Assembly (NCBI RefSeq): GCF_021531435.1
Contig: NZ_JAFBIS010000002.1
Location: 62,001 to 126,000, forward strand
Direction: 5' to 3'
Origin: Oscillibacter valericigenes
GTDB lineage: Bacteria; Bacillota; Clostridia; Oscillospirales; Oscillospiraceae
DNA length: 64,000 nt
Position numbers and translations under genes: made by a program. Within the stretch, counting starts at the first letter, position 1. Every line of letters starts with the position of its first letter. This document shows positions 1 through 64,000 of this stretch, one piece after another. The notes beneath the pieces are model-generated. The model was given only the letters and a program-made list of their open reading frames with translations, was not told the DNA's origin and made no database searches.

Positions 1-5
1 TTCCA

Positions 6-836
6 TTATTTTCTGCTTTTTTTCCAAAGGGCGCCGAAGAGCCCGCCCGTCAGGGCGGCGATGGCCGAGACCCAGACCTGAAACAGGGCGCTGGCGTTGT
101 ACAGCAGGAACACGCAGGGCAGGGTCAGCAGGGCGCAGAGAACGGGATAGACCAGCCACAGCCGGCGGCACCGCTTTGCCAGAGACCAACTGCTGAAAAA
201 GCAGAACAGAGGCAGGATGAGAAAGGGGTAGAAGATGCCGGTCAGCACCGGTACGTCCCGGGCATCCAGCAGCCGCAGCAGCCAGGGGAGAAGCAGCTCC
301 ACTGCCGCCGCAAGAAGGGCGTAGGGCGCGGCCTTCCGACAGTCGGGCTGCTCCGGCTCCTCCGGCAGACCCACGCCTTTTCGGATGGCCCGGACGTCCT
401 GCCGCCAGCCCACATACCGCACCGCCCACATCAGCAGATAGCACAGCAGGAGCAGCCCCAGCAGGCACAGCCAGGTCTCCCGGTAGGGGAACCATCGGCA
501 CTGCCAGCCCGCCAGGGAGAAGACCGCCGCCGTCAGCAGAAAGTGGACGCCGGACCAGAGCGCCGTCCGCCGTTCCAGGCGGAAGGGCACCTCCGCCGTT
601 TCCAGCACCGCCCCCAGCAGGCCGGACCAGAAAAACTGCACCAGCGCCGCTGTAATGGGGCTGCCCCAGCGCTCCGCCATGGCCGCTGTCACAACGGGAA
701 CGGCAGTTCCCTCCGGCGCCGGGAAACCGAACAGGCCGCCCAGCAGAAACACCAGGTATACAAGCGCCGCGCCAAAGGGAAAGCCGATGGCGGCCCGGCG
801 GACCAGTTCCCGGGAAATTTCCCCGCGCTCCGTCAT
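6..836 (-). CDS. DUF3021-like integral membrane protein
   Basis: Hydrophobic 276-residue protein. The N-terminal half (about residues 10-150) has the look of DUF3021: a short cytoplasmic start, four membrane segments and a basic stretch after the fourth. A second hydrophobic half (about 170-270) adds roughly four more helices, so it is longer than the usual 130-150 residue DUF3021 protein. The start codon overlaps the stop of the LytTR gene by 4 bases (ATGA), so the two are translationally coupled. In this family the membrane protein is commonly paired with a LytTR regulator and is thought to modulate it; that role is inferred here from pairing only. The stop codon lies 5 bases from the window edge. 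Confidence 0.75.
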   Translation of the reverse strand: MTERGEISRELVRRAAIGFPFGAALVYLVFLLGGLFGFPAPEGTAVPVVTAAMAERWGSPITAALVQFFWSGLLGAVLETAEVPFRLERRTALWSGVHFLLTAAVFSLAGWQCRWFPYRETWLCLLGLLLLCYLLMWAVRYVGWRQDVRAIRKGVGLPEEPEQPDCRKAAPYALLAAAVELLLPWLLRLLDARDVPVLTGIFYPFLILPLFCFFSSWSLAKRCRRLWLVYPVLCALLTLPCVFLLYNASALFQVWVSAIAALTGGLFGALWKKSRK

Positions 837-1273
837 AAGCCCAGCACCTCCTTGATTTTCTTCACATACCGCCGGGAGACATAGACCGTCACGCCCCCGG
901 TGAGGGTCATGCGGATGGTGCCTGTCAGACGCAGGTCCAGAGCCGTCACCCGCTTCAGATTCACGATCTCCGAGTGAGAGACCCGGGCAAAGGGACGGCC
1001 CGCCAGCCGCCGCTCCAGCTCATAGAGCCGCTCCCGGACGGTGTAAACGCTGCCAGCGGTCTGCACCCGGACGTCCTTGTCCTCGCCGTAAAAGCGGAGA
1101 ACAGTATCCAGGTCCAGGGGAACGGCGGTGCCGTCTTCCCGGAAACCCAGCAGAGGCGTGTCTGCCGCTGCCAGACGGCCCAGCAGGGCATCTACTTCCG
1201 GCGTTTGGGCCGGGGCGCGGACGGTCACAGTCACCTCCGGCAGCGCCGGGTCGATCTGCAGCTCCAGCTTCAC
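833..1273 (-). CDS. LytTR-family DNA-binding regulator
   Basis: Short (146 aa) stand-alone LytTR regulator without a receiver domain. The C-terminal about 95 residues carry the LytTR fold, including the VSHSEIVNL segment and the final SRRYVKKIKEVLGL helix that end this domain in many Firmicutes proteins. A longer reading frame begins at 1291, but its ATG GAG GGA GGG is itself the ribosome site. The GTG at 1273 gives the family-typical MKLELQID start with good spacing, so it is chosen. Together with the overlapping DUF3021 gene it forms the usual two-gene autoregulated module. The target genes are unknown. Confidence 0.82.
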   Translation of the reverse strand: MKLELQIDPALPEVTVTVRAPAQTPEVDALLGRLAAADTPLLGFREDGTAVPLDLDTVLRFYGEDKDVRVQTAGSVYTVRERLYELERRLAGRPFARVSHSEIVNLKRVTALDLRLTGTIRMTLTGGVTVYVSRRYVKKIKEVLGL

Positions 1274-1382
1274 GGACGTCCCTCCCTCCATGTTTCTGCA
1301 TTCAGTATAGCGGAGAAAGATGCCGCCGTCCAGCGGAACGGGACAGACGGTAACATAGATGGGATAAACGGCAAAATAACCG

Positions 1383-1410
1383 TTGACATTGGCATGGAAT
1401 CTGATATTAT
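1383..1410 (+). promoter_or_regulatory. Sigma-A promoter of the psuK operon
   Basis: TTGACA at 1383-1388 and TATTAT at 1405-1410 with a 16-base spacer. They lie about 50 bases upstream of the psuK ATG, which has GGAGG at 1447-1451. Confidence 0.65.
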
Positions 1411-1459
1411 AAACAATAGATTAGACAAGCAAACTTTTGCTTAGAACGGAGGCAGGGCC

Positions 1460-2542
1460 ATGACCCAGCGGGAACGGCAGCTTTTGAACTGGATCGAGGA
1501 AAATCCCCTCATCTCCCAGCAGGAGTTGGCGGATAAGGCGGGCATCACCCGGTCCTCCGTGGCGGTGCACATCTCCAACCTGATGAAAAAGGGCTACATC
1601 ACCGGCAAGGGCTACATCGTCCACACCGCGCCTTACGTGACCGTGGTGGGGGGCGTGAATGTGGACATCGGCGGGCAGCCCGCCGGGGCGCTGGTGCCCC
1701 AGGACTCCAACCCCGGCACCGTGGGCATGAGTCTCGGCGGCGTGGGGCGGAACATTGCCCACAACATGAGCCTGCTGGGGCTGGATGTGCGGATGGTGAC
1801 GGCCTTCGGCGACGATCTGAACGCCCAGAAGATCGCCGCCAGCTGCGGGGAGCTTGGCATCGACATCTCCCGGTCTCCCATTATCCCCGGCGGGCGGACC
1901 AGCACCTACCTTTTTATCAATGACGAGAAGGGCGACATGGTGCTGGCCGTCAGCGACATGGATATCTACCGCCACCTGACGCCGCAAGTGCTCTCCCAGC
2001 GGCAGAAGCTGCTCTGCGGCAGCCAGGTGGTGGTCATCGACACCAACATCCCCGCGGAGAGCATCGCGTGGCTGGCGGAGAACTGCCCGGTGCCCATTTT
2101 TGCCGACCCGGTGTCCACCGCCAAGGCGGTGAAGCTGAAGCCGGTGCTGGGAAAACTCCACACCATCAAGCCCAACCGCATTGAGGCGGAGCTGCTGTCC
2201 GGCGTGGCCATCACGGACGAGGAGAGCCTGCACAAAGCCGCCGACGCCCTGCTTGATACCGGCCTCCACCGGGTGTTCATCTCCCTTGGCAGCGGCGGTG
2301 TGTTTGCCGCCGACCGCTCCGGAGGACGGCTCCGCCTGCCGGTGCTGCCTGCCGACATGGTCAACACCACCGGCTGCGGCGACGCTTTCATGGCTGCCAT
2401 CGCCTGGGCCTACCTCCAGGGCACGGACCTGGAGGACACCGCCAAAGCGGGCCTTGCCGCCAGCGCCATCGCCATAGAGAGCGGCGAGACCATCAATCCC
2501 TCTATGAGCGCCGAGGCCCTGCGGAAGCGGGCCGGCCTTTGA
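1460..2542 (+). CDS. psuK: Pseudouridine kinase with N-terminal winged HTH
   Basis: PfkB-family kinase of 360 aa, expected to phosphorylate pseudouridine to pseudouridine 5'-phosphate. Residues about 1-55 form a winged helix-turn-helix (QQELADKAGITRSSVAVH), a known N-terminal extension of Firmicutes PsuK-like proteins that may let the kinase sense substrate and regulate transcription. The PfkB domain follows, with the glycine-rich start GGVNVDIGG, the GGVGRNIAHN motif and the C-terminal anion-hole signature NTTGCGDAF carrying the catalytic Asp. A sigma-A promoter lies just upstream. The gene is separated from psuG only by a small membrane-protein gene, which strongly supports the substrate assignment. 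Confidence 0.88.
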   Translation: MTQRERQLLNWIEENPLISQQELADKAGITRSSVAVHISNLMKKGYITGKGYIVHTAPYVTVVGGVNVDIGGQPAGALVPQDSNPGTVGMSLGGVGRNIAHNMSLLGLDVRMVTAFGDDLNAQKIAASCGELGIDISRSPIIPGGRTSTYLFINDEKGDMVLAVSDMDIYRHLTPQVLSQRQKLLCGSQVVVIDTNIPAESIAWLAENCPVPIFADPVSTAKAVKLKPVLGKLHTIKPNRIEAELLSGVAITDEESLHKAADALLDTGLHRVFISLGSGGVFAADRSGGRLRLPVLPADMVNTTGCGDAFMAAIAWAYLQGTDLEDTAKAGLAASAIAIESGETINPSMSAEALRKRAGL

Positions 2543-2586
2543 TGCGGCGCGGCAATTTTTAAAATTTGTAAAAGAGGTTTCCATTT

Positions 2587-3111
2587 ATGTCCGTTCCTTT
2601 TTGGCTCATCCAGCTCATCGGCCTGACGGGTTCCGTCATTGCCATCACAGCGCTGCAAAGCGGCAGCCGGAAGAAGATCCTGTCCCTTCAGGTGCTGTGC
2701 TGTGTGCTGTGGGTCGTCCATTACAGCCTGCTGGGGGCCTGGACCGGCGCGCTCATCAACTGCCTGGGCCTGGGCCGGGCCGTGGTCTGCTCCTACAATG
2801 ACCGCAGGTGGGCGAAAAGCCCCCTGTGGCTGGCGTTCTTCCTGGTGTGCTACGCCGTGTCCCCGCTGCTGACCTGGGACGGCCCCTACTGCTTGCTGCT
2901 GGGCGGCGCCATGATGCTGACCACCGTGGCCCTGTGGGTCCACGACATGCGGCTGACCCGGCTGCTGTTCCTGCTGAATTCTCCCCTGGTGCTGCTGTAT
3001 AACCTGATCGCCCAGTCCTATTCCTGCGCCGCCATCGAAGTAGTGGCCCTGGCATCCTTCGCCCTGGCCGTCTGGCGGTTTGATATTCGTAAACGACCCT
3101 GTAAAACTTAA
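2587..3111 (+). CDS. YgjV-like inner membrane protein
   Basis: 174-residue polytopic membrane protein with about five to six helices, resembling the YgjV family (opening with a short membrane-facing segment and ITALQSGSRKKIL). The function of the family is not established. It sits between psuK and psuG, 44 bases after psuK and 14 bases before the psuG start, so all three are probably cotranscribed. That position makes a role in pseudouridine or ribose movement across the membrane conceivable, although known pseudouridine transporters (PsuT/NupX types) are larger and unrelated in appearance. Preceded by an AAAGAGG ribosome site. Confidence 0.72.
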   Translation: MSVPFWLIQLIGLTGSVIAITALQSGSRKKILSLQVLCCVLWVVHYSLLGAWTGALINCLGLGRAVVCSYNDRRWAKSPLWLAFFLVCYAVSPLLTWDGPYCLLLGGAMMLTTVALWVHDMRLTRLLFLLNSPLVLLYNLIAQSYSCAAIEVVALASFALAVWRFDIRKRPCKT

Positions 3112-3125
3112 TGGAGGTATCATAT

Positions 3126-4049
3126 ATGAATCGCTATCTGGATATTGCCCCTGAAGTGCAGCAGGCCCTGGCCGAGGGCCGCCCAGTGGTGGCCTTGGAG
3201 TCCACCATCATCTCCCACGGCATGCCCTATCCCCAGAACGTGGAGACCGCGCTGAACGTGGAGAAGATCATCCGCGAGAACGGCGCGGTGCCCGCCACCA
3301 TCGCCGTTATCAAGGGCCGCCTGAAGGCGGGATTGTCCCCGGAGGAGATCGACTACCTGGGCAAGACCGGCACCGCTGTTGCCAAGGCCAGCCGCCGGGA
3401 CCTGCCCGTGCTGGTGGCCGAGGGGAAGGACGGCGCCACCACCGTCACCACCACCATGATCATTGCCCACATGGCGGGCATCCAGGTCTTTGCCACCGGC
3501 GGCATCGGCGGCGTCCACCGGGGCGCCCAGCAGACCTTTGACATCTCCGCCGACCTGGAGGAGCTGGCCCACACCCCCGTCATGGTGGTCTGCGCCGGCG
3601 CCAAGTCCATCCTGGACCTGGGGCTGACACTGGAGTATCTGGAGACCCACGGCGTGCCCGTCATCGGCTACGGCACCGAGGAGCTGCCCGCCTTCTACAC
3701 CCGGAAGTCCGGCTTCAAGGTGGACTATCGCATCGACACCCCTGCTGACCTGGCGAAGGCGTTCTTCGTCAAGCAGGATATGGGCCTGGGCGGTGGTATG
3801 CTGGTGACGAATCCCATCCCCGAGGAGTTCTCTATGGATGCGGACGTCATCAACAAGGCCATCGACGAGGCCGTGGCCGAGGCGGGGCGCCTGGGCATCC
3901 ACGGCAAGGAGACCACGCCCTTCCTGCTGGCGAAGATCAAGGACCTGACCGGCGGCGACTCCCTGGCCTCCAACATCCAACTGGTGTACAACAATGCCCG
4001 CCTGGCTGCCCGGACCGCCGGCGAGCTGTGCAAGCTTGCCAAGGGCTGA
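3126..4049 (+). CDS. psuG: Pseudouridine-5'-phosphate glycosidase
   Basis: 307-residue enzyme that cleaves pseudouridine 5'-phosphate to uracil and ribose 5-phosphate, completing the pathway begun by PsuK. Family motifs are easy to see: VALESTIISHGMPYPQN near the N-terminus, the TTVTTTMIIAH stretch and GGIGGVHRGAQ. The length is that of normal bacterial PsuG. An in-frame ATG at 3111 exists, but its own sequence (ATGGAGGT) is the ribosome site for the ATG at 3126, which matches the usual N-terminus. A strong terminator follows at 4064-4099 and closes the operon. Confidence 0.93.
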   Translation: MNRYLDIAPEVQQALAEGRPVVALESTIISHGMPYPQNVETALNVEKIIRENGAVPATIAVIKGRLKAGLSPEEIDYLGKTGTAVAKASRRDLPVLVAEGKDGATTVTTTMIIAHMAGIQVFATGGIGGVHRGAQQTFDISADLEELAHTPVMVVCAGAKSILDLGLTLEYLETHGVPVIGYGTEELPAFYTRKSGFKVDYRIDTPADLAKAFFVKQDMGLGGGMLVTNPIPEEFSMDADVINKAIDEAVAEAGRLGIHGKETTPFLLAKIKDLTGGDSLASNIQLVYNNARLAARTAGELCKLAKG

Positions 4050-4063
4050 GAAATATGGTAAAA

Positions 4064-4099
4064 TGAACTGGACGGAAGAGACCGTCCAGTTCATTTTTT
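4064..4099 (+). terminator. Rho-independent terminator of psu operon
   Basis: Perfect 12-bp stem (TGAACTGGACGG with its complement), 6-base loop AAGAGA, then six T at 4094-4099. Confidence 0.9.
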
Positions 4100-4111
4100 C
4101 GGAGGCTGCGA

Positions 4112-4471
4112 ATGGACAAAATAGTTTACCGGCCGGAGGCCACCACAGCCACGCTGTTTGCTGTGGTGGGAAACCCCTGGGCGCTGCTGGGCTGTTATCT
4201 GCTGGTGATCAATCTCATCACCTTTTTCATATTTGGCCTGGACAAGTGGAAGGCAAAATACAAGGAGACCCACGAAAAGACCCGGCGGGTGCCGGAGAAG
4301 ACGCTGTTTCTGCTCTCCGCCCTGGGCGGCAGCGTGGGCGCGCTGCTGGGAATGCGGGTGTGGCACCACAAGACGCTGCACAAGAGCTTCCGCTTCGGCA
4401 TTCCGGCAATTTTGGCATTGCAGATCATCATTCCGGCGGGGCTGTGGCTGTACTGGAATGTGATCCGGTGA
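4112..4471 (+). CDS. DUF1294 membrane protein
   Basis: 119-residue protein with three membrane helices and the family core FGLDKWKAK...RRVPEKTLFLLSALGGSVGALLGM, followed by the HHKTLHKSF motif. This is the DUF1294 signature, a small integral membrane family of unknown function. It begins 13 bases after the psu terminator with GGAGG at 4101-4105 and the ATG at 4112. Only 12 bases separate it from the ZIP transporter gene, so the two are probably cotranscribed. No function should be inferred beyond membrane location. Confidence 0.85.
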   Translation: MDKIVYRPEATTATLFAVVGNPWALLGCYLLVINLITFFIFGLDKWKAKYKETHEKTRRVPEKTLFLLSALGGSVGALLGMRVWHHKTLHKSFRFGIPAILALQIIIPAGLWLYWNVIR

Positions 4472-4483
4472 GGAGGAACAAAA

Positions 4484-5278
4484 ATGCTGCAGCGTGAACT
4501 GCTTTACGCCGCCCTGGGTACCGGCTTTACCTGTCTTGCTACGGTGCTGGGCGCGGGGATGGTGTTCTTTTTTAAAAAGGACATGTCCCATACCATGCAG
4601 AAGGTGTTTCTGGGCTTCGCGGCAGGCGTCATGATCGCCGCGTCGGTGTGGTCGCTGCTGATCCCCGCCATGGACATGGCGGAGAGCCGGGGACAGAACG
4701 TGCTGCTGCCGGTGGGCGGCGGCTTCCTGCTGGGTGGATTGTTTCTCATGGCGCTGGACCGCCTGCTGCCCCACCTGCACATCGGCAGCGACGAGGCGGA
4801 GGGCCTGCCCGCCCACTGGAAGCGGACCACCATGATCGTGCTGGCCGTGACCCTCCACAATATTCCGGAGGGCATGGCGGTGGGTCTCAGCTTTTCCGTG
4901 GCGGCCCAGGATACCGCCTCCGGCGCCCTGGCGGCGGCGCTGGCTCTTGCCATCGGCATGGGACTGCAGAACTTCCCGGAGGGCGCCGCCGTATCCCTGC
5001 CCATGCGCTCCCAGGGGGTGGACCGCTGGAAAGCCTTCGCCTGCGGCGCGGCCTCCGGCATCGTGGAGCCCATCTTCGGCCTGCTGACGGTGCTGGTGGC
5101 GGGCAGTATCACGGGCGTGATGCCCTGGGTGCTGGCCTTTGCCGCGGGCGCCATGATCTATGTAGTGGTAGAGGAGCTGATCCCCGAGGCGCAGCTGGGC
5201 GAGCATTCCCACACGGGCACCGTCAGCGTGATGCTGGGCTTTTTGGTGATGATGCTGCTGGACGTGGTACTGGGATGA
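4484..5278 (+). CDS. ZIP-family divalent metal transporter
   Basis: 264-residue ZupT/ZIP-type permease with about eight helices. The metal-site helices are plain: HNIPEGMAVGLSF (fourth helix) and NFPEGAAVSL (fifth helix), the latter with Asn replacing the usual His in the first position. The short loop between helices three and four is acidic (GSDEAEG) rather than His-rich. Expected to import zinc, iron or manganese. It follows the DUF1294 gene closely and precedes the YhaM-like gene by 14 bases. A second, shorter ZIP paralogue lies at 42007-42741. Confidence 0.88.
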   Translation: MLQRELLYAALGTGFTCLATVLGAGMVFFFKKDMSHTMQKVFLGFAAGVMIAASVWSLLIPAMDMAESRGQNVLLPVGGGFLLGGLFLMALDRLLPHLHIGSDEAEGLPAHWKRTTMIVLAVTLHNIPEGMAVGLSFSVAAQDTASGALAAALALAIGMGLQNFPEGAAVSLPMRSQGVDRWKAFACGAASGIVEPIFGLLTVLVAGSITGVMPWVLAFAAGAMIYVVVEELIPEAQLGEHSHTGTVSVMLGFLVMMLLDVVLG

Positions 5279-5292
5279 AGGAGGAGAACGGA

Positions 5293-6570
5293 ATGAACAA
5301 GACGCCCCATTATGACAGCTATGTGAAGATTTTGGAGGAAGAGCTGATCCCCGCCATGGGCTGTACGGAGCCCATTGCCATCGCTTTGGCGGCGGCCAAG
5401 GCCCGGATGGCGTTGGGCACTGTGCCGGAGCGCTGCCGGGTAGAGGTCAGCGGCAATATCATCAAGAATGTGAAGGCTGTGACGGTGCCCAATACCGGCG
5501 GGCTGAAGGGCATCGAGGCCGCGGCAGCCGCGGGCCTTGCCGCCGGACGGGCGGACCTGGAGCTGGAGGTGCTGTCCCAGGTAACGGCGGAGGACATCCA
5601 GGCCATGCACCGCCTGCTGGAGACCTGCGAGTTCCACGTGGTGCCCGCCGAGGGGGACCGGGTGTTCTATATCAACATCACCGTCATGGCGGGAGAGCAC
5701 TCCGCCTGCTGCGAGATCGTGGATTTCCACACGAATATCACCCGCATCCAGAAGGACGAGAAGGTACTGTTCCAGGCTGATGCCGGTGACAGGGGCGGTG
5801 AGGAACAGACAGACCGCTCCGTGCTGTCCGTCAGGGAGATCATCGAATTTGCGGACTGCCTGGATGTGGCCGATGTGAAGGAGCTCCTGGACCGCCAGGT
5901 GGCGTACAACAGCGCCATTTCCGCCGAGGGACTGAAGGGCGGCTGGGGCGCCGAGGTGGGCAAGACCCTCCGGGGCCTGTACGGGGACGATGTGGCTGTC
6001 CGGGCCAAGGCCGCTGCCGCCGCCGGGTCCGACGCCCGGATGAGCGGCTGCGAGATGCCTGTTGTGATCGTCTCCGGCAGCGGCAACCAGGGCATGACCA
6101 CCTCTCTGCCCGTCATCGAGTACGCACGGGACATGGGCGCCTCCGAGGAGGAGCTGTACCGGGCGCTGGCGGTGGCTGATCTGGTGACCATCCACCAGAA
6201 GACCGGCATCGGGCGGCTGTCCGCCTTCTGCGGAGCCGTCAGCGCCGGCTGCGGCGCCGCCGCCGGCATCGCATACCTGCGGGGCGGACGGTACGACGTG
6301 GTGGCCCATACCATCGCCAACACGCTGGCCATCTGCTCCGGTATGATCTGTGACGGAGCCAAGCCCTCCTGCGCGGCGAAGATCGCCTCCGCCGTGGACG
6401 CGGGGCTGATGGGCTATTACATGTACGTCAACGGCGGCCATCAGTTTGTGGGCGGCGAGGGCATCATCCAGAAGGGCGTGGAAAATACCATCGGCAATGT
6501 GGGCCGCCTGGCCCGCCTTGGAATGCGGGGCACCGACGAGGAGATCCTGGACATCATGGTAGGTCATTGA
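5293..6570 (+). CDS. YhaM/UPF0597 family L-cysteine desulfidase or serine dehydratase-like enzyme
   Basis: 425-residue enzyme of the UPF0597 (YhaM, CdsB-related) family, which is related to the alpha subunit of iron-sulfur L-serine dehydratase. It shows the N-terminal MGCTEPIAIALAAAKA motif, the central VSGSGNQGMT segment and conserved cysteines in the C-terminal half that suit a [4Fe-4S] cluster (for example CGAVSAGCGAAAG and AICSGMICDG). Known members break down L-cysteine to pyruvate, ammonia and sulfide; a serine or threonine substrate cannot be excluded. The start at 5293 has GGAGGAG just upstream. The same frame is open further 5', but there it overlaps the ZIP gene and is not coding. 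Confidence 0.86.
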   Translation: MNKTPHYDSYVKILEEELIPAMGCTEPIAIALAAAKARMALGTVPERCRVEVSGNIIKNVKAVTVPNTGGLKGIEAAAAAGLAAGRADLELEVLSQVTAEDIQAMHRLLETCEFHVVPAEGDRVFYINITVMAGEHSACCEIVDFHTNITRIQKDEKVLFQADAGDRGGEEQTDRSVLSVREIIEFADCLDVADVKELLDRQVAYNSAISAEGLKGGWGAEVGKTLRGLYGDDVAVRAKAAAAAGSDARMSGCEMPVVIVSGSGNQGMTTSLPVIEYARDMGASEEELYRALAVADLVTIHQKTGIGRLSAFCGAVSAGCGAAAGIAYLRGGRYDVVAHTIANTLAICSGMICDGAKPSCAAKIASAVDAGLMGYYMYVNGGHQFVGGEGIIQKGVENTIGNVGRLARLGMRGTDEEILDIMVGH

Positions 6571-6577
6571 CCGGGAG

Positions 6578-6645
6578 CCGGCCGTTTTGGGCGGAGTGTG
6601 CAGAAAACCCCAGGATAATTGGGCAATACAGCCAAAAACGGCCGG
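6578..6645 (+). other. Inverted repeat after the YhaM-like gene
   Basis: Arms CCGGCCGTTTTGG (6578-6590) and its near-complement at 6632-6645, with one extra A, enclosing about 41 bases. No T-run follows, so this is not a classical terminator. It sits just upstream of the mgtC leader promoter and may be the 3' end structure of the previous transcript. Confidence 0.45.
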
Positions 6646-6661
6646 ATAATTCGGAAATAGA

Positions 6662-6852
6662 TTGACAAAAACGCAAAAAGATGGTAAATGTAATAGGCAA
6701 TAAGAAAGGCGTGAGTGGGGGAGCGCAAACGTTTGCTGACGCGCCTCTGAGGGAAGCAGAGAATTATGATACGGAGGAAGAAGCGGCGAAACGCCGGTTC
6801 TTCCTCCCGACTTTATCATGGGGCGGTGCCCCTGGCGAGGGAGGAACTTTTT
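6662..6852 (+). promoter_or_regulatory. Structured 5' leader of mgtC with mutually exclusive helices (putative translational switch)
   Basis: TTGACA at 6662-6667 marks a promoter start (-10 weak, TAAATG at 6685 or TGTAAT at 6689). Downstream, GGAGGAAGAA-G-CGGCG (6773-6788) pairs with CGCCG-G-TTCTTCCTCC (6792-6807) around an AAA loop. The second arm's TTCCTCCC (6801-6808) is also perfectly complementary, over 8 bases, to the ribosome site GGGAGGAA (6839-6846) of mgtC. The two helices exclude each other, which is the architecture of a translational riboswitch or attenuator. A small GGGGC/GCCCC hairpin lies between them. I do not recognise a known aptamer in 6690-6770. Confidence 0.55.
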
Positions 6853-7578
6853 TTGATCGAGGCGTTGGACTGTCTGCGGGGGTTGAATACGGGCGCCGTG
6901 CTGCTGCGCCTGGTGCTGGCCATGCTGTTCGGCGGCATGATCGGCCTGGAGCGGGGCAGAAAGGGCCGGGCGGCAGGTTTCCGCACGTATATGCTGGTAT
7001 GCCTGGGGGCGGCGCTGACCATGCTGCTGAGCCAGTATGAGTACTACATGATCACCCATGACTGGGCAGAGCTGGCGGCGGAGATCGGCCTGCGGACGGA
7101 TGTGAGCCGGTTCGGTGCCCAGGTGGTCAACGGCATTGGTTTTCTGGGCGCAGGTACCATCATTGTGACCGGACACCAGGAGGTCAAGGGCATGACCACC
7201 GCGGCGGGACTGTGGGCCTCCGCCTGCACGGGCCTGGCCATCGGCGCCGGGTTCTATGAGTGTGTGCTGCTGGCCTTCTTGCTCATCTCCTTAGTCATCC
7301 GGGTGCTGCCCCATGTGGAGAACTACATCGTGGAAAATGCCCGGAACATGAATATCTATGTGGAGTTCAACTCCCTGGACGATGTGGGAGATATTCTGAA
7401 CCGCATCAAATCCCAGGATGTGCAGATCTACGATGTGGAGATCGACCATGGCCGGGAGGAGAAATCCCGGCACCCCAGCGCGGTGTTCTCCATCCATCTG
7501 AACCATAAGCAGATGCATACCCAGGTGCTGGCGGCTATCTCCGAGCTGGAATCCGTCCGCATCATTGATGAGATTTAA
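6853..7578 (+). CDS. MgtC/SapB family membrane protein (first copy)
   Basis: 241-residue MgtC-like protein. About five membrane helices occupy residues 10-150, with the family motifs RLVLAMLFGGMIGLERG, AAGFRTYMLVCLGAA and GIGFLGAGTIIV followed by KGMTTAAGLWAS. A cytoplasmic ACT-like domain of about 80 residues follows. The frame is open back to an ATG at 6766, but the TTG at 6853 has an excellent ribosome site (GGGAGGAA, spacing 6) and gives the normal N-terminus, so TTG is chosen. The region 5' of it forms the leader helix described separately. MgtC proteins act in adaptation to low magnesium or in control of membrane energetics; the exact role here is unknown. Confidence 0.86.
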   Translation: MIEALDCLRGLNTGAVLLRLVLAMLFGGMIGLERGRKGRAAGFRTYMLVCLGAALTMLLSQYEYYMITHDWAELAAEIGLRTDVSRFGAQVVNGIGFLGAGTIIVTGHQEVKGMTTAAGLWASACTGLAIGAGFYECVLLAFLLISLVIRVLPHVENYIVENARNMNIYVEFNSLDDVGDILNRIKSQDVQIYDVEIDHGREEKSRHPSAVFSIHLNHKQMHTQVLAAISELESVRIIDEI

Positions 7579-7592
7579 GGAGGTGGGGAAGC

Positions 7593-8285
7593 ATGTTGTC
7601 CATGTTTGACGGGCTGCGGGATGTGACCATTGCGTCCGTCACCGTGCGGATGGTGCTGGCGGTGGTCTGCGGCGGCATCATCGGCATTGAACGGGAGTAT
7701 AAGCGCCGCCCGGCGGGGTTCCGCACCCATATCCTGATCTGCCTGGGCGCGGCGATGACGACGCTGACCAGCCAGTTCCTCTACCTGAATATGCACTATT
7801 ATACCGATATGGCCCGCCTGGGCGCCCAGGTGGTGGCGGGCATGGGCTTCATCGGTGCGGGCACCATCATCGTCACCCGCCGCCAGCGGGTGAAGGGCCT
7901 GACCACCGCGGCGGGCCTGTGGACCGCGGCCATCGTCGGCCTGGCGCTGGGCGGCGGCTTTTACGAGGGCGGTATTGCCGCCACAGGGCTGATTTTGCTG
8001 GCGGAGCTGCTGTTTTCCAAGCTGGAGTACCGGATGCTGGATAACGCGCCGGAGGTCAATCTGTTCATGGAGTACAGCGGCAAGCCCTGCCTGGAAAAAG
8101 TGCTGAAGCTCTACCGGGAGCGGGAGCTGAAAGTCATCAACATGGAGATCACCCGCTCCACGGAGAGCGAGACCCACAACGCCTGCGCCATCTTCACGCT
8201 GCGGCTGAACAGACGGTGCGGTGTGGAAAGGCTGCTGACGGAGATGAACGCCGTTCCCGGCGTCGTTTCCGTGGAAGAACTGTAA
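7593..8285 (+). CDS. MgtC/SapB family membrane protein (second copy)
   Basis: 230-residue paralogue of the preceding protein, 14 bases downstream with AAGGAGGTGG as ribosome site. The same blocks recur: RMVLAVVCGGIIGIERE, AGFRTHILICLGAAMTT, GMGFIGAGTIIVTRR and KGLTTAAGLWTAA, then an ACT-like C-terminal domain. Divergence between the copies is substantial, so this is an old duplication rather than a recent tandem event. The pair could work as a heteromer; that is inference from adjacency. The downstream PfkB kinase gene starts 27 bases later and may be in the same transcript. Confidence 0.86.
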   Translation: MLSMFDGLRDVTIASVTVRMVLAVVCGGIIGIEREYKRRPAGFRTHILICLGAAMTTLTSQFLYLNMHYYTDMARLGAQVVAGMGFIGAGTIIVTRRQRVKGLTTAAGLWTAAIVGLALGGGFYEGGIAATGLILLAELLFSKLEYRMLDNAPEVNLFMEYSGKPCLEKVLKLYRERELKVINMEITRSTESETHNACAIFTLRLNRRCGVERLLTEMNAVPGVVSVEEL

Positions 8286-8312
8286 CGCCTCGATCAGGAA
8301 GGAGAAAAAATC

Positions 8313-9194
8313 ATGGGAAAGACATACGATGTGCTGGTCATCGGCCCGGTGTCCCTGGATCACAACATCGACTATCAGGGCAACGAGCGCAAGGAGCTGG
8401 GCGGCGCTGTGGTGGCCTCCGGCTTCGCGGCGGCCAAAAGCGGCAACAAGACGGCTCTGTTCACCAAGCTGAACCCCGCCGACGCCGACGTGGAGGCCCG
8501 GTTCAAGGACTCCGGCGCGGACCTTTTCTGGAAGGAATCCAGGGCCACCTGCTCCATCCGCAACCAGTATTTCACCGCCGACAAGGAGAAGCGTGCCTGC
8601 ACCTCCATGGGCGTGTGCGACCCCTTCAAATTTGAGGAGCTGCCGGACATCGAGACGAAGATTTACCACTTCGCCGGACTGGTGTACGGCGACTTTGACG
8701 GCGCCCTGTTCGCCGAGGCCGCCAAGCACGGCAAGGTGGCGGTGGACGTCCAGTGTTTGCTGCGGCACGTGGAGGCGGATAAGACCATGGCCTTCCACGA
8801 CTGGGCGGAGAAGATGGAATACCTTCCCTGCATCGACTACCTCAAGACCGACGCCGCCGAGGCGGAGATCATGACCGGCCTCACGGACCGGGCGGAGGCG
8901 GCCAAGCTGCTGCACAGCTGGGGCGCGAAGGAAGTGCTCATCACCCACAACACCGAGGTGCTGGCCTATGACGGCAAGGACGTCTACACCTGCCCCATCA
9001 AGGCCCGGAACCTGTCCGGCCGCACGGGACGGGGCGACACCACCTTTGCCGGCTACATCACCGAGCGCCAGCGGGCGTCTGTCCGTGATGCCCTCCAGTA
9101 TTGCACCGCGCTGGTGTCACTGAAAATGGAGACGCCCGGCCCCTTCCAGGGCACTCGGCAGGATGTGCTGGACTATATCCGGGAGTTTTACTGA
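8313..9194 (+). CDS. PfkB-family carbohydrate/nucleoside kinase
   Basis: 293-residue sugar-kinase-like protein. It opens with YDVLVIGPVSLDHN, carries a GGAVVASGFAAAKSG segment as substrate-side signature and ends with the anion-hole motif in variant form, GRTGRGDTTFAGY (usual DTxGAGD). The catalytic Asp of GRGD is present. The substrate is not evident, and it is clearly a different subfamily from PsuK in this window. It has GGAGAA upstream of the ATG and is closed by a strong terminator. Co-location with the MgtC pair does not define its pathway. Confidence 0.78.
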   Translation: MGKTYDVLVIGPVSLDHNIDYQGNERKELGGAVVASGFAAAKSGNKTALFTKLNPADADVEARFKDSGADLFWKESRATCSIRNQYFTADKEKRACTSMGVCDPFKFEELPDIETKIYHFAGLVYGDFDGALFAEAAKHGKVAVDVQCLLRHVEADKTMAFHDWAEKMEYLPCIDYLKTDAAEAEIMTGLTDRAEAAKLLHSWGAKEVLITHNTEVLAYDGKDVYTCPIKARNLSGRTGRGDTTFAGYITERQRASVRDALQYCTALVSLKMETPGPFQGTRQDVLDYIREFY

Positions 9195-9203
9195 TGATAA
9201 GGA

Positions 9204-9235
9204 GACCGTCCGCGGAGAACGTGGACGGTCTTTTT
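9204..9235 (+). terminator. Rho-independent terminator
   Basis: Stem GACCGTCCGCG with CGTGGACGGTC (one G-U pair), loop GAGAA, five T at 9231-9235. Confidence 0.9.
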
Positions 9236-9292
9236 GTCCACAAAACACGAATACACGTCGCTGCGAGACGGACAAATTGGCGAAAAATGGTG

Positions 9293-9321
9293 TTGACAAC
9301 CATGCGGGGGCGTGGTATGGT
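9293..9321 (+). promoter_or_regulatory. Promoter of glycine riboswitch transcript
   Basis: TTGACA at 9293-9298 and TATGGT at 9316-9321 with a 17-base spacer, about 30 bases before the riboswitch. Confidence 0.65.
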
Positions 9322-9352
9322 AATACCACAATTTAAAAAACGGCAAACGAAG

Positions 9353-9516
9353 TTCTTAGGGAAGCGGCGAAAGCCCGCCGAAGGAGTGAAACTCTCAGGC
9401 GCCCGGCGCACCGGGTGGGGACTAAGAATGGATGTGGCTCTGGAGAAGCCCGATGACGGGTACCGAAGGTGCAAGGCGGCGCGGCCGCTGAATCTCTCAG
9501 GTAAAAGGACAGAGTA
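9353..9516 (+). promoter_or_regulatory. Tandem glycine riboswitch
   Basis: Two glycine aptamers in series. Aptamer 1 (9353-9428) is closed by TTCTTAG pairing with CTAAGAA and contains the GCCGAAGGAGTGAAACTCTC-type core. Aptamer 2 (about 9430-9516) has TACCGAAGGTGCAA and ends with the hallmark AATCTCTCAGGTAAAAGGAC. The expression platform ends in a terminator at 9563-9600 before the AGCS symporter, so glycine probably modulates readthrough into the transporter gene. Recognised from the conserved aptamer cores, not computed. Confidence 0.92.
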
Positions 9517-9562
9517 GGGAAACGCGGATGGGAGCATCCGTGGGCTTCTGTGCTTTCTTTTC

Positions 9563-9600
9563 CGGGGCGGCTGGGTCACCAGCCGGCCCGTTTTATTTTG
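9563..9600 (+). terminator. Expression-platform terminator of the glycine riboswitch
   Basis: Stem CGGGGCGGCTGG (9563-9574) with CCAGCCGGCCCG (9579-9590), one internal mismatch, GTCA loop, then TTTTATTTT. It sits between the aptamers and the symporter ribosome site and so is likely the regulated element. Confidence 0.75.
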
Positions 9601-9617
9601 CAGGAGGGAAACAAATT

Positions 9618-11015
9618 ATGTTCGCATCTGTGGAATCCGCGCTGCTTGACATCGTTGTCAACATCAACACGTACCTGTCCAACTACATCCTGGTGTTCCT
9701 GCTGGTGGCCGTCGGCCTCTGGTACTCCATCAAGACCCGCTTCGTCCAGATCCGCTGCTTCGGTGAGGGCATGAAGAAGGTGTTCGGCAACCTGACCCTG
9801 CGGGGCGGGAAGCAGGAGAGCGGTATGAGTTCCTTCCAGGCCCTGGCCACCGCCATCGCCGCCCAGGTGGGCACCGGCAACATCGTGGGCGCCTCCGGCG
9901 CCATCCTCACCGGCGGCCCCGGCGCCATCTTCTGGATGTGGATCATCGCCTTCTTCGGCATGGCCACCATCTATGCGGAGGCTACCCTGGCCCTCAAGAC
10001 CCGGGTCGTGGACAAGGACGGCACCATCCACGGCGGCCCCGTCTACTACATCACCACCGCCTTCAAGGGCGCCTTCGGCAAGTTCCTGGCCGGCTTCTTC
10101 GCCGTCGCCATCATCCTGGCCCTGGGCTTCATGGGCTGCATGGTCCAGTCCAACTCCATCGGCTCTACCTTCCAGACCGCTTTTGGCATCCCCTCCTGGA
10201 TCGTGGGCGCCGTGCTGGTCATCATCTGCGGCATCATCTTCCTGGGCGGCGTCCAGCGTCTGGCCTCCGTCACGGAGAAGATCGTCCCCGTCATGGCGGG
10301 CATCTTCCTGCTGGGCGGCCTAGTCATCCTCATTGCCCGCATCAAGTACATCCCCGCAACCTTCGGCATGATCTTCAAGTACGCCTTCCAGCCCCAGGCC
10401 ATTATCGGCGGCAGCTTTGGCTATGCCATCAAGACCGCTGTCAGCCAGGGCGCCAAGCGCGGCCTGTTCTCCAATGAGGCCGGCATGGGCTCCACCCCCC
10501 ACGCCCACGCCCAGGCCAATGTCGCCGACCCCCATGACCAGGGCGTCGTGGCCATGATCGGCGTGTTCATCGACACCTTCGTGGTGCTGACCCTGAACGC
10601 CTTGGTGATCATCTCCACCCTGTACACCTCCGACGGCATCCTGGCCTCCGGTGTCATCCCCGAGGGCATCGGCAAGGCTAACCTGGCCCAGACCGCCTTC
10701 GGCACCGTGTTCGGCTCTAATCTGGGCGCTATGTTCGTGGCCATCTGCCTGTTCTTCTTCGCCTTCTCCACCGTGCTGAGCTGGAACCTGTTCGGCAAGA
10801 TCAACGTCATCTACTTGTTCGGCAAGAAGTCCGCCAAGATCTACTCCGTCATCGCCCTGGTGTTCATCTTCCTGGGCACGGTGATGAGCAACGACCTGGT
10901 GTGGGAGCTGACCGATATGTTCAACAACCTCATGGTCATCCCCAACGCCATCGCCCTGTTCGCCCTGACCGGCATGGTGGTGAAGTCCACCCACGGCGTC
11001 GGCGCCGGGAAATAA
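9618..11015 (+). CDS. AGCS-family sodium:alanine/glycine symporter
   Basis: 465-residue sodium-coupled amino-acid symporter with about 11 helices. Family motifs include ATAIAAQVGTGNIVGAS and GGPGAIFWMWIIAFFG early, and SNEAGMGSTPHAHAQA in the C-terminal half. It is controlled by the tandem glycine riboswitch, which points to glycine as substrate rather than alanine, either for uptake as nutrient or for relief of excess. The start ATG at 9618 follows CAGGAGGGAA. The frame is open from 9528 through the terminator region, but that part is untranslated. A strong terminator follows at 11029. Confidence 0.92.
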   Translation: MFASVESALLDIVVNINTYLSNYILVFLLVAVGLWYSIKTRFVQIRCFGEGMKKVFGNLTLRGGKQESGMSSFQALATAIAAQVGTGNIVGASGAILTGGPGAIFWMWIIAFFGMATIYAEATLALKTRVVDKDGTIHGGPVYYITTAFKGAFGKFLAGFFAVAIILALGFMGCMVQSNSIGSTFQTAFGIPSWIVGAVLVIICGIIFLGGVQRLASVTEKIVPVMAGIFLLGGLVILIARIKYIPATFGMIFKYAFQPQAIIGGSFGYAIKTAVSQGAKRGLFSNEAGMGSTPHAHAQANVADPHDQGVVAMIGVFIDTFVVLTLNALVIISTLYTSDGILASGVIPEGIGKANLAQTAFGTVFGSNLGAMFVAICLFFFAFSTVLSWNLFGKINVIYLFGKKSAKIYSVIALVFIFLGTVMSNDLVWELTDMFNNLMVIPNAIALFALTGMVVKSTHGVGAGK

Positions 11016-11028
11016 GCCAAACGCACCA

Positions 11029-11060
11029 AGCGGGCCTGCTGAAAAGCAGGCCCGCTTTTC
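11029..11060 (+). terminator. Rho-independent terminator after the symporter
   Basis: Twelve-bp stem AGCGGGCCTGCT with its complement, GAAA tetraloop, then TTTCCTT. It overlaps the region just past the convergent DUF3298 gene. Confidence 0.85.
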
Positions 11061-11061
11061 C

Positions 11062-11751
11062 TTATGTTCTGTGTTCGGCAGGAGGGAGAAGGGCCCTCTC
11101 GCCATACGGCAGCGTGAAAGCGGGGATCGCTTCCGCCGCCGGGGCGATGGCGTACATGGGGAAGAAGTATGTCAGGCCCTCCTCTGTGAGATAATAGTTC
11201 CGGGAGTTGAAGCGGCGGCGGAGTTTTTTCCGCCAGTCGGGATCATAGCGGGAGATCCCGGCCCGTTCCTGCCGCTGGATCTCCTCTGCCGCCAGGGACA
11301 GGAGCTGCTTTCGCCAGGAGCTTCGGACGGGGAAAAAAGCGGAGAGCGGAACGGGATAACCGGTGGTCAGATCCCAGGTATCCCCCCGGCGGGTAAGCAG
11401 CGCGGGGCCGGGGAGCGTGTGCTCCCGGGACTGTGTGTACAGGCTCCAGAGGCCGCCCTCGTTGTAGGTCACCCGGTAGCCCAGCTCCGCCCGAAAACAG
11501 GGCAGGGGGGCGCTGGCCGCCAGAGCGGACCGGTATTCCGCCTCCGCCTGGGGCAGCAGCCAGCGTTCGCAGTATTTCAGAAAGGAGCGGCACTGGGTTT
11601 GATAATAGCGCCGGATACGGCGGGAGACAATATCCGTCCCCTGGGGCTGAGGGACCTCCACGGAAGCAGTCAGCACCGGGATGCCCTCCACTGTCCACTC
11701 CCGCTCCGCCGCAAAGGGCTCTGTGCGCAGTTCTGTCAGACACACTCTCAT
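11062..11751 (-). CDS. DUF3298 (RsiV-like) protein
   Basis: 229-residue soluble protein without signal peptide or membrane segment. The C-terminal half resembles the DUF3298 domain (Asp-Leu-Thr-Thr near DTWDLTTGYPVPLSAFF, then the NYYLTEEGLTYFFPMYAIAPAAEAIPAF block), as found at the end of anti-sigma factor RsiV and the deacetylase PdaC. Here it lacks the membrane anchor and anti-sigma part, so it is a stand-alone cytoplasmic version of unknown role. Convergent with the symporter gene. Ribosome site AGGGGAGC lies upstream of the ATG. Confidence 0.75.
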   Translation of the reverse strand: MRVCLTELRTEPFAAEREWTVEGIPVLTASVEVPQPQGTDIVSRRIRRYYQTQCRSFLKYCERWLLPQAEAEYRSALAASAPLPCFRAELGYRVTYNEGGLWSLYTQSREHTLPGPALLTRRGDTWDLTTGYPVPLSAFFPVRSSWRKQLLSLAAEEIQRQERAGISRYDPDWRKKLRRRFNSRNYYLTEEGLTYFFPMYAIAPAAEAIPAFTLPYGERALLPPAEHRT

Positions 11752-11936
11752 GGATGCCGCTCCCCTCCCTGGTCATTCCTTGCTCCAGCCTATGCCGGGA
11801 GGGACCGGGAGGTGATACCCATACTTTAAAGCATGAAAAAATTTTGCGGAGGACCCCTTTACTTTCGCACTCTACAATGCTAAAATATATAAAACTGCGT
11901 GCGGAGCGATCAGCGCGCCGAAAAGGGGTGTTTGCT

Positions 11937-12227
11937 ATGGTCAAAATCGGCAAAAAGGAAAAGAGTGACCAGCTTTACAAGGCAATCCTCCAATTGAAGG
12001 ATGAGCAGGAGTGCTACGACTTTTTTCAGGATCTTTGCACCGTATCCGAGCTGCGTTCCATGGAGCAGCGGTTCGAGGTGGCGTCCCTTCTGGACGACGG
12101 CATGATCTATAACGATATTTTGGAGCGCACCGGTGCTTCCAGCGCGACGATCAGCCGGGTGAACCGGTCCCTGAGCTATGGTACGGGCGCCTATGAAAAA
12201 CTCTTTGCCCGGATGAAGAAGAAATGA
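11937..12227 (+). CDS. YerC/YecD-like TrpR-superfamily regulator
   Basis: 96-residue DNA-binding protein of the YerC/YecD type. The TrpR-like helix-turn-helix is in the second half (LLDDGMIYNDILERTG then ASSATISRVNRSL), following the family hallmark DLCTVSELRSMEQRFEVA. The starting ATG at 11937 follows an AAAGGGGTG ribosome site, and the longer open frame upstream is not coding. The stop overlaps the methyltransferase start (ATGA at 12224). Members are small regulators with largely unknown targets. Confidence 0.85.
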   Translation: MVKIGKKEKSDQLYKAILQLKDEQECYDFFQDLCTVSELRSMEQRFEVASLLDDGMIYNDILERTGASSATISRVNRSLSYGTGAYEKLFARMKKK

Positions 12228-12973
12228 GCAGCTATGACGCCCTGGCCTCCAGCTATGACGGTCTCATGGCGGACGGCAGCTACCGCAAGCGGGCGGACTG
12301 GCTGGAGCGGCTGTTCCGCAAGAGCCGTATTCCGGTCCACTCCGTGCTGGACCTGGCCTGCGGCACGGGAACCATCGCCTGCCTGCTGGCCCAGCGGGGA
12401 TACGAGGTCATTGCCACGGACGCTTCGGAGGAAATGCTGACCCAGGCATCAGGAAAAGCGGCGGCCCTTGACGGGCGGCCGCCTTTGTTCCTGCGCCAGT
12501 CCATGCCCCGCCTGCGGCTGCTGGAGCCGGTGGACACAGTGGTATCCACCCTGGACTCCCTGAACTACCTGACCAGGGAGAAGGACATCCGGGAGACTTT
12601 CCGGCGGGTATACCGCTGGCTGAAGCCCGGCGGACAGTTTATTTTCGACGTCAATTCGCCCTACAAGCTGGAGCGGATGGACTGCCAGATGTATATGGAT
12701 GAGACGGAGGACAGCTTCTGCGTGTGGCGGACCTTCTTCTCCCGGCGGACCCAGGTGTGCACCTATCAGGTGGACCTGTTCCGGCTGAACGGAGAGGGGA
12801 CCTGGGACCGGGATTTTGAGGAGCACCGGGAGCGGGCCTGGAGCGAGGAGCAGCTGCGGCTGTTTCTGACGGAGGCGGGCTTTCAGAACATCACCGTTAC
12901 CGGCGACTTGACGATGAAGCCGCCCCGGGCGGACGAGGACCGCTGGATCTTCCGTGCGGAAAAAGGAGAATGA
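12224..12973 (+). CDS. Class I SAM-dependent methyltransferase
   Basis: 249-residue Rossmann methyltransferase. Motif I is VLDLACGTGTIACLLA (about residues 41-56), motif II ends in the acidic ATDASEEML, and the LKPGGQFIFDVN segment marks strand 5. The N-terminus SSYDALASSYDGLM is that of Firmicutes small-molecule or tRNA methyltransferases encoded next to YerC or Hsp33 genes. The substrate is unknown. It is translationally coupled to the YerC gene and ends 4 bases before the Hsp33 start. Confidence 0.85.
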   Translation: MSSYDALASSYDGLMADGSYRKRADWLERLFRKSRIPVHSVLDLACGTGTIACLLAQRGYEVIATDASEEMLTQASGKAAALDGRPPLFLRQSMPRLRLLEPVDTVVSTLDSLNYLTREKDIRETFRRVYRWLKPGGQFIFDVNSPYKLERMDCQMYMDETEDSFCVWRTFFSRRTQVCTYQVDLFRLNGEGTWDRDFEEHRERAWSEEQLRLFLTEAGFQNITVTGDLTMKPPRADEDRWIFRAEKGE

Positions 12974-12977
12974 GGCA

Positions 12978-13868
12978 ATGAGTGACCAGTTGGTACGCGC
13001 CATCAGCAAGGATGGCTTTGTAAAAGCGGTGGCGGTGTCCACCAGGGACCTGACGGAGCGGGCCCGGCAGATCCACCGGATGACGCCCGTGGCGACGGCC
13101 GCGCTGGGCCGGACTCTGGCGGCGGCGTCCATGATGGGCAACGCCCTGAAGGGCGAGGGCTCCAGCGTGACGCTGCAGATCAAGGGCGGCGGGCCCCTGG
13201 GCACCGTTCTGGCGGTGTCCGATAACGAGGGCAACGTCCGGGGCACGGTGGACGACCCGTCCGTGGACCTGCCCCTGCGACCAGACGGAAAGCTGGACGT
13301 AGGCTCCGCCGTGGGCTGTGACGGCACGCTGACCGTGATCCGGGACCTGAACATGAAGGAACCTTACGTGGGCAGCGTGGGGCTGCTGGGCGGCGAGATC
13401 GCCGAAGACCTGGCGGCCTATTTCGTGGAGTCAGAGCAGATCCCCACCGCCTGCGGCCTGGGCGTCCTGGTGGACCGGGACCGGAGCGTGCTGGCGGCGG
13501 GCGGCTACCTGATCCAGCTGATGCCCGGCGCCGGAGAGGACGTCATTGCAAAAGTGGAGGGCGGCATCATGGCGGCCGGGGCGGTGACCGGGCTGCTGCA
13601 TGAGGACAGCGACGCCGAGTCTCTGCTGCGGCGGGTCATGTCCGACTTTGACCTGGAAATATTGGAGAAATCGCCTATCGAATACCGCTGCTACTGCAGC
13701 CGGGACCGGATGGAGCGGGCGCTCATCAGCCTGGGACCGGAGGAACTGAAGGCGATGATCGACGAACAGGGCGGCGCGGAGCTGCGCTGCCAGTTCTGCG
13801 ATAACGTGCAGACCTTCACGAAGGCGGATTTGGAGGAACTGCTGAAAAGGATGAAGAAAAAAATCTGA
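12978..13868 (+). CDS. hslO: Redox-regulated chaperone Hsp33
   Basis: 296-residue holdase chaperone activated by oxidation. The N-terminal domain is typical (ALGRTLAAASMMG, IKGGGPLGTVLAVSD). The C-terminal zinc switch is complete: CYC near residue 239 and CQFC near residue 272, the CXC...CXXC pattern that releases zinc when disulfides form. The start at 12978 follows AAGGAGAATGAGGC; an upstream in-frame ATG at 12954 lies inside the methyltransferase gene. Last gene of the YerC-methyltransferase-hslO run. Confidence 0.95.
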   Translation: MSDQLVRAISKDGFVKAVAVSTRDLTERARQIHRMTPVATAALGRTLAAASMMGNALKGEGSSVTLQIKGGGPLGTVLAVSDNEGNVRGTVDDPSVDLPLRPDGKLDVGSAVGCDGTLTVIRDLNMKEPYVGSVGLLGGEIAEDLAAYFVESEQIPTACGLGVLVDRDRSVLAAGGYLIQLMPGAGEDVIAKVEGGIMAAGAVTGLLHEDSDAESLLRRVMSDFDLEILEKSPIEYRCYCSRDRMERALISLGPEELKAMIDEQGGAELRCQFCDNVQTFTKADLEELLKRMKKKI

Positions 13869-13886
13869 TTTTTTTCAGGATTTGGG

Positions 13887-13915
13887 TTGACAGACCGGGC
13901 TTCTTTGCGTATAAT
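13887..13915 (+). promoter_or_regulatory. Consensus promoter of the tRNA cluster
   Basis: TTGACA at 13887-13892, 17-base spacer, TATAAT at 13910-13915: a perfect sigma-A promoter 31 bases before tRNA-Val. Confidence 0.92.
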
Positions 13916-13946
13916 AGCTTTTGCCGTCTGACGAGTGCGGCAGCTC

Positions 13947-14023
13947 GGGAGCATAGCTCAGCTGGTTAGAGCACCTGCCTTACAAGCAGGGGGTCACTGG
14001 TTCGAGTCCAGTTGTTCCCACCA
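13947..14023 (+). tRNA. tRNA-Val(UAC)
   Basis: Cloverleaf with GGGAGCA/TGTTCCC acceptor, anticodon stem CCTGC/GCAGG around loop CTTACAA, T-arm GGTTCGAGTCC, encoded CCA end at 14021-14023. Confidence 0.96.
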
Positions 14024-14034
14024 CTATCATACAT

Positions 14035-14111
14035 GGCCCGGTAGTTCAGTTGGTTAGAACGCTAGCCTGTCACGCTAGAGGTCGACGGTTCGAGCCCGTT
14101 CCGGGTCGCCA
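14035..14111 (+). tRNA. tRNA-Asp(GUC)
   Basis: Acceptor GGCCCGG/CCGGGTC, anticodon GTC in loop CTGTCAC, discriminator G, encoded CCA. Confidence 0.96.
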
Positions 14112-14114
14112 TCT

Positions 14115-14146
14115 CCCACGAGATGGAATTCCCATCTCGTGGGTCC
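14115..14146 (+). other. Hairpin between tRNA-Asp and tRNA-Phe
   Basis: Near-perfect stem CCCACGAGATGG with CCATCTCGTGGG around a short loop. No T-run follows on either strand, so it is probably a processing or partial-termination structure inside the tRNA transcript. Confidence 0.6.
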
Positions 14147-14196
14147 CTTTGGGGTTGAAATTCCCCACGCCGCGCCGCATGGCGCGGAAAAGATTT

Positions 14197-14272
14197 GCCC
14201 AGATAGCTCAGTTGGTAGAGCAGTGGACTGAAAATCCACGTGTCGCTGGTTCGATTCCGGCTCTGGGCACCA
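14197..14272 (+). tRNA. tRNA-Phe(GAA)
   Basis: Acceptor GCCCAGA/TCTGGGC, loop CTGAAAA with anticodon GAA, T-arm GGTTCGATTCC, encoded CCA. Confidence 0.96.
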
Positions 14273-14275
14273 CCT

Positions 14276-14351
14276 GCGGGCATAGCTCATCTGGTAGAGC
14301 GCCACCTTGCCAAGGTGGAGGTAGCGAGTTCGAGCCTCGTTGCCCGCTCCA
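14276..14351 (+). tRNA. tRNA-Gly(GCC)
   Basis: Acceptor GCGGGCA/TGCCCGC, anticodon stem CACCT.../AGGTG with GCC in loop TTGCCAA, encoded CCA. A stem-loop GATGCCCACAC/GTGTGGGCATC follows at 14355-14380. Confidence 0.96.
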
Positions 14352-14398
14352 GATGATGCCCACACGAAAGTGTGGGCATCAAAATCTAAAAATAAGTG

Positions 14399-14427
14399 TG
14401 GACTTTTTCGATTCGTCTGCATATAAT
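14399..14427 (+). promoter_or_regulatory. Promoter of tRNA-Cys
   Basis: TGGACT at 14399-14404 and TATAAT at 14422-14427, 17-base spacer, 15 bases before tRNA-Cys. It gives tRNA-Cys its own transcription start. Confidence 0.65.
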
Positions 14428-14442
14428 ATAGATGTATCCGAT

Positions 14443-14517
14443 GGTGACATAGCCAAGTGGTAAGGCAAGGGTCTGCAAAACCCTGATTCCCCGGTTCAAA
14501 TCCGGGTGTCACCTCCA
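14443..14517 (+). tRNA. tRNA-Cys(GCA), integration target
   Basis: Acceptor GGTGACA/TGTCACC, anticodon GCA in loop TCTGCAAAA region, encoded CCA at 14515-14517. Its last 23 bases (14495-14517) recur at 27181-27203, so the 3' half now present was supplied by the integrated island while the original 3' end was displaced 12.7 kb to the right. Confidence 0.95.
14495..14517 (+). repeat. attL core (tRNA-Cys 3' end)
   Basis: 23 bases identical to 27181-27203, covering the T-arm 3' half, acceptor strand and CCA of tRNA-Cys. Sequence outside the repeat differs on both sides (left: AATGAATC after it; right: GAAAGAGA). Confidence 0.92.
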
Positions 14518-14521
14518 AATG

Positions 14522-14558
14522 AATCCCTAGAGCCGCAACGGTTCTAGGGATTTTCTTT
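14522..14558 (+). terminator. Island-borne replacement terminator for tRNA-Cys
   Basis: Stem AATCCCTAGA-GCCG with CGGT-TCTAGGGATT around CAA, then TTCTTT. It replaces the host terminator that integration moved to 27207. Confidence 0.8.
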
Positions 14559-14578
14559 ACCCTGAAACACGTTTTTAT

Positions 14579-14595
14579 CCTTATTTTTAGCCTTA
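14579..14595 (+). repeat. Left-end copy of the candidate integrase arm site
   Basis: 17 bases CCTTATTTTTAGCCTTA, repeated in the same orientation near the right end of the island at 27046-27062 within AGCCTTATTTTTAGCCTTA. Both copies lie 60-140 bases inside the att cores, as expected of arm-type integrase or Xis binding sites. Confidence 0.55.
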
Positions 14596-14650
14596 CCAGC
14601 GTCTCGAAGAACTGCGCGGCAATCGCTGCGGGGATATGAAAACGTGCGAG

Positions 14651-15865
14651 TTAACCACCAGAGACGCTTTTGATATACTCCTCCATGCGAGCTGCGCTGG
14701 CCTGCTTCATCTGCATGGTGACATGACCGTAAACGTCCAGCGTGAAAGATGCAGTAGCATGGCCCAGATTGCCTTGTACGGTTTTGATATCGTCCCCGGA
14801 GCGGATCGAAGCAACGGCGTAAGAATGCCGCAAATCATGGAACCTGGCATCGGGGCGGCCAATGGCGGCAGCAAGCTTCTTGAATTCCCGATAGACTGTC
14901 GGTTTGGTCAACGGGCAGCCTAACGGGTCAGTAAATACCAGATTGTCGGTATTCCCCCATGCAGAACCAGCCATTAACTTTTGCTGTGCCTGAATCATAC
15001 GATGGCGTTTCAGGAGCGTCATGACAGTCGGAGCGGCAACAATGGAGCGAGCCTTGTCGTTCTTTGTGGGAACCAGATGATAGGCCTTGCAGCCTTTTTC
15101 CTGATGGAGCTGCATCTGCTTGTCGATGGTGATGATGCTGCGATTAAAATCAACGCAGTCCCACGTCAGCCCAAGAATCTCACCTTCACGGACGCCTGTG
15201 AACAAAGTGACAACCAAAAGTGTCTCAAAGCGATTTCCTTGTGCTTCTTTCAAAAAGGCTGTGATCTGTTCGTCATCAAAGGGCGTGATTTTTGCCTTCT
15301 CGATACGCGGCAGGATGCAGGCATCAGATGGGTTAAAACGGATATACCCAATCAGAACAGCCTGCTGCAAAGCCTTGTGAAGGACACCGTGGACGTTTTT
15401 AATCGTCTTAGGGGAAAGACCCTTGGGATGCTCTTTGGAGGGCCTCAGAAGCTTGATATAGGCTGCTTGGATGGTTGGAGCATCCAAAGCGTCCAGACGT
15501 ACAGCACCCAAAAGGGGTTTGATGTGCAGCCGGATGTCGGACTTGTAGATATCAAGGGTGCGAGGCTTGATATTCAGCAGATAAGTATCCATCCAAGTGT
15601 CCAGCCACTGGCCAAGGGTTTGCTTGTTCGGCTCAATATAGGAGCCGCAATCAATCGCTGTGGTAGTGGCTTTTAGCTTTTCGGCAACTTCCTTCTGCGT
15701 TTTCCCCGAAATGGAACGCTGGATTTGCTTCCCTGTACCAGGATCATATCCAACGGTGTACCGGGCTTGCCAATATGTGTACTGCTTCCCGTTTCTGGTG
15801 GTCGTAATTTTTCGAATCGAGCCGGTGCCGCTGGCACCTTTGCTCGTTGTGCTCTTGCGTGGCAT
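14651..15865 (-). CDS. int: Tyrosine-type site-specific integrase (island Int)
   Basis: 404-residue Tn916/phage-type integrase. A basic N-terminal arm-binding domain with many Lys and Thr (residues 1-60) is followed by a SAM-like core-binding domain (about 65-170) and the catalytic domain (about 180-395). Catalytic residues are visible: Arg in LFTGVREGEILGL, HxxR in FHDLRHSYAVAS, His in NLGHATASFT and the nucleophile Tyr in LDVYGHV. It lies directly inside the left att core and reads toward it, as usual for tRNA-targeting integrases. Start ATG at 15865 with GGAGGTTATT upstream. Probably the recombinase that recognises the tRNA-Cys core. Confidence 0.94.
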   Translation of the reverse strand: MPRKSTTSKGASGTGSIRKITTTRNGKQYTYWQARYTVGYDPGTGKQIQRSISGKTQKEVAEKLKATTTAIDCGSYIEPNKQTLGQWLDTWMDTYLLNIKPRTLDIYKSDIRLHIKPLLGAVRLDALDAPTIQAAYIKLLRPSKEHPKGLSPKTIKNVHGVLHKALQQAVLIGYIRFNPSDACILPRIEKAKITPFDDEQITAFLKEAQGNRFETLLVVTLFTGVREGEILGLTWDCVDFNRSIITIDKQMQLHQEKGCKAYHLVPTKNDKARSIVAAPTVMTLLKRHRMIQAQQKLMAGSAWGNTDNLVFTDPLGCPLTKPTVYREFKKLAAAIGRPDARFHDLRHSYAVASIRSGDDIKTVQGNLGHATASFTLDVYGHVTMQMKQASAARMEEYIKSVSGG

Positions 15866-15928
15866 AATAACCTCCTTCCGCCACGCAGGACATACCTGCT
15901 ATTATGATATGCCCTGCATAGCTTCCGG

Positions 15929-16123
15929 TCAATGGGTATCCTCAAGAAACGCAATCAATGCATCCCTGGGAATTCTGATCTGTTTTCCAATGCGGACACA
16001 TTTGATTTTCCCGCTGTGAACCAACGCATAGGCGGAATTTCGGCCAATATGAAGAATGGGCATCAAGTCCTCCACAGTCATTACGGTGGGGAGATCATCA
16101 TAGGAGTGATATTTAGTTTCCAT
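15929..16123 (-). CDS. Excisionase-family DNA-binding protein
   Basis: 64-residue protein with a MerR-like winged HTH of the excisionase (helix-turn-helix 17) family: TVEDLMPILHIGRNSAYALV is the recognition region, followed by the basic IRIPRDALIAFL wing and end. Such proteins bend DNA at the att sites and bias the integrase toward excision. The start overlaps the 3' end of the second recombinase by 11 bases, and the integrase starts 63 bases downstream, so the three genes form an operon. Ribosome site GGAGGG precedes the ATG. Confidence 0.88.
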   Translation of the reverse strand: METKYHSYDDLPTVMTVEDLMPILHIGRNSAYALVHSGKIKCVRIGKQIRIPRDALIAFLEDTH

Positions 16124-17030
16124 CGTGATGCCCTCCCTTAACAGAGGCCAGATAGATGTTGGTCACATCCGGCCGCTCATGACCTAACAGACGGGAGACT
16201 TCAAAATGGGCATCCAGAGCGCTCTTGCCGCTGTTGACCAGCTCCTGGTACTTCTCCGCCGCGTAGGTATGGCGAAGCCCATGGAAGGTCATCGGACGGT
16301 CAGAATCCACATCCCGCACTTCGTCCCGGTGCTTCATAATGAAAAATTGCAGATGGTTGATGGCCCGGTCTGTGGGCATCTCATCCGGCACCAGCAGCTT
16401 ATGCCCCCGTGGCGTGCGCTCCAGCTGCTTCCGCATGGCAATGGCGATCTGCTCATTGATAGGGACAGTCCGCACCTTGCCGCCCTTGCCCTTGATGGTG
16501 ATGGCATTCTCCCGGAGTGCCCGCTCCGCCGTGGCGGTGTCGATGCGGAAGCACTCATGGATACGAAGGCCCGCATACCGGGCCAGGTACATCGCGAGGA
16601 TGAAGTCATAGCGGTCAATGGCCAACGCCTTACCCAGCATCTTGTTGAACTCCGTATTGCTCCAGGTACGGTCATCCTGTCCGAACCGGCGGCGTTCCAG
16701 CGTGATACCCAACTCGTCGTTGGAAGGCAGCGTGTACTTGTGGTCCATCTTGTCATGGAAAAACCGGATGGCGGCCAGATCTGTTTTGATGGTACTGGCC
16801 GATTTACCGGTGTCCTGCAGATAGATCGCATAACTGACCAGATGCTTTCCGCTGATGTTGGACAGCTTCTGCAGATGGTACACATCGGCCAAGTAGGCAC
16901 AGAATCGCTTCATGGCCTCATAATAGCGACGCTTCGTATGAAAGCTGCCTTGCCGATTGTGACGGAAAATACGATCCAACTGAGATACCAGCGTTTCGTA
17001 AATACCGACTTGTTGAATCTTGATCCTCAT
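16113..17030 (-). CDS. Second tyrosine recombinase
   Basis: 305-residue tyrosine recombinase of a different subfamily from the integrase. A SAM-like N-terminal domain (about 10-110) precedes the catalytic domain, with Arg in RYAGLRIHECFR, HxxR in FHGLRHTYAAEK, His in LGHERPDVT and Tyr in NIYLASV. No arm-binding domain is obvious, as in XerC/D-like or Integrase_1-type enzymes. It is first in the operon with xis and int. It may resolve multimers, act at a separate site or be required jointly with Int. The ATG at 17030 has AGGAGG 11 bases upstream. Confidence 0.88.
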   Translation of the reverse strand: MRIKIQQVGIYETLVSQLDRIFRHNRQGSFHTKRRYYEAMKRFCAYLADVYHLQKLSNISGKHLVSYAIYLQDTGKSASTIKTDLAAIRFFHDKMDHKYTLPSNDELGITLERRRFGQDDRTWSNTEFNKMLGKALAIDRYDFILAMYLARYAGLRIHECFRIDTATAERALRENAITIKGKGGKVRTVPINEQIAIAMRKQLERTPRGHKLLVPDEMPTDRAINHLQFFIMKHRDEVRDVDSDRPMTFHGLRHTYAAEKYQELVNSGKSALDAHFEVSRLLGHERPDVTNIYLASVKGGHHDGN

Positions 17031-17193
17031 ATGAAAAGGTTCCTCCTGTGTTCTGAAATGCCCAATGGACGCAGTACACCCGTTGGCACAAACATCCTGT
17101 TTCCGGATGATCTCCGCAGAAACAGGAACCGATCACTTGAGGAAACCTTGCTGTATCAGCACTTAGGAACTCTGTTCCGTTCTCTGTCTCTGT

Positions 17194-17511
17194 TTATGAA
17201 ATTGGCTGTTTAGTATCAACGCCGCATAGAGATGGAAACTCCCCGTCTGGTGAGACTGCGGCGAACACGACCGTTGGGAACGGCTGCAGCATACATGCCG
17301 CTGGTGTTCTTCGACCTTCCGGTGCAGCTCTGATTTGCTGGGGATGCTTTGTATGACCGGCCGGACACTCTGACTGCCCGGATACAAAGCCCAGCCGCTG
17401 GCACAGCTGGATGACATGATAAAAGGACCTCACGCTTTGCCAGAAGCGGGAGTGACCGGCAGTCCAGACCGGTCTGAAATCATTTCCTCTGGTAATAAAA
17501 AGCTTCAACAT
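17194..17511 (-). CDS. Possible small hypothetical protein upstream of the recombinase operon
   Basis: Open frame of 105 codons with a convincing ribosome site (AGGAGG, 7 bases before the ATG at 17511). The protein matches nothing I recognise; it is Cys/His/Pro-rich and has no clear domain. It reads toward the second recombinase, 163 bases upstream of that gene. It could be a leader protein, a decayed gene or a chance frame. The only support is the ribosome site and same-strand position. Confidence 0.35.
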   Translation of the reverse strand: MLKLFITRGNDFRPVWTAGHSRFWQSVRSFYHVIQLCQRLGFVSGQSECPAGHTKHPQQIRAAPEGRRTPAACMLQPFPTVVFAAVSPDGEFPSLCGVDTKQPIS

Positions 17512-17990
17512 ACAAAAACCTCCTCGCCCGCAACAGTTCAGAGAGACTGATCCTGAACTGGAACCGGGCTTTCATCATCTAAAAATGGATACAAAAAGGC
17601 CTGAAAACGGCTTTCGCCTTTTTCAGACCTCTAGTAAGCAATATTCATCCTAAAAATGGGATTGCACAATCAAACGAAGCAGCGCTTTCCCCAGTACCTA
17701 CAATCCCTGCAAAAGCAGGTAAAACCAAAACCGATCCTATTCACGCAATATTCCTGCACACGATCATGTAAGCAGGTGCTGAAGTCCTATGGGTACAAAG
17801 CCACAGGAACCATCAGACGGGCGGAAACAGATCCCAATACCCCTGAGGGGAAATCAAAGCTGCACAAGGGTGCAGAGTCATAGCGACCACATCTAGGGTT
17901 CGCTTCACAACTTAGCAATCTCCACTGGCCGGGAGTGGGCATATCTAATAAAAACAAGATTATATTAGCACAAGATATCGAAGATGTCAA
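17512..17990 (-). promoter_or_regulatory. Leader and promoter of the recombinase operon
   Basis: On the minus strand, TTGACA (17985-17990) with TAATAT 17 bases on (17962-17967) forms a promoter. It would give a roughly 450-base leader before the small frame at 17511. Within the leader, an interrupted hairpin with GAAA loop (17597-17630) is followed by TTTTTGT on the minus strand, resembling an intrinsic attenuator. This suggests transcription of the xis/int genes is gated. Confidence 0.45.
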
Positions 17991-18073
17991 ACTTTTTGAT
18001 GGTTTATCTGGTGTTATTTCGTGTTAATCCGTGCCTAATTTGAAATTATTTTTGGCATTTTACAGAAAGAGAA

Positions 18074-18388
18074 TAACGCACAACGTTGCCGTTCGAGAAC
18101 GCAAGCGCATTCCTGACAAAAGCCGTTCAACCTGCCGGGATGCTCCGCATCCTCAGCTCACTGCATAACAAGGCCCGTTCCGGGGAAGCTCATTGAATAA
18201 ATACGGTATCAGTTTACCATGAGATAAACGGATTGGCTATCATACCAAAATCTACATGGCATTTCTGTGGAAGCACCATTCGTTACGCATAACGTAGCCG
18301 ATCGTCAACATATCTTTTTGTTTACGTTATGCGTAGCCGTTATGTAATCGTTCCGGCACCTGCGTTCTCAATCGTCTACGTTATACGT
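18074..18388. repeat. Family of ACGCATAACGTA-like words, partly inverted
   Basis: Copies: TAACGCACAACGTTGCCG (18074-18091), TTACGCATAACGTAGCCG (18283-18300), inverted TTACGTTATGCGTAGCCG (18322-18339) and TACGTTATACGT (18377-18388). The second and third contain a 13-base exact inverted pair, both followed by GCCG. Could be binding sites of an island regulator, an origin-like or accessory recombination site. Confidence 0.55.
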
Positions 18389-18560
18389 TGAGTATCCTCT
18401 CCTGTAGATTTGTCGACAGTCAGACAACCCCCTATCATTGTTCGGTATAAGCTTGTAAATTGCGGCAGTTGCAGAAACCCAACGGTGCAAGCAAAACGTC
18501 TAAAATATGGAAATCATTTTGCATTTTTCGCGTCCCACGGAGAATCGGAAAGAAAGGATC

Positions 18561-18600
18561 CCGGAACCCATTGCGGCGCAATGGGTTCCGGGGTGTTTTT
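18561..18600 (+). terminator. Orphan rho-independent terminator
   Basis: Perfect 14-bp stem CCGGAACCCATTGC with its complement, 3-base loop GGC, then GGTGTTTTT. No gene ends nearby on this strand, so it may terminate an untranslated RNA from 18.1-18.6 kb or be left from a lost gene. Confidence 0.8.
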
Positions 18601-19006
18601 ACATCGTTTTTTGAAAGCGAGTTGCCTTAATCTTCTATAGGGATATAGACTGCCAGAGTATTATAGGAGTATATAGGTGATTTCCATTGTGTGCCAGTCC
18701 TTTCACGGGCCTAAATTTGACCCTTATTATGACCCTTTCGCGGGTCATCTTTAATAAAACAATCGGACTGGCTGGTACAGGATTTTATAATTTCAGAACT
18801 GAAGATCAGATGTTTGGATAAAAAAGCAATAGAAAATTGTAATTTGCGAATTCGAGACCTGTATCGTCTGGTAAAACTCGTAGAGGCACAATGCTTTGGG
18901 AGTTTTTGTTTTTGCTGAGAATGAGGAAAATAGCTGCGACAACGTGCGATGGATCAAGTGCAAAAGAGTATTTATAATCTTTAAGTCCCGAAAGAAAGCG
19001 GCAGAT

Positions 19007-19032
19007 GTTCCCTTTTTTACAAAAAAGGGAAC
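19007..19032. repeat. Perfect inverted repeat upstream of the kinase promoter
   Basis: GTTCCCTTTTTT and its exact complement separated by AC. It ends 18 bases before the -35 box at 19051, so it is a candidate operator or upstream terminator insulating the kinase operon. Confidence 0.6.
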
Positions 19033-19050
19033 TGTAACTATATGGAATAG

Positions 19051-19079
19051 TTGACGAAAGAAAAAACTGAGAGTAAACT
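19051..19079 (+). promoter_or_regulatory. Promoter of the kinase/FHA operon
   Basis: TTGACG at 19051-19056 and TAAACT at 19074-19079, 17-base spacer, 47 bases before the kinase ATG, which has AAGGAG at 19112-19117. Confidence 0.6.
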
Positions 19080-19126
19080 GAAACTGTCTAAAAAAGAGAC
19101 AATATGGGAAATAAGGAGTAATTGCC

Positions 19127-21874
19127 ATGGCAGTGATGAGCGAAACAGAGCAGCTTTGCTATAACTGTTTCCAGCCTTACGAAGGAGGGGAAACCTGCCC
19201 ATACTGCGGGTTTGACCCGGTACAAAACGCGGAAAAATACCCCATTGCCTTGCCAGTTGGGACAGTGCTGAATGGACGATATATCGTTGGACGGGTGCTG
19301 GGTCAGGGCGGCTTTGGCATTACATATTTGGCTTTGGATACGCAGCTGAATGCCCGGGTGGCTATTAAGGAGTTTTTGCCCAGTGAGATTGCCAGCCGTA
19401 TTCAGGAAACTACGGTGTCTGTAGTATCTGGCGATAAAGCGGATGAGTTTACTTACGGTGCGGAGCGGTTCCTGGAAGAGGCCCAGACATTGGCTAAGTT
19501 CATCGGCCATCCCAATATTGCCGGTGTTTCCAGCTACTTTGACGAGAACGGTACGTCCTACTTCGTTATGGACTATATCGAGGGCGTCAGTTTTAAAAGC
19601 TATATTGCCAATCAGGGTGGCCGGGTCAGCGTGCAGGAGACGCTGGATGTGATGATCCCGGTCCTGCGGGCGTTGACAGCCGTTCATCAGGAGGGTTTCA
19701 TCCACCGTGATGTTACGCCTGACAATATTTATATTTCCAAGGATGGCAATGTGAAGCTGCTGGATTTCGGCTCTGCCCGATACAGCATTGGCGATAAAAG
19801 CAAAAGCCTGGATGTTATCCTGAAGGTTGGATACGCTCCCAAGGAGCAGTACATCCGCCGCGGTCGTCAGGGCCCTTACACAGACGTGTATTCCTGCGCA
19901 GCCTGTATGTACGCAGCGATTACCGGCTATCTGCCGCCGGAATCTCTGGAACGGCTGGACAAGGACGATATCGTCAGCATCACCGACAGCGGTATTGAGA
20001 TCCCGGCCTGGCTGGACTACGCCATCATGAAGGGCCTTGCTGTGCAGCCGGAGGACCGGTTCCAGAGCGCGGAGGAGTTCCTGCGCGCTATTGAGGAGCA
20101 GTCTATGACCGAGGCGGCGGTGCCTGCCGCTGTAGCAGCGGAAAAGGCCGCAGCAGCTACCGCCAAGAAAAACAACACCAGGATGATCGCGGGTATCGCG
20201 GCTGCCTGCCTTGCAGTTGCAGTTGGCGCTGTGGCATTGCTGGGCGGCGGAAGTAAGCCGGCCGCTTCCAGCAGCGGCAACACCAGCGGGCCGCCGCTGA
20301 TCAAATCGGAGGTTCCGAGCATCACAATTGCGGGTCAGGAATACAGCACAGATCTGCGGAATTTAAACCTGCATGAGATGGGTCTGACGGATGCAGACAT
20401 CGAGCCTTTGAAGTACATGGTGAATCTGCAGTCTCTGAACCTGCAGAAAAATAATATTACGGATATCTCCTGTCTGGAAGGGCTGACGCAGCTGAGGGAT
20501 CTGTACCTGCGGGAAAACGACATCACCGATCTTTCCCCCCTGGCGGGCATGACAGAGATGATGTATCTTAATTTGGCGGAAAATACCAATATTTCTGATC
20601 TTTCGCCCTTGGCCGGCATGACCAAGATGAAAGAACTGAATCTCCCATTCAAGAATACGATTTCTGACCTTTCTCCACTCTCCGGTATGACGGAATTGGA
20701 ATATCTTGGTATGGACGGCTACTGGGGTACCGGCAATACCATCTCGGACCTAAGCCCGCTGGAGAATCTGACCAATCTGAAGCAACTCGCTTTGGGAGTG
20801 GACCAGTTGGAGGATCTGAAACCTCTGGCAGGGCTGCATAAACTGCAGGAACTGACGCTGTACGGAGAAATGAATATCTCCAGCCTGAACGCGCTGAGTG
20901 GGTTGACCAGTCTCAAAACTTTGCGCCTGAGTACAAATACGGGCAACTCTACATGCGTGTTTGTGGAAGACCTCAGCGGCCTTTCCAACCTGACGCAGAT
21001 GGAAACTCTGGAACTCTACTGCAGCGGTCTGAAGTCTTTTAAGGGACTGGAAGGGATGACCTCTCTGAAAAAGCTCCAGATGTATGTTGACTCCGGCCTG
21101 CAGGACGTCAGTGCGCTGAAGGGGCTGACGGCCATGGAGGAACTGAATATATGGAACAGTAGCAGCAACAACCCCTGGCTGAAGAACCTGGATGCGTTTT
21201 CCAATATGACGAGACTGCAGACGCTTCAATTCAGTGCGGATGGCCTGGAAAATCTGGATGGTATTGCAAATCTGACCAATCTGCAGACGCTTCGCCTTTA
21301 TGGCAGCGATGCTACCTATTCCGACGTCAATGCCCTGTCCAAGCTGACAAAGGTGAAGGAACTGTATCTTCCCGGCACAAAGGACTATCAGATGGTGGAC
21401 TTCAGCGGCATTGAAAATATGACGGAGCTAACAAGCTTTTCTACATCTGCCGGAGTGAAGAGCTATCAGCCCTTTGGAAAGCTGACAAAGCTCAAAACAT
21501 TGGCCTTGTATGCATATTACCAGGATGGAAGCCGTCCTGCTGATCTGGAGGCGCTGGGCAATCTGAGCCAGCTGACCAGCCTTCGGATCAGCCTGGGTGA
21601 TGGTGAAACAGACATTACCGCACTGGGTAAGCTAACGAATTTGCGGGAACTGAATCTGTATGACTACACTTTAAAAAATGGTTTACAGGATATCAGCCCG
21701 CTGGGGAAGCTCACCAATCTGCAGACCCTGTCACTGTCTGCCCGAAATGTCCGGGACATTTCGCCGTTGGCCAATCTGCGGAATCTGAAAAGTGTGGAAA
21801 TCCGCAAGTATAAGGATAATCAAATCGCCGATCTGTCTCCGCTGGACCATGTGCCCAGTGTGACCATCAACTAA
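19127..21874 (+). CDS. Transmembrane Ser/Thr protein kinase with zinc ribbon and LRR ectodomain
   Basis: 915 residues. Zinc ribbon C11-C14...C24-C27. Hanks-type kinase domain about 50-330: glycine loop LGQGGFGITYLA, Lys81 in VAIKEF, HRDVTPDN with Asp195 (Thr in place of the usual Lys after HRD), DFG Asp213 and the GYAPKEQY activation segment. A single membrane helix begins at about residue 353, followed by a short linker and a large outer domain of 20-odd leucine-rich repeats of the SDS22/internalin type (LSPLAGMTEMMYLNL). No PASTA domains. The LRR part probably senses an extracellular ligand and the kinase phosphorylates the FHA proteins encoded downstream. First gene of a six-gene operon; next start is 22 bases on. 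Confidence 0.93.
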   Translation: MAVMSETEQLCYNCFQPYEGGETCPYCGFDPVQNAEKYPIALPVGTVLNGRYIVGRVLGQGGFGITYLALDTQLNARVAIKEFLPSEIASRIQETTVSVVSGDKADEFTYGAERFLEEAQTLAKFIGHPNIAGVSSYFDENGTSYFVMDYIEGVSFKSYIANQGGRVSVQETLDVMIPVLRALTAVHQEGFIHRDVTPDNIYISKDGNVKLLDFGSARYSIGDKSKSLDVILKVGYAPKEQYIRRGRQGPYTDVYSCAACMYAAITGYLPPESLERLDKDDIVSITDSGIEIPAWLDYAIMKGLAVQPEDRFQSAEEFLRAIEEQSMTEAAVPAAVAAEKAAAATAKKNNTRMIAGIAAACLAVAVGAVALLGGGSKPAASSSGNTSGPPLIKSEVPSITIAGQEYSTDLRNLNLHEMGLTDADIEPLKYMVNLQSLNLQKNNITDISCLEGLTQLRDLYLRENDITDLSPLAGMTEMMYLNLAENTNISDLSPLAGMTKMKELNLPFKNTISDLSPLSGMTELEYLGMDGYWGTGNTISDLSPLENLTNLKQLALGVDQLEDLKPLAGLHKLQELTLYGEMNISSLNALSGLTSLKTLRLSTNTGNSTCVFVEDLSGLSNLTQMETLELYCSGLKSFKGLEGMTSLKKLQMYVDSGLQDVSALKGLTAMEELNIWNSSSNNPWLKNLDAFSNMTRLQTLQFSADGLENLDGIANLTNLQTLRLYGSDATYSDVNALSKLTKVKELYLPGTKDYQMVDFSGIENMTELTSFSTSAGVKSYQPFGKLTKLKTLALYAYYQDGSRPADLEALGNLSQLTSLRISLGDGETDITALGKLTNLRELNLYDYTLKNGLQDISPLGKLTNLQTLSLSARNVRDISPLANLRNLKSVEIRKYKDNQIADLSPLDHVPSVTIN

Positions 21875-21896
21875 ACGAACAGAGGAGGATTCTTCC

Positions 21897-22646
21897 ATGG
21901 CACAGATCGAATGTGGGCGGGGACATTTGTATGATCCCGAGGTACATCCCACCTGTCCTTACTGCAATGGAAACCAAAGAATTACAGTGGCTGCGGCCGG
22001 ACGTACGGCTCCCCTCCGCACGGTGGACATGAACCGGACAGCACCTGTTTCTGTGACGGCACCCCAGCCTACCGCACCGCTGAACCGCGTGCCCGTGGCA
22101 GAAGGCGGAAAGACCATGCCGCCCAAGGGCTACGGGATGAGTGTTACAGATGCCAATAAGACCATGCCTCCCAGAGGATACGGCGGGGCTTCTGTGCCGG
22201 AGCGGACGGCTGCTCCGGCCGGTTATGGAACCAGTGTGACTGCTGCCGGCAAAACAGTGGGTGTTATGCAGGCTAAAATGGGACTTGATCCGGTAGTTGG
22301 CTGGTTGGTTTGCGTGGAAGGTCCCAGCCGCGGCAAGAGTTATACCATTCGCGGCGGCATCAACTCCATTGGTCGCAGTGACCGTATGGATATCGTGATT
22401 ACCGGGGACATGAAGATCTCGGCGGAAAATCATGCCAAGGTCAGTTACAGCGACAAAAACAACAGGTTCAATCTGATTCCCGGCGACGGGCGGAATATCG
22501 TGTATCTCAATGATGATGAGGTCTTTTCCGCTATGCCGCTGAAGGCCTACGACATCATTGATTTCGGTGAGACCAAGCTGATGTTTGTGCCCTTGTGCGG
22601 AGAGCATTTTACCTGGAAAATGGGAGCGGAAAATGGGATTGTTTGA
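21897..22646 (+). CDS. Zinc-ribbon FHA protein with spaced Thr motifs (likely kinase substrate/adaptor)
   Basis: 249 residues. N-terminal zinc ribbon C6...C20-P-Y-C23, echoing the ribbon of the kinase. The middle is a low-complexity stretch with [KR]T motifs at about 16-residue intervals: T73 and T89 in KTMPP(K/R)GYG, T104 in RTAAPAGYG, T120 in KTVG, plus RTAP at T37 and T48. The C-terminal FHA domain (about 133-249) has GRSDRMDIVI, the SAENHAKV phosphothreonine pocket and VYLNDDEV. The layout resembles GarA/OdhI and Fha proteins, where an N-terminal pThr binds the FHA domain. No membrane segment. It overlaps the next gene by 14 bases. Confidence 0.88.
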   Translation: MAQIECGRGHLYDPEVHPTCPYCNGNQRITVAAAGRTAPLRTVDMNRTAPVSVTAPQPTAPLNRVPVAEGGKTMPPKGYGMSVTDANKTMPPRGYGGASVPERTAAPAGYGTSVTAAGKTVGVMQAKMGLDPVVGWLVCVEGPSRGKSYTIRGGINSIGRSDRMDIVITGDMKISAENHAKVSYSDKNNRFNLIPGDGRNIVYLNDDEVFSAMPLKAYDIIDFGETKLMFVPLCGEHFTWKMGAENGIV

Positions 22647-23469
22647 CAGGATTTTTGGGCGGAATGCTTCCGCACCGGATAAACCTGCCGCACCTGGGGC
22701 GCCTGTGCGGCGAGAGCCGTCCAATACCATCCGCATAGCAAACCTGCAGGGTATTGGCTGCCGGGAAGACCAGGAGGATTCCTTCGGAATCGCCAATGCT
22801 GCCGACGTGACGGAGATGTCCCGCCGCGGACTGTTTGCCGTAGTGGCAGACGGTATGGGCGGCATGGAAGACGGGAAGATGGCCAGCGAACTCGCAGTAG
22901 AGAACTTTCTGGAACTTTTTCGTTCAATGCCGGAGGACGCAGAGGTCTCGCAGTATTTGATGGAGGGCACCCATGCTGTCAGTCAGCACATTTTCAACCA
23001 GTGCGCGGGGCGCAGCGGGACAACACTGGTAGCGGTGCACATCCTGGGAGATGCGCTGAACTGGATCAGTGTGGGTGACAGCGCCATCTTTTTGGGGCGC
23101 AATGGCGGTGTGTTCCAGGTGAACCGGGAGCATACCTGCCTGAATGACCTTTATCTGGATGCGCTGGAAGAAGAAATCATTGACCGTGCGCGAGCGGAGG
23201 AAGATCCGGACGGTCGAAGACTAACGGCATTTCTGGGCATTGATGAATTGAAGATGATCGACAGGAGCCGACAGCCGCTGCACCTCCTTCCCGGAGACCG
23301 GCTGCTGCTGTGTTCTGACGGTATCAGTGGTATCCTGACGCCGCCCGAACTGCTGGAGGCAATGACCGTGGAGCCTGAAGAAGGCTGCAGGCTGCTGGAA
23401 ACTTTTGTGGCTGAAAAGGCGCTTCCGCAGCAGGATAACTATACGGCGATCATGATTGCCTACAAATAA
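22633..23469 (+). CDS. PP2C-type Ser/Thr phosphatase (first copy)
   Basis: 278-residue PPM phosphatase. A 35-residue Pro/Ala/Arg-rich N-terminal extension precedes the domain. Metal and catalytic motifs: CREDQEDSFG, VVADGMGGMEDG, the GTTLVAVHI strand, VGDSAIFL, LLLCSDGISG and the terminal QDNYTAIMIAYK. No membrane helix, so cytoplasmic. The ATG at 22633 lies inside the end of the FHA gene (14-base overlap), indicating coupled synthesis. It would reverse phosphorylation set by the LRR kinase. It is one of two PP2C enzymes in the operon; they are clearly diverged and probably not interchangeable. Confidence 0.92.
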   Translation: MGLFDRIFGRNASAPDKPAAPGAPVRREPSNTIRIANLQGIGCREDQEDSFGIANAADVTEMSRRGLFAVVADGMGGMEDGKMASELAVENFLELFRSMPEDAEVSQYLMEGTHAVSQHIFNQCAGRSGTTLVAVHILGDALNWISVGDSAIFLGRNGGVFQVNREHTCLNDLYLDALEEEIIDRARAEEDPDGRRLTAFLGIDELKMIDRSRQPLHLLPGDRLLLCSDGISGILTPPELLEAMTVEPEEGCRLLETFVAEKALPQQDNYTAIMIAYK

Positions 23470-23496
23470 GAAAAATCAGGACAGAGGAGAAACGAT

Positions 23497-24699
23497 ATGA
23501 AAAAACTTCGCATTCTTGGTGTAACTTTACTGACGATTCTAATGGTGGGATTGACTGCAGTGCCTGCAATGGCGGCATTTGACAGAACTGTGCTGGACAG
23601 TATCATTCTGATTTATGCCGGTGCCCCGGATAAGGACGGCCTGATGAACTATTGGCGCGGCACGGGCTTCTTTGTGGGCAAAGAGGGAGAAAAGCCCCAA
23701 TATATCATCACGAACTGCCATGTGGTGGAAGATTTCATCCTGGCCGGCAAAGCGTCCGGCGGCGGGGAACTGAAGGTCATGTATGGCAAGGATGATGAGG
23801 AAGAGGCTTATCTGGTGGATTATGACTATGAAAAGGATGTGGCTGTGCTGCGTCTGGCTGAGCCAACCGATAAGCGGGTCGCCCTTATGATGCAGGAACC
23901 GTCTGAAGATATGCTGGGCACGACTGTTCATGCCGTGGGATTCCCCCAGGCGGCAGATCTGACTGTGGAAGCAGTGACCTCTTTCAGCAGCAGTGACGCC
24001 AGTGTCACTACCGGCAGTGTCAGCCGCTTTCTGACGGAGAGCGGTACCGGCCGTAAGCTGATTCAAACGGATGCCGCCCTGAGCGGCGGAAATTCCGGCG
24101 GCCCGCTGACCACGGAGAACGGCACTGTCATCGGTATCAATACCGCCGGCTCTGCATTGGATCAGAACCTGTTTTATGCGGTCAGCGTCAGCGAGGTCAT
24201 GCCGCTTCTGACCCGCAATGATATTGCATACGGCGTTTACAGTGAAAAGGGAAGTTCCAACATGACAATGATCATTGCGATCGCTGCCGTAGTGATCCTT
24301 GCTGTAGTGGCTGTCGTCATTGTGATGAGTAAGAAGAAAAAGCCTGCCAAAGCACAGGAGGCTGCGGGAAAGAAACCTATTCCTGTGGTGCGTTCCATGG
24401 CGGCCCAACATAACGGACAGACCGTCCAACTGCACAATCAGCCTATCCAAATCGGCCGTGACCCGGCTGTTTGCCGCATTGCTTACCGTGATGGTACGCC
24501 TGGCGTCAGTTCCAAGCACTGCCAGGTGTATTACAGCGAGGGTGACAATGCATTTGTGGTGACGGATCTGAACTCTACGTACGGCACGTTCCTGTCCAAT
24601 GGACAGCGCATTGCTCCCAATGTGCCCACCAAGATGGCGCCCAAGAGCTCTTTCTATCTGGGCGATGCCGAAAACACCATCTATCTGGACTTGGAGTGA
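23497..24699 (+). CDS. Membrane-anchored trypsin-like (S1C/HtrA-type) protease with cytoplasmic FHA domain
   Basis: 400 residues. Signal sequence 1-27 (MKKLRILGV...AMAA). Protease domain about 28-245 with triad His in IITNCHVVEDF, Asp in EKDVAVLRL and Ser in LSGGNSGGPLT, all present; no PDZ domain. Membrane helix about 254-277 followed by KKKK, then a C-terminal FHA domain (about 300-400) with IGRDPAVCRI, GVSSKHCQVYY and DLNSTYGTFLSNGQRI. The topology puts the protease outside and the FHA inside, so kinase status could gate outer proteolysis or the reverse. Such FHA-S1C fusions are rarely described. It starts 27 bases after the PP2C gene. Confidence 0.9.
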   Translation: MKKLRILGVTLLTILMVGLTAVPAMAAFDRTVLDSIILIYAGAPDKDGLMNYWRGTGFFVGKEGEKPQYIITNCHVVEDFILAGKASGGGELKVMYGKDDEEEAYLVDYDYEKDVAVLRLAEPTDKRVALMMQEPSEDMLGTTVHAVGFPQAADLTVEAVTSFSSSDASVTTGSVSRFLTESGTGRKLIQTDAALSGGNSGGPLTTENGTVIGINTAGSALDQNLFYAVSVSEVMPLLTRNDIAYGVYSEKGSSNMTMIIAIAAVVILAVVAVVIVMSKKKKPAKAQEAAGKKPIPVVRSMAAQHNGQTVQLHNQPIQIGRDPAVCRIAYRDGTPGVSSKHCQVYYSEGDNAFVVTDLNSTYGTFLSNGQRIAPNVPTKMAPKSSFYLGDAENTIYLDLE

Positions 24700-24702
24700 T
24701 CT

Positions 24703-25428
24703 ATGAGAATAACCGCCTATTCCTACACCAACCAGGGCGGCCGGGAGCATAACGAGGACAGCGTCCGCTGTGCTTTCGGCGAGGCGGGAAGTGTTTTTCT
24801 CCTGGCAGACGGTCTTGGCGGACACGGCTGCGGAGAAGTGGCTTCCCGGATGGCTGTGGATAGCATATATGAGGGGTGTACCACACTGAAGACGGCCTCT
24901 GCGGAAATGCTCCTGACTTTGATGAACGACGCCAACAACAGGATTTTGAATGCACAGAGCAGTCCGGAGCAGTCCGATATGCGTACGACTGCGGTGGCAT
25001 TGCATATCACGGATCAGCGGGCGGCCTGGGCCTATGCGGGCGATTCCCGCCTGTACCATTTCAGCGGCGGTCAGATAGCCCATGTGACGAAGGATCACTC
25101 TGTCACTTACCGTAAATATATGGGCGGGGAGATTTCCTACATGGATATTTATCATGATGATGACCGGACTCGCCTGATGCGGGTTCTGGGCAAGGAAAAC
25201 TGTCGTCCGGAGGGAGAAGAAACAGAAGTTGCGCCGGGAGATGCGTTCTTGCTCTGCTCGGATGGTTTCTGGGAGTATGTATATGATGAGGAAATCCTGA
25301 TTGATTTCCTGAAATCCGAGAGCCCTGCACAGTGGGCCAGGAATATGCTGCTGCGGCATATCCGCCGTGCCGCACCGGGAAATGACAATTTTTCACTGAT
25401 CACTGTGTTTGTGGAGGAAGAAACATGA
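24703..25428 (+). CDS. PP2C-type Ser/Thr phosphatase (second copy)
   Basis: 241-residue PPM phosphatase without extension or membrane helix. Motifs: GGREHNEDSVRC, LLADGLGGHGCGEVAS, TTAVALHI, YAGDSRLYHF, LLCSDGFWEYV and the terminal GNDNFSLITVF. Only three bases separate it from the preceding stop, and it overlaps the VWA gene by ATGA. Closer to the stand-alone StpP type than the first PP2C. It may act on the membrane FHA proteins or on the kinase. Confidence 0.92.
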   Translation: MRITAYSYTNQGGREHNEDSVRCAFGEAGSVFLLADGLGGHGCGEVASRMAVDSIYEGCTTLKTASAEMLLTLMNDANNRILNAQSSPEQSDMRTTAVALHITDQRAAWAYAGDSRLYHFSGGQIAHVTKDHSVTYRKYMGGEISYMDIYHDDDRTRLMRVLGKENCRPEGEETEVAPGDAFLLCSDGFWEYVYDEEILIDFLKSESPAQWARNMLLRHIRRAAPGNDNFSLITVFVEEET

Positions 25429-26927
25429 GACATTTAAAAATCCTGCTTTCCCTCTGCCTTGCAATGCTGTTGGTGCCGGTTTCTGCCTATGCGGCAGGAG
25501 AGGTGGATGTGGTGCAGACATTGGTGCAGGATGACACTCTTTACCTGTGGATGGATACCTCTGCGCTGAGCGATCCTGTGACACAGGTGAATGCAGAGAC
25601 AAACGGGGTCATACTGCCGGTTGCAGGGACTTTGCAAACGGTTGCCCAGGTGGACGGCGGCAGCTATTGTATTTTTTTGCTGGACCGATCCGGCTCCATG
25701 CCCAAGCACAAACAGGAGATCCTGAACTTTATGGATGCCTATACGGCCACCTGCCCGGATGACAGCAAATATGCGCTGGCTACCTTCGGTGATGAGTTTG
25801 AACTGGTAGCTGATGATCTGGATGGGGAGGATTTGGCTGCGGCTCTGGATCAGGTCAGCTACAGCACACAGAACACCAGGCTGTATGAAGGTACGGCAAA
25901 AGCGTTGGATCATCTGGCGAAGCGGCAGCGCCGCGGCGGAGAAATACACAGCCTTGTATTGCTGACAGACGGTGTGGAGGATGCGCCAAGTTCTGCAGTG
26001 ACATTTGAGGAATTGCTGGAGCTTGCTAGTGAAGCAGGTGTACTGTTGCATGCAGTAGGCTTTGGCGATGATCAGGCATCCCTTGAGAAGCTGCAAGCCA
26101 TTGCAGAAGCGGGCGGAGGACGCTGCGGTGTTCCCGGAGCAGAGCTTAGGCCTGCTGCGTTGGCAGAACAAATGACAGCAGAGATGAATCTGCTGCGGAT
26201 GGCTACATTTGACCTGTCCGGCTATACTGGTCCCAAAGGCCCGCAGAGCGTAAAACTGACGTTGGCTGCCGGGGCGCAATTGCTGGGCAAAACCGAGGCG
26301 GTGGTAAATTTATCCGGTGGTACAGGCAGCGGCATGGAAACGCAGACAGTGCTGCCTGACGAGGGCTCGGAAGAGAAAGATCATATCCCTCCGACGGCTG
26401 AGGAAAGAGAGCCGGAAGCTCCTTCGGCAGAAGGAGCGCTCCCTGAAGTGAATGCAGAACTGCAGGATGCGGCAGCTGCAGAGAAAGAGACGCCCGCTGT
26501 GAGCAGTATCGTAATCGCCGGAGCTGTGGCGGCTGTGGCGGCAGTCGTTCTGGCAGTTGTAGCGTTTATGAAACGCAAAAAGCGGGATCAGCCCGAACAG
26601 TCTTCTGAGGAACCTGTTTCACCAGACAATGACCCCAATCAGGGAATTTATATGCGTCTGGAGGTAGAGCAAGGCACTTATATCGGAAAACAGACTGATT
26701 TTGGCTTGGAAGATGAGTTGCTGGTTGGATTGGGCGGGCACATTGCTTTCTCCCAATTACCGGCTCGCAGTGCCCGTATCTTTGCGGCAGATGGCGTCGT
26801 GTATATTGAACCGCTAGAGTTTGTTCAGGAAGTGTGTGTGAATGGCTTGCCGATAGCCATGCCCAATATTCTGCGAAGTGGGGATATCATTACGATTGGA
26901 GAAACGCAATTTTGCCTCAAATTTTGA
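25425..26927 (+). CDS. Secreted-domain VWA protein with membrane helix and degenerate FHA domain
   Basis: 500 residues. Signal sequence 1-24. VWA domain about 78-260 with a complete MIDAS: DRSGSM, a Thr in NTRLYEGTAKAL and LLTDGVED. A beta-rich stretch and an acidic linker follow. A membrane helix at about 362-385 ends in MKRKKRD. The C-terminal about 95 residues look FHA-like (GTYIGKQTDFGL, VCVNGLPI, GDIITIGETQFCLKF) but lack the Gly-Arg and Ser-x-x-His pocket residues, so phosphothreonine binding may be lost. Last gene of the operon. The VWA part is expected outside the cell, binding a metal-dependent ligand. Confidence 0.88.
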   Translation: MRHLKILLSLCLAMLLVPVSAYAAGEVDVVQTLVQDDTLYLWMDTSALSDPVTQVNAETNGVILPVAGTLQTVAQVDGGSYCIFLLDRSGSMPKHKQEILNFMDAYTATCPDDSKYALATFGDEFELVADDLDGEDLAAALDQVSYSTQNTRLYEGTAKALDHLAKRQRRGGEIHSLVLLTDGVEDAPSSAVTFEELLELASEAGVLLHAVGFGDDQASLEKLQAIAEAGGGRCGVPGAELRPAALAEQMTAEMNLLRMATFDLSGYTGPKGPQSVKLTLAAGAQLLGKTEAVVNLSGGTGSGMETQTVLPDEGSEEKDHIPPTAEEREPEAPSAEGALPEVNAELQDAAAAEKETPAVSSIVIAGAVAAVAAVVLAVVAFMKRKKRDQPEQSSEEPVSPDNDPNQGIYMRLEVEQGTYIGKQTDFGLEDELLVGLGGHIAFSQLPARSARIFAADGVVYIEPLEFVQEVCVNGLPIAMPNILRSGDIITIGETQFCLKF

Positions 26928-27180
26928 TAAGTTGAGCGGCTTGCGTACGTTGGAGAGTTGCTTTCGAGTTTATTCATAATGGATGAAAACGGGAATTCCC
27001 ATTCTTTAACTGAGTAGGCATGCCCTGCGTGGCTCAAAAATTTAGCCTTATTTTTAGCCTTAGGGGAATAACATCGGGCGGCTTTAGACGGGACAAGCTA
27101 AAAAGTTGAAATCAAGAAAACCATTGCGGCGCAACACTTTCCGGCATTTGCCAAAACCGGCTAAAACCCGGCTTGCTCGA
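26928..27180. other. Right end of the island, non-coding
   Basis: Holds the palindrome GGGAATTCCC (26992-27001), the arm-site copy at 27044-27062 and an ATTGCGGCGCAA word shared with the loop of the orphan terminator at 18561. No coding frame of interest. Confidence 0.6.
27044..27062 (+). repeat. Right-end copy of the candidate integrase arm site
   Basis: AGCCTTATTTTTAGCCTTA, itself two AGCCTTA heptamers separated by TTTTT, matching the left-end copy at 14579-14595 over 17 bases. Confidence 0.55.
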
Positions 27181-27203
27181 TTCAAATCCGGGTGTCACCT
27201 CCA
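27181..27203 (+). repeat. attR core (displaced tRNA-Cys 3' end)
   Basis: 23-base exact copy of 14495-14517. The tRNA 5' half is missing here, so this is the ancestral 3' end of tRNA-Cys pushed right by integration. Confidence 0.92.
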
Positions 27204-27206
27204 GAA

Positions 27207-27235
27207 AGAGACAGGTTTGTGCCTGTCTCTTTTTT
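27207..27235 (+). terminator. Ancestral terminator of the tRNA-Cys gene
   Basis: Stem AGAGACAGG/CCTGTCTCT with TTTGTG loop and five T, 3 bases after the right att core. Confidence 0.88.
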
Positions 27236-27379
27236 ACTTTCGATGATAGAATTCTGGAGCAAGGTCTGGCTGAAAAGTGAAAGTGCATGCGGCGCTTTGC
27301 GGTATTCGATTTTGACGACGGGGCGCAGTGCATCAACGGAGCTGGTTGTAAAAAATTTTTAAATCTTCTCCCGCAAGGC

Positions 27380-27408
27380 TTGACGGCGGGTGGAAAAACC
27401 TGCATGAT
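27380..27408 (+). promoter_or_regulatory. Promoter of the TPM-like/pspA operon
   Basis: TTGACG at 27380-27385 and CATGAT at 27403-27408, 17-base spacer. The leader carries a hairpin (ACCGCCC/GGGCGGT, about 27420-27439) just before the ribosome site. Confidence 0.55.
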
Positions 27409-27456
27409 AGAGCATAGAAACCGCCCCGGACGGGCGGTCTGAGAGAGGAGAGAACT

Positions 27457-28497
27457 ATGGGCAGATCAGGCGGTGGAGGCGGCCATGGCGGCGGCTTTTC
27501 CGGCGGGGGATTCTCCGGCGGCGGTCGCTCTTCCGGAGGCTTTTCCGGCGGCCGCAGCAGCGGGCGTTCCGGCGGTTACGGCGGGGGCCGGCCCAGCGGC
27601 GGCCCTGGGTTTGGGCCGGGACCCGGCGGCTTCCGTCCCGGCTTCGGCGGCGTCCGGACAGGACCGATCATCATTCACAACGCACCCAGGTATGGCGGCG
27701 GCTCAAACAGCGGCGGAAACCGCAATGGCCGGAAGAACAGCGGCTGCGGGACGGCACTTTTGATCGTCTGCGTTGTATTGGTACTGCTTGCGGTGCTTTC
27801 CGCGGTGATGGGAGCGGCTTCTTCCGGAGGCAATATTCAGAAGTCTACATACCAGCGGGAAAAGCTGCCCGCTTCGGCGGTCGTGGAGACCGGATATTAT
27901 ACGGACGAGGGCGGCTGGTTCTCCAACTGGAATGAACTGGAAGCAGGCATGAAGTCCTTCTACCGGGAGACCGGCGTGCAGCCTTACCTGTACCTTCTGC
28001 CGAATGGAACGACGACCTCCGTCAGCGAGCTGACCGGGTTCGCGGAGGAGCTGTACGGAGAGCTGTTCCAGGACGAGGGACATTTCCTCCTGGTGTTCTG
28101 CGACGATAACAACGGCAGCTATAACTGCGGCTACACCGTGGGCAGCCAGGCCAAGACCGTCATGGATGATGAGGCCATCGCTATCCTGGCGGACTATCTG
28201 GACCGATATTATAACGACTACTCCATCAGCGAGGAGGAGATCTTCTCCAAGACTTTTGAAGATACCGGGGAGCGCATTATGACGGTGACGAAATCCCCCG
28301 CGGGAACCATTGCGGTGTGCGTGGCTGTCATCATTGTGGCGGCGCTGGTGTTCGTCACCCTGAAAAAGCGCCGGGAACAGAAGGAGAAGGAACAGCGGCA
28401 GATGGAGGACATCCTGAAAACACCGCTGGAGAAATTCGGCGACCAGGATGTGGAAAACCTGGCAAAGAAATACGAACAAGACAGCAAATCTGAATAA
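27457..28497 (+). CDS. Gly-rich TPM-domain-like membrane protein
   Basis: 346 residues in four parts. An N-terminal Gly/Ser/Arg-rich low-complexity region (1-85, GGGFSGGGFSGGG type) is followed by a membrane helix (about 97-120). A roughly 150-residue outer domain (WFSNWNELEAGMKSFYRETG...LVFCDDNNGSYNCGYTVGSQA) resembles TPM/YgcG-type phosphatase-like folds. A second membrane helix near 285-307 and a basic C-terminal tail complete it. The Gly-rich part appears cytoplasmic. It is encoded 22 bases before a PspA gene, which suggests a membrane-stress role, in line with TPM proteins beside PspA in Firmicutes. Start has AGAGAGGAGAG upstream. Confidence 0.72.
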   Translation: MGRSGGGGGHGGGFSGGGFSGGGRSSGGFSGGRSSGRSGGYGGGRPSGGPGFGPGPGGFRPGFGGVRTGPIIIHNAPRYGGGSNSGGNRNGRKNSGCGTALLIVCVVLVLLAVLSAVMGAASSGGNIQKSTYQREKLPASAVVETGYYTDEGGWFSNWNELEAGMKSFYRETGVQPYLYLLPNGTTTSVSELTGFAEELYGELFQDEGHFLLVFCDDNNGSYNCGYTVGSQAKTVMDDEAIAILADYLDRYYNDYSISEEEIFSKTFEDTGERIMTVTKSPAGTIAVCVAVIIVAALVFVTLKKRREQKEKEQRQMEDILKTPLEKFGDQDVENLAKKYEQDSKSE

Positions 28498-28519
28498 ACA
28501 TATCGAGAGGAGAAACGAC

Positions 28520-29200
28520 ATGGCGATTTTGGAACGTTTCGGAGACATTATCAAGGCGAATATCAACGACCTGCTGGACAAGTGCGAGGACCCGGCGAAG
28601 ATGATCGACCAGTATCTGCGGGACCTGACGGAGAGCCTGGCCGAGGTGAAGAAGGAGACCGCCGGCGTCATGGCGGAGGAGACCCGGGCCAAGCGGATGC
28701 TGGACGAAAACGCCGCTGAGATCGAAAAGTACGACGGCCTGGCCCGGAAGGCCCTGACTGCCGGCAACGAGGGCGACGCCAAGGTGTTCCTGAGCAAGAA
28801 GCAGTCCCTGGTGGAGAAGTCCGTCAGCCTGCAGGCCACCTATGATGCGGCTCACGCCAATGCCCAGAAGATGCGCCAGATGCACGACAAGCTGGTGAGC
28901 GACATCGAGGAGCTGAACGGCCGCCGGGAGATGGTCAAGGCCAAGATGGCCGTGGCCAAGACCCAGGAGAAGGTGAACAAGGTGGCCTCCAGCACCGACA
29001 AGGCCGCCGGAGCCATGGACGCTTTCGCCCGCATGGAGCGCAAAGCCGACCAGATGCTGGACCAGGCCAACGCCATGGCCGAGCTGTCCGCCGCACCCAA
29101 GGACGAGGCCGCTGAGCTGGAGGCGAAGTACGCCGCCCAGGGCAGCTCCTCCGCCGTGGACGCCGAGCTTGCCAAGCTGAAGGCCGAGATGGGACTGTAA
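28520..29200 (+). CDS. pspA: PspA/IM30 family membrane-stress protein
   Basis: 226-residue, almost entirely helical coiled-coil protein of the PspA/Vipp1 family. The N-terminal amphipathic helix ILERFGDIIKANINDLLDK and the next segment CEDPAKMIDQYLRDLTESL are diagnostic. Length equals ordinary PspA. It binds stressed inner membrane and forms ESCRT-III-like assemblies. It is cotranscribed with the TPM-like protein gene, 22 bases upstream. The start ATG at 28520 follows GAGAGGAGAAAC, and the longer open frame 5' of it is out of context. A strong bidirectional terminator follows. Confidence 0.92.
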   Translation: MAILERFGDIIKANINDLLDKCEDPAKMIDQYLRDLTESLAEVKKETAGVMAEETRAKRMLDENAAEIEKYDGLARKALTAGNEGDAKVFLSKKQSLVEKSVSLQATYDAAHANAQKMRQMHDKLVSDIEELNGRREMVKAKMAVAKTQEKVNKVASSTDKAAGAMDAFARMERKADQMLDQANAMAELSAAPKDEAAELEAKYAAQGSSSAVDAELAKLKAEMGL

Positions 29201-29217
29201 AGCTCAGATACCGAGTG

Positions 29218-29251
29218 AAAAAAGGAAGCGCCCGCGGGCGCTTCCTTTTTT
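29218..29251. terminator. Bidirectional terminator between pspA and the amidohydrolase gene
   Basis: AAAAAAGGAAGCGCCC and its exact complement with a GC centre, giving T-runs on both strands for the two convergent genes. Confidence 0.9.
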
Positions 29252-29262
29252 GCTCGAAACAG

Positions 29263-30486
29263 TCAGTTTTTGTGCTCCTCCAGCCAGCGCAGGGCGGCAT
29301 AAGCGTACACCGCGCTGCCGCCGGGAAGAACGCTCTCATCGAATTTCGCCATGGGATGGTGCTGGGGATAGCGGTAGCCCTTCTCCGGCTGTCCGGCGGC
29401 CAGAGCCAGCATAACAGAGGGTACCTCCTGGCTGACATAGGCGAAGTCCTCGGACCCGGCGGATTTGGAGGAGCCGCCGCCCATGGCGCTCAGCTCCGCA
29501 ACGGAAAAGGCCTTTTCCTGACCCAGCAGCTCTTTCATATACTTTCCGCAGCAGAGGGACAGGTCCTTGTCATTGACCAGGGTGGGGCAGCCACTGCCGT
29601 AGGTCACGGAGGCTTCGGCCCGGAAGGATTTGGCGGTGCCCTCGGCGATCTCCGTCATCCGCTGCTTGATGAAAGCGCGGGTCTCCTCGTCAAAGGTGCG
29701 GATGCTTCCGCCCATGGTGACGGTGTCCGGGATGACGTTGGCGGCGGTGCCGGCGTTCATGGTGCCGATGGTCAGCACGGCTTGGTCTTGCATGGCCAGC
29801 TCCCGGGCGTGGATCTCCTGGAGGGCGATGAGAATGTGGGCGGCGGCGGTCAGGGGGTCCACGCCGGTGTTGGGCATGGAGCCGTGGCAGCCCTTGCCCT
29901 GGACCTTGATCTCAAAATAGTCCGCCGCCGGGGCGCTGACGCCGGGGGCGGAGACGATGACCGTGCCCGCCGGGAAGGGCATGCCCGCCATGACGTGGAT
30001 CATCAGCGCCGCGTCCACCTTGGGGTTTTCCAGCAGGCCCGCTTCGATCATGTCGTGGGAGCCCTCGAAAATCTCCTCGGCGGGCTGGAACATCAGCTTC
30101 ACGGTGCCGTCGATCTCGTTCTCATGGGCCTTCAGCAGACGGGCGGCGCCCAGCAGCATGGCGGTGTGCAGATCGTGGCCGCAGGCGTGCATTCTGCCGT
30201 TTTGGGACGCGAAGTCCACATCGGCTTCCTCACGGATGGGCAGGGCGTCCATGTCCGCCCGCAGCAAAAACACCTTTCCCGGACGTTTGCCGCCCACCAG
30301 GGCGACTACACCGGCGCGGCCGCAGTCCACCGGCTGAAGGCCCATGTCCGCCAGCTCTTTTTTGACAAAAGCAAGAGTCTCACCGATGTCGAAGTCAGTC
30401 CCCGGGCACTGGTGCAGGGTACGGCGTTCCGATAAAATTTGGCTTTGGATCTCATTCGCTTCGCGGAGCAGCGTTTCGGGTTTCAT
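29263..30486 (-). CDS. M20-family amidohydrolase (hippurate hydrolase/aminoacylase type)
   Basis: 407-residue metal-dependent amidohydrolase. Metal ligands are visible in RADMDALPI, HACGHDLHTAML, the FQPAEEIFEGSHDMIEAG block, IHVMAGMPFP and the C-terminal QHHPMAKFDES. A lid or dimerisation domain occupies about 180-290. The family removes acyl groups from amino acids or splits small amides; the true substrate is unknown. No signal peptide, so cytoplasmic. A monocistronic unit convergent with pspA. Start is ATG at 30486. Confidence 0.88.
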   Translation of the reverse strand: MKPETLLREANEIQSQILSERRTLHQCPGTDFDIGETLAFVKKELADMGLQPVDCGRAGVVALVGGKRPGKVFLLRADMDALPIREEADVDFASQNGRMHACGHDLHTAMLLGAARLLKAHENEIDGTVKLMFQPAEEIFEGSHDMIEAGLLENPKVDAALMIHVMAGMPFPAGTVIVSAPGVSAPAADYFEIKVQGKGCHGSMPNTGVDPLTAAAHILIALQEIHARELAMQDQAVLTIGTMNAGTAANVIPDTVTMGGSIRTFDEETRAFIKQRMTEIAEGTAKSFRAEASVTYGSGCPTLVNDKDLSLCCGKYMKELLGQEKAFSVAELSAMGGGSSKSAGSEDFAYVSQEVPSVMLALAAGQPEKGYRYPQHHPMAKFDESVLPGGSAVYAYAALRWLEEHKN

Positions 30487-30570
30487 ACCTATGACCTCCC
30501 AACAGTCTTTTGTATTGCTTCTAGTATATTACAATTTCAGCGATATTTCCATGGTTATACGGGGAAAATG

Positions 30571-30600
30571 AAAAACCACCTGCCGAAGACAGGTGGTTTT
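30571..30600 (-). terminator. Terminator of tRNA-Ala
   Basis: On the minus strand: AAAAACCACCTG, short TTCG-type loop, CAGGTGGTTTTT, immediately after the tRNA CCA. Confidence 0.85.
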
Positions 30601-30676
30601 TGGTGGAGACGAAGAGGATCGAACTCTCGACCTTACGGATGCGAACCGTACGCTCTCCCAGCTGAGCTACGCCCCC
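30601..30676 (-). tRNA. tRNA-Ala(CGC)
   Basis: Acceptor GGGGGCG/CGTCTCC with the G3-U70 identity pair of alanine tRNA, anticodon stem TACGG/CCGTA with loop TTCGCAT (anticodon CGC), encoded CCA. Confidence 0.94.
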
Positions 30677-30707
30677 ATTTGCCGCCGGGATTCCAGCGGC
30701 AAATGAT

Positions 30708-30735
30708 ATTATACCATATTTTCCGGACTTGTAAA
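30708..30735 (-). promoter_or_regulatory. Promoter of tRNA-Ala
   Basis: Minus strand TTTACA (30730-30735), 16-base spacer, TATAAT (30708-30713). The short leader contains a perfect 10-bp hairpin (30678-30705). Confidence 0.75.
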
Positions 30736-30765
30736 GACTGATTTTTGGAAATGTGAAAATTTCAG

Positions 30766-30794
30766 TTGATAATTCCGGAAGAGTATAGTACAAT
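30766..30794 (+). promoter_or_regulatory. Promoter of the SRP RNA
   Basis: TTGATA at 30766-30771 and TACAAT at 30789-30794 with a 17-base spacer, about 18 bases before the RNA. Confidence 0.75.
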
Positions 30795-30811
30795 AAATAA
30801 ACGATTTGAAC

Positions 30812-30957
30812 AAGTCCTCCGCAAGCAGCTGCGGAGCCGGTCTCGCGCAATGGGACCCTGTGAATCATGTCAGGCGGGGAACCGAGCAGCATTAAGCGGG
30901 ATGTTCCATGTGCCGCGAGGGTGCCGGATCCGCAGCTGCTTACGGAGGACTTTTTTG
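30812..30957 (+). ncRNA. ffs: Signal recognition particle RNA
   Basis: Long rod-like RNA of about 145 bases. The 5' arm AGTCCTCCGCAAGCAGCTGC pairs with the 3' arm (30930-30951), and the apical domain has the universal SRP core: GTCAGG, GGGGAA, GAGCAGC and AAGCGG. The 3' arm plus six T doubles as terminator. Its position just upstream of dnaX is the conserved Firmicutes order. It scaffolds Ffh for cotranslational targeting. Confidence 0.9.
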
Positions 30958-30976
30958 TTTGCTTTGGAGGAACTTC

Positions 30977-32677
30977 ATGTATCAGGCCCTGTATCGCAAA
31001 TGGCGGCCAAAGGTGTTTTCCGACGTCATTGGCCAGTCCCATATCACCCAGACCCTGCAAAAGCAGGTGGCCGAGGGCCGGACCTCCCACGCCTACCTGT
31101 TCACCGGGACCCGGGGCACCGGCAAGACCACCTGCGCCAAGATCCTGGCCAAGGCCGTCAACTGTGAGCATCCGGTGAACGGCGACCCCTGCTGCCAGTG
31201 TCCTAGCTGCCTGGGCATCGAGAGCGGCAGCTTCCTGGATGTGCTGGAGCTGGACGCCGCGTCCAACAACGGCGTGGACCAGGTGCGGGCCCTGCGGGAC
31301 GAGGCCATTTACTCCCCCGCCAATGTGAAGAAGCGGGTGTACATCGTGGACGAGGTCCACATGCTGTCCACCCCCGCTTTCAACGCACTGCTGAAGATCC
31401 TGGAGGAGCCGCCGGAGCATCTGATGTTCATTCTGGCCACCACGGAGCTGCACAAGGTGCCTGCCACCATCCTCTCCCGGTGCCAGCGGTTCTCCTTCAA
31501 GCGCATCACCCCGGCGGATATTGCCGCGAGGCTTTCCTATGTGGCCGGGCAGGAGGGCATCGACCTGCGGCCCGACGGCGCGGAGATCCTGTCCCGGCTG
31601 GCGGACGGCGCCCTGCGGGACGGCCTGAGCCTGCTGGACCAGTGTGCCGCCGCCGGAGGCGCCATCGACAGCGCCGCGGTGCTGGATGTGCTGGGCCTGG
31701 CGGGGAACCTCCAGACCGCGCAGCTGCTGGAGTGCGTGCTGCGGCGGGACGCTAAGGCGGCACTGCTGCTGCTGAACCAGCTCTATGCCGGAGGCAAGGA
31801 TGTGGGCGCCGTGCTGGGGGAGCTTTCCACCCTGGTGCGGGATCTGCTGCTGCGGCGGACCGCCCCGGAGGGCGGCGCGGCGCTGCTGTCCGGCGGGTAC
31901 GATACCGCGACGCTGGACCGGCTGGGGAAGGATGTCCCCGCCGCCCGGTTCTTATATCTGGCCACTACGCTGCAGAAGGTGACGGCGGAGCTGTACGCCA
32001 GCTCCAACCGCCGCACGGACGCGGAGCTGTGCCTCATCCGGCTGTGCGATGAGAGCCTCTCCGGTGACTTGACGGCTCTGGAGAGCCGTATCCAGCGGCT
32101 GGAGGACGCCGCCGCCCGGGGCGAGGTCGTTCGGACCGCCGTGCGGGAGAGCGTGAAGAAAAAGGAACAGCCGGCGCCAAAAGCGGAGGACGCGCCTCCC
32201 TGGGAGGAGCCGCCGCTGCCAGAGGAGCCGCCTCTGCCCGACGAGCCGGGCTCCCGGACCTATGACGTGCCGGAGGAACCGGAGCCTGTGGCTCCGCCCC
32301 CGCCGCCGAAGCGGGAGCCGGTTCAGGAAGCGCCCGGCCCGGCGCCGTCTGCAGCTCCTGTGAGCGGCAACTGGTGGCGGGCCCTGGCGGAGGGCTGCAA
32401 GGGCCGCCTGCCGCCCATGTACCGGGTATTTCTCGACATGTGCGTGGGTACGCTGGACGGCGACCAGCTGACCGTCTATGCCCCCGATGACATCACGCTG
32501 GGACGGCTGGACAATGACCGGGTACGGGGCGTTCTGGGAGAGGAGGCCCTCAGGGTTTCCGGGACACCTGTGCGGCTGGTGCTCAGGGTCGGCGAGCCGC
32601 CTAAGACATCCACAAAGGAAAATTTACAGAATCTGCTGAAATTCGGCAGCCAGTTCGACAATATTGAGATCAAATAA
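30977..32677 (+). CDS. dnaX: DNA polymerase III gamma/tau subunit
   Basis: 566-residue clamp-loader subunit. N-terminal AAA+ ATPase: MYQALYRKWRP opening, Walker A in GTRGTGKTT, four zinc cysteines (C-EHPVNGDPCCQCPSC), Walker B VYIVDEVHML and the arginine-finger motif ILSRCQRF. Middle domain about 170-370; then a Pro/Glu-rich linker (about 400-460) and a tau-like C-terminal domain. The start is set by TTTGGAGG before ATG 30977; an earlier in-frame codon lies inside the SRP RNA. It directly follows ffs and precedes ybaB. Confidence 0.96.
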   Translation: MYQALYRKWRPKVFSDVIGQSHITQTLQKQVAEGRTSHAYLFTGTRGTGKTTCAKILAKAVNCEHPVNGDPCCQCPSCLGIESGSFLDVLELDAASNNGVDQVRALRDEAIYSPANVKKRVYIVDEVHMLSTPAFNALLKILEEPPEHLMFILATTELHKVPATILSRCQRFSFKRITPADIAARLSYVAGQEGIDLRPDGAEILSRLADGALRDGLSLLDQCAAAGGAIDSAAVLDVLGLAGNLQTAQLLECVLRRDAKAALLLLNQLYAGGKDVGAVLGELSTLVRDLLLRRTAPEGGAALLSGGYDTATLDRLGKDVPAARFLYLATTLQKVTAELYASSNRRTDAELCLIRLCDESLSGDLTALESRIQRLEDAAARGEVVRTAVRESVKKKEQPAPKAEDAPPWEEPPLPEEPPLPDEPGSRTYDVPEEPEPVAPPPPPKREPVQEAPGPAPSAAPVSGNWWRALAEGCKGRLPPMYRVFLDMCVGTLDGDQLTVYAPDDITLGRLDNDRVRGVLGEEALRVSGTPVRLVLRVGEPPKTSTKENLQNLLKFGSQFDNIEIK

Positions 32678-32691
32678 AGGAGATAACAGAT

Positions 32692-33054
32692 ATGGGTTAC
32701 AGTGCGCGCCGTGGATTTACCAACGGCAAGGCGTCCGGCGCTCAGCGCCAGGCGGAGATGCAGCAGAGGATCGCGGAAATGCAGGCGGCTATGACTTCCG
32801 CCCAGGAGAATGTGGAGGCCCAGGAGTTCACCGCCAGCGTGGGCGGCGGCGTCGTGGAGGCCAAGGTCAACGGCAAGAAGGAAGTCCTGTCCGTGACCAT
32901 CAAGCCCGAGGCCGTGGACCCCGATGACGTGGAGATGCTCCAGGACCTGGTGGTGACCGCCGTGAACGAGGCCCTGCGGCAGGCGGGCGACGCCATGGAG
33001 AAGGGCATGGAGAGCGTGACCGGCAGCCTGAATCTGGGCGCGTTTGGACTGTGA
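32692..33054 (+). CDS. YbaB/EbfC nucleoid-associated protein
   Basis: 120-residue small DNA-binding protein with the YbaB core (FTASVGGGVVEAKVNGKKEV, SVTIKPEAVDPDDVEMLQDL, AVNEALRQA). The N-terminus is longer and more basic than usual (GYSARRGFTNGKASGAQR). It follows dnaX by 14 bases. recR, the usual third gene of this operon, is absent; a terminator comes next instead. Confidence 0.93.
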   Translation: MGYSARRGFTNGKASGAQRQAEMQQRIAEMQAAMTSAQENVEAQEFTASVGGGVVEAKVNGKKEVLSVTIKPEAVDPDDVEMLQDLVVTAVNEALRQAGDAMEKGMESVTGSLNLGAFGL

Positions 33055-33059
33055 GACAG

Positions 33060-33093
33060 AAAATGAGCGGAGCCTCCGGCTCCGCTCATTTTG
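33060..33093 (+). terminator. Terminator after ybaB
   Basis: AAAATGAGCGGAGCC, loop TCC, exact complement ending ATTTT. Confidence 0.85.
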
Positions 33094-33109
33094 GAATTGG
33101 AGAACTTCT

Positions 33110-34876
33110 ATGAAGAAACGGATATTGGCGGCGGCGCTGGCCTGCCTGCTGCTGGCGGGCTGCGGTGTGCAGCGGACGGAGCCGGAGGCGGAAGAGCCTG
33201 CCGCCGGAGGAGCGGAGATCGCCTACGTGCCCCTGGACGACCGGCCCGACAACGTGGAGCGGGTGGTGTATCTGGCGGAGTCTTTGGGATACCGGCTGGT
33301 CATGCCGGAGGAGGTCCTCTATCGGACGGCACTGGACGGCCAGCCGAAAAACTTCGATAGCCTCCAGCGGGGGGAACCCTGGTCCCTCTACACCTGGGTG
33401 CTGGACCAGGAGGCCGCGGGCTGTGACCGCTACATCCTCTCCCTGGACCAGCTGCACTCCGGCGGATTGGTCAGCTCCCGGAGCATGACGGGGGACGAAA
33501 TACCCATTCCCGGCGGCGGCACCACTTCCGCAACGGAGCTGATGGATTCCCTGCTGTCGGCTCTGGCCCGGGATGAGAACAACGTGGTCTGGCTGCTGGA
33601 CAGCGTGATGCGCCTGGCTCCCACGGTGGGCTATGAGGGCGGCACGCTGGAGGATTACGACGCCCTGCGCGCCTACGGCGCGGAGCCCCGTCCGGAACTG
33701 GACGGCAGCGGTTTCACGGTGGAAAACATCGAGGCAGACTACCGGCGGAGCGGCAGCGGGGAGCCGCTGAACCCGACGGCCTTTGGACTGACGGAGGCGC
33801 GGGTGGACGAATACCTGGCCGCCCGGAGCCGGAAGCTGAGGCTCTCCGACCGGATGCTGGAGACCGTGCGGGGCGATGGGTACGAGAATTTCCGGGTACT
33901 CATCGGCATCGATGATTCCTCCGCCGAAGAGTGTATCCAGAAAAATGAGATCGCCTATCTGCGCAGCCTGCTGCGCCAAGGGGACGCGCTCCTCTCCGGT
34001 GTGGACGATCTGGCGTTCAAGGCGGTGGTGAAGCTGTACCTGGAGGAGACCGGCTGGACAGGGGCCAATGTTGCGGTGCGCTATTACGGCGGCACTGAGG
34101 ACCAGCCCGCCTGCATCTATGATTTCCAGCCCTTGACGAGTATTATTGCAGAGCATCTGGAATTTTTCGGACTGACGGAGACGGCGGATGCCGAATTGCA
34201 GCTCCTGGTGCTGACGCAGCCTGCCGACGAGACGAAAATGGCTGCTTATTACGGCGCGCTGATTGACGATTTGAACGACTGCCGGAAACAGAACCGGCCC
34301 GTCATCCTCATTGACGCGGGCAACAACCGCTACGGCACGGCCTTCCACGACGCGCTGACGAAGGAGACGGAGCTGGGCTGGCTTTTGAGCTACGCCGGCT
34401 TTTTGGACATGGCCATCGTCACCGGCACGGCGCTGAGCCACGGCGTGGCCCGGTACGCCTTCCTGCAAAACGGCGGGCAGACAGACGCTACGGAGCGGGC
34501 GTTTGCCCGGACTCTGGCGGACAGCGTCATTAAGGACTTCTGCTACCGGAATGTGGTGCGGGAGGATGTGGCGGCCTACGTGCGGGATAACCTGGGGGGC
34601 AACGCCAACAATTTCTGGCAGCCCGATATTGACCGGGAGAGCGTGACGGCCCTGCTGGAGCGGCGGATGACAGAGGAAACGGCGGATGTGGTGAAAAACC
34701 TGGAGCGGAGCAACCTGATCTCGTCCTTGGCGCCTTATGAGGAACGGGGCTGGGGCGGCATCCGCCTGGAGAATTACCGCTTCCCCTGGGACCGCGCCTT
34801 TGAGATCGGCATGGACATTCAGCTGGGAGATTTTACGGAACCCCATGAAAAGGTGCTGGGGCTGTATATCAGGTGA
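33110..34876 (+). CDS. DUF4127 lipoprotein
   Basis: 588 residues. Lipobox LLLAGC (Cys about 19) after a basic start, so a membrane-anchored outer protein. The first domain shows the DUF4127 hallmark YVPLDDRPDN, followed by DQLHSGGLVSSR. Later parts carry DAGNNRYGTAFHDAL and GTALSHGVARYAF. The fold is thought to be enzyme-like, but no function is known. The ATG at 33110 gives the signal peptide and has TTGGAGAA upstream, so it is preferred over the earlier codon at 33044. Monocistronic. Confidence 0.87.
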   Translation: MKKRILAAALACLLLAGCGVQRTEPEAEEPAAGGAEIAYVPLDDRPDNVERVVYLAESLGYRLVMPEEVLYRTALDGQPKNFDSLQRGEPWSLYTWVLDQEAAGCDRYILSLDQLHSGGLVSSRSMTGDEIPIPGGGTTSATELMDSLLSALARDENNVVWLLDSVMRLAPTVGYEGGTLEDYDALRAYGAEPRPELDGSGFTVENIEADYRRSGSGEPLNPTAFGLTEARVDEYLAARSRKLRLSDRMLETVRGDGYENFRVLIGIDDSSAEECIQKNEIAYLRSLLRQGDALLSGVDDLAFKAVVKLYLEETGWTGANVAVRYYGGTEDQPACIYDFQPLTSIIAEHLEFFGLTETADAELQLLVLTQPADETKMAAYYGALIDDLNDCRKQNRPVILIDAGNNRYGTAFHDALTKETELGWLLSYAGFLDMAIVTGTALSHGVARYAFLQNGGQTDATERAFARTLADSVIKDFCYRNVVREDVAAYVRDNLGGNANNFWQPDIDRESVTALLERRMTEETADVVKNLERSNLISSLAPYEERGWGGIRLENYRFPWDRAFEIGMDIQLGDFTEPHEKVLGLYIR

Positions 34877-34880
34877 ATCA

Positions 34881-34913
34881 TAAAAAACAGGCCCGTCCGA
34901 AAGGACGGGCCTG
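34881..34913 (-). terminator. Terminator of the 34.9-35.7 kb membrane gene
   Basis: CAGGCCCGTCC/GGACGGGCCTG with a tetraloop; the minus strand continues with TTTTTTATG. It also sits at the end of the convergent DUF4127 gene. Confidence 0.85.
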
Positions 34914-34926
34914 AACATTATGTGCA

Positions 34927-35664
34927 TTACAGCTGCTTGACAGTGTAGTACACGGCCAGAGCAAAGACCACGATGGCCAGGATCCACATGACATAGTAGG
35001 CAATCGTGGCGCTGACCAGCCCCGCAGCAATGGCTGCCACAGACAGGCCGCAGGCAATGTATACCGGAAGGGTATCGGCATTGGCGGGCAGCAGTTTGCG
35101 GAGCTTGCCCTGCTTTGTCAGCAGAGCGACGGCGGCTGCCGCCACCAGGTAGATCACGGCAACGGCTTTCACATAGATGCCGTAATACTGGCTGGAGCCC
35201 GCACGACGGCAGATCCAAAGGATGACCAGTGTGATGCCCAGAATGGTCAGGGCCAGGGCGCATTCCCGGTCATACAGGCTCCAGAGGATGCCCAGCAGCA
35301 TCACCACGGGGACGACCACGGTGAACAGCGTCAGAGTGGCCATGTTCCAGCGGATCAGCACGGCGGACAGCGCCAGGAACGCACCGGCCGCGGCCACAGA
35401 CAGCGCGGGGACCAGCTTCTTTTTATCGGCCCGCCAGAGGGCGGCGCACACCGCACCGATGACCAGCAGGACCGCGCCGGCACCCATCAGGTAAAACAGG
35501 TAATGATCAAACCAGGCAATCTGCTGCACAGCGGTGCCGTTGGCATAAAAACGGCGGACGATTAGCAGATACAGCTCTGCTACACATCCGGCCAGGAAGA
35601 ATTTCATGGCGCCGGTCATGGGTTCGTCCCGCTTGACGGGCTTATTATTGCTTTTTTTCGGCAT
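34927..35664 (-). CDS. Unrecognised polytopic membrane protein
   Basis: 245 residues with about seven to eight hydrophobic helices and a basic N-terminal tail (MPKKSNNKPVKRDEP). I recognise no conserved catalytic or transport motif. It stands alone between two terminators with its own upstream region. Lengths and composition suggest a conserved lineage-specific membrane protein. RBS AGGTCTAATATAAT is weak, but the ATG gives the basic start expected. Confidence 0.65.
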   Translation of the reverse strand: MPKKSNNKPVKRDEPMTGAMKFFLAGCVAELYLLIVRRFYANGTAVQQIAWFDHYLFYLMGAGAVLLVIGAVCAALWRADKKKLVPALSVAAAGAFLALSAVLIRWNMATLTLFTVVVPVVMLLGILWSLYDRECALALTILGITLVILWICRRAGSSQYYGIYVKAVAVIYLVAAAAVALLTKQGKLRKLLPANADTLPVYIACGLSVAAIAAGLVSATIAYYVMWILAIVVFALAVYYTVKQL

Positions 35665-35839
35665 ATTATATTAGACCTCCGGGGTTGTTTTCTCAAAAAT
35701 GGAAAGCGGCATAAAAAGCGCCGCCGACATACTTTGATAGTATAACAGGTTTTGGAGGCGTTTGCAAGGGTAAAGCCATATGCTTTTTTCCTTTTGCCGT
35801 TTTTGGCGTTCCTATTTCTGATTTCAGAAGGATTTTCGG

Positions 35840-35868
35840 TTGAGAAGCACACCGGAGCGTGATATACT
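35840..35868 (+). promoter_or_regulatory. Promoter of the apbE operon
   Basis: TTGAGA at 35840-35845 and TATACT at 35863-35868 with a 17-base spacer, about 60 bases before the apbE ATG. Confidence 0.7.
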
Positions 35869-35926
35869 ACTTAAATATGACACCAACGAATTCCTTTCGG
35901 AAATCCAGAACATACGGAGGAAACCT

Positions 35927-37003
35927 ATGAAACGTTTTGCGGCGGCCGCACTGGCCGCGCTGATGGCGGCCGGACTCAGCGGCTGCGGCTGGCAGACGGT
36001 GGACCCGGACGAGGCGCGGGAGAGCATCCAGGTCATCGCCATGGATACGGTCATGATCTTTACAACTTACGGGGAAAAAAGCACCCACGCCGACTACCTG
36101 TCGGAGGACGAGGTGCGGCGGCTGGAGAGCCTGCTGTCCCGGACGGACAGCGAGAGCGTGGTCTCTCAGCTCAACAACGCCGGCGGCCTGGGCATTTCCG
36201 TGGGTGAGGAGGTCGGCGGCCTGCTGGCCGCGGCAGAGGAATACTCCCTGGCGACGGGCGGGGCCTTCGACATCACCATCGCCCCGGTGGTCTCCGCCTG
36301 GGGCTTTACGGAGGAGGAAAACCGGGTGCCCTCTCAGGAAGAGCTGGACGGGCTGCTGGCCCTGGTGGGGCCGGAGCATGTGACGTTGGACGCTGATGCC
36401 GCGGCGCTGACCCCCGGCACCCAGATCGACCTGGGCGGCATTGCCAAGGGCTACGCCTCCGACCGCGTGGCGGAGATTTTGAAGGAAAACAACATCCCGC
36501 GGGCCACGATCAGCCTGGGAGGAAACGTGCTGGCCTGGGGGGACCGTCCCGACGGGACGCCCTGGCGGGTAGGCATTCAGGACCCTCAAAACGCGGACAG
36601 GGCCGACGCCTACGCGGGAATGCTGAAGCTGGAAAACGCCTTTGCGGTCACCTCCGGCGGATACCAGCGCTTTTTTGAGGCGGACGGTAGGACCTACCAC
36701 CACATCATCGACCCCGCCACCGGGTATCCGGCGGACAGCGGCCTCACCTCCGTCACCGTGGTGGCGGACTGCGACTGGGATGAAGTGGACGGCAGGCCCG
36801 GCGTGGGGACCATGTGTGACGCTCTGTCCACCGCCTTGTTCGTGATGGGCGAGGAAAAGGCGCTGGACTTCTGGCGCAGCGGCGTCTATGACTTTGACCT
36901 GGTGCTGGTGACGGAGGACGGCCGGGTGGTCGTCACCGACGGTATCGCCAATGAATTTGAGGCGAGTGAGGAGAGCGGATACAGCTATGAAGTCGTCTCC
37001 TAA
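35927..37003 (+). CDS. apbE: FAD:protein FMN transferase (lipoprotein)
   Basis: 358-residue ApbE. Lipobox LSGC (Cys near 20) after the signal segment. The domain starts at IQVIAMDTVMIFTTYG and shows DLGGIAKGYASDRV and SLGGNVLAWGDRP plus the late GYPADSGLTSVTVVA with its Mg/FAD-binding Asp and Thr neighbours. It attaches FMN covalently to Thr of outer-facing redox proteins. The start at 35927 has ACGGAGG upstream. It leads an operon with a NusG-II protein and a Gx transporter, the module tied to extracytosolic flavinylation. Confidence 0.93.
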   Translation: MKRFAAAALAALMAAGLSGCGWQTVDPDEARESIQVIAMDTVMIFTTYGEKSTHADYLSEDEVRRLESLLSRTDSESVVSQLNNAGGLGISVGEEVGGLLAAAEEYSLATGGAFDITIAPVVSAWGFTEEENRVPSQEELDGLLALVGPEHVTLDADAAALTPGTQIDLGGIAKGYASDRVAEILKENNIPRATISLGGNVLAWGDRPDGTPWRVGIQDPQNADRADAYAGMLKLENAFAVTSGGYQRFFEADGRTYHHIIDPATGYPADSGLTSVTVVADCDWDEVDGRPGVGTMCDALSTALFVMGEEKALDFWRSGVYDFDLVLVTEDGRVVVTDGIANEFEASEESGYSYEVVS

Positions 37004-37397
37004 ACTGCGGCCCTGCCTTTGGGACGCTCTGGTGGTATTGCTGGTCGCGGCCCTGGCGGCGGCCTGCGCGCTGGCGGTCTGGGGCGGTCACAGCGGCTCC
37101 GGGCCTCTGACGGCGGTGGTGACCGTGGACGGGGCGGAGGCGGAGCGCGTGGAGCTGGACCGGCTGAAGGGCACCGCTGAACGCACGTATTCCGGCGGCG
37201 GATATACGCTGCGGGTATCCATGGAGCCCCACGGAGGCGTTCGGGTGGAGGAGGCGGACTGCCCCACCCAGGACTGCGTCCACACGGGCACCATCACCCG
37301 GGCGGGACAGAGCATCGTGTGCCTGCCCGCACGCATCATCATCCGGCTGGAGGGCGGCCCGGTGGACAAGGACGCCCCGGATGTCGTCATCGGATAG
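36987..37397 (+). CDS. NusG domain II-containing membrane protein
   Basis: 136 residues: a single N-terminal membrane helix (about 12-32) and an outer NusG-II fold with the CPTQDCVHTGTI cysteine pair and QSIVCLPARIII strand. Usual partner of ApbE and Gx transporters in Firmicutes, role unclear. Start ATG at 36987 overlaps the end of apbE by 17 bases. Confidence 0.88.
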   Translation: MKSSPKLRPCLWDALVVLLVAALAAACALAVWGGHSGSGPLTAVVTVDGAEAERVELDRLKGTAERTYSGGGYTLRVSMEPHGGVRVEEADCPTQDCVHTGTITRAGQSIVCLPARIIIRLEGGPVDKDAPDVVIG

Positions 37398-37406
37398 GAG
37401 GCGGCC

Positions 37407-37922
37407 ATGAAGCTGACGACCAAACAGCTGACGCTGTGCGCGGTATTGACCGCCATGGCGCTGGCCCTGAGCTATCTGGAGAACTTTTTTCCCCTGTCCC
37501 TGGCCATCCCCATCCCCGGCGTGAAGCTGGGCCTTGCCAACATCGTGACGGTGTTTGCCCTGTATGTGCTGGGGCCGGGACAGGCCATGCTGATTTTGCT
37601 TGCCCGGTGCCTGCTGGGAGCGGTGTTCGCCGGGAATATGAACGCCCTCATCTTTTCCCTGCTGGGCGGCGTGTCTGCCATGCTGGTGATGATAGGCTTA
37701 TCCCGGTGGCGGCGGCTGTCGGTCTACGGCGTGTCCGTGGGCGGCGCGGCGGCCCACAACTGCGGCCAGGTGGCCGCGGCGGTGCTGACCCTGGGCAACA
37801 CGGCACCCCTCTATTATCTGCCGATCCTGCTGGGAGTATCCCTGTTTACCGGGGCGCTTACTGGCCTGGTCACCGCCTGCCTGTTCCGGGCGCTGGCCCA
37901 TACAAATCTGATGCGGGAGTGA
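37407..37922 (+). CDS. Gx transporter family (HepI-like) membrane protein
   Basis: 171 residues, about five helices, opening with the family sequence LTLCAVLTAMALALSYLEN and containing PGVKLGLANIVTVFAL. Gx transporters are ECF-S-like and are grouped with ApbE and NusG-II in flavinylation gene sets, where they may supply flavin or isoprenoid precursors. The gene starts 9 bases after the NusG-II gene and ends 7 bases before the next gene. Confidence 0.88.
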   Translation: MKLTTKQLTLCAVLTAMALALSYLENFFPLSLAIPIPGVKLGLANIVTVFALYVLGPGQAMLILLARCLLGAVFAGNMNALIFSLLGGVSAMLVMIGLSRWRRLSVYGVSVGGAAAHNCGQVAAAVLTLGNTAPLYYLPILLGVSLFTGALTGLVTACLFRALAHTNLMRE

Positions 37923-37929
37923 ACTGCCC

Positions 37930-38922
37930 ATGAAAGTTCTGGTATTGACCATGAAAAAGCGGTATGACCGCTTTGCACCGAAGAATTCTCCGGCCTATCA
38001 GACGGCGGAGCTGATCTTCTGCGACCGGGAGGCCTCCGAGGAGGAGTGGCTGGCTGCCGGCGGCGACGCCGAGGTCATCTTCGTCACCCCGGTGACCTGG
38101 GTGCGGGAGAGTTTGATCGCCCGGATGCCCAATTTGAAGATGATCCACAGCGAGGGCGTGGGCTTTGACCGCATCGACCTGGAGGCGGCGAGGCGCCGGG
38201 GCGTCTATGTGTGCAACAACGCCGGGTGCAACGCGGGACCTGTGGCGGAGCAGGCGGTGATGCTGATGACCATGCTGCTCCACCATACCCTGTGGGGCCA
38301 CCGCATGGTGCTGGAGGGCCATCAGGGTGAGGCAGTACGGGAGATCGAGGGCAATGTGCCCCTGGACCTCACCGCCGCCAAGGTGGGACTGGTGGGCTTC
38401 GGCGCCATCGGCCAGGAAACGGCGGCGCGGCTGCGGCCCAACGGCACGGAGGTCTATTACTATGCCCGCCACCGCAGGGACGAGGAGACGGAGAAGCGGC
38501 TGGGCGTGACATACCTGCCCCTGGAGGAGCTGACCGCCCGGTGCGACATCGTGAGCCTCCACCTGCCCGCCACCGCCGAGAGCACCCATCTGGTGGACCG
38601 GGACTTTCTGGCCCGGATGAAGCCGGGGGCCTTCCTGGTCAACACCGCCCGGGGGGCCATCATCGACGACGAGGCGCTATGCGAGGCCATCCGTTCCGGC
38701 CATCTGGGGGGAGCGGGGCTGGACGCCTATGCCCCGGAGCCCGTCCCGGCGGACCATCCGCTGGTGAAGCTGGCCCATGAGTGCCCGGACAAGCTGATTT
38801 TGTGCCCCCACCAGGCGGGCATCTCCCTGTCCTCCTTCCACAATGTGTACCGGATGCTGTTCGAGGACCTGGGACGCGTTATGGCGGGACAGCGGCCGGA
38901 AAACATCGTCAACGGATTATAA
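37930..38922 (+). CDS. D-2-hydroxyacid dehydrogenase family protein
   Basis: 330-residue NAD(P)-dependent dehydrogenase of the SerA/LdhA type. NAD motif GLVGFGAIGQETA (Gly-x-Gly-x-x-Gly), catalytic Arg/Glu/His in NTARGAIIDDEAL, the AYAPEPVPADHPL block and CPHQAGIS. Substrate unknown. It follows the Gx transporter closely, so probably shares the operon. The neighbour is an FNT-type channel 13 bases downstream, suggesting export or import of the substrate or product acid. Confidence 0.86.
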   Translation: MKVLVLTMKKRYDRFAPKNSPAYQTAELIFCDREASEEEWLAAGGDAEVIFVTPVTWVRESLIARMPNLKMIHSEGVGFDRIDLEAARRRGVYVCNNAGCNAGPVAEQAVMLMTMLLHHTLWGHRMVLEGHQGEAVREIEGNVPLDLTAAKVGLVGFGAIGQETAARLRPNGTEVYYYARHRRDEETEKRLGVTYLPLEELTARCDIVSLHLPATAESTHLVDRDFLARMKPGAFLVNTARGAIIDDEALCEAIRSGHLGGAGLDAYAPEPVPADHPLVKLAHECPDKLILCPHQAGISLSSFHNVYRMLFEDLGRVMAGQRPENIVNGL

Positions 38923-38935
38923 GGAGGGCTGCGCC

Positions 38936-39556
38936 ATGAGAGAGAAAGCGGCGTTATTTTTAAATTCCGTGCTGGGCGGCGTGTGCATCGGCATCGGCGG
39001 TGTGGTGTTTTTGTCCTGCGAGAACAAGGTGACCGGGGCGGTGTTCTTCTGCCTGGGCCTGTTTGCCATCTGCACCTTTGGGTTTAACCTGTTCACCGGG
39101 AAGGTGGGATACATCTTTGAGCAGCCGCCCCGCTACGCGGCCTTTGTAGCGTCGGTATGGCTGGGGAACCTGGTGGGCACCGGGCTGGTGGGCTACGGCA
39201 TCCGCCTGACCCGCATCGCGGGTATCACGGAGAAGGCGGCGGCTATGTGCCGGACGAAGCTGGATGACAGCCTGCTGTCCATCTTCATTCTGTCCGTGCT
39301 GTGCAACATTCTGATGTTCATTGCCGTGGACGGTTTCAAGAACAACCCCCATGAGGTGGGAAAGTACATCGGCATTTTCCTGGGGGTGACGGTGTTTATC
39401 CTGTGCGGCTTTGAGCACTGTGTGGCCAATATGTTCTATTTCTCCGCCGCCAATGTGTGGGGCGGCAGGGCGCTGGGGTACATGCTGGTGATGACCCTGG
39501 GCAATGCCTGCGGCGGCGTCATCATCCCGCTGTGCCGGAGATTGCGGACGAAATAA
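38936..39556 (+). CDS. Formate/nitrite transporter family channel
   Basis: 206 residues, about six helices, with FNT traits: a short N-terminus, the FNLFTGKVGYIFE loop region, the FEHCVANMFYFSAA central-pore His region and MTLGNACGGVIIPL at the end. FNT channels move formate, nitrite, hydrosulfide or lactate. ATG 38936 with AAGGAGGGC upstream. Adjacent dehydrogenase points toward a small organic acid. Confidence 0.87.
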   Translation: MREKAALFLNSVLGGVCIGIGGVVFLSCENKVTGAVFFCLGLFAICTFGFNLFTGKVGYIFEQPPRYAAFVASVWLGNLVGTGLVGYGIRLTRIAGITEKAAAMCRTKLDDSLLSIFILSVLCNILMFIAVDGFKNNPHEVGKYIGIFLGVTVFILCGFEHCVANMFYFSAANVWGGRALGYMLVMTLGNACGGVIIPLCRRLRTK

Positions 39557-39559
39557 ATG

Positions 39560-39594
39560 GAAAATCCCTCTGCGGTTCCGCAGAGGGATTTTTT
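39560..39594. terminator. Bidirectional terminator
   Basis: AAAATCCCTCTGCGG with its complement, two-base loop, T-runs on both strands between the FNT gene and the convergent LysM-GH18 gene. Confidence 0.9.
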
Positions 39595-39595
39595 A

Positions 39596-40870
39596 TCACC
39601 GGATGTCGTACAGGGAATCCAGCACCAGCCAGGTCTGGGAAAAGGGGCGCATGAGGTTCCAGAACCCGGCGCCCAGGAAGCCGTATTCCGCGATGAGGCG
39701 CAGCTTGGCGTCCATGCTGCGGGCGTCCTCGAACCAGACCTCGTGGACGGTGCCGCTTTCGTCGGTATAGTGGAAGAAGGGGGACTGGGCGGTCTCGTCG
39801 TACTGGATGGCGATGCGGTGCTCCACCGCCAGCTCGATGGCCCGCTGGTTCGAGATGGACTGGGCCCGGGTGACGCCCTGGACAAAGGGCAGGGGCCAGT
39901 CATAGCCGTAGTTGGGGACGCCCAGGAGAATTTTCTCCGGGGGGATCTCCGTCACGGCGTAGTCCAGCACCGCCCGGACGTTGGGAATGGGGGCGACTGC
40001 CATGGGCGGGCCGTAGGTATAGCCCCACTCATAGGTCATCAGGAGGACGGCGTCGGCGGCGAGGCCCACGGCGGCGTAGTCGTGGCCCTCGTACAGCAAT
40101 CCCCGCTGCCCGGCGCTGGTCTTGGGGGCCAGAGCCGCCCAGAGAAATAATCCCTGGGGGTGGAGCATCCGCCGCAGGCGGGTGAGAAATTCGGCGTAGG
40201 CCGACGCCAGGTCCCCGGGCAGATACTCGAAATCCACATCCAGCCCGGCGTAGCCCCGGCGGAGGATGGTCTGGAACACCTCCTCCGCCAGCCGGTCCTG
40301 GACGGCTTCGTCGGTCAGCACCAGCTGGGCCCGCTGGGTGTCGAACTGGCCGGATTCCGTCAGGGTGGACAGGTGCATCACGGGACGGGTCCAGTGCTGC
40401 CGGGCGGCCGCCAGCAGGGCGTCGTCCTCCAGGGGCAGCAGGCCGCCGTCGGCGGTGATGCCGTAGGTGAAGGGGGTCAGGTAGGTCACATAGGGGAGCT
40501 GCGCCGAGAGCAGGGCGCGGTCGATATAGGGATAGGCGTAGCCGTTGAACGAAGCGGCACCCAGCTTTTCATCAAAATAGGAGATCACCAGGTCCTGGCC
40601 GGGATACAGGTTTTCCGGGCCGCCTAAATACCAGTTGTTCCGCCAGAGCTGCCGCACGGTGATGCCGTAGCGGGCGGCGATGGAGTACAGCGTCTCGCCG
40701 GGGGAGACGGCATGGACCTGCCGGGGAAAGCGGACCACCAGCGTCTGGCCTACCGCCAGAGCCAGATCGGAGGGGACCGCGTTATCAGCGGTCAGACGGG
40801 CGGGGTCCACCCCGTAATAGGCCGCGATGGAATCCACACTTTCGCCGGGGCGCACTACATGGATCGTCAT
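39596..40870 (-). CDS. LysM and GH18 spore cortex-lytic type enzyme (SleL/YaaH-like)
   Basis: 424 residues. Two N-terminal LysM domains (IHVVRPGESVDSIAAYYGV and HAVSPGETLYSIAARYGI) bind peptidoglycan. The rest is a GH18 TIM barrel with the catalytic GLDVDFEYL (DxDxE; Glu acid present), MTYEWGYTYG and AGFWNLMRPF. It has no signal peptide, as in spore-coat or cortex enzymes. Relatives hydrolyse muramic-lactam-containing cortex during germination. The start ATG at 40870 follows GGGGAGGTGATG; the longer frame upstream encodes a non-conserved, unlikely N-terminus. It implies an endospore former. Confidence 0.86.
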   Translation of the reverse strand: MTIHVVRPGESVDSIAAYYGVDPARLTADNAVPSDLALAVGQTLVVRFPRQVHAVSPGETLYSIAARYGITVRQLWRNNWYLGGPENLYPGQDLVISYFDEKLGAASFNGYAYPYIDRALLSAQLPYVTYLTPFTYGITADGGLLPLEDDALLAAARQHWTRPVMHLSTLTESGQFDTQRAQLVLTDEAVQDRLAEEVFQTILRRGYAGLDVDFEYLPGDLASAYAEFLTRLRRMLHPQGLFLWAALAPKTSAGQRGLLYEGHDYAAVGLAADAVLLMTYEWGYTYGPPMAVAPIPNVRAVLDYAVTEIPPEKILLGVPNYGYDWPLPFVQGVTRAQSISNQRAIELAVEHRIAIQYDETAQSPFFHYTDESGTVHEVWFEDARSMDAKLRLIAEYGFLGAGFWNLMRPFSQTWLVLDSLYDIR

Positions 40871-41021
40871 TTCAACATCACCTCCCCAAAACCTATGCGG
40901 TTTTTTGCACGGTATGCGAAAAAGACTTGCCTTTTTGAAAAAGCCGCGATACCATGACGATAGGTATATGAAATGGGAATGCCTATGAGAAAACAGCATG
41001 GCAAAGAAAGAGGGAGAGCAC

Positions 41022-41897
41022 GTGAATATCCGTAAGTACGAGGCGTTCGTGCGGGCTGTGGAGCTGGGAAGCCTTTCCAAGGCGGCGGAGGAACTGGGCT
41101 ATACCCAGTCCGGCATCAGCCACATGATGCAGTCTCTGGAGGAGGAAGTGGGATTTCCGCTGATGGTGCGCACCTCCTCCGGCATCCAGGCCAACAGCGA
41201 GGGCGAGATGCTGCTGCCGGTCATCCGTCAGCTGCTGAATACCAACGAATCGCTGGAGCAGTATATCGCAAAGATCAAAGGGGCCGACACCGGGCGCATC
41301 CGCATCGCCGCCTATCCCAGCGTGGCGACCTACTGGCTGCCGGGGATCATCCGGGATTTCCAGAAGGACTACCCCCATGTGGAGATCCAGATCTTTGAGG
41401 GCGGCTCCGATACCATTGAGGAGATCATGGACAACCGGCAGGCGGAGCTTTGCCTCTACGCCGGCGGCGAGGGGAAGAGTTTTGAATGGCTGCCCCTGTG
41501 CCGGGACCGGCTGCTGGTCCTGGTGCCGCCGGGACATCCGCTGAGCCGGGAGAAGTCCGTGCCGCTGGAAGCCCTTTTGGACGAGGAGTTTATCATGCCT
41601 ATGCCGGGATATGACGGCGAGGTGCGGTTCATTCTGGACAAGCTGCCCCACTGGCCCCACATCCTGTTTTCCGCCTGCAGTGATTATGCCATCATCAACA
41701 TCGTTACCGAGGGGCTGGGCGTGTCCATCCTGCCGGAGCTGCTGCTGAAGAATTACAGCCACAAGGCCGTGGCGCTGCCCATGGAGCCGCTGCAGGAGCG
41801 GATGCTGGGCCTGGGAGTCCCGCAGATGAAGACCGCGTCTCCGGTGACGCTGACCTTTATTCAATATGTAAAACGGTACGTGGAGGGCATGAAATAG
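41022..41897 (+). CDS. LysR-family transcriptional regulator
   Basis: 291 residues. The N-terminal winged HTH (YEAFVRAVELGSLSKAAEEL, then YTQSGISHMMQSLEEEVGF) and the two-lobed effector domain are standard. GTG at 41022 with GAGGGAGAG upstream gives the normal MNIRKYEAF start, so it is preferred over ATG 40998. Divergent from LysM-GH18 and followed by a terminator, so its own unit. The target is unknown; the adjacent ZIP gene is possible but separated by a terminator. Confidence 0.92.
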   Translation: MNIRKYEAFVRAVELGSLSKAAEELGYTQSGISHMMQSLEEEVGFPLMVRTSSGIQANSEGEMLLPVIRQLLNTNESLEQYIAKIKGADTGRIRIAAYPSVATYWLPGIIRDFQKDYPHVEIQIFEGGSDTIEEIMDNRQAELCLYAGGEGKSFEWLPLCRDRLLVLVPPGHPLSREKSVPLEALLDEEFIMPMPGYDGEVRFILDKLPHWPHILFSACSDYAIINIVTEGLGVSILPELLLKNYSHKAVALPMEPLQERMLGLGVPQMKTASPVTLTFIQYVKRYVEGMK

Positions 41898-41954
41898 CCG
41901 GGGGAAGAATACCCTGGAATGAGCCTGGTCACACATGAAAATCGGGAAGAAAAT

Positions 41955-41992
41955 CGAGCGGGAAGCCGGGAGGCTTCCTGCTCGGTGTTTTT
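41955..41992 (+). terminator. Terminator after the LysR gene
   Basis: GAGCGGGAAGCC with GGCTTCCTGCTC around GGGA, then GGTGTTTTT. It lies directly before the ZIP ribosome site AAGGAGGATAC, so readthrough would be needed for cotranscription. Confidence 0.8.
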
Positions 41993-42006
41993 AAGGAGGA
42001 TACAGG

Positions 42007-42741
42007 ATGGGAATGCTGGGACAGGTGCTGCTGGTGACGGCGGCGGCAGGCATCGGCGGGACGGGACTGGGAGGCGGAGCGGCCTGCCTGTTCCGCCGGG
42101 ATTCCAGCCGGACGGTGAGCCTGCTTTTGAGTTTCGCCGCCGGCGTCATGGTGGCGGTGGTGTGCTTTGACCTGCTGGCGGAGGCGGCGCCGGGACGGAT
42201 GCCGGTGACGACAGTGGGCATCCTGGCGGGCTACGGCGTGACGGCGGGGCTGAACCGCGCTTTGGAGCGAAGGGAACGGACGGAGGAGCGGAGCAGCCTC
42301 CTGCTGGCGGGGGTGGTGATGGCGGCGGCCATCGCCCTCCACAATGTGCCGGAGGGCATGGTCATCGGGACGGCTTTCGCCGGTGGGGAAGCGGGCAGCG
42401 GATGGCTGCTGGCGGCGGTCATCGGCCTGCACAACATCCCGGAGGGGATGGCGGTAGCGGTGCCTATGGCGGCGGGGGGAGAGCGGCGGTGGAAGGCCGC
42501 CGCGACAGCGGCCCTTACCGGGGCTCCTACCATACTGGGAGCGGCGCTGGGGTACGCCGTGGGGACGCTGAGTCCGGCGGCGCTGGCGGCGGTGCTGAGC
42601 CTGGCGTCCGGGGCGATGCTGTATGTGGTGTTCGCGGAGCTGCTGCCGGAGGCGGCGGGGCTGTGGCAGAGCAAGCTGCCGGCCCTGGCAGCGGTGCTGG
42701 GCATGATCGTGGGAATGGCCATTACGCTGGGGCATGGATAG
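42007..42741 (+). CDS. ZIP-family divalent metal transporter (second copy)
   Basis: 244 residues, about eight helices. Metal-site helices HNVPEGMVIGTAF and HNIPEGMAVAVPM are both complete, unlike the first ZIP (4484-5278), where the second is NFPEG. AAGGAGG before ATG 42007. Codon use is extreme in G and C, as for neighbours. Closed by a hairpin with T-run only on the opposite strand. Confidence 0.88.
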   Translation: MGMLGQVLLVTAAAGIGGTGLGGGAACLFRRDSSRTVSLLLSFAAGVMVAVVCFDLLAEAAPGRMPVTTVGILAGYGVTAGLNRALERRERTEERSSLLLAGVVMAAAIALHNVPEGMVIGTAFAGGEAGSGWLLAAVIGLHNIPEGMAVAVPMAAGGERRWKAAATAALTGAPTILGAALGYAVGTLSPAALAAVLSLASGAMLYVVFAELLPEAAGLWQSKLPALAAVLGMIVGMAITLGHG

Positions 42742-42777
42742 AAAAAAGAGAGCCCGCCGCGGGAAACGCGGCGGGCT
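42742..42777 (-). terminator. Terminator of the cstA-type gene
   Basis: AGCCCGCCGCG with its complement; the minus strand continues with TCTCTTTTTTC. Confidence 0.85.
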
Positions 42778-42817
42778 GAGAGAAGGGAGAAAACGAGGTG
42801 ACCTCGTTATCCGCGGA

Positions 42818-44323
42818 TCATTTTGCCAGGACCCGGGCGGAGCGCTTCTTGCCGTACCAGACAATGACGCCCACATAAGCCGCGGCAGCACAGGCACCGA
42901 TGAGGTAGGCGATGGCCCAGGGAATGTGGAAGCCGATCTTGGCGTTCATAATGAAGGTGACGGTGACGAAGCAGTAGAACGCTCCGGGGATCAGGGGGAT
43001 CCAGACAAATTTGCTCTTGCCGTTTTCAAACATCCAGACGGAGATGGCAAGGAACGCGAACAGGGACAGCGTCTGGTTGGACCAGGCGAAGTAACGCCAC
43101 AGAATGTTGAAGCCGTTGGGATTCGTCTTGGCGAACACCAGGATCACAGCCACCAGGGCGAAGATGACGGCGGACAGGCTCAGGCGCTTGGCGTTGGAGC
43201 TCTGGTCGATGTGGAATGCCTCGGAGATGGACAGGCGCAAGCCCCGCAGCGCGGTATCGCCGGAGGTGATGGGCAGGACGATGATGCCGAGTAATGCGAC
43301 GATGCCGCCTACATTGCCCAGAACGTCGCGGCAGACGATGCCGACCGTGCCGGTGGCGAGGCCGGCGTTGGCCTCCTGCATACCCAGGTTGTACACGCCC
43401 ATGGCGGCGGCGGCCCAGACCATGGCGATGAAGCCCTCCAGGACCATCATGTTGTAGAAGGTCATGCGGCCCTGCTTCTCGCTCTTCATGGTGCGGGAGA
43501 TGATGGCCGTCTGGGTGGAGTGGAAGCCGGAGAGGATGCCGCAGGCCACGGTGATGAAGAAAATGGGAATGAAGTGGTTGGCGGTGAAGTAGTCCTGATA
43601 GCTGAAGGCGGCCTTCGCGCCGTCCTGCATGACGTAAGCGGCGGGAGCGACCCACTCGTCCCAGAGGTCGAGCAGGGGATAGCCCTTGGCAAACAGACCG
43701 ATGAACACGCCCAGGGCGGAGAACAGCAGGATGGCGCCGAAGACGGGGTAGATCTTACCGATGATGGCGTCGATGGGGAACACGGTGGCGATCAGGTAAT
43801 AGGCAAAGATAACGCCGTAGATGACCCAGGTGGAGACAGAGGTGGCCTTGCCGTCAAAGCCGAAGACCTGGGTGGCGGCGATGTCGCCGGGGGTGTAGAT
43901 GAACACGGCGCCCACCAGCAGCAGAAGCAGGGAGCAGAACACCTGATACACGGTGTAGACGCCCTTGTTGCTGTACCGGCGGATCATGGTGGGCATCTGG
44001 GTGCCGCCGTCCCGGAGACAGATCATGCCGGAGAAATAGTCATGCATGGCGCCGCCGATGATATTGCCGATGGGGATGGTGATGAACGCGATGGGCCCGA
44101 ACAGAATGCCCTGGATGGGCCCGAAGATGGGGCCTGTACCTGCGATGTTCAGCAAATTGATGAGGCCGTTTTTCCAACCTCTCATGGGGATGTAATCCAC
44201 GCCGTCCTGCTTCGAGTAGGCGGGGGTCTCCCGGTCGTCGGGGCCGAAGACCTTTTCACAGAATTTGCCGTACAGGGCGGCTCCGCCGAAAAGGATCACG
44301 AGGCCGATGATAAATGTTGTCAT
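42818..44323 (-). CDS. CstA-family (carbon starvation) peptide/pyruvate transporter
   Basis: 501 residues, about 14 helices. Family traits: GPIFGPIQGILFGP, the DYFSGMICLRDGG loop, the GVFIGLFAKGYP segment and LPITSGDTALRGLRLSI. The family imports peptides or pyruvate (E. coli CstA and BtsT). Start ATG at 44323. A two-component pair on the same strand lies upstream, 307 bases away, separated by a terminator; its control of this transporter is an inference from neighbourhood. The upstream 44324-44544 region holds its own promoter area. Confidence 0.9.
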   Translation of the reverse strand: MTTFIIGLVILFGGAALYGKFCEKVFGPDDRETPAYSKQDGVDYIPMRGWKNGLINLLNIAGTGPIFGPIQGILFGPIAFITIPIGNIIGGAMHDYFSGMICLRDGGTQMPTMIRRYSNKGVYTVYQVFCSLLLLLVGAVFIYTPGDIAATQVFGFDGKATSVSTWVIYGVIFAYYLIATVFPIDAIIGKIYPVFGAILLFSALGVFIGLFAKGYPLLDLWDEWVAPAAYVMQDGAKAAFSYQDYFTANHFIPIFFITVACGILSGFHSTQTAIISRTMKSEKQGRMTFYNMMVLEGFIAMVWAAAAMGVYNLGMQEANAGLATGTVGIVCRDVLGNVGGIVALLGIIVLPITSGDTALRGLRLSISEAFHIDQSSNAKRLSLSAVIFALVAVILVFAKTNPNGFNILWRYFAWSNQTLSLFAFLAISVWMFENGKSKFVWIPLIPGAFYCFVTVTFIMNAKIGFHIPWAIAYLIGACAAAAYVGVIVWYGKKRSARVLAK

Positions 44324-44544
44324 TTACACACACTCCTTTTCCTGTTTTTGCGGTTTCCCCGTGGGAGAGAAAATCCGGGGAACCACAAGCTCTGTTATTA
44401 CCATAGCAGATTTTGAAGGGACTGTGCGTTAAGGAAGAGGAGGGAGAAATACAGACCCTGTGAGGGATGACAGGCGGCGTGTTAAAAAACTGCCAATTTG
44501 AAAAAAATGGAAGAAATAGCTGACCGGGATACTGCTCCTGATTT

Positions 44545-44602
44545 GAAAAAAGACCCCCTGTTTGTCAGAAAATGCGGTTCTGACAAGCAGGGGGGATTTT
44601 TT
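44545..44602. terminator. Bidirectional terminator between regulator and CstA genes
   Basis: Long stem CCCCCTG-TTGTCAGAA with TTCTGACAA-CAGGGGG, A-run on the left and T-run on the right. It ends the minus-strand two-component transcript. Confidence 0.85.
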
Positions 44603-44629
44603 CAGGAAAGCATGGTTTTGCTGGCTGAA

Positions 44630-45333
<704 letters not shown>

Positions 45334-45337
<4 letters not shown>

Positions 45338-46413
45338 GGATGTACCTCCTCTTGCAAGGGCAGACGGAACAGAAATTCCGCGCCGGTTTCCAGATTGCGG
45401 GCCTCCATCGTGCCGCCGTGGGCCCGGACGATGGCCAGGCACACGGACAGCCCCAGGCCCATGTTGCGTTTGCCGTCTCCGGCGGGGGTCTCGCTGTGCT
45501 TCAGAGAGCCGTCAAACAGGGCGGGGAGCGCTTTCGGGGGAATGCCGCGGCCGTTATCCCGGACGGAGAAACAGGCAAAATTGTCTTCTTTGCGGACGGA
45601 GAGACTGATCGCGGTGGTCGTTTCGCCGTGGAGCACGGCGTTTTCTAGCAGATTGGACAGCACCTGGGCGATCAGAATGGGGTCCATGGGGACCAGAAGA
45701 AGCTCTTCCGGGGCGGACACGGAGACGGCTATCTGGGGGAAGCGGCGGCGGAATTTTTGGGCGGTTTCGCCCAGGACCTCCTCGGCCGCTTCCGGGGATT
45801 TCGTGATGCTGGTCTGGTCGCCGCCGATGCGGGTGATGGACAGCAGATTCTCCACCACCCGGATCAGCCACTGGGCGTCGTCCCGGGCGTCCTCCAGCAG
45901 GATGCTGCGGTCCTCTATGGACATCTCCGGGTTTTCCAGGACGGCGGAGGTGGCGCCCAGTATGGCGGTGAGCGGCGTGCGGATGTCATGGGAGACGGAG
46001 CGGAGCAGGTTGGCCCGCATCTTCTCCTTTTCGTTTTCCGCCCGCAGACGCTCCTGCTGCTTGGCCTGGGCGGTGAGGGTGCCGGTGATGATGGAGACCA
46101 TCAGAAAGGTCAGAAAGGTCAGGGGATAACCGGAAATCGTGAAGTTGACCGCCCAATAGGGATATGTAAAGACGAAGTTGACGCAGATCACGCCCAGCAC
46201 GGAGGCGATGAGACCGAAGAGATAGCCGGTGGTCAGGCGGGAGATCAAAAGGACCGCCAGAACAAATACCGGCGAGGCAAAGCCATCGCTGCTGTCCGCC
46301 AGGCGCAGAAGGCTGCACAGGCCGATGGCACAGGAGAGAATGACGGCGGAGACCAGCAGGTCCTTCCAGGAAAAGGGAAACAGCCGCGCCGCCAGAGAAC
46401 GTTTTGAGGTCAA
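45334..46413 (-). CDS. KdpD-like sensor histidine kinase lacking the N-terminal cytoplasmic part
   Basis: 359 residues. Four helices of a DUF4118 domain (about 15-115), then dimerisation domain with phosphoacceptor His in LRSVSHDIRTPLTAI and the ATPase domain (NLLENAVLHG, DNGRGIPP, GLGLSVC). The KdpD N-terminal ATP-binding/Usp region (about 400 aa) is absent, so this is a short kinase of the same lineage, perhaps no longer potassium-specific. Start is TTG at 46413 with AAAGGAGG upstream. It is translationally coupled to the regulator. Confidence 0.88.
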
Positions 46414-46616
46414 GGGAAAGCCTCCTTTAAAATCTTAGGAAAGCAGTACCGGATACTAGGACCATTATATCAGATATGCCGTTAAATTGCCGCTAAAAAA
46501 CTTGGCGCCTTCTTAACAGTTTGGAAAAACCTATTGACAGCGGCTGAACAAAAATGGGCGTATCATAATAAACAGGCGGGAGACCGCCGGAATCTTGCAA
46601 AGGAGCGTGGACAGAG

Positions 46617-47207
46617 ATGGGAGAAAAACGAAGCACCGAACAGGCATTTCAGAACTATTTGCGCAGCGGCGAACAGGTGCGCTGGCACGGCGTGACGAAG
46701 CCTTTCCCACTGCTGGAGCGGGACGCCAAGTTTTTGATTTTGGGAAAATGGATCGGCACTGGGGCCGTCACCGCGGTCCTTCTGCGGCTGTACATCGGAA
46801 ACAGTCCGGATTGGAGCTTAAAGGCGGTGATCGCCGTGCTGCTGGTCGCGGCACTGCTGATCGTATCCCCGTTTGTGGAGAAATGGAACGTGCTGGGACA
46901 GCAATATTGGATCACCGACCAGCGGGTGATCTTCATGAGCCGGGACAGGACGTTTTACTATATGGAGCTGGCCGACATTGATGACATCCGGCTGGTGGAA
47001 GGTCAGACGGAGGAGGGAACGCTGGTGGTGGGAAGCCGCGTTTTTGAGGACATCAAACGGCAGCTCCGGTGGCGGGCATGCCATCCCAAGACCAATGTGC
47101 AGAGCGACGGCCCTATGGATAAGGCGGAGGGACTTGTGCTTTTTTCAGTCAGTGACAGCAAAAAAGCGGCGGACTGCCTGCGGCAGCAGTTGGGCTGGGC
47201 CGCCTGA
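46617..47207 (+). CDS. PH-domain-like membrane protein
   Basis: 196 residues. Two helices (about 42-62 and 66-84) are followed by a bacterial PH-like domain: WITDQRVIFMSRDRTFYYMELADIDDIRLVEG is the typical core. The C-terminal LVLFSVSDSKKAADCL completes it. Function unknown; such domains bind membranes or proteins. Its own transcription unit, closed by terminators at 47220 and 47261. Confidence 0.78.
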   Translation: MGEKRSTEQAFQNYLRSGEQVRWHGVTKPFPLLERDAKFLILGKWIGTGAVTAVLLRLYIGNSPDWSLKAVIAVLLVAALLIVSPFVEKWNVLGQQYWITDQRVIFMSRDRTFYYMELADIDDIRLVEGQTEEGTLVVGSRVFEDIKRQLRWRACHPKTNVQSDGPMDKAEGLVLFSVSDSKKAADCLRQQLGWAA

Positions 47208-47219
47208 AACAATGGACAA

Positions 47220-47291
47220 TGGCGCTGTGGGAAACCACAGCGCTATTTCTTTTTTGAAAATTCCGCCGGCGGCGCCAGCGGAATATTTTTT
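47220..47291 (+). terminator. Two consecutive terminators before the phage cluster
   Basis: GGCGCTGTGG-GAAA-CCACAGCGCT then TTTCTTTTTT (47220-47253), and TTCCGC...GCGGAA then TATTTTTTT (47261-47291). They insulate the phage genes from the PH-domain gene. Confidence 0.78.
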
Positions 47292-47363
47292 TCGGCGACG
47301 CACAGAAATGTGCAACTTTTCCGACAGGGCGGCCTTGAGTGTGAGACGGTGAGGAGGGGACGA

Positions 47364-47819
47364 ATGGAGAAGAAACAGAATGAGGACGCCTTTTGCAGGG
47401 CCTATCTGCGGACGATGGATCCGGAACGGGCGGCTGCGGAGAGCGGATGCCGGAATGGATTTTCCATGCTGCGGCGCAGGACTGTCCGGGAGCGGCTGGA
47501 GCGGATGCGGGAGGCCGCGGCGGGACAGCTGCGGCGGGAGGATGTGCTCCGGCGGCTGGCGGAGCTGGCTTTCGGACGGGCCAATGACGGGGCTGGACTG
47601 GCGCTGCGGCCCGGAGAGACCGACCCGGAGGGACTGGACCTGTCCGCTGTGTCGGAGCTGAAGGTGACGGACAAGGGTGTGGAAGTGAAATTCGTGGACC
47701 GGGTGCGGGCGCTGGAGACGCTGTGGAACCTGCTGGAGAGCGGCGGCGACGGCGGCGCGGAGGAGCTGTACCGCGCCCTGGAGGACATCGCCGGACAGAT
47801 GGAGGACATGAATGGCTAG
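47364..47819 (+). CDS. Phage terminase small subunit (XtmA-like)
   Basis: 151 residues, basic and helical, with a helix-turn-helix-like start (EDAFCRAYLRTMDPERAAAESG) typical of PBSX XtmA. The DNA-recognition subunit of the packaging motor. ATG 47364 with GAGGAGGGG upstream. First gene of the xkd-type cluster; overlaps the large subunit by 8 bases. No repressor or promoter of phage type is visible upstream. Confidence 0.82.
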   Translation: MEKKQNEDAFCRAYLRTMDPERAAAESGCRNGFSMLRRRTVRERLERMREAAAGQLRREDVLRRLAELAFGRANDGAGLALRPGETDPEGLDLSAVSELKVTDKGVEVKFVDRVRALETLWNLLESGGDGGAEELYRALEDIAGQMEDMNG

Positions 47820-49056
47820 ACCGCTGCGGTTTTCCGCAAAACAGAGGAAAGTGCTGTCCTGGTGGTACCGGGATGAGTGGGAGGCCATCATCTGCGACGG
47901 CGCCGTCCGAAGCGGCAAGACCTTTTCCATGGGGCTGTCGTTCTTCCTGTGGGCCCAGAGCCGGTTCGACGGCCAGCAGTTCGGCCTTTGCGGAAAGACC
48001 ATCGGGTCCCTGCGGCGGAATCTCCTGGCGGAGCTGATACCCTATCTGCGGCGGCTGGGCATGACTGTGGGGGAAAAGCGGACGGAGAATCTGCTGACCG
48101 TCCGCTATCACGGGCGGGAGAACCGCTTTTTGCTGTTCGGCGGCAAGGATGAATCCAGCGCGGCGCTGATCCAGGGCAGCACCCTGGCGGGGGTGTTTCT
48201 GGATGAGGCGGCGCTGATGCCCCGGTCCTTTGTGGAGCAGGCCATCGCCCGGTGCAGCGTGCCCGGGAGCCGGCTGTGGTTCAACTGCAATCCGGAGGGA
48301 CCCCAGCACTGGTTTTACCAGGAGTGGATCCTGAAGGCGGAGGAGCGGCGGGCGCTGCGGCTGCACTTTACCATGGAGGACAATCCGGGGCTCTCGGCCC
48401 GCATCCGGGCCAGGTACCAAAACGCGTGCTCCGGCGTGTTTTACCGGCGGTTCGTCCTGGGAGAATGGACCGCCGCCCAGGGGCTCATCTACGACTTTTT
48501 CGATTCGGAGCGGGATGCCGTGGAGACGCCGGAGGGGCCGTTCTCCCAGTGGCGTATCTCCGTGGACTACGGAACGGCCAATCCAGCGTCCTTCGGCCTG
48601 TGGGGAAAGAAGGACGGCGTGTGGTACCGGACGGAGGAGTATTACTACGATTCCCACAAGGCGGGCCGGCAGCGGACGGACGCGGAATACGCCGACGACC
48701 TGACACGGCTGGCGGCGGGACGGGACATCGAACGGGTGGTGGTGGACCCGTCGGCGGCCAGCTTCATCGAAGTTTTGCGGCGGCGGGGGTTCCGGGTCAT
48801 CCGGGCGGACAATGCCGTGGCGGACGGCATCCGCACCACGGCGGACATGCTGCGGAGCGGGAAACTGGCGCTGTGCCGGGGATGCGCGGACTGCCTGCGG
48901 GAGATCGGACTGTACTGCTGGGATGAGCGCAGCGGCCGGGATGTGCCCCGAAAAGAACATGACCACGCCATGGACGAGATGAGATACTTTGCGATGGACC
49001 TGGCGGGGGAACAGGAGTGCGGCTTCGCGGCGGTGGCGGTGGAGCGGCGGCCATGA
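47812..49056 (+). CDS. Phage terminase large subunit (XtmB-like)
   Basis: 414 residues. ATPase domain with Walker A AVRSGKTFS and Walker B VFLDEAAL; nuclease domain with VDYGTANP, VVVDPSAASF and KEHDHAMDEMRY, whose acids form the metal site. All key residues are present, so DNA packaging activity seems intact. Length matches PBSX-type terminases. Overlaps the small subunit gene. Confidence 0.93.
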   Translation: MARPLRFSAKQRKVLSWWYRDEWEAIICDGAVRSGKTFSMGLSFFLWAQSRFDGQQFGLCGKTIGSLRRNLLAELIPYLRRLGMTVGEKRTENLLTVRYHGRENRFLLFGGKDESSAALIQGSTLAGVFLDEAALMPRSFVEQAIARCSVPGSRLWFNCNPEGPQHWFYQEWILKAEERRALRLHFTMEDNPGLSARIRARYQNACSGVFYRRFVLGEWTAAQGLIYDFFDSERDAVETPEGPFSQWRISVDYGTANPASFGLWGKKDGVWYRTEEYYYDSHKAGRQRTDAEYADDLTRLAAGRDIERVVVDPSAASFIEVLRRRGFRVIRADNAVADGIRTTADMLRSGKLALCRGCADCLREIGLYCWDERSGRDVPRKEHDHAMDEMRYFAMDLAGEQECGFAAVAVERRP

Positions 49057-49080
49057 GCGAATAAAAATCACAGGAGAGGA

Positions 49081-50229
49081 GTGCTGCGGTTGAAGTGGCG
49101 GAAACAAAAGGAGGCGCTGGCGGTTCCGGCGGTGCAGATCCGGAACGGTAGCCATCATCCTTTCGGAATGCTGGGGGATTATGTGCCCCTGCGAAATGGG
49201 GAAGTCCGGCTGTACAGGGCCGTCCGGGAGGCCGTTCCCGTGGTGGACGCGGCCATCTACAAGCTCATCCGTATGAGCGGGGGCGTGACGGTGTCCTGCG
49301 GGAGCCGGAGGGCGGAAGCGGCGCTGGCTGAGTTCTTAAGGACGGTTCCTGTGGGGCGTGGACAATTCGGCATCAACGCGTTTCTGGACTGCTACCTGGA
49401 TTCCCTGCTGACCTGCGGACAGGCTGTCGGCGAGATCGTGCCCGCGGCGGGAAACCGGGAGATCGCCGCGCTGCTGTGCGGCCGGGTGGAGGACATCGAG
49501 GTCAGGGAGGGGGAGAATCCCCTGACGTTTTCCATCTGGGGACCGGATGAGGGGGGACGGATGGCGGAGCTGCCTTACCAGGACCTGCTGCTGTTCACAC
49601 CGCTGAATCCCGAGGCGGACAGTCCCTATGGCGTGTCGCTGCTGCGCTCCCTGCCGTTTCTGGCGGATATTCTTATGAAAATCTATCACGCCACCGGCGT
49701 CAACTGGGAGCGGTGCGGCAACGTGCGCTTCGCTGTGACCTGCCGGAACGGAGACGGCACCGGCGCCGCGGAAAAGGGACGCGTTCTGGCGGAAGAATGG
49801 AGCAGGGCCATGCGGGACGGCGACGCTGTCCGGGATTTCGTGGCGGTGGGCGATGTGGACATCCGGGTCATCGGCGGCGACGCGCCTATCCTGGACAGCC
49901 AGGTGCCGGTGCGACAGATCACGGAGCAGATCGTGGCGAAGACCGGTATCCCGCCTTTCATGCTGGGGCTGAGCTGGAACTCCACGGAGCGGATGAGCAG
50001 CCAGCAGGCCGACATGCTGACCACGGAGATCACGGCCATCCGCCGGACACTGACACCGACAGTAGAGCGCATCTGCCGCCTGTGGCTGCGGATGCACGGC
50101 TACACCTGCGGCTTTGAGGTGGTTTGGAACGACATCAATCTGCAGGATGAGGTGGAGGAGGCCAGGGCGTTCCTCTACCGGGAGCAGGCGCGGAAGCTGC
50201 AGATTGAGAATGACGCGGCGAAAAAATAA
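49081..50229 (+). CDS. Phage portal protein (XkdE-like)
   Basis: 382 residues. SPP1/PBSX-type portal with the segments PVVDAAIYKLIRMSGG, PYGVSLLRSLPF and GIPPFMLGLSWNSTERMSSQQ. Forms the dodecameric ring for DNA entry. GTG 49081 start with AGGAGAGGA just upstream. The next gene starts 11 bases later. Confidence 0.9.
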   Translation: MLRLKWRKQKEALAVPAVQIRNGSHHPFGMLGDYVPLRNGEVRLYRAVREAVPVVDAAIYKLIRMSGGVTVSCGSRRAEAALAEFLRTVPVGRGQFGINAFLDCYLDSLLTCGQAVGEIVPAAGNREIAALLCGRVEDIEVREGENPLTFSIWGPDEGGRMAELPYQDLLLFTPLNPEADSPYGVSLLRSLPFLADILMKIYHATGVNWERCGNVRFAVTCRNGDGTGAAEKGRVLAEEWSRAMRDGDAVRDFVAVGDVDIRVIGGDAPILDSQVPVRQITEQIVAKTGIPPFMLGLSWNSTERMSSQQADMLTTEITAIRRTLTPTVERICRLWLRMHGYTCGFEVVWNDINLQDEVEEARAFLYREQARKLQIENDAAKK

Positions 50230-50240
50230 AGGGGGTTTGT

Positions 50241-51083
50241 ATGGACATCAGGGAGGAACTGGCGTGCATCAATCAGTTCGCCAAGACGGAGCTGACGGAG
50301 GAACAGGTCTACGTGTTCAGCGTGCGGCTGTGCGACAACGAGGTGGACCGGGACTTCGAGCGGTTCGACACGGCCGCCCTGGAGCGGCTGGGTGAGCTGT
50401 TCGTAGGCAAGAGCGGTATTTTCGACCACCAGTGGTCTGCCAAGGGCCAGACGGCCCGTATCTACCGCACTGAGGTGGTGCGGGAAGAGGCCATGGTGAC
50501 GGCCGCGGGAGACGGGTACTGCTGGCTGAAGGGCTGGGCATACCTGCTGCGGACAGAGAAAAACCGGGATCTGATCGCGGAGATCGAGGGCGGCATCAAG
50601 AAAGAGGTCAGCGTGGGGTGCAGCATGGCGCGAAGTGTCTGCTCCATCTGCGGCGCGGAAAACGGCGCCTGCGGCCATGTGCGGGGTGAGACGTACGATG
50701 GGCGGCTGTGCTTCACGGAGCTGCGGGAGCCGCAGGACGCCTACGAATGGTCCTTCGTGGCGGTACCCGCCCAGCGGAACGCAGGCGTTTTGAAGCGGTT
50801 TGAACAAAGCGGCGGCGGTTCGGCGGTCCTGGAAAAACAGGCGGCGCTGGGGCGTAAGTACCTGACGGAGCTGCGGCGTGAGGTGACACGCCTTGCCATG
50901 CTGACGGACGGCGACCTGGACGGCCAGGTGTTTGCTAAGGCGATGGATCGCCTGGAGGAGCCGGAACTGGTGGAATTGAAAAAGGCCTATGAGGTCCGGG
51001 CGGCAAAGAAGTTCCCGTCAGCCCCGCAGCTGCGCCGGAAAGACGCGGCGGAGCGGAGCGACGAAACGGTGTTCCTGGTATGA
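50241..51083 (+). CDS. XkdF-like prohead protease/scaffold
   Basis: 280 residues. The N-terminal about 180 resemble the XkdF/HK97 prohead-protease fold, with His in SGIFDHQWSA and Ser-Val-Gly-Cys (KKEVSVGCSM), plus a small cysteine cluster (CSICGAENGACGH) that may bind zinc. The C-terminal part is a helical scaffold-like tail. Cuts or organises the capsid precursor. Start ATG at 50241. Confidence 0.78.
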   Translation: MDIREELACINQFAKTELTEEQVYVFSVRLCDNEVDRDFERFDTAALERLGELFVGKSGIFDHQWSAKGQTARIYRTEVVREEAMVTAAGDGYCWLKGWAYLLRTEKNRDLIAEIEGGIKKEVSVGCSMARSVCSICGAENGACGHVRGETYDGRLCFTELREPQDAYEWSFVAVPAQRNAGVLKRFEQSGGGSAVLEKQAALGRKYLTELRREVTRLAMLTDGDLDGQVFAKAMDRLEEPELVELKKAYEVRAAKKFPSAPQLRRKDAAERSDETVFLV

Positions 51084-51162
51084 TACTGTTTTTGGGTCAG
51101 ACGATGAAATCGTTTGACAGGGCCGCGTTTGCGGCCCAGCCGCAAAAAATGTTGTTCCAGAC

Positions 51163-51239
51163 TGCCTTTACCGCCTTTGGCGGCGCGGCGGATCACGACG
51201 CACGCAAAACATTCCCAATGTTTTGCGTAAAGGGCAGTA
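51163..51239 (+). other. Structured intergenic region before the capsid genes
   Basis: Perfect hairpin ACGCAAAACATT/AATGTTTTGCGT around CCC (51202-51228), inside a larger pairing of ACTGCC...TTA with TAAAGGGCAGT. No T-run; may be an RNA-processing or stabilising element to raise capsid-gene expression. Confidence 0.55.
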
Positions 51240-51272
51240 TGACGGGAACGAAGAATATAAAGGAGGATGGAT

Positions 51273-51617
51273 ATGGGTATTTCTTTCGAGGGCATCGGCC
51301 AGTGGGCGGCTACCTTCGCCTGCGGTGAGACTGCCGTGGGCCAGGTGGTGAAGGTCAGCGGCAGCGGCGAGGTGGCGGCCTGCGCCGACGGCGACAGCTT
51401 CTGCGGCGTGGTGGTATTCGTCGCCAGAGACGGAGAGGCCTGCTCCGTGGCCCTGGGCGGCATGGTGCGGGTGCCCTACACCGGAACCGCGCCCGCTCTG
51501 GGCTGGACCGGCCTGGCCGCCGACGGCAGCGGCGGCGTCAAGGCCCTGACCACGGGCCGCAGCTACCTGGTGGCGGATGTGGATGAGGCCGCCAAGACCG
51601 TTACCTTTGCACTGTAA
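51273..51617 (+). CDS. Small capsid decoration-like protein (DUF2190 type)
   Basis: 114 residues, all-beta and Gly/Ala-rich (GQVVKVSGSGEVAACADGD, RVPYTGTAPALGW), similar to phage decoration or head-stabilising proteins. AAGGAGG to the ATG at 51273 is well spaced; the in-frame ATG at 51267 is too close. Placed before the major capsid gene, 14 bases apart. Confidence 0.78.
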   Translation: MGISFEGIGQWAATFACGETAVGQVVKVSGSGEVAACADGDSFCGVVVFVARDGEACSVALGGMVRVPYTGTAPALGWTGLAADGSGGVKALTTGRSYLVADVDEAAKTVTFAL

Positions 51618-51631
51618 GGAGGAGAGTGGAT

Positions 51632-52663
51632 ATGGCTTATCATTTTGAAAACGTCAAGCTGGAAAAAGGCATGTACGGACGCAGCGACCGCAGCTTCAGC
51701 CAGACGCTGGAGGAGCTGGACCCCAGCGAGCATTACCGCGGCACGCCCCTGGAGGGCATGGACGCTTTCCAGCGCCAGCTCAAGCGCTTTGACATCAAGG
51801 TCAAGGGCATTGGCAGCGACTGCGTGGAGAAGTTTTTCCTCAACACGGAGTCTGCCGTGCTGTTCCCGGAATTCGTTTCCCGTGTGGTGCGCCAGGGTAT
51901 GGAGGAGGAGAGCATCCTGCCCGACATCACCGCCACCGTGACCCGCTTTGACGGCATGGACTACCGCTCCATCGCCGCCATCCCCACGGAGGAGCAGAAG
52001 ACCCTGAAGCGCGTGGAGGAGGGCGCGGAGATCCCCAAGACCCAGATCCGCACCCAGGAGAATCTGGTGCGCCTGCACAAGCGGGGCCGGATGCTGGTGG
52101 CCTCCTATGAGGCCATCCGCTTCCAGCGGCTGGACCTGTTCTCCGTGACATTGCGACAGATCGGCGCCTACATCGGCCGGATGCATCTGGAGGACGCCAT
52201 CAAGGTCCTCTGTGACGGAGACGGCAACAAGAACCCCGCCCAGGTGTTCAGCGTGGGCACCAAGCCTATCTCCGGCACCGCCGGCACCCTGAGCTATGAG
52301 GCGCTGGTAGACTTCTGGAGCCAGTTCGACCCCTATACCATGAACACCCTGCTGGTCAGCAGCGACATGATGCTGGCCATGCTGAAGCTCAGCGAGTTCC
52401 AGAATCCCCTGACGGGCCTGAATTTCCAGGGCACCGGTACCCTGACCACGCCTCTCGGCGCCAAGCTGCTGCGCACCAGCGCCCTGCCTGCCGGCACCCT
52501 GGTGGGCCTGGACAAGAACTACGCCCTGGAGCAGATCTGCGCCAGCGAGATCACGGTGGAGTACGACAAGCTCATCGACCGCCAGCTGGAGCGGGCGGCC
52601 ATCACCTCCATCTCCGGCTTTGCCAAGCTGTTCGGCGAGGCGTCCAAGGTGCTGAAGGTCTGA
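51632..52663 (+). CDS. Major capsid protein (XkdG-like)
   Basis: 343 residues, HK97-fold. The KFFLNTESAVLFPEFVSR start region, the TVTRFDGMDYRS segment and the late VGLDKNYALEQICASEI strand are typical of PBSX-like capsid proteins. ATG 51632 with AAGGAGG at 51617. It should form the icosahedral shell; no truncation is visible. Confidence 0.86.
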   Translation: MAYHFENVKLEKGMYGRSDRSFSQTLEELDPSEHYRGTPLEGMDAFQRQLKRFDIKVKGIGSDCVEKFFLNTESAVLFPEFVSRVVRQGMEEESILPDITATVTRFDGMDYRSIAAIPTEEQKTLKRVEEGAEIPKTQIRTQENLVRLHKRGRMLVASYEAIRFQRLDLFSVTLRQIGAYIGRMHLEDAIKVLCDGDGNKNPAQVFSVGTKPISGTAGTLSYEALVDFWSQFDPYTMNTLLVSSDMMLAMLKLSEFQNPLTGLNFQGTGTLTTPLGAKLLRTSALPAGTLVGLDKNYALEQICASEITVEYDKLIDRQLERAAITSISGFAKLFGEASKVLKV

Positions 52664-52730
52664 TGACCTGCTGAGAACGGTGGGGGCGGCACAGGCCGCC
52701 CCGCCGCGGAACAAGAGAGGGGGATGGAGG

Positions 52731-53093
52731 ATGCAGGAGAAGATCCTGACCCTGGCGCTGGCGGTATCCGGTGTCGGGGAGGAACAGCAGCCGCTGCTGG
52801 AGACGCTGTGCGTCGCGGCGGAGACCTACTGGAAGGGCCGCCTGCGGGACAGCGTGACGGCGGAGGACTGCATGGAGAGCTTTTGCTGCGCGGCGGCCTT
52901 CACCGCGGCGGCAGATCTGGCGGCGGGACAGGGCGGAGACGTGTCTTCCTTTACAGCCGGAGCGGTCACCGTCAAGGGCTGCGGCAGCGGGGAGCGCGCG
53001 GCAAGGGCAAACGCTTTGCGGGAGACGGCGGAGCGGCTGATGGAGTCTTATGCCGCCGTGGATGGTTTCTGCTTCAAAGGGGTGCGGGCATGA
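52731..53093 (+). CDS. Head-tail connector (XkdH-like)
   Basis: 120 residues, mostly helical, with a central CMESFCCAAAFTAAAD helix and GCGSGERAARANALRE. Position right after the capsid gene matches the adaptor that joins portal and neck. ATG 52731 with GGGGGATGGAGG upstream. ATGA overlap with the next gene. Confidence 0.72.
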   Translation: MQEKILTLALAVSGVGEEQQPLLETLCVAAETYWKGRLRDSVTAEDCMESFCCAAAFTAAADLAAGQGGDVSSFTAGAVTVKGCGSGERAARANALRETAERLMESYAAVDGFCFKGVRA

Positions 53094-53410
53094 CGGACTG
53101 GTTCCGGGAGATCTTATCCCGCTATGGGCAGGAGGTGACCGTCCGGACGGCGGATGGAGAAGTGCCCGCCCGGGCGTTCCTGCAGCCCGTGACGGCAAAA
53201 GAGGAGCAGGTGCCGGACGCTGTGACAGGTATTGGATGGATCGACGGGCGGCTGTGGCTCTACTTGGGAAAGATGCCCGTCGGACTGCTGGACCGGGTGC
53301 TGTGGAACGGAACGACGTTTCGGGTGCGGAGCAGCAGACCCTATTATATCGGGGAGACGCTGACGTACTGGTGGGCGTCCCTGGAGGCGGAGAGGGAGGC
53401 TGCGGTATGA
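53090..53410 (+). CDS. Neck/head-completion protein (XkdI-like)
   Basis: 106 residues, beta-rich (EVTVRTADGEVPARAFLQPV, WNGTTFRVRSSRPYYIGETL). Corresponds in place and size to the PBSX stopper or neck gene. Overlaps both neighbours by 4 bases. Confidence 0.68.
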   Translation: MTDWFREILSRYGQEVTVRTADGEVPARAFLQPVTAKEEQVPDAVTGIGWIDGRLWLYLGKMPVGLLDRVLWNGTTFRVRSSRPYYIGETLTYWWASLEAEREAAV

Positions 53411-53901
53411 AGGAACTGGCACAGGTGCGCCGGGCGGTGATCGACGCCCTGAACGCGGGCGGCGTGACGGCGATGGAGGCGTTTCCCGCGGACAGGGCAA
53501 AACGCTGGCCGGGGGCTGTGGCGGCTGTGGCCGTGGGCGCCGCCGAAGGGAAAATGTTGGGATTCTGCAACTACCTGGGCGAGATGTACGACCAGGAGGC
53601 CGGGACGGTGCGGGAGCTTTACGGCAAGCAGCTGGAGGGCGGCATCACCGTGGAGCTCCGGGCGGAGCGGGCGGCGGACTGCGAGGCGGGCTGCGAAGCG
53701 GCGGCGGACATCCTGCTGGGAAAGCTGCCGTCCGGCATCCGGCCCGGGGAGCTCAGCTGGGAAGCGCTGGCCTGGGAGAAAACCACCGGAATGTTTCTGC
53801 GGCGGGGCTCTCTGCGGTGCCAGGCGGTGTTTACCGCCCAGGCGGATGAGGAGGGGGAGACCTTCCTGGACTTTATTTTGAAGGGAGTCATAAAAGCTTG
53901 A
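53407..53901 (+). CDS. Tail-terminator-like protein (XkdJ-like)
   Basis: 164 residues. Position and size fit the tail-completion protein before the sheath gene. Composition is ordinary; contains a GAAEGKMLGFCNYLGEMYD segment of note but no familiar motif. ATGA overlap with the previous gene; stop overlaps the TTG of the sheath gene. Confidence 0.65.
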   Translation: MKELAQVRRAVIDALNAGGVTAMEAFPADRAKRWPGAVAAVAVGAAEGKMLGFCNYLGEMYDQEAGTVRELYGKQLEGGITVELRAERAADCEAGCEAAADILLGKLPSGIRPGELSWEALAWEKTTGMFLRRGSLRCQAVFTAQADEEGETFLDFILKGVIKA

Positions 53902-54959
53902 GCGAGACAAGACATGAGCGGCCGGGGGTCTACTCGGCCTATGACGCGGCGGCGGTGGTCTCCGCCGCCAAGGGAAGCAAGACCATCGGCGTAGCGGCGA
54001 AGGCCGTGAGAGGAACTGTTGGGGAAGTGGTGACCCTCACCGGTTATGCCGCCGGTGTGACGGCCTTCGGCGAGGATGCAGACCCCGGTATGAGTACACT
54101 GCTGCGGCTGCTGTTTTTGGGCGGCGCGGGCAAGGTGGTGGCTGTCCGGGTGGCGGATGAGGGCACCCTGGAGGACTACCAGGCGGCGTTTGACGCTCTG
54201 GCAAAGCAGGATGTGCAGGTGGTGCTGTGCGACAGCGCCGAACTGACGGTGCAGCAGGCGCTGCGGTCGGCGGTGGAGGCGGCTTCCGCCCAGCGCCGGG
54301 AGCGCATCGCCGTGGTGGGCGGCGACGGCGACACCGTGGCGGAGCTGGTGGAGCGGGCGGCTGGACTGAACAGCGAGCGCATGGTGCTGGTGGGGCCTGA
54401 CGCCCTGAACAGCAGCGGTGGCCGTCTCCCCGGTGTATTTGCCGCCGCAGCTGTGGCCGCGGCCATTGCCGCGGGGAAAGACCCCGCCGTGCCGCTGAAC
54501 GGCACCGAACTCTATGGCCTGGGCGGTCTGGTGGAGGAGTACGGCGACAACGACATTGACCTGCTGGTGCGGGGCGGCGTCACGCCGCTGGAGAGCGTGG
54601 GCGGCGTCATCTCCCCTGTGCGGGGCATCACCACCCGCACCACCACCGGCGGGGCGGCGGACGCCACCTGGCGGGAGCTGACTACCATCCTGGTAGTGGA
54701 CGACCTTATCCCCACCGTGCGGGCGGCGCTGCGCAGCAAGTTCAGCAGGGCCAAGAACAACGCCAGGAGCCGGGGGGCCATCCGCTCCCAGACGATCGTG
54801 GAGCTGGAGAAAAAGGTGGCGGCGGAGATCATCGACAGCTACGGCGAGGTGACGGTCACCGCCGACGCGGAAGACCCCACCGTCTGCCTGGTGGAGTTCA
54901 GCTTTGCCGTGGCCCACGGCCTGAACCAGATCTATCTGACGGTGCATATCACCGTCTGA
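53898..54959 (+). CDS. Contractile tail sheath protein (XkdK-like)
   Basis: 353 residues. The ERPGVYSAYDAAAV start, the central NLLVRGGVTPLESV-like block (DIDLLVRGGVTPLESVGGV) and the C-terminal RGAIRSQTIVELEKKVA region with LVEFSFAVAHGLNQIYLTVHI are the sheath hallmarks. TTG at 53898 is the start, coupled by overlap with the previous stop. Shows the particle has a contractile, myovirus-type tail. Confidence 0.9.
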   Translation: MSETRHERPGVYSAYDAAAVVSAAKGSKTIGVAAKAVRGTVGEVVTLTGYAAGVTAFGEDADPGMSTLLRLLFLGGAGKVVAVRVADEGTLEDYQAAFDALAKQDVQVVLCDSAELTVQQALRSAVEAASAQRRERIAVVGGDGDTVAELVERAAGLNSERMVLVGPDALNSSGGRLPGVFAAAAVAAAIAAGKDPAVPLNGTELYGLGGLVEEYGDNDIDLLVRGGVTPLESVGGVISPVRGITTRTTTGGAADATWRELTTILVVDDLIPTVRAALRSKFSRAKNNARSRGAIRSQTIVELEKKVAAEIIDSYGEVTVTADAEDPTVCLVEFSFAVAHGLNQIYLTVHITV

Positions 54960-54978
54960 CGCGTGAGAGGAGAACACG

Positions 54979-55368
54979 ATGGAAATGAAGGGATTTCCCA
55001 CCAGCGCCGACATCTATCTGGAGCTGGACGGTAAAAAGGTGGCCGTGGTCCAGGGCTACACGGCCAAGGCCAGCAAGAGCTCCAAAAATGTAGAGGCCTT
55101 CGGCGAGAGCGAGCCGGTGGCCACCATCGAGGGCCAGCGCAAGTATACCCTGGAGCTGACCCGGCTGTACGCCACCGACGACGCGGTTTCCGACGGCATC
55201 AACTTCTATGACCTGCGGGATTTCTCCCTGGTCATCTGCAAGCCGGACCGGAAGATCATTTACAGCGGCTGTGAGTGGAGCACCATTCAGGAGGAGGGCC
55301 AGCTCAACGCCATGGTGGCGGAAAAGATCACAGTGGTGGCCTCCAAACGCATCGAGACCACGGTATGA
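54979..55368 (+). CDS. Tail tube protein (XkdM-like)
   Basis: 129 residues, beta-barrel type with KGFPTSADIYLELDGKKVAV and LTRLYATDDAVSDGINFYDL. This is the inner tube of contractile tails. AGAGGAGAAC before the ATG at 54979. ATGA overlap with the following gene. Confidence 0.88.
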   Translation: MEMKGFPTSADIYLELDGKKVAVVQGYTAKASKSSKNVEAFGESEPVATIEGQRKYTLELTRLYATDDAVSDGINFYDLRDFSLVICKPDRKIIYSGCEWSTIQEEGQLNAMVAEKITVVASKRIETTV

Positions 55369-55664
55369 GGGATGTCGATGAGCTGCGGCCCCTGACGGCG
55401 GGGCGGCTGCTGACCCTGTGGCGGGAGCACCGGGAGGAGGAGCCGCTGGAACGGGCGCTGCTATGCAATGCCCGGGTGCTGGCGGAGAGCTGCTTTTACC
55501 GGGGAGAACCTGCGTTCGGAAGCAGCGAAGAAGTACAGGAGGAACTGACCGGGCGGCAGATGGAGTCCCTGCTGCGTGCGCTGGCGGAAGGCGGACAGCC
55601 CCGGCACGCCGGAGAGAATCCCTCCTTTGACCAGGGGCGGTTTCTGCGCCTGAGGGGGGAGTAA
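55365..55664 (+). CDS. Tail assembly chaperone-like protein (XkdN position)
   Basis: 99 residues, acidic, between the tube gene and the position of the tape measure, where PBSX has XkdN. No frameshift extension is evident. ATGA overlap with the tube gene. Confidence 0.62.
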   Translation: MRDVDELRPLTAGRLLTLWREHREEEPLERALLCNARVLAESCFYRGEPAFGSSEEVQEELTGRQMESLLRALAEGGQPRHAGENPSFDQGRFLRLRGE

Positions 55665-55666
55665 AC

Positions 55667-56194
55667 GTGGAGTACATTTTGGAGGAGCTGCTGCGGCAGA
55701 GAAGGGCCCTGGCGGCGCTGATGACCGGAGAAATGCCGGAGGAACAGGAGAGCGGCGGGACCGGGACGGGGAATGGCCCGGATACGGCTCTGCCCGGGAA
55801 GAACGGATGGACGGATACAGCCGCCGACCGGTATCGGGACGCGGTGTTTCGGGGCGGCGAAGCAGCGCCCGGTTGGACATTGCGAATGGCTTCGGAAGAG
55901 GATGGCACAGCCATCCTCTTCCGGGGAAGCAATCCGGATGAGCCGGGCGCGGCGATGTTTGAACAAGGAAAAACCGCCGGTGAAACTGCCCGGGAATGGA
56001 CCCGGGTGGCTTCTGAGACAGGAGAACTTCCCTGGGCTGCTAAAGTTTCCGCAGGTGCCGGGATAACAGAGACAGTATCCGAACGGATGGATGTACATTG
56101 GAATAGCGGGACGGCGGAGATGGACGCCAGGGCGCTGTCCAGAGCCGTCCAGCGGGACGCCCGGCGCTATGACGGGGGCTTCAACGCCCGCTGA
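55667..56194 (+). CDS. Small unrecognised protein in the tape-measure position
   Basis: 175 residues. In PBSX the tape measure (XkdO, often more than 1000 aa) occupies this slot; here there is only this short, Gly/Thr/Glu-rich, low-complexity protein. The C-terminus ([18 protein letters not shown]) is more conserved-looking than the rest. It may be a fusion left by an in-frame deletion or an unrelated small tail protein. Start 55667 is a GTG, 2 bases after the previous stop. Confidence 0.6.
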
Positions 56195-56208
56195 AAGGAG
56201 GAGAAGTC

Positions 56209-56793
56209 ATGCGGCTGACGCCGATGCGGTATAAGGATTACACCTGGCCCCACAATCCGGAGGTCTACACGGTGGAATACCAGCGCCGGATCGCGGCGCA
56301 TCAGGTGCCCTGCGGCGGAAGCGTGCTCCAGGACCTGGGGTGCAGCTACCGGGTGCTGCGGGGAGAGGGCGTCTTTGCGGGAGAAGGCGCCTATCAGCAG
56401 TTTCAGAAGCTGGCGGAGGTTTTCCGGGACAGCGGGCCGGGACTTCTGGTACACCCTGTCTGGCAGGCGGAGCGGGCCTGGTTCGTTTCCCTGACGGTGA
56501 AGGAGGAGCCGCTGCCGGATTACGTGCGGTACAGCTTCGCGTTCTGGGAGGACTGGAGCGGCTATGACGGCGGATTGACGGAGGTGGATGTGGGGAACAG
56601 CCAGACCTCCGGCGGCGGAACGGCCGGCAGCGCCGGAAGAGAATATTCCGCTGTTTATACCGTGAAGAAAGGAGATACCCTGTGGGGCATCGCGGGGCGT
56701 TACGGCGTACCGCTGACAACGCTGATCGCCGCCAATCCCCAGATCAAGAATCCCAACCTGATCTACCCGGGGGACAGGGTGAATATTCCATGA
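56209..56793 (+). CDS. LysM-containing tail protein (XkdP-like)
   Basis: 194 residues. N-terminal about 110 are tail-type; a LysM motif closes the protein ([41 protein letters not shown]). It joins the tube to the hub and contacts peptidoglycan. ATGA overlap with XkdQ. Confidence 0.85.
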
Positions 56794-57737
56794 CGGGAAG
56801 AATTTTTACCGCGGATCACCATGTATACGAGCTGCCGGCCCTGCTGAGCTGGAATGTGACCCATACGGGAACGGTGCCCTGCGACAGCTATACCGTCACC
56901 TTTGTATATCAAAAGGAGATGGCACCGGTTTTGAAAATGGCGGCGGGTTTTACTGCCTTTCAGGACGGTGTGACCATGCTGCGGGCCACGGTGGACGAGT
57001 ACGCGGTGGAGCTGGGAGCGGGTGGCATGACGGCTACTGTTTCCGGCCGGGGCTTTGCGGCCCGGCTGCTGGACAACGAATCCCGGCCTGTCACCTATCA
57101 GGACGCCACACTGGCGGAGATCATCCGGCGCCATGTGACGCCTTACGGCATCCAGTGCGGCGAGGCGGCGGATGTGCGGGCTGGCTCCGTATTCACTGTG
57201 GCCGCGGGCGTCAGCCAGTGGCGGGCGCTGGAGGATTTCTGCCTGATCTACGGCGGTTTTTCTCCCCGGTTTGCCAGAGACGGCAAGCTGCTGGCGGCAC
57301 CGGAGCGGGACAGCGGCAAGGTGCTGACCATCGGGGACGATGATCCGGTGCTGTCCTGCACCCTGCGGGAGGACCACTACGGCGTGCTGACGGAGGCGCT
57401 CATCATCGACAAGACCCGGAACCTGTCGTACAGCGTGAAAAATCCGGACATGATCGCCAAGGGCGGCCAGTGCCGCCGGGTCATTTATACGCCGGGGAAC
57501 CGCACCTGGGCGGCTATCCGCTACACGGGGGAGTATCAGATCAAAAAATCCCGCGAGGACGAAAAGACTGTGACGGTGACCCTGCCGGGGAATTTCCTGG
57601 CGTTTCCCGGAGACCGGGTGTCTCTGAACCTGGAGCGAATGGGGATCTCCGGCGATTTCCGTGTGGCGGAGGCGGAGAACACGTTTTCCGCCCGAAAAGG
57701 GGCGACAGCTGCTTTGACACTGAAGGAGCGTGGGTGA
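56790..57737 (+). CDS. Baseplate hub protein (XkdQ/gpD-like)
   Basis: 315 residues. Resembles the hub (gp27/gpD) of contractile tails, with [17 protein letters not shown] and [19 protein letters not shown] blocks. ATG 56790 overlaps the previous stop. Confidence 0.82.
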
Positions 57738-57738
57738 T

Positions 57739-58152
57739 ATGTGGCTATCAAAACAGATGCGGCCCACTCCGCCCACGGCGGACGCGGACATGGGAATGAC
57801 CACCATCGGCGGTGAACAGACCGGCGTGGTGACCCGGGGCGAGGTCCGGGACCTGCCGGTGTATGGGCCGGGCGGCTATGTCTGGCTTCCGGAAAACGGA
57901 AAAGCGGTGCTGGTCATCAAAGGCGGACCCGGCGGCGAGGAGCAGTGCGTGGCCGGGATGCGGCAGAGGGAAGCACCCAAGGGAATGAAGCCGGGGGAAA
58001 TCTATCTTTACGGCCCGGAGGGAAACTCTGTTTACCTGAAAGCGGATGGGACAGTGGAACTGCGGGGAGGCCGGATAGACATTTGGGGCAGCCTGATGGT
58101 CAATGGGAAACCGTATAAGCCCTGTACCTGCGGAGAAGAAGGGAGCATCTGA
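57739..58152 (+). CDS. Baseplate spike-like protein (gpV/XkdR position)
   Basis: 137 residues with an OB-fold-like first part and a repeated beta segment (NSVYLKADGTVELRGGRIDIWG), ending in a PCTCGEEGSI tail with paired cysteines as in spike tips. The DUF2577 identity is not certain. ATG 57739 is preferred over GTG 57730, which is too close to the AAGGAG site. Confidence 0.72.
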   Translation: MWLSKQMRPTPPTADADMGMTTIGGEQTGVVTRGEVRDLPVYGPGGYVWLPENGKAVLVIKGGPGGEEQCVAGMRQREAPKGMKPGEIYLYGPEGNSVYLKADGTVELRGGRIDIWGSLMVNGKPYKPCTCGEEGSI

Positions 58153-58505
58153 TGGAACTGGAACTGCGGAACGGAGACTATGTTTCCGACGGAGCCGGCG
58201 GATTGAGACGCCTGGAAGGAGATCAGGCGCTGCTGCAGCGGGTGCTGTTCCGCCTGAAAGCGCACCGGGGGAGCTTCCCCTTCTGGGACGGCCTGGGGAG
58301 CCGCCTGTGGCAGCTTGGCTGCCTGCCTGCCCGGGAGCGGCAGGCGGCGGCAAAGCAATATGTGACGGAAGCACTGGCGGAAGAGACAGGCCTGCAGGTG
58401 GAGTCAACAGAATTGACGGAGCGTGGAGACGGCAGCGGGCTCCTGACGGTGGAGCTGACCTATCAGGAAGAGCCGCTGACGGTCACACTGGAAATAGGCG
58501 AATGA
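58152..58505 (+). CDS. DUF2634 baseplate wedge protein (XkdS/gp25-like)
   Basis: 117 residues. gp25-type core: DQALLQRVLFRLKAHRGSF, then FWDGLGSRLWQL. Overlaps the previous stop by one base and precedes the J gene. Confidence 0.87.
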   Translation: MELELRNGDYVSDGAGGLRRLEGDQALLQRVLFRLKAHRGSFPFWDGLGSRLWQLGCLPARERQAAAKQYVTEALAEETGLQVESTELTERGDGSGLLTVELTYQEEPLTVTLEIGE

Positions 58506-58518
58506 GAGGTGGCTCGCG

Positions 58519-59577
58519 GTGAGAAATATTGAAGAGATCTACCAGGAACTGCTGGCGTCCTTTTCCGAACGGGCTGGGTTTGCGCCGGAGGAGGGCTGCG
58601 ACCTGGCGGTGCGTCTGTGGGCCGCGGCAGCCCAGATCCAGGGATTGGAGTATCAGGCGGATTGGGTGCTGGACCAGAGCTTTCCCCAGACGGCCCGGGG
58701 AATCTATCTGGACCGCCACGGCATGATGCGGGGCATCTCCCGCACACCGGCCGCAAAAGCGGTGGGAACACTGCGGTTTTCCGCGGAGATGGTGCCGGCG
58801 GCGGATATGACGATCCCCGCGGGAACGGTGTGCATGACCGCCGGCGAGGTCCGCTTTCAGACCACACAGGCGGCGGTGCTTCAGGCGGGACAGCTGTCCG
58901 TCGATGCGCCGGCGGAAGCGCTGGAGGGAGGCAGCGGCGGCAATGTAACAGCCGGAACGGTGTGCATTCTGACCGCCTGCCCCACAGCCGTAACGACCTG
59001 CACGAACCCCACCGCCTTTTCCGGAGGCAGCGACGCGGAAACGGACGAGGCGTTCCGGGAGCGCATTCTGGAGAGCTACCGGCGGCTGCCTAACGGTGCC
59101 AATGCCGCATGGTATGAGCAGACTGCCATGAACTATCCCGGCACCGCGGCCGCCAGGGCAGTGGGGCGGGCCAGAGGTATCGGCACCGTGGACGTCTATG
59201 TAGCGGCGGAAAACGGCCTGCCTCCGGCGGAGCTGCTGGAAGGGCTGCAGGCGGTCCTGCAGGAAAAACGGGAGATCGCCGTGGATGTGCAGGTCAAGGC
59301 GCCTGCCGTGCGGACGGTGGATGTGCAGGTGGAGATCGCCCTGAAAAACGGCGCGGACTACGCTGATATGAAGCGGGCGGTGGAAGGGTGCGCCGCTCAG
59401 TTTTTCACTGGGCGTCTACTGGGCCAGCCGGTGCTGCTGGCGGAACTGGGCAGCCGGATCTACGCGCTGGAGGGCGTGGAGAACTATCACCTTCTGGCTC
59501 CCACGGAAGACCTGGCGGCGGACGATACCGTACTGCCGGTGTTGGGTACATTGACGGTGACGGAGATGGAGGCGTGA
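58519..59577 (+). CDS. Baseplate J-like protein (XkdT)
   Basis: 352 residues with the J-protein blocks GIYLDRHGMMRGISR, FSGGSDAETDEAFRERIL and GTVDVYVAAENGLPP. GTG 58519 start. Key assembly platform of contractile tails. Confidence 0.9.
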   Translation: MRNIEEIYQELLASFSERAGFAPEEGCDLAVRLWAAAAQIQGLEYQADWVLDQSFPQTARGIYLDRHGMMRGISRTPAAKAVGTLRFSAEMVPAADMTIPAGTVCMTAGEVRFQTTQAAVLQAGQLSVDAPAEALEGGSGGNVTAGTVCILTACPTAVTTCTNPTAFSGGSDAETDEAFRERILESYRRLPNGANAAWYEQTAMNYPGTAAARAVGRARGIGTVDVYVAAENGLPPAELLEGLQAVLQEKREIAVDVQVKAPAVRTVDVQVEIALKNGADYADMKRAVEGCAAQFFTGRLLGQPVLLAELGSRIYALEGVENYHLLAPTEDLAADDTVLPVLGTLTVTEMEA

Positions 59578-59578
59578 G

Positions 59579-60151
59579 ATGTACGAGGGATACCTGCGGA
59601 CGCTGCTGGAGCCTCTGGGCGTCTACGATCTGACGGCAGGGACGATCAACGGCGCGGAATTGTACGCGCTGGGCGGCAGCTTGGACGCGGTCAGCGAAAT
59701 GCTGGACACCGTGGAGCGGGAGAGCCTGACTGCTACGGCGGAGGATGAGGGCCTGCACCGCCGGGAGGCGCTGTTTGCCCGCCGGAGCGCGGCTGTCACG
59801 CCGGAGGCCCGGCGGGCCGCCATTGCCGCCCTGCTGCAGATCGACGGAGACAGCCTGACGCCCGCGGACATCAACAAGACCATGCGGGGATGCGGCATCA
59901 AAGCCCGGGCGGAGGAACTGGGAGACGGAAAGCTGCGGGTCGTTTTTCCGGAGGTGGCCGGGATACCGGAGGAGTTTGAGCAGATCCGGGATATGATCCT
60001 GGACATCCTGCCGTGCCATCTGGGGGTGGAGTTTTACTTCCGTTACCTGACATGGGAGGAGTGCCACAAGGTGGGATTTACCTGGCAGATGGTGGAGGAG
60101 GCGGAACATACCTGGGAGAGCTTTCAGGTGGCGATCCCGCCGGAAGAATAG
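59579..60151 (+). CDS. XkdU-like baseplate protein (DUF2313)
   Basis: 190 residues; the N-terminal LYALGGSLDAVSEMLDTVER and central ALLQIDGDSLTPADINKTM are typical of DUF2313. Normally followed by a tail-fibre gene (XkdV); here the cluster stops and a terminator comes 10 bases later. Confidence 0.86.
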   Translation: MYEGYLRTLLEPLGVYDLTAGTINGAELYALGGSLDAVSEMLDTVERESLTATAEDEGLHRREALFARRSAAVTPEARRAAIAALLQIDGDSLTPADINKTMRGCGIKARAEELGDGKLRVVFPEVAGIPEEFEQIRDMILDILPCHLGVEFYFRYLTWEECHKVGFTWQMVEEAEHTWESFQVAIPPEE

Positions 60152-60160
60152 AGGCAAACC

Positions 60161-60199
60161 AAAAGGAGTGAAAGAGGCGGAAGCCCTTTCACTCCTTTT
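60161..60199 (+). terminator. Terminator of the phage cluster
   Basis: AAGGAGTGAAAG with its complement around AGGCGGAAGCC, ending in TTTTG. Confidence 0.82.
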
Positions 60200-60224
60200 G
60201 ATTTGTATAGCTGGATGTGCGGTT

Positions 60225-60265
60225 TATAAAAGAACGTGGTCGCAAAGCGGACTTTGAGACCACGT
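60225..60265. repeat. First copy of a repeated tRNA-Leu terminator hairpin
   Basis: ACGTGGTCGCAAAG with CTTTGAGACCACGT (one mismatch), preceded by ATAAAAGA; related to 60387-60427 by the shared frame AAAAGAACGT...GCAAAGCGGACTTTG...ACGTG. Confidence 0.75.
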
Positions 60266-60386
60266 GTCAGATGGCTTCAATCCGGATATTTTCGTTTTCC
60301 AACCCAAATCGAAGCCCAGCGCAGCGGGTTCGATTTGGAAAGGAGGAGCAAGGGAGCGGGCGGATGACGTTCTTTTGTTCCAAGGG

Positions 60387-60427
60387 AATAAAAGAACGTC
60401 GGAGCAAAGCGGACTTTGCTCCGACGT
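60387..60427 (-). terminator. Terminator of tRNA-Leu
   Basis: On the minus strand ACGTCGGAGCAAAG, TCCG loop, complement, TCTTTTATT. It begins at the last base of the tRNA CCA. A diverged copy lies 160 bases further on. Confidence 0.82.
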
Positions 60428-60513
60428 GGTGCCGGTGGCGGGACTCGAACCCGCACGCCATCGCTGGCAATGGATTTTGAGTCCACCTCGTCTACCAATT
60501 CCAACACACCGGC
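60427..60513 (-). tRNA. tRNA-Leu(CAA)
   Basis: 87-base class II tRNA: acceptor GCCGGTG/CACCGGC, loop CTCAAAA (anticodon CAA), long variable arm, T-arm GGTTCGAGTCC, encoded CCA. Its 3' end faces the phage cluster. Confidence 0.95.
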
Positions 60514-60707
60514 GTTCAGCGTTTTTTTATTATACAGGAGATCCATGCAAAATTCAAGAGGGACTTTTGCATACTTCCTGTGCGTCCGAAAAAAATGAAC
60601 AGACCGTAAAAAACCGGGAAAATCGGAAGAAAGGCTACCCAAGGCAGGAGAAACGTGCTATCATATATAAGTTAAATTATGCGTATCGGCAGAAAGGGGA
60701 GAGGGAA

Positions 60708-62066
60708 ATGAAGCGGATATGGAGATATTTGGGATTGACGCTGACGGTGGCTTTCGCAGTCATGCTGCTGTCCGGCTGCGGCGAGCTCAAGCTGTCATTC
60801 AGCCCTCAGGACCTCTACTGTCTGCCGGCCCTGCCAGCCAAATACACGGAACTGAACAGCCGGATCAATGAGATCCTGAATAGCGGCGCGGAGTATGCCG
60901 CACCCACTTCCGGCGCCAACATCCAGTCCGTCCAGTTGGTGGACCTGAACGGAGACGGCCGGGAGGAAGCACTGGCGTTTTTCCGGAACTCCGGTGATGA
61001 AAAACCCATGAAGATCTATATTTTCGGAGCCAGGGGCGATACCTATGAGCAGATCGACCTGATCGAGGGCAGCGGCACCGCCATTTACAGCATCGATTAC
61101 CAGGACCTGGACGGCGATGGGCAAAAGGAGATCGCCGTGGGCTGGAAGGCTGCCACGGAATTGCAGGTGCTGGAGGTCTATGCCCTGGGAGACAACAGCG
61201 CGGAGATGCTGCTGCGGACAAACTATGTCCGCTATACCATTCAGGATATGAACCGGGACCAGCGGAGGGAATTGATCGTTCTGCAGTCGGACGAGGAGGG
61301 CGGCATTGCCGATTATTACGGCTGGCAGGCGGACGGCGGCCTGGTGAAGCAATCCTCTGCCCGGCTCTCTGTTACCATGGCGGAGCTGAGCCAGCAGGGG
61401 CGGGTGACCAAGGGCTGCCTGCGGGACGATGTGCCGGCGGTTTTCGTGACCGGCGTGACGGAGCTCTCCGGGACAGTGACCGATGTGCTGGCGCTGCGGA
61501 ATGGAGAACTGAGCAATATCGTGCTTTCGGAGCAGACGGGCGTTTCCAAGCTGGTGCATCCGTTCTGCGGCCTGTACCCCATGGACATCAACAACGACGG
61601 CCTGATGGAAGTGCCCAGCCCTGCCCGCCTGCCGACGGTATCCGATGAGGACGCGCCCGCCCAGCGGATCGACTGGCTTTCTTACGATGAGTCGGGCGGC
61701 GGCGAGGTGGCCCTCTGCACCTACCACTGTGTGGAGGACGGCTGGTATCTCCAGATACCGGAGCCTTGGACAGACCACATCTATATTACCCGTTCCACTT
61801 CCCAGAATGAGTCCGGCGTGACGTTCTATACCTGGGAAGCCGGGGAGACCCCGGCACCCATCCTGCGCATTACCGCCGTTACCGGCGCCAACCGGGAGAT
61901 CAACGCCGTCCGGGGGAACCGCTTTTTGCTGAGCCGCCAGACCAAGACCCTGTATACCGCCGAGCTGCTGGAGGGAAACGACACCTGGCAGTACGGCGTG
62001 ACGGCGGACGAGGTGCGGGCCGCGTTCAGCCTGATCCAGACGGAGTGGATCGCCGGAGACAATTAA
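60708..62066 (+). CDS. FG-GAP-like lipoprotein
   Basis: 452 residues. Lipobox LLSGC (Cys about 24). Three calcium-binding FG-GAP/VCBS-like signatures, DLNGDGREEA, DLDGDGQKEI and DINNDGLMEV, indicate a beta-propeller-like outer domain. ATG 60708 is the start because it gives the signal segment and has GGGGAGAGGG upstream; the longer frame includes the tRNA. It precedes a two-component pair by 22 bases and may be its partner, as sensor accessory or output. Confidence 0.8.
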   Translation: MKRIWRYLGLTLTVAFAVMLLSGCGELKLSFSPQDLYCLPALPAKYTELNSRINEILNSGAEYAAPTSGANIQSVQLVDLNGDGREEALAFFRNSGDEKPMKIYIFGARGDTYEQIDLIEGSGTAIYSIDYQDLDGDGQKEIAVGWKAATELQVLEVYALGDNSAEMLLRTNYVRYTIQDMNRDQRRELIVLQSDEEGGIADYYGWQADGGLVKQSSARLSVTMAELSQQGRVTKGCLRDDVPAVFVTGVTELSGTVTDVLALRNGELSNIVLSEQTGVSKLVHPFCGLYPMDINNDGLMEVPSPARLPTVSDEDAPAQRIDWLSYDESGGGEVALCTYHCVEDGWYLQIPEPWTDHIYITRSTSQNESGVTFYTWEAGETPAPILRITAVTGANREINAVRGNRFLLSRQTKTLYTAELLEGNDTWQYGVTADEVRAAFSLIQTEWIAGDN

Positions 62067-62088
62067 CGATGATGGAGAGGATCGAACC

Positions 62089-62775
62089 ATGAAAAAAGTA
62101 TTGGTTTTGGAGGATGAGTCCAGCATCCGCAGTTTTATCGTCATCAATCTGCGCCGGGCCGGGTACGACGTCATCGAGGCGGAGACTGGCGAGGAGGCGC
62201 TGGAGCGCCTGAAGGAGAATCCAGACACCAAGGTGGCCCTGCTGGACATTATGCTGCCCGGCATCGACGGCTTTGAGGTCTGCCGCCGCATCCGGGCCAC
62301 CAACACCCGCATCGGCATTATCATGCTCACCGCCCGCTCCCAGGAGATGGATAAGGTGACGGGCCTGATGACCGGTGCCGACGACTATGTGACCAAGCCC
62401 TTCTCCCCGGCGGAGCTGACTGCCCGGGTGGACGCCCTGTTCCGCCGTACCGGTGGAGAGGAGCCGGTGCAGTCCGGCGAGATCTGGCAGGCGCCGTTTC
62501 TGCTGAACACCCGGAACCGGACGCTGGAGAAAAACGGCCAGCGCATCAAGCTGACCCAGGTGGAATATTCCATCATGCGGGTATTCATGGAAAACCCCGG
62601 CAAGGCCCTGTCCCGGGAGGAGATCCTGGACATGGTGTGGGGCCGGGACTACTTCGGCGAGCTGAAGATCGTGGACGTCAATGTCCGCCGCCTGCGGCTG
62701 AAAATCGAGGACAATGTGCAGAACCCCGCCTACATCACGACGGTGTGGGGCTATGGTTATAAATGGGGGCTGTAA
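62089..62775 (+). CDS. OmpR-family response regulator
   Basis: 228 residues. Receiver (LEDESS, LLDIMLPGIDGFEV, LTARSQ, TKPFSPAELTAR) and OmpR winged helix (EYSIMRVFMENPG, VDVNVRRLRLKIE, VWGYGYKWGL). The last about 22 codons and stop are repeated 230 bases downstream, with only synonymous changes. The kinase gene follows after this unit. Confidence 0.93.
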   Translation: MKKVLVLEDESSIRSFIVINLRRAGYDVIEAETGEEALERLKENPDTKVALLDIMLPGIDGFEVCRRIRATNTRIGIIMLTARSQEMDKVTGLMTGADDYVTKPFSPAELTARVDALFRRTGGEEPVQSGEIWQAPFLLNTRNRTLEKNGQRIKLTQVEYSIMRVFMENPGKALSREEILDMVWGRDYFGELKIVDVNVRRLRLKIEDNVQNPAYITTVWGYGYKWGL

Positions 62776-62779
62776 AGGC
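62712..62779 (+). repeat. First copy of the 68-bp regulator-tail repeat
   Basis: Covers the last regulator codons, the stop and a few bases (TGTAAAGGC). Differs from 62942-63009 at three positions (62754, 62757, 62769), all third codon bases that keep Tyr, Gly and Gly. Confidence 0.92.
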
Positions 62780-62941
62780 ACTGGGCGTGCACATTGTCCG
62801 GGGCCCCGCACGGCGGGGCGCGCCGTAAGGCGCGTACAAGCGTTTTCGTCAGGGACGAAAACCTTGGCGCAAGGCGGAATTCATTTCCGCCGCGCAAGAT
62901 CAGACAAAAGGGCTCCCGCAGAGCGAAGCTCTGTGGGAAAG
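62780..62941. mobile_element. 162-bp hairpin-rich spacer between the duplicated regulator tails
   Basis: Contains CCCCGC/GCGGGG, GTTTTCGTC-AGG-GACGAAAAC, GGCGGAA-TTCA-TTTCCGCC and CCCGCAGAG-CGAAG-CTCTGTGGG in succession, a structure like small non-autonomous repeats. No coding frame is likely. Whether it is mobile is unproven. Confidence 0.5.
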
Positions 62942-63009
62942 CAATGTGCAGAACCCCGCCTACATCACGACGGTGTGGGGCTACGGCTATAAATGGGGAC
63001 TGTAAAGGC
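62942..63009 (+). repeat. Second copy of the 68-bp regulator-tail repeat
   Basis: Encodes NVQNPAYITTVWGYGYKWGL plus stop like the regulator itself but is not connected to a start; it lies just before the kinase leader. Confidence 0.92.
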
Positions 63010-63130
63010 GGTCCGGTGCCTGGGAAAAGGAGTTCCGGGCGGTCTGGCGGCGGTATGCCGCTGCCGAATGTGAAAAACGGTTCCCGCTCCGGCGGAGGCC
63101 GGAGCGGAAGTAAAAGAGAGGAGGGGCACT

Positions 63131-64000
63131 GTGGCTGAAAAGAAAAATTTCAAATTAAAAGCGCTTCAGCTGCGGGGCCTGCGGCAGCGGTGGATCTTCA
63201 ACTCCGTCATGCCGGCATTTATTCTGGTGCTGCTGATCGTGGTGCTGTTTTCCACCGGCGTGTCCAGCTACTATTACGGCACCATGCGGAAGGGACTGGA
63301 GACCCGGGCCCAGGCCATGGCCAACTCCTTCAACGAGTATTTTATGGATAACGGCTACATGGGCTTCTATCCCAAGGCAGTGCAGGCGGCGGACAGCTTT
63401 GAGGACAAGAACAGCATTGAGCTGCAGTTCATCAGCAGCAGCGGCCGCATCCAGGTCTCGACCTCCGGCCTGACGGCCGGCACCTCCCCCGGCACCAGCG
63501 ACATCACCCAGGCCATCGAGACGGCGGAGATGGCGCCTTTCCAGGGCCGGGACCCGGAGACAGGGGAGAACATCATGGCGGTGTCCCATCCGCTGGTGTT
63601 CCACGGCAACGTGGTGGGGGTCATGCGGCTGGTGACCTCCCTGCGCCTGGTGAGCCGGCAGGTGATGCTGGCGGTGCTCACCATCTGCCTCATTGCCCTG
63701 CTGTGCATGGCGCTGATCATCATTTCCAACCTCCTGTTCATCAACAACGTGGTGGAGCCGGTGGCGGTGGTGTCGGAGGCGGCCAAGCGCATTGCCGCCG
63801 GCGGCTATGGCTTCCAGATCGAGAAAAAATATACCGACGAGCTGGGGGAGCTGGTGGACAACATCAACGACATGTCCCTGCAGATCGGCCAGAATGAGAA
63901 GATGAAGAGTGAGTTCATCTCCTCCGTGTCCCATGAGCTGCGGACGCCCCTCACGGCCATCAACGGCTGGGGAGAGACGATCCTGGAGGACCCCACCGGC
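63131..64000 (+). CDS. Sensor histidine kinase (partial, cut by window end)
   Basis: The 290 residues present: a basic start, helix about 22-45, an outer domain (about 46-175), helix about 178-205, a HAMP-like segment (VEPVAVVSEAAKRIA) and the dimerisation domain with phosphoacceptor His in SVSHELRTPLTAI. The ATPase domain lies outside the window. GTG 63131 with GAGGAGGGG upstream. Partner of the OmpR regulator. Confidence 0.9.
   Translation, partial: MAEKKNFKLKALQLRGLRQRWIFNSVMPAFILVLLIVVLFSTGVSSYYYGTMRKGLETRAQAMANSFNEYFMDNGYMGFYPKAVQAADSFEDKNSIELQFISSSGRIQVSTSGLTAGTSPGTSDITQAIETAEMAPFQGRDPETGENIMAVSHPLVFHGNVVGVMRLVTSLRLVSRQVMLAVLTICLIALLCMALIIISNLLFINNVVEPVAVVSEAAKRIAAGGYGFQIEKKYTDELGELVDNINDMSLQIGQNEKMKSEFISSVSHELRTPLTAINGWGETILEDPTG

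Follow-up and report, generated by a model that had tools for sequence, protein, structure and literature searches.

Genes and boundaries of the locus

Six ORFs, all on the + strand, are present at positions 19127-26927 of the window, by which we mean the whole 64,000-nucleotide stretch of Oscillibacter valericigenes DNA that was analyzed (Table 1). The Pfam matches bear out the domains that the preliminary description had assigned to them, as well as its view of the set as a phosphothreonine signaling operon with three different outer domains, where topology is predicted from hydropathy and signal sequences. The TTG at 22585 is probably not the start of gene 3; judged by eye, an ATG near 22633, with which gene 3 still overlaps gene 2, is the likelier start. 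Promoter and terminator scans rose little above shuffles (12 versus 9.1, sd 3.1, and 13 versus 9.3, sd 3.0).

Table 1. Features of the island and its operon. Positions are those of the window; inner and outer are predicted sides of the membrane.
Feature	Position	Strand	Description
tRNA-Cys (GCA)	14443..14517	+	integration site; left repeat is its 3' end
Left attachment repeat TTCAAATCCGGGTGTCACCTCCA	14495..14517	+	exact 23-bp match to right repeat
Subterminal repeat TTTATCCTTATTTTTAGCCTTA	14574..14595	+	95% to 27041-27062
Tyrosine integrase, 404 aa	14651..15865	-	Phage_integrase 2.7e-21, Phage_int_SAM_3, Arm-DNA-bind_4
Excisionase-like HTH_17 protein, 64 aa	15929..16123	-	HTH_17 4.3e-14
Second tyrosine recombinase, 305 aa	16113..17030	-	Phage_integrase 1e-13
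Receptor kinase	19127..21874	+	Zn ribbon, Ser/Thr kinase (45-345), membrane helix, LRR ectodomain (about 390-915)
Soluble adaptor	21897..22646	+	Zn ribbon, Thr-rich repeat linker, FHA domain (Pfam FHA 3.9e-6)
PP2C phosphatase a	22585..23469	+	PP2C_2 8.7e-12
S1C protease	23497..24699	+	signal sequence, outer HtrA-like domain without PDZ, membrane helix, inner FHA
PP2C phosphatase b	24703..25428	+	PP2C_2 3.3e-15
VWA protein	25425..26927	+	signal sequence, outer VWA with MIDAS DxSxS, membrane helix, inner FHA-like domain
Subterminal repeat TTTAGCCTTATTTTTAGCCTTA	27041..27062	+	repeat search
Right attachment repeat TTCAAATCCGGGTGTCACCTCCA	27182..27204	+	partial tRNA-Cys 3' end; exact 23-bp repeat

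A 12.7-kb integrative element, located at tRNA-Cys and bounded by 23-bp repeats, carries the operon. The repeat pair encloses the integrase, the HTH_17 excisionase-like gene, the second recombinase and the operon. An integrase gene together with direct att repeats, one of them the 3' end of the tRNA gene, identifies a tRNA-targeted integrative element. The subterminal repeat TTTATCCTTATTTTTAGCCTTA at 14574..14595 is a possible integrase arm site. Searches of relatives' genomes, one of them run without a positive control, did not find an exact empty site; tRNA-Cys sites lacking an integrase homologue exist, and the window's right-flank genes were present in 0/20 stretches. A homologue of the window's recombinases, the only ones sought, lies on 1/41 close contigs, many of which are short. 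The description of the operon as island-borne holds for this copy, but no general link between the set and mobile elements emerged. Searches of phage records returned no close relative, no match was confirmed in viral contigs, and a plasmid collection yielded five partial protease matches.

Conservation of the gene set and its proteins

All six genes occur in the same order and on the same strand in 30/41 close loci, and the remaining 11/41 are cut by contig ends. This set comprises 41 of 42 loci; L081 was dropped as only its protease domain matched, at 35%. Six contigs of equal length occur in both locus sets and were taken in pairs as the same DNA (L034-L039 as L041, L064, L055, L057, L071 and L069). 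Across families of one order the operon recurs in at least 22/394 sampled genomes at E <= 1e-30, and a second genome sample gave at least 3/398 matches, own genome included in each case; both figures are lower bounds because at most four candidates per genome were scored. The 20 distant loci, which are 18 of the 21 other matches from the 394-genome sample and both from the 398-genome sample, have a looser core of kinase, Zn-ribbon/FHA adaptor, PP2C and FHA-tailed protease in 18/20, with the order rearranged.

The preliminary description was right that the six-gene set is real but undersold it. Of the 18 loci whose upstream sequence exceeds 2 kb, 13 have an HTH regulator in it, 12 of those 13 with a divergent small kinase. 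The HTH gene is absent upstream in the window, in An860 and in four other loci of the 18, and lies downstream of the operon in three loci from two Enterocloster MAGs; a search of the window's genome, run without a positive control, did not find it elsewhere. Tandem receptor kinases occur in at least 5/41 close loci (L051, L061, L065, L067 and L074). Among the 114 flank ORFs picked from 190 in the close loci, Pfam identified LysR regulators in eight, and other regulators and metabolic enzymes are among the 25 of 105 Pfam families listed for them. Pairwise distances correlate unevenly among the operon genes (r 0.15 to 0.79), which may reflect recombination within the operon.

The receptor kinase matches the Pfam kinase (1.1e-31) and LRR_4 (4.6e-46) models; its Zn ribbon consists of CxxC pairs spotted by eye, and Asp195 is the HRD aspartate. 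Among solved structures, the kinase part is closest to PpkA (7.8e-52, versus about 1e-25 for PknA/PknB/StkP) and the LRR part to internalin A (6.8e-68). Median pairwise identity is 80% for the kinase part and 41% for the LRR part (27 proteins), and 74% and 75% for the outer domain and FHA of the protease (40 proteins); these medians leave out L040, which is nearly identical to the window, and use only ORFs above 70% of query length. Divergence of the LRR part against conserved kinase and protease parts suggests a variable sensor with a constant output. Between the window and An860, dN/dS lay between 0.04 and 0.25 for the regions compared, the exception being the FHA tail of the protease, which has a dS of 0. 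Positive selection was not indicated for the LRR part (dN/dS 0.25), and its faster change could be repeat drift instead of ligand diversification. A membrane helix with more than 100 residues beyond it is present in 19/32 distant kinases, and the ectodomains of these 19 contain LRR_5 in five, LRR_8 in three, a pectate-lyase-like adhesin in two, MORN in one and Beta-lactamase2 in one (counts may overlap). Overall, LRR, BspA-type LRR, MORN, adhesin-like and beta-lactamase-like ectodomains are joined to a constant kinase part. The Zn ribbon is missing from 4/32 distant kinases.

The linker of the adaptor is 12.8% Thr versus 5.3% Ser, while the FHA part has 4.6% Thr (36 adaptors). Its repeats, [KR]TAP, KTMPP[KR]GY and KTVG, form a Thr-rich array that is a plausible phospho-acceptor. 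The motifs of PP2C phosphatase a are kept in 42/42 rows, and three motif patterns of phosphatase b match 39, 41 and 37 of 42 rows. In the protease (Pfam Trypsin_2 1.6e-24, FHA 2.4e-12), Asp114 and Ser200 of the catalytic triad are conserved in 41/41 rows and His75 in 40/41, with one gap. FHA residues R321, S338 and H341 are kept in 40/40 readable rows and the asparagine N359 in 31/40 only. The structure model of the protease is poor (pLDDT 56).

The VWA protein matches Pfam VWA (1.6e-14), and DxSxS is present in 38/38 rows; helix 361-383 and the signal sequence point to an outer VWA (model pLDDT 79). The inner FHA-like domain proposed earlier has a weak Pfam FHA match to its credit (0.0063; 17.4 bits, below the cut-off of 20.7), but the protein of this genome is divergent and its tail has lost the phosphothreonine-binding motif. 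All three motif parts are present in 21/37 rows, and GR is missing in 8/36 other rows. In a fold search with the model the VWA domain dominates and no FHA chain is among the matches listed, so that it is the sequence, together with relatives whose motif is intact, that identifies the tail as FHA-like. Loss of the motif here implies either that docking by the VWA tail is not general or that the VWA protein of this genome works otherwise.

Proposed pathway and alternative readings

We slightly favor a modular envelope receptor-kinase pathway, in which FHA-tailed surface proteins gather on a phosphorylated adaptor and PP2C resets the system. The outer LRR part, or another outer domain in other genomes, would bind a surface ligand and activate the inner PpkA-like kinase, which would phosphorylate threonines in the linker of the Zn-ribbon/FHA adaptor. 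The inner FHA tails of the membrane-anchored protease could then dock on the phosphorylated adaptor or kinase, as could the inner FHA of many VWA-protein relatives. Docking would gather or activate these surface proteins, so that an event inside the cell would control proteolysis and VWA-mediated binding outside it, and both PP2C enzymes would reset the phosphorylation state. This proposal builds on the domain content, the conservation of catalytic and most FHA residues, the fixed gene order, the constant kinase with its varying ectodomain, the Thr-rich linker and the mobile copy; the direction of signaling is our inference.

In a broader and less likely version, polymorphic receptor kinases with swappable ectodomains, sometimes in tandem, would feed one Thr-array scaffold that switches a surface protease from inside. 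Clostridia might thereby recognize neighbors, host surfaces or wall damage, and islands would sometimes pass the system on, which would make it the bacterial equivalent of surface surveillance by receptor kinases. In bacteria, secretion and metabolism are the main settings from which Thr-phosphorylation relays read by FHA domains are known. Here, FHA tails would link an outer protease to a receptor kinase whose ectodomains are exchangeable; if true, this would clearly exemplify how phosphorylation can govern proteolysis on the other side of a bacterial membrane. The natural ectodomain swaps could then serve to find ligands, and the operon is small enough for expression tests.

Each of these domains is common on its own, which would allow for an accidental grouping. 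With order and strand fixed across the 41 close loci up to contig ends, scattered non-syntenic members not seen, and the core kept across families, we conclude that the six-gene grouping is not accidental and assign chance a negligible probability. It is unlikely that the operon is a mobile defense or conflict system, in which the LRR kinase would detect phage or a competitor outside the cell and set off proteolysis there. The small tRNA-targeted island, the patchy distribution within the genus (14/86 genomes) and the divergent outer domains would suit such a role, and the kinase domain scores with PADLOC kinase models such as PD-T4-6 (2.3e-52) and mad6 (1e-45). However, the PknB_PASTA model likewise scores it (1e-48), and these scores are weak evidence because Ser/Thr kinase domains match one another. 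As PD-T4-6 is a one-gene kinase system, a match to it alone cannot decide defense membership; the PADLOC matches in the operon (kinase, protease and phosphatase b) do not make up a full listed system. Some flank ORFs match type I restriction, DinG-like, IetA, PDC-M69, type IIG and, in three cases, mad2-like models, but by raw counts none of the 25 of 104 PADLOC families listed occurs in more than 3/114 flank ORFs. The suggested co-occurrence with defense genes showed nothing consistent. None of the Pfam domains of the operon is that of a nuclease, toxin or pore former, and with the phage and viral-contig searches described above the earlier idea of phage sensing finds no support beyond mobility and patchiness.

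Regulated proteolysis that leads to transcription is similarly improbable. Here the HtrA/DegS-type protease would act as a site-1-type enzyme, and the cut would change expression through the associated HTH protein, in line with the upstream or downstream HTH genes of many loci. The loci without that gene, the window among them, argue against this, as does the absence from the operon of an anti-sigma factor or intramembrane protease domain in Pfam. Lower still we rank inside-out control of adhesion, with the VWA protein as a metal-dependent adhesin and the protease shedding it or the receptor. The VWA protein was recognized in only 3/20 distant loci (L115, L116 and L131) while the protease is kept, and it thus does not look like the core output.

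Comparison with known systems

In the open-access literature we found no description of the six-gene set, in agreement with the preliminary description, which knew of no such system. The Thr phosphorylation pathway of type VI secretion (PpkA, the PP2C PppA and Fha), named in PMC5995506, similarly brings together a PP2C, an FHA protein and a membrane kinase, that of the operon having PpkA as its closest solved relative by sequence. The operon differs in that it has two phosphatases, an outer protease with an FHA tail, receptor domains that vary and an adaptor with a Thr array. Membership was rejected since the T6SS marker VipB has 0 matches in the window's genome (96.8% complete); it was found in 1/14 control genomes, E. 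coli.

The TerY-P triad consists of a Zn-ribbon kinase, a PP2C and a vWA protein, the last intracellular. A Zn-ribbon kinase/PP2C/vWA triad also occurs beside GAP1-N2 GTPases (PMC7159879). The operon likewise has Zn-ribbon kinase (CxxC by eye), PP2C and VWA genes side by side, but its VWA is predicted outside, it has extra FHA proteins and a protease, and Pfam identified no GTPase domain in it. TerY-P membership was rejected as TerD has 0 matches in the window's genome (found in 2/14 control genomes), and the expectation that ter and secretion genes are missing is thus confirmed for TerD and VipB. ArnA-ArnB of Sulfolobus, an FHA and vWA pair of archaeal motility repressors (PMC6509490), differs in that the operon's VWA is predicted outside, with the FHA-like domain on its inner tail.

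Assignment of the kinase to the PASTA kinases (PrkC/Stk1) was rejected: it scores 166.8 bits against a cut-off of 450 and has LRR instead of PASTA. Actinobacterial GarA/OdhI and FhaB are FHA proteins with a phosphorylatable N-terminal Thr segment. The adaptor resembles them as an FHA protein with an N-terminal Thr segment that is a putative phospho-acceptor, although the NCBIfam FhaB model scores it below cut-off (3.6e-5), and it differs in that its many Thr motifs form a repeat array that follows a Zn ribbon, and in having no known metabolic partner. The protease belongs by sequence to the same family as HtrA, DegS and MarP, with its triad intact, but where these have a C-terminal PDZ domain, which the Pfam scan did not detect here, it carries an inner FHA tail.

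The six-gene unit and its relatives

The preliminary description placed six open reading frames on the plus strand, with coordinates and strand that our analysis reproduced: an LRR receptor kinase, a soluble FHA adaptor, the phosphatase PP2Ca, a protease with an FHA tail, a second phosphatase, PP2Cb, and a VWA/FHA-like protein. Domain scans backed every domain assigned there; only the VWA protein's FHA-like tail scored below its cut-off. Neighboring genes overlap or almost abut, making a single transcript plausible. Where the alignment of homologues covers the residue, the kinase residues Lys81 (26/26 rows), Asp195 (27/27) and Asp213 (27/27) are kept, as is the protease triad of His75 (40/40), Asp114 (41/41) and Ser200 (41/41). 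All five PP2Ca motifs are present in 42/42 rows, and the PP2Cb motif patterns matched in 39, 42, 42, 41 and 37 of 42 rows.

A protease profile search of public genomes returned 42 loci, of which L081 was dropped. All six genes occur in identical order and strand in 30 of the 41 close loci retained, and in the other 11 the missing genes lie beyond the contig end; the operon thus behaves as a unit, as had been proposed. These loci are mostly from Oscillospiraceae, with some from Enterocloster and other MAGs. Within the genus, 14 of 86 genomes carry the operon, one copy each (E ≤ 1e-100).

Further out, profile searches matched at least 21 of 393 genomes of the same order, the window's own excluded, and at least 2 of 397 in a phylum-wide sample. 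One or more kinases accompany the adaptor, PP2Ca and protease-FHA in 18 of the 20 distant loci fetched; the exceptions are a 5.6-kb contig without a kinase (L116) and a locus with the protease only (L130). PP2Cb is present in 16 of the 20, fragmentary in L120. Gene order varies, up to four kinase genes are adjacent (L133), and 28 of the 32 kinases contain the Zn ribbon. Some distant loci encode extra membrane FHA proteins, of the RDD type in L114 and L115. The VWA protein was recognized in L115, L116 and L131, and L114 encodes an equal-sized protein with an FHA tail and without a VWA match.

An additional module was counted in those 18 close loci whose sequence extends over 2 kb upstream of the first kinase. 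An upstream HTH gene occurs in 13, beside a divergent small kinase in 12 of these, 11 of which also encode one or two Zn-ribbon/membrane/beta-helix proteins. The HTH gene lies downstream in three loci, which come from two Enterocloster MAGs. The window and the copy in O. valericigenes An860 (L040) are without the HTH/small-kinase module, and a search run without a positive control found no match to the HTH protein in the window's genome.

Variable outer parts and a constant output

The sensor part varies between loci and the output part is constant. Among the close loci, median pairwise identity is 80% for the kinase part of the receptor kinases and 41% for their LRR part; it is 74% for the outer protease, 75% for its FHA tail and 51% for the outer VWA part. 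Tandem receptor kinases, two to four with unlike outer parts and one common core, occur in seven loci (L051, L061, L065, L067, L074, L128 and L133). Scanning 19 ectodomains from the distant loci (set A2, L114-L133) gave 11 families, whose counts may overlap, including LRR_5 (5), LRR_8 (3), a pectate-lyase-like adhesin (2), and MORN, Beta-lactamase2, DUF4352 and DUF5050 once each. The receptor kinase with the Beta-lactamase2 ectodomain (2.7e-42) is suggestive of penicillin-sensing receptors. Among solved structures, internalins are nearest to the window LRR. Window-An860 dN/dS values of 0.04-0.25, where computable, give no sign of positive selection at this scale.

The window's outer VWA part shares at most 34% identity with any other in the set, An860 excepted, and a database search gave no more than five clusters at 89-100% among the best 8000 candidates, one of them the window's own. 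In the FHA-like tail of this protein the GR, SxxH and NGT parts are all lost; of the 37 aligned rows, 21 have all three and 28 have GR. The model (pLDDT 79) has an integrin I domain-like VWA, a helix spanning 361-383 and a tail rich in beta structure.

The tRNA-Cys island

That the operon is island-borne was confirmed by 23-bp exact repeats flanking an integrase, an HTH_17 excisionase-like gene, a second recombinase and the operon (see table). No gene was recognized in the approximately 2 kb between the recombinase genes and the operon, in which one ORF was scanned; an inverted repeat here is possibly a bidirectional terminator separating the two.

Features in the window and in fetched loci
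Feature	Sequence	Positions	Remarks
23-bp exact repeat, copy 1	window	14495-14517	3' end of tRNA-Cys
23-bp exact repeat, copy 2	window	27182-27204	
Inverted repeat	window	18558-18594	17 pairs, T-rich tail; terminator-like on opposite strand too
Gly-rich membrane protein, then PspA-family gene	window	27457-29200	right of island; PspA_IM30 5.6e-42
Phage-like structural gene run	window	47812-59577	by eye: terminase, portal, capsid, tail sheath, baseplate
tRNA-Leu	window	60427-60513	adjoins phage-like run
FHA fused to FtsW/RodA-like membrane protein	L001, same genome	1204-3075	latter part by eye
HTH gene, divergent small kinase, Zn-ribbon/beta-helix membrane proteins	L055	1476-3975	adjoining operon
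12-kb element at An860 tRNA-Cys	L088	4358-16411	different element; same integrase family, 64% identical

The An860 copy is 96% identical to the window over 8.2 kb and ends at the same repeat, with different DNA past it. At synonymous sites the window and An860 diverge by 0.03-0.21 in the six operon genes and by 0.22-1.10 in six backbone genes (seven comparisons); the lower operon values would suit lateral spread, the ranges almost meeting. A window-recombinase homologue lies on only one of the 41 close contigs (L071), many of which are short. Related elements also occupy the tRNA-Cys site: an integrase homologue follows it in 5 of 20 stretches from the genus (two below 1 kb, one without the repeat), preceded in one of the five by a second repeat copy. 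No empty site bearing the window's right flank was found in the 20 relatives' stretches, and neither the Gly-rich membrane protein nor the PspA-family gene was detected in them (up to 6 kb each after tRNA-Cys).

Beyond the An860 tRNA-Cys element lie a further copy of the repeat and 25 residues of an integrase end, 92% identical to the window's. Other tRNA-Cys elements (L168, L173 and L179) have related integrases with primase-like and HTH genes, recognized by eye. Elsewhere in the window, the phage-like run looks like a prophage or tailocin.

A proposed relay and known systems

Together the operon parts fit a membrane relay. Binding of an outer ligand would activate the receptor's inner kinase, which would phosphorylate the adaptor; the phosphorylated adaptor would engage the FHA-tailed outer protease and the VWA protein, and the PP2C enzymes would reset the relay. 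After its Zn ribbon the adaptor has a linker of 97-138 residues with repeats such as RTAP, KTMPPRGY and GKTVGMMQ, containing 12.8% Thr and 5.3% Ser versus 4.6% Thr in the adaptor FHA domain (36 adaptors). By eye, the same segment of distant adaptors also contains KT/TVA/TEAP-type Thr motifs, and the inner linkers of the protease (3.1%) and VWA protein (1.7%) are Thr-poor. The Thr repeat array of the adaptor is likely a phosphorylation scaffold. A role for the operon in defence is less likely; apart from the mobility of the window copy, the patchy occurrence and a few, scattered PADLOC matches, nothing clearly supports it.

We found no description of the six-gene set in searches of an open-access library, and no TerD in the window's genome. 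The solved structure nearest to the kinase by sequence is PpkA, so the T6SS threonine phosphorylation pathway is the nearest known kind, but no T6SS marker was found in the window's genome. PMC7159879 mentions a Zn-ribbon kinase, PP2C and vWA theme next to GAP1-N2 GTPases, and FHA is paired with vWA in ArnA-ArnB (PMC6509490).
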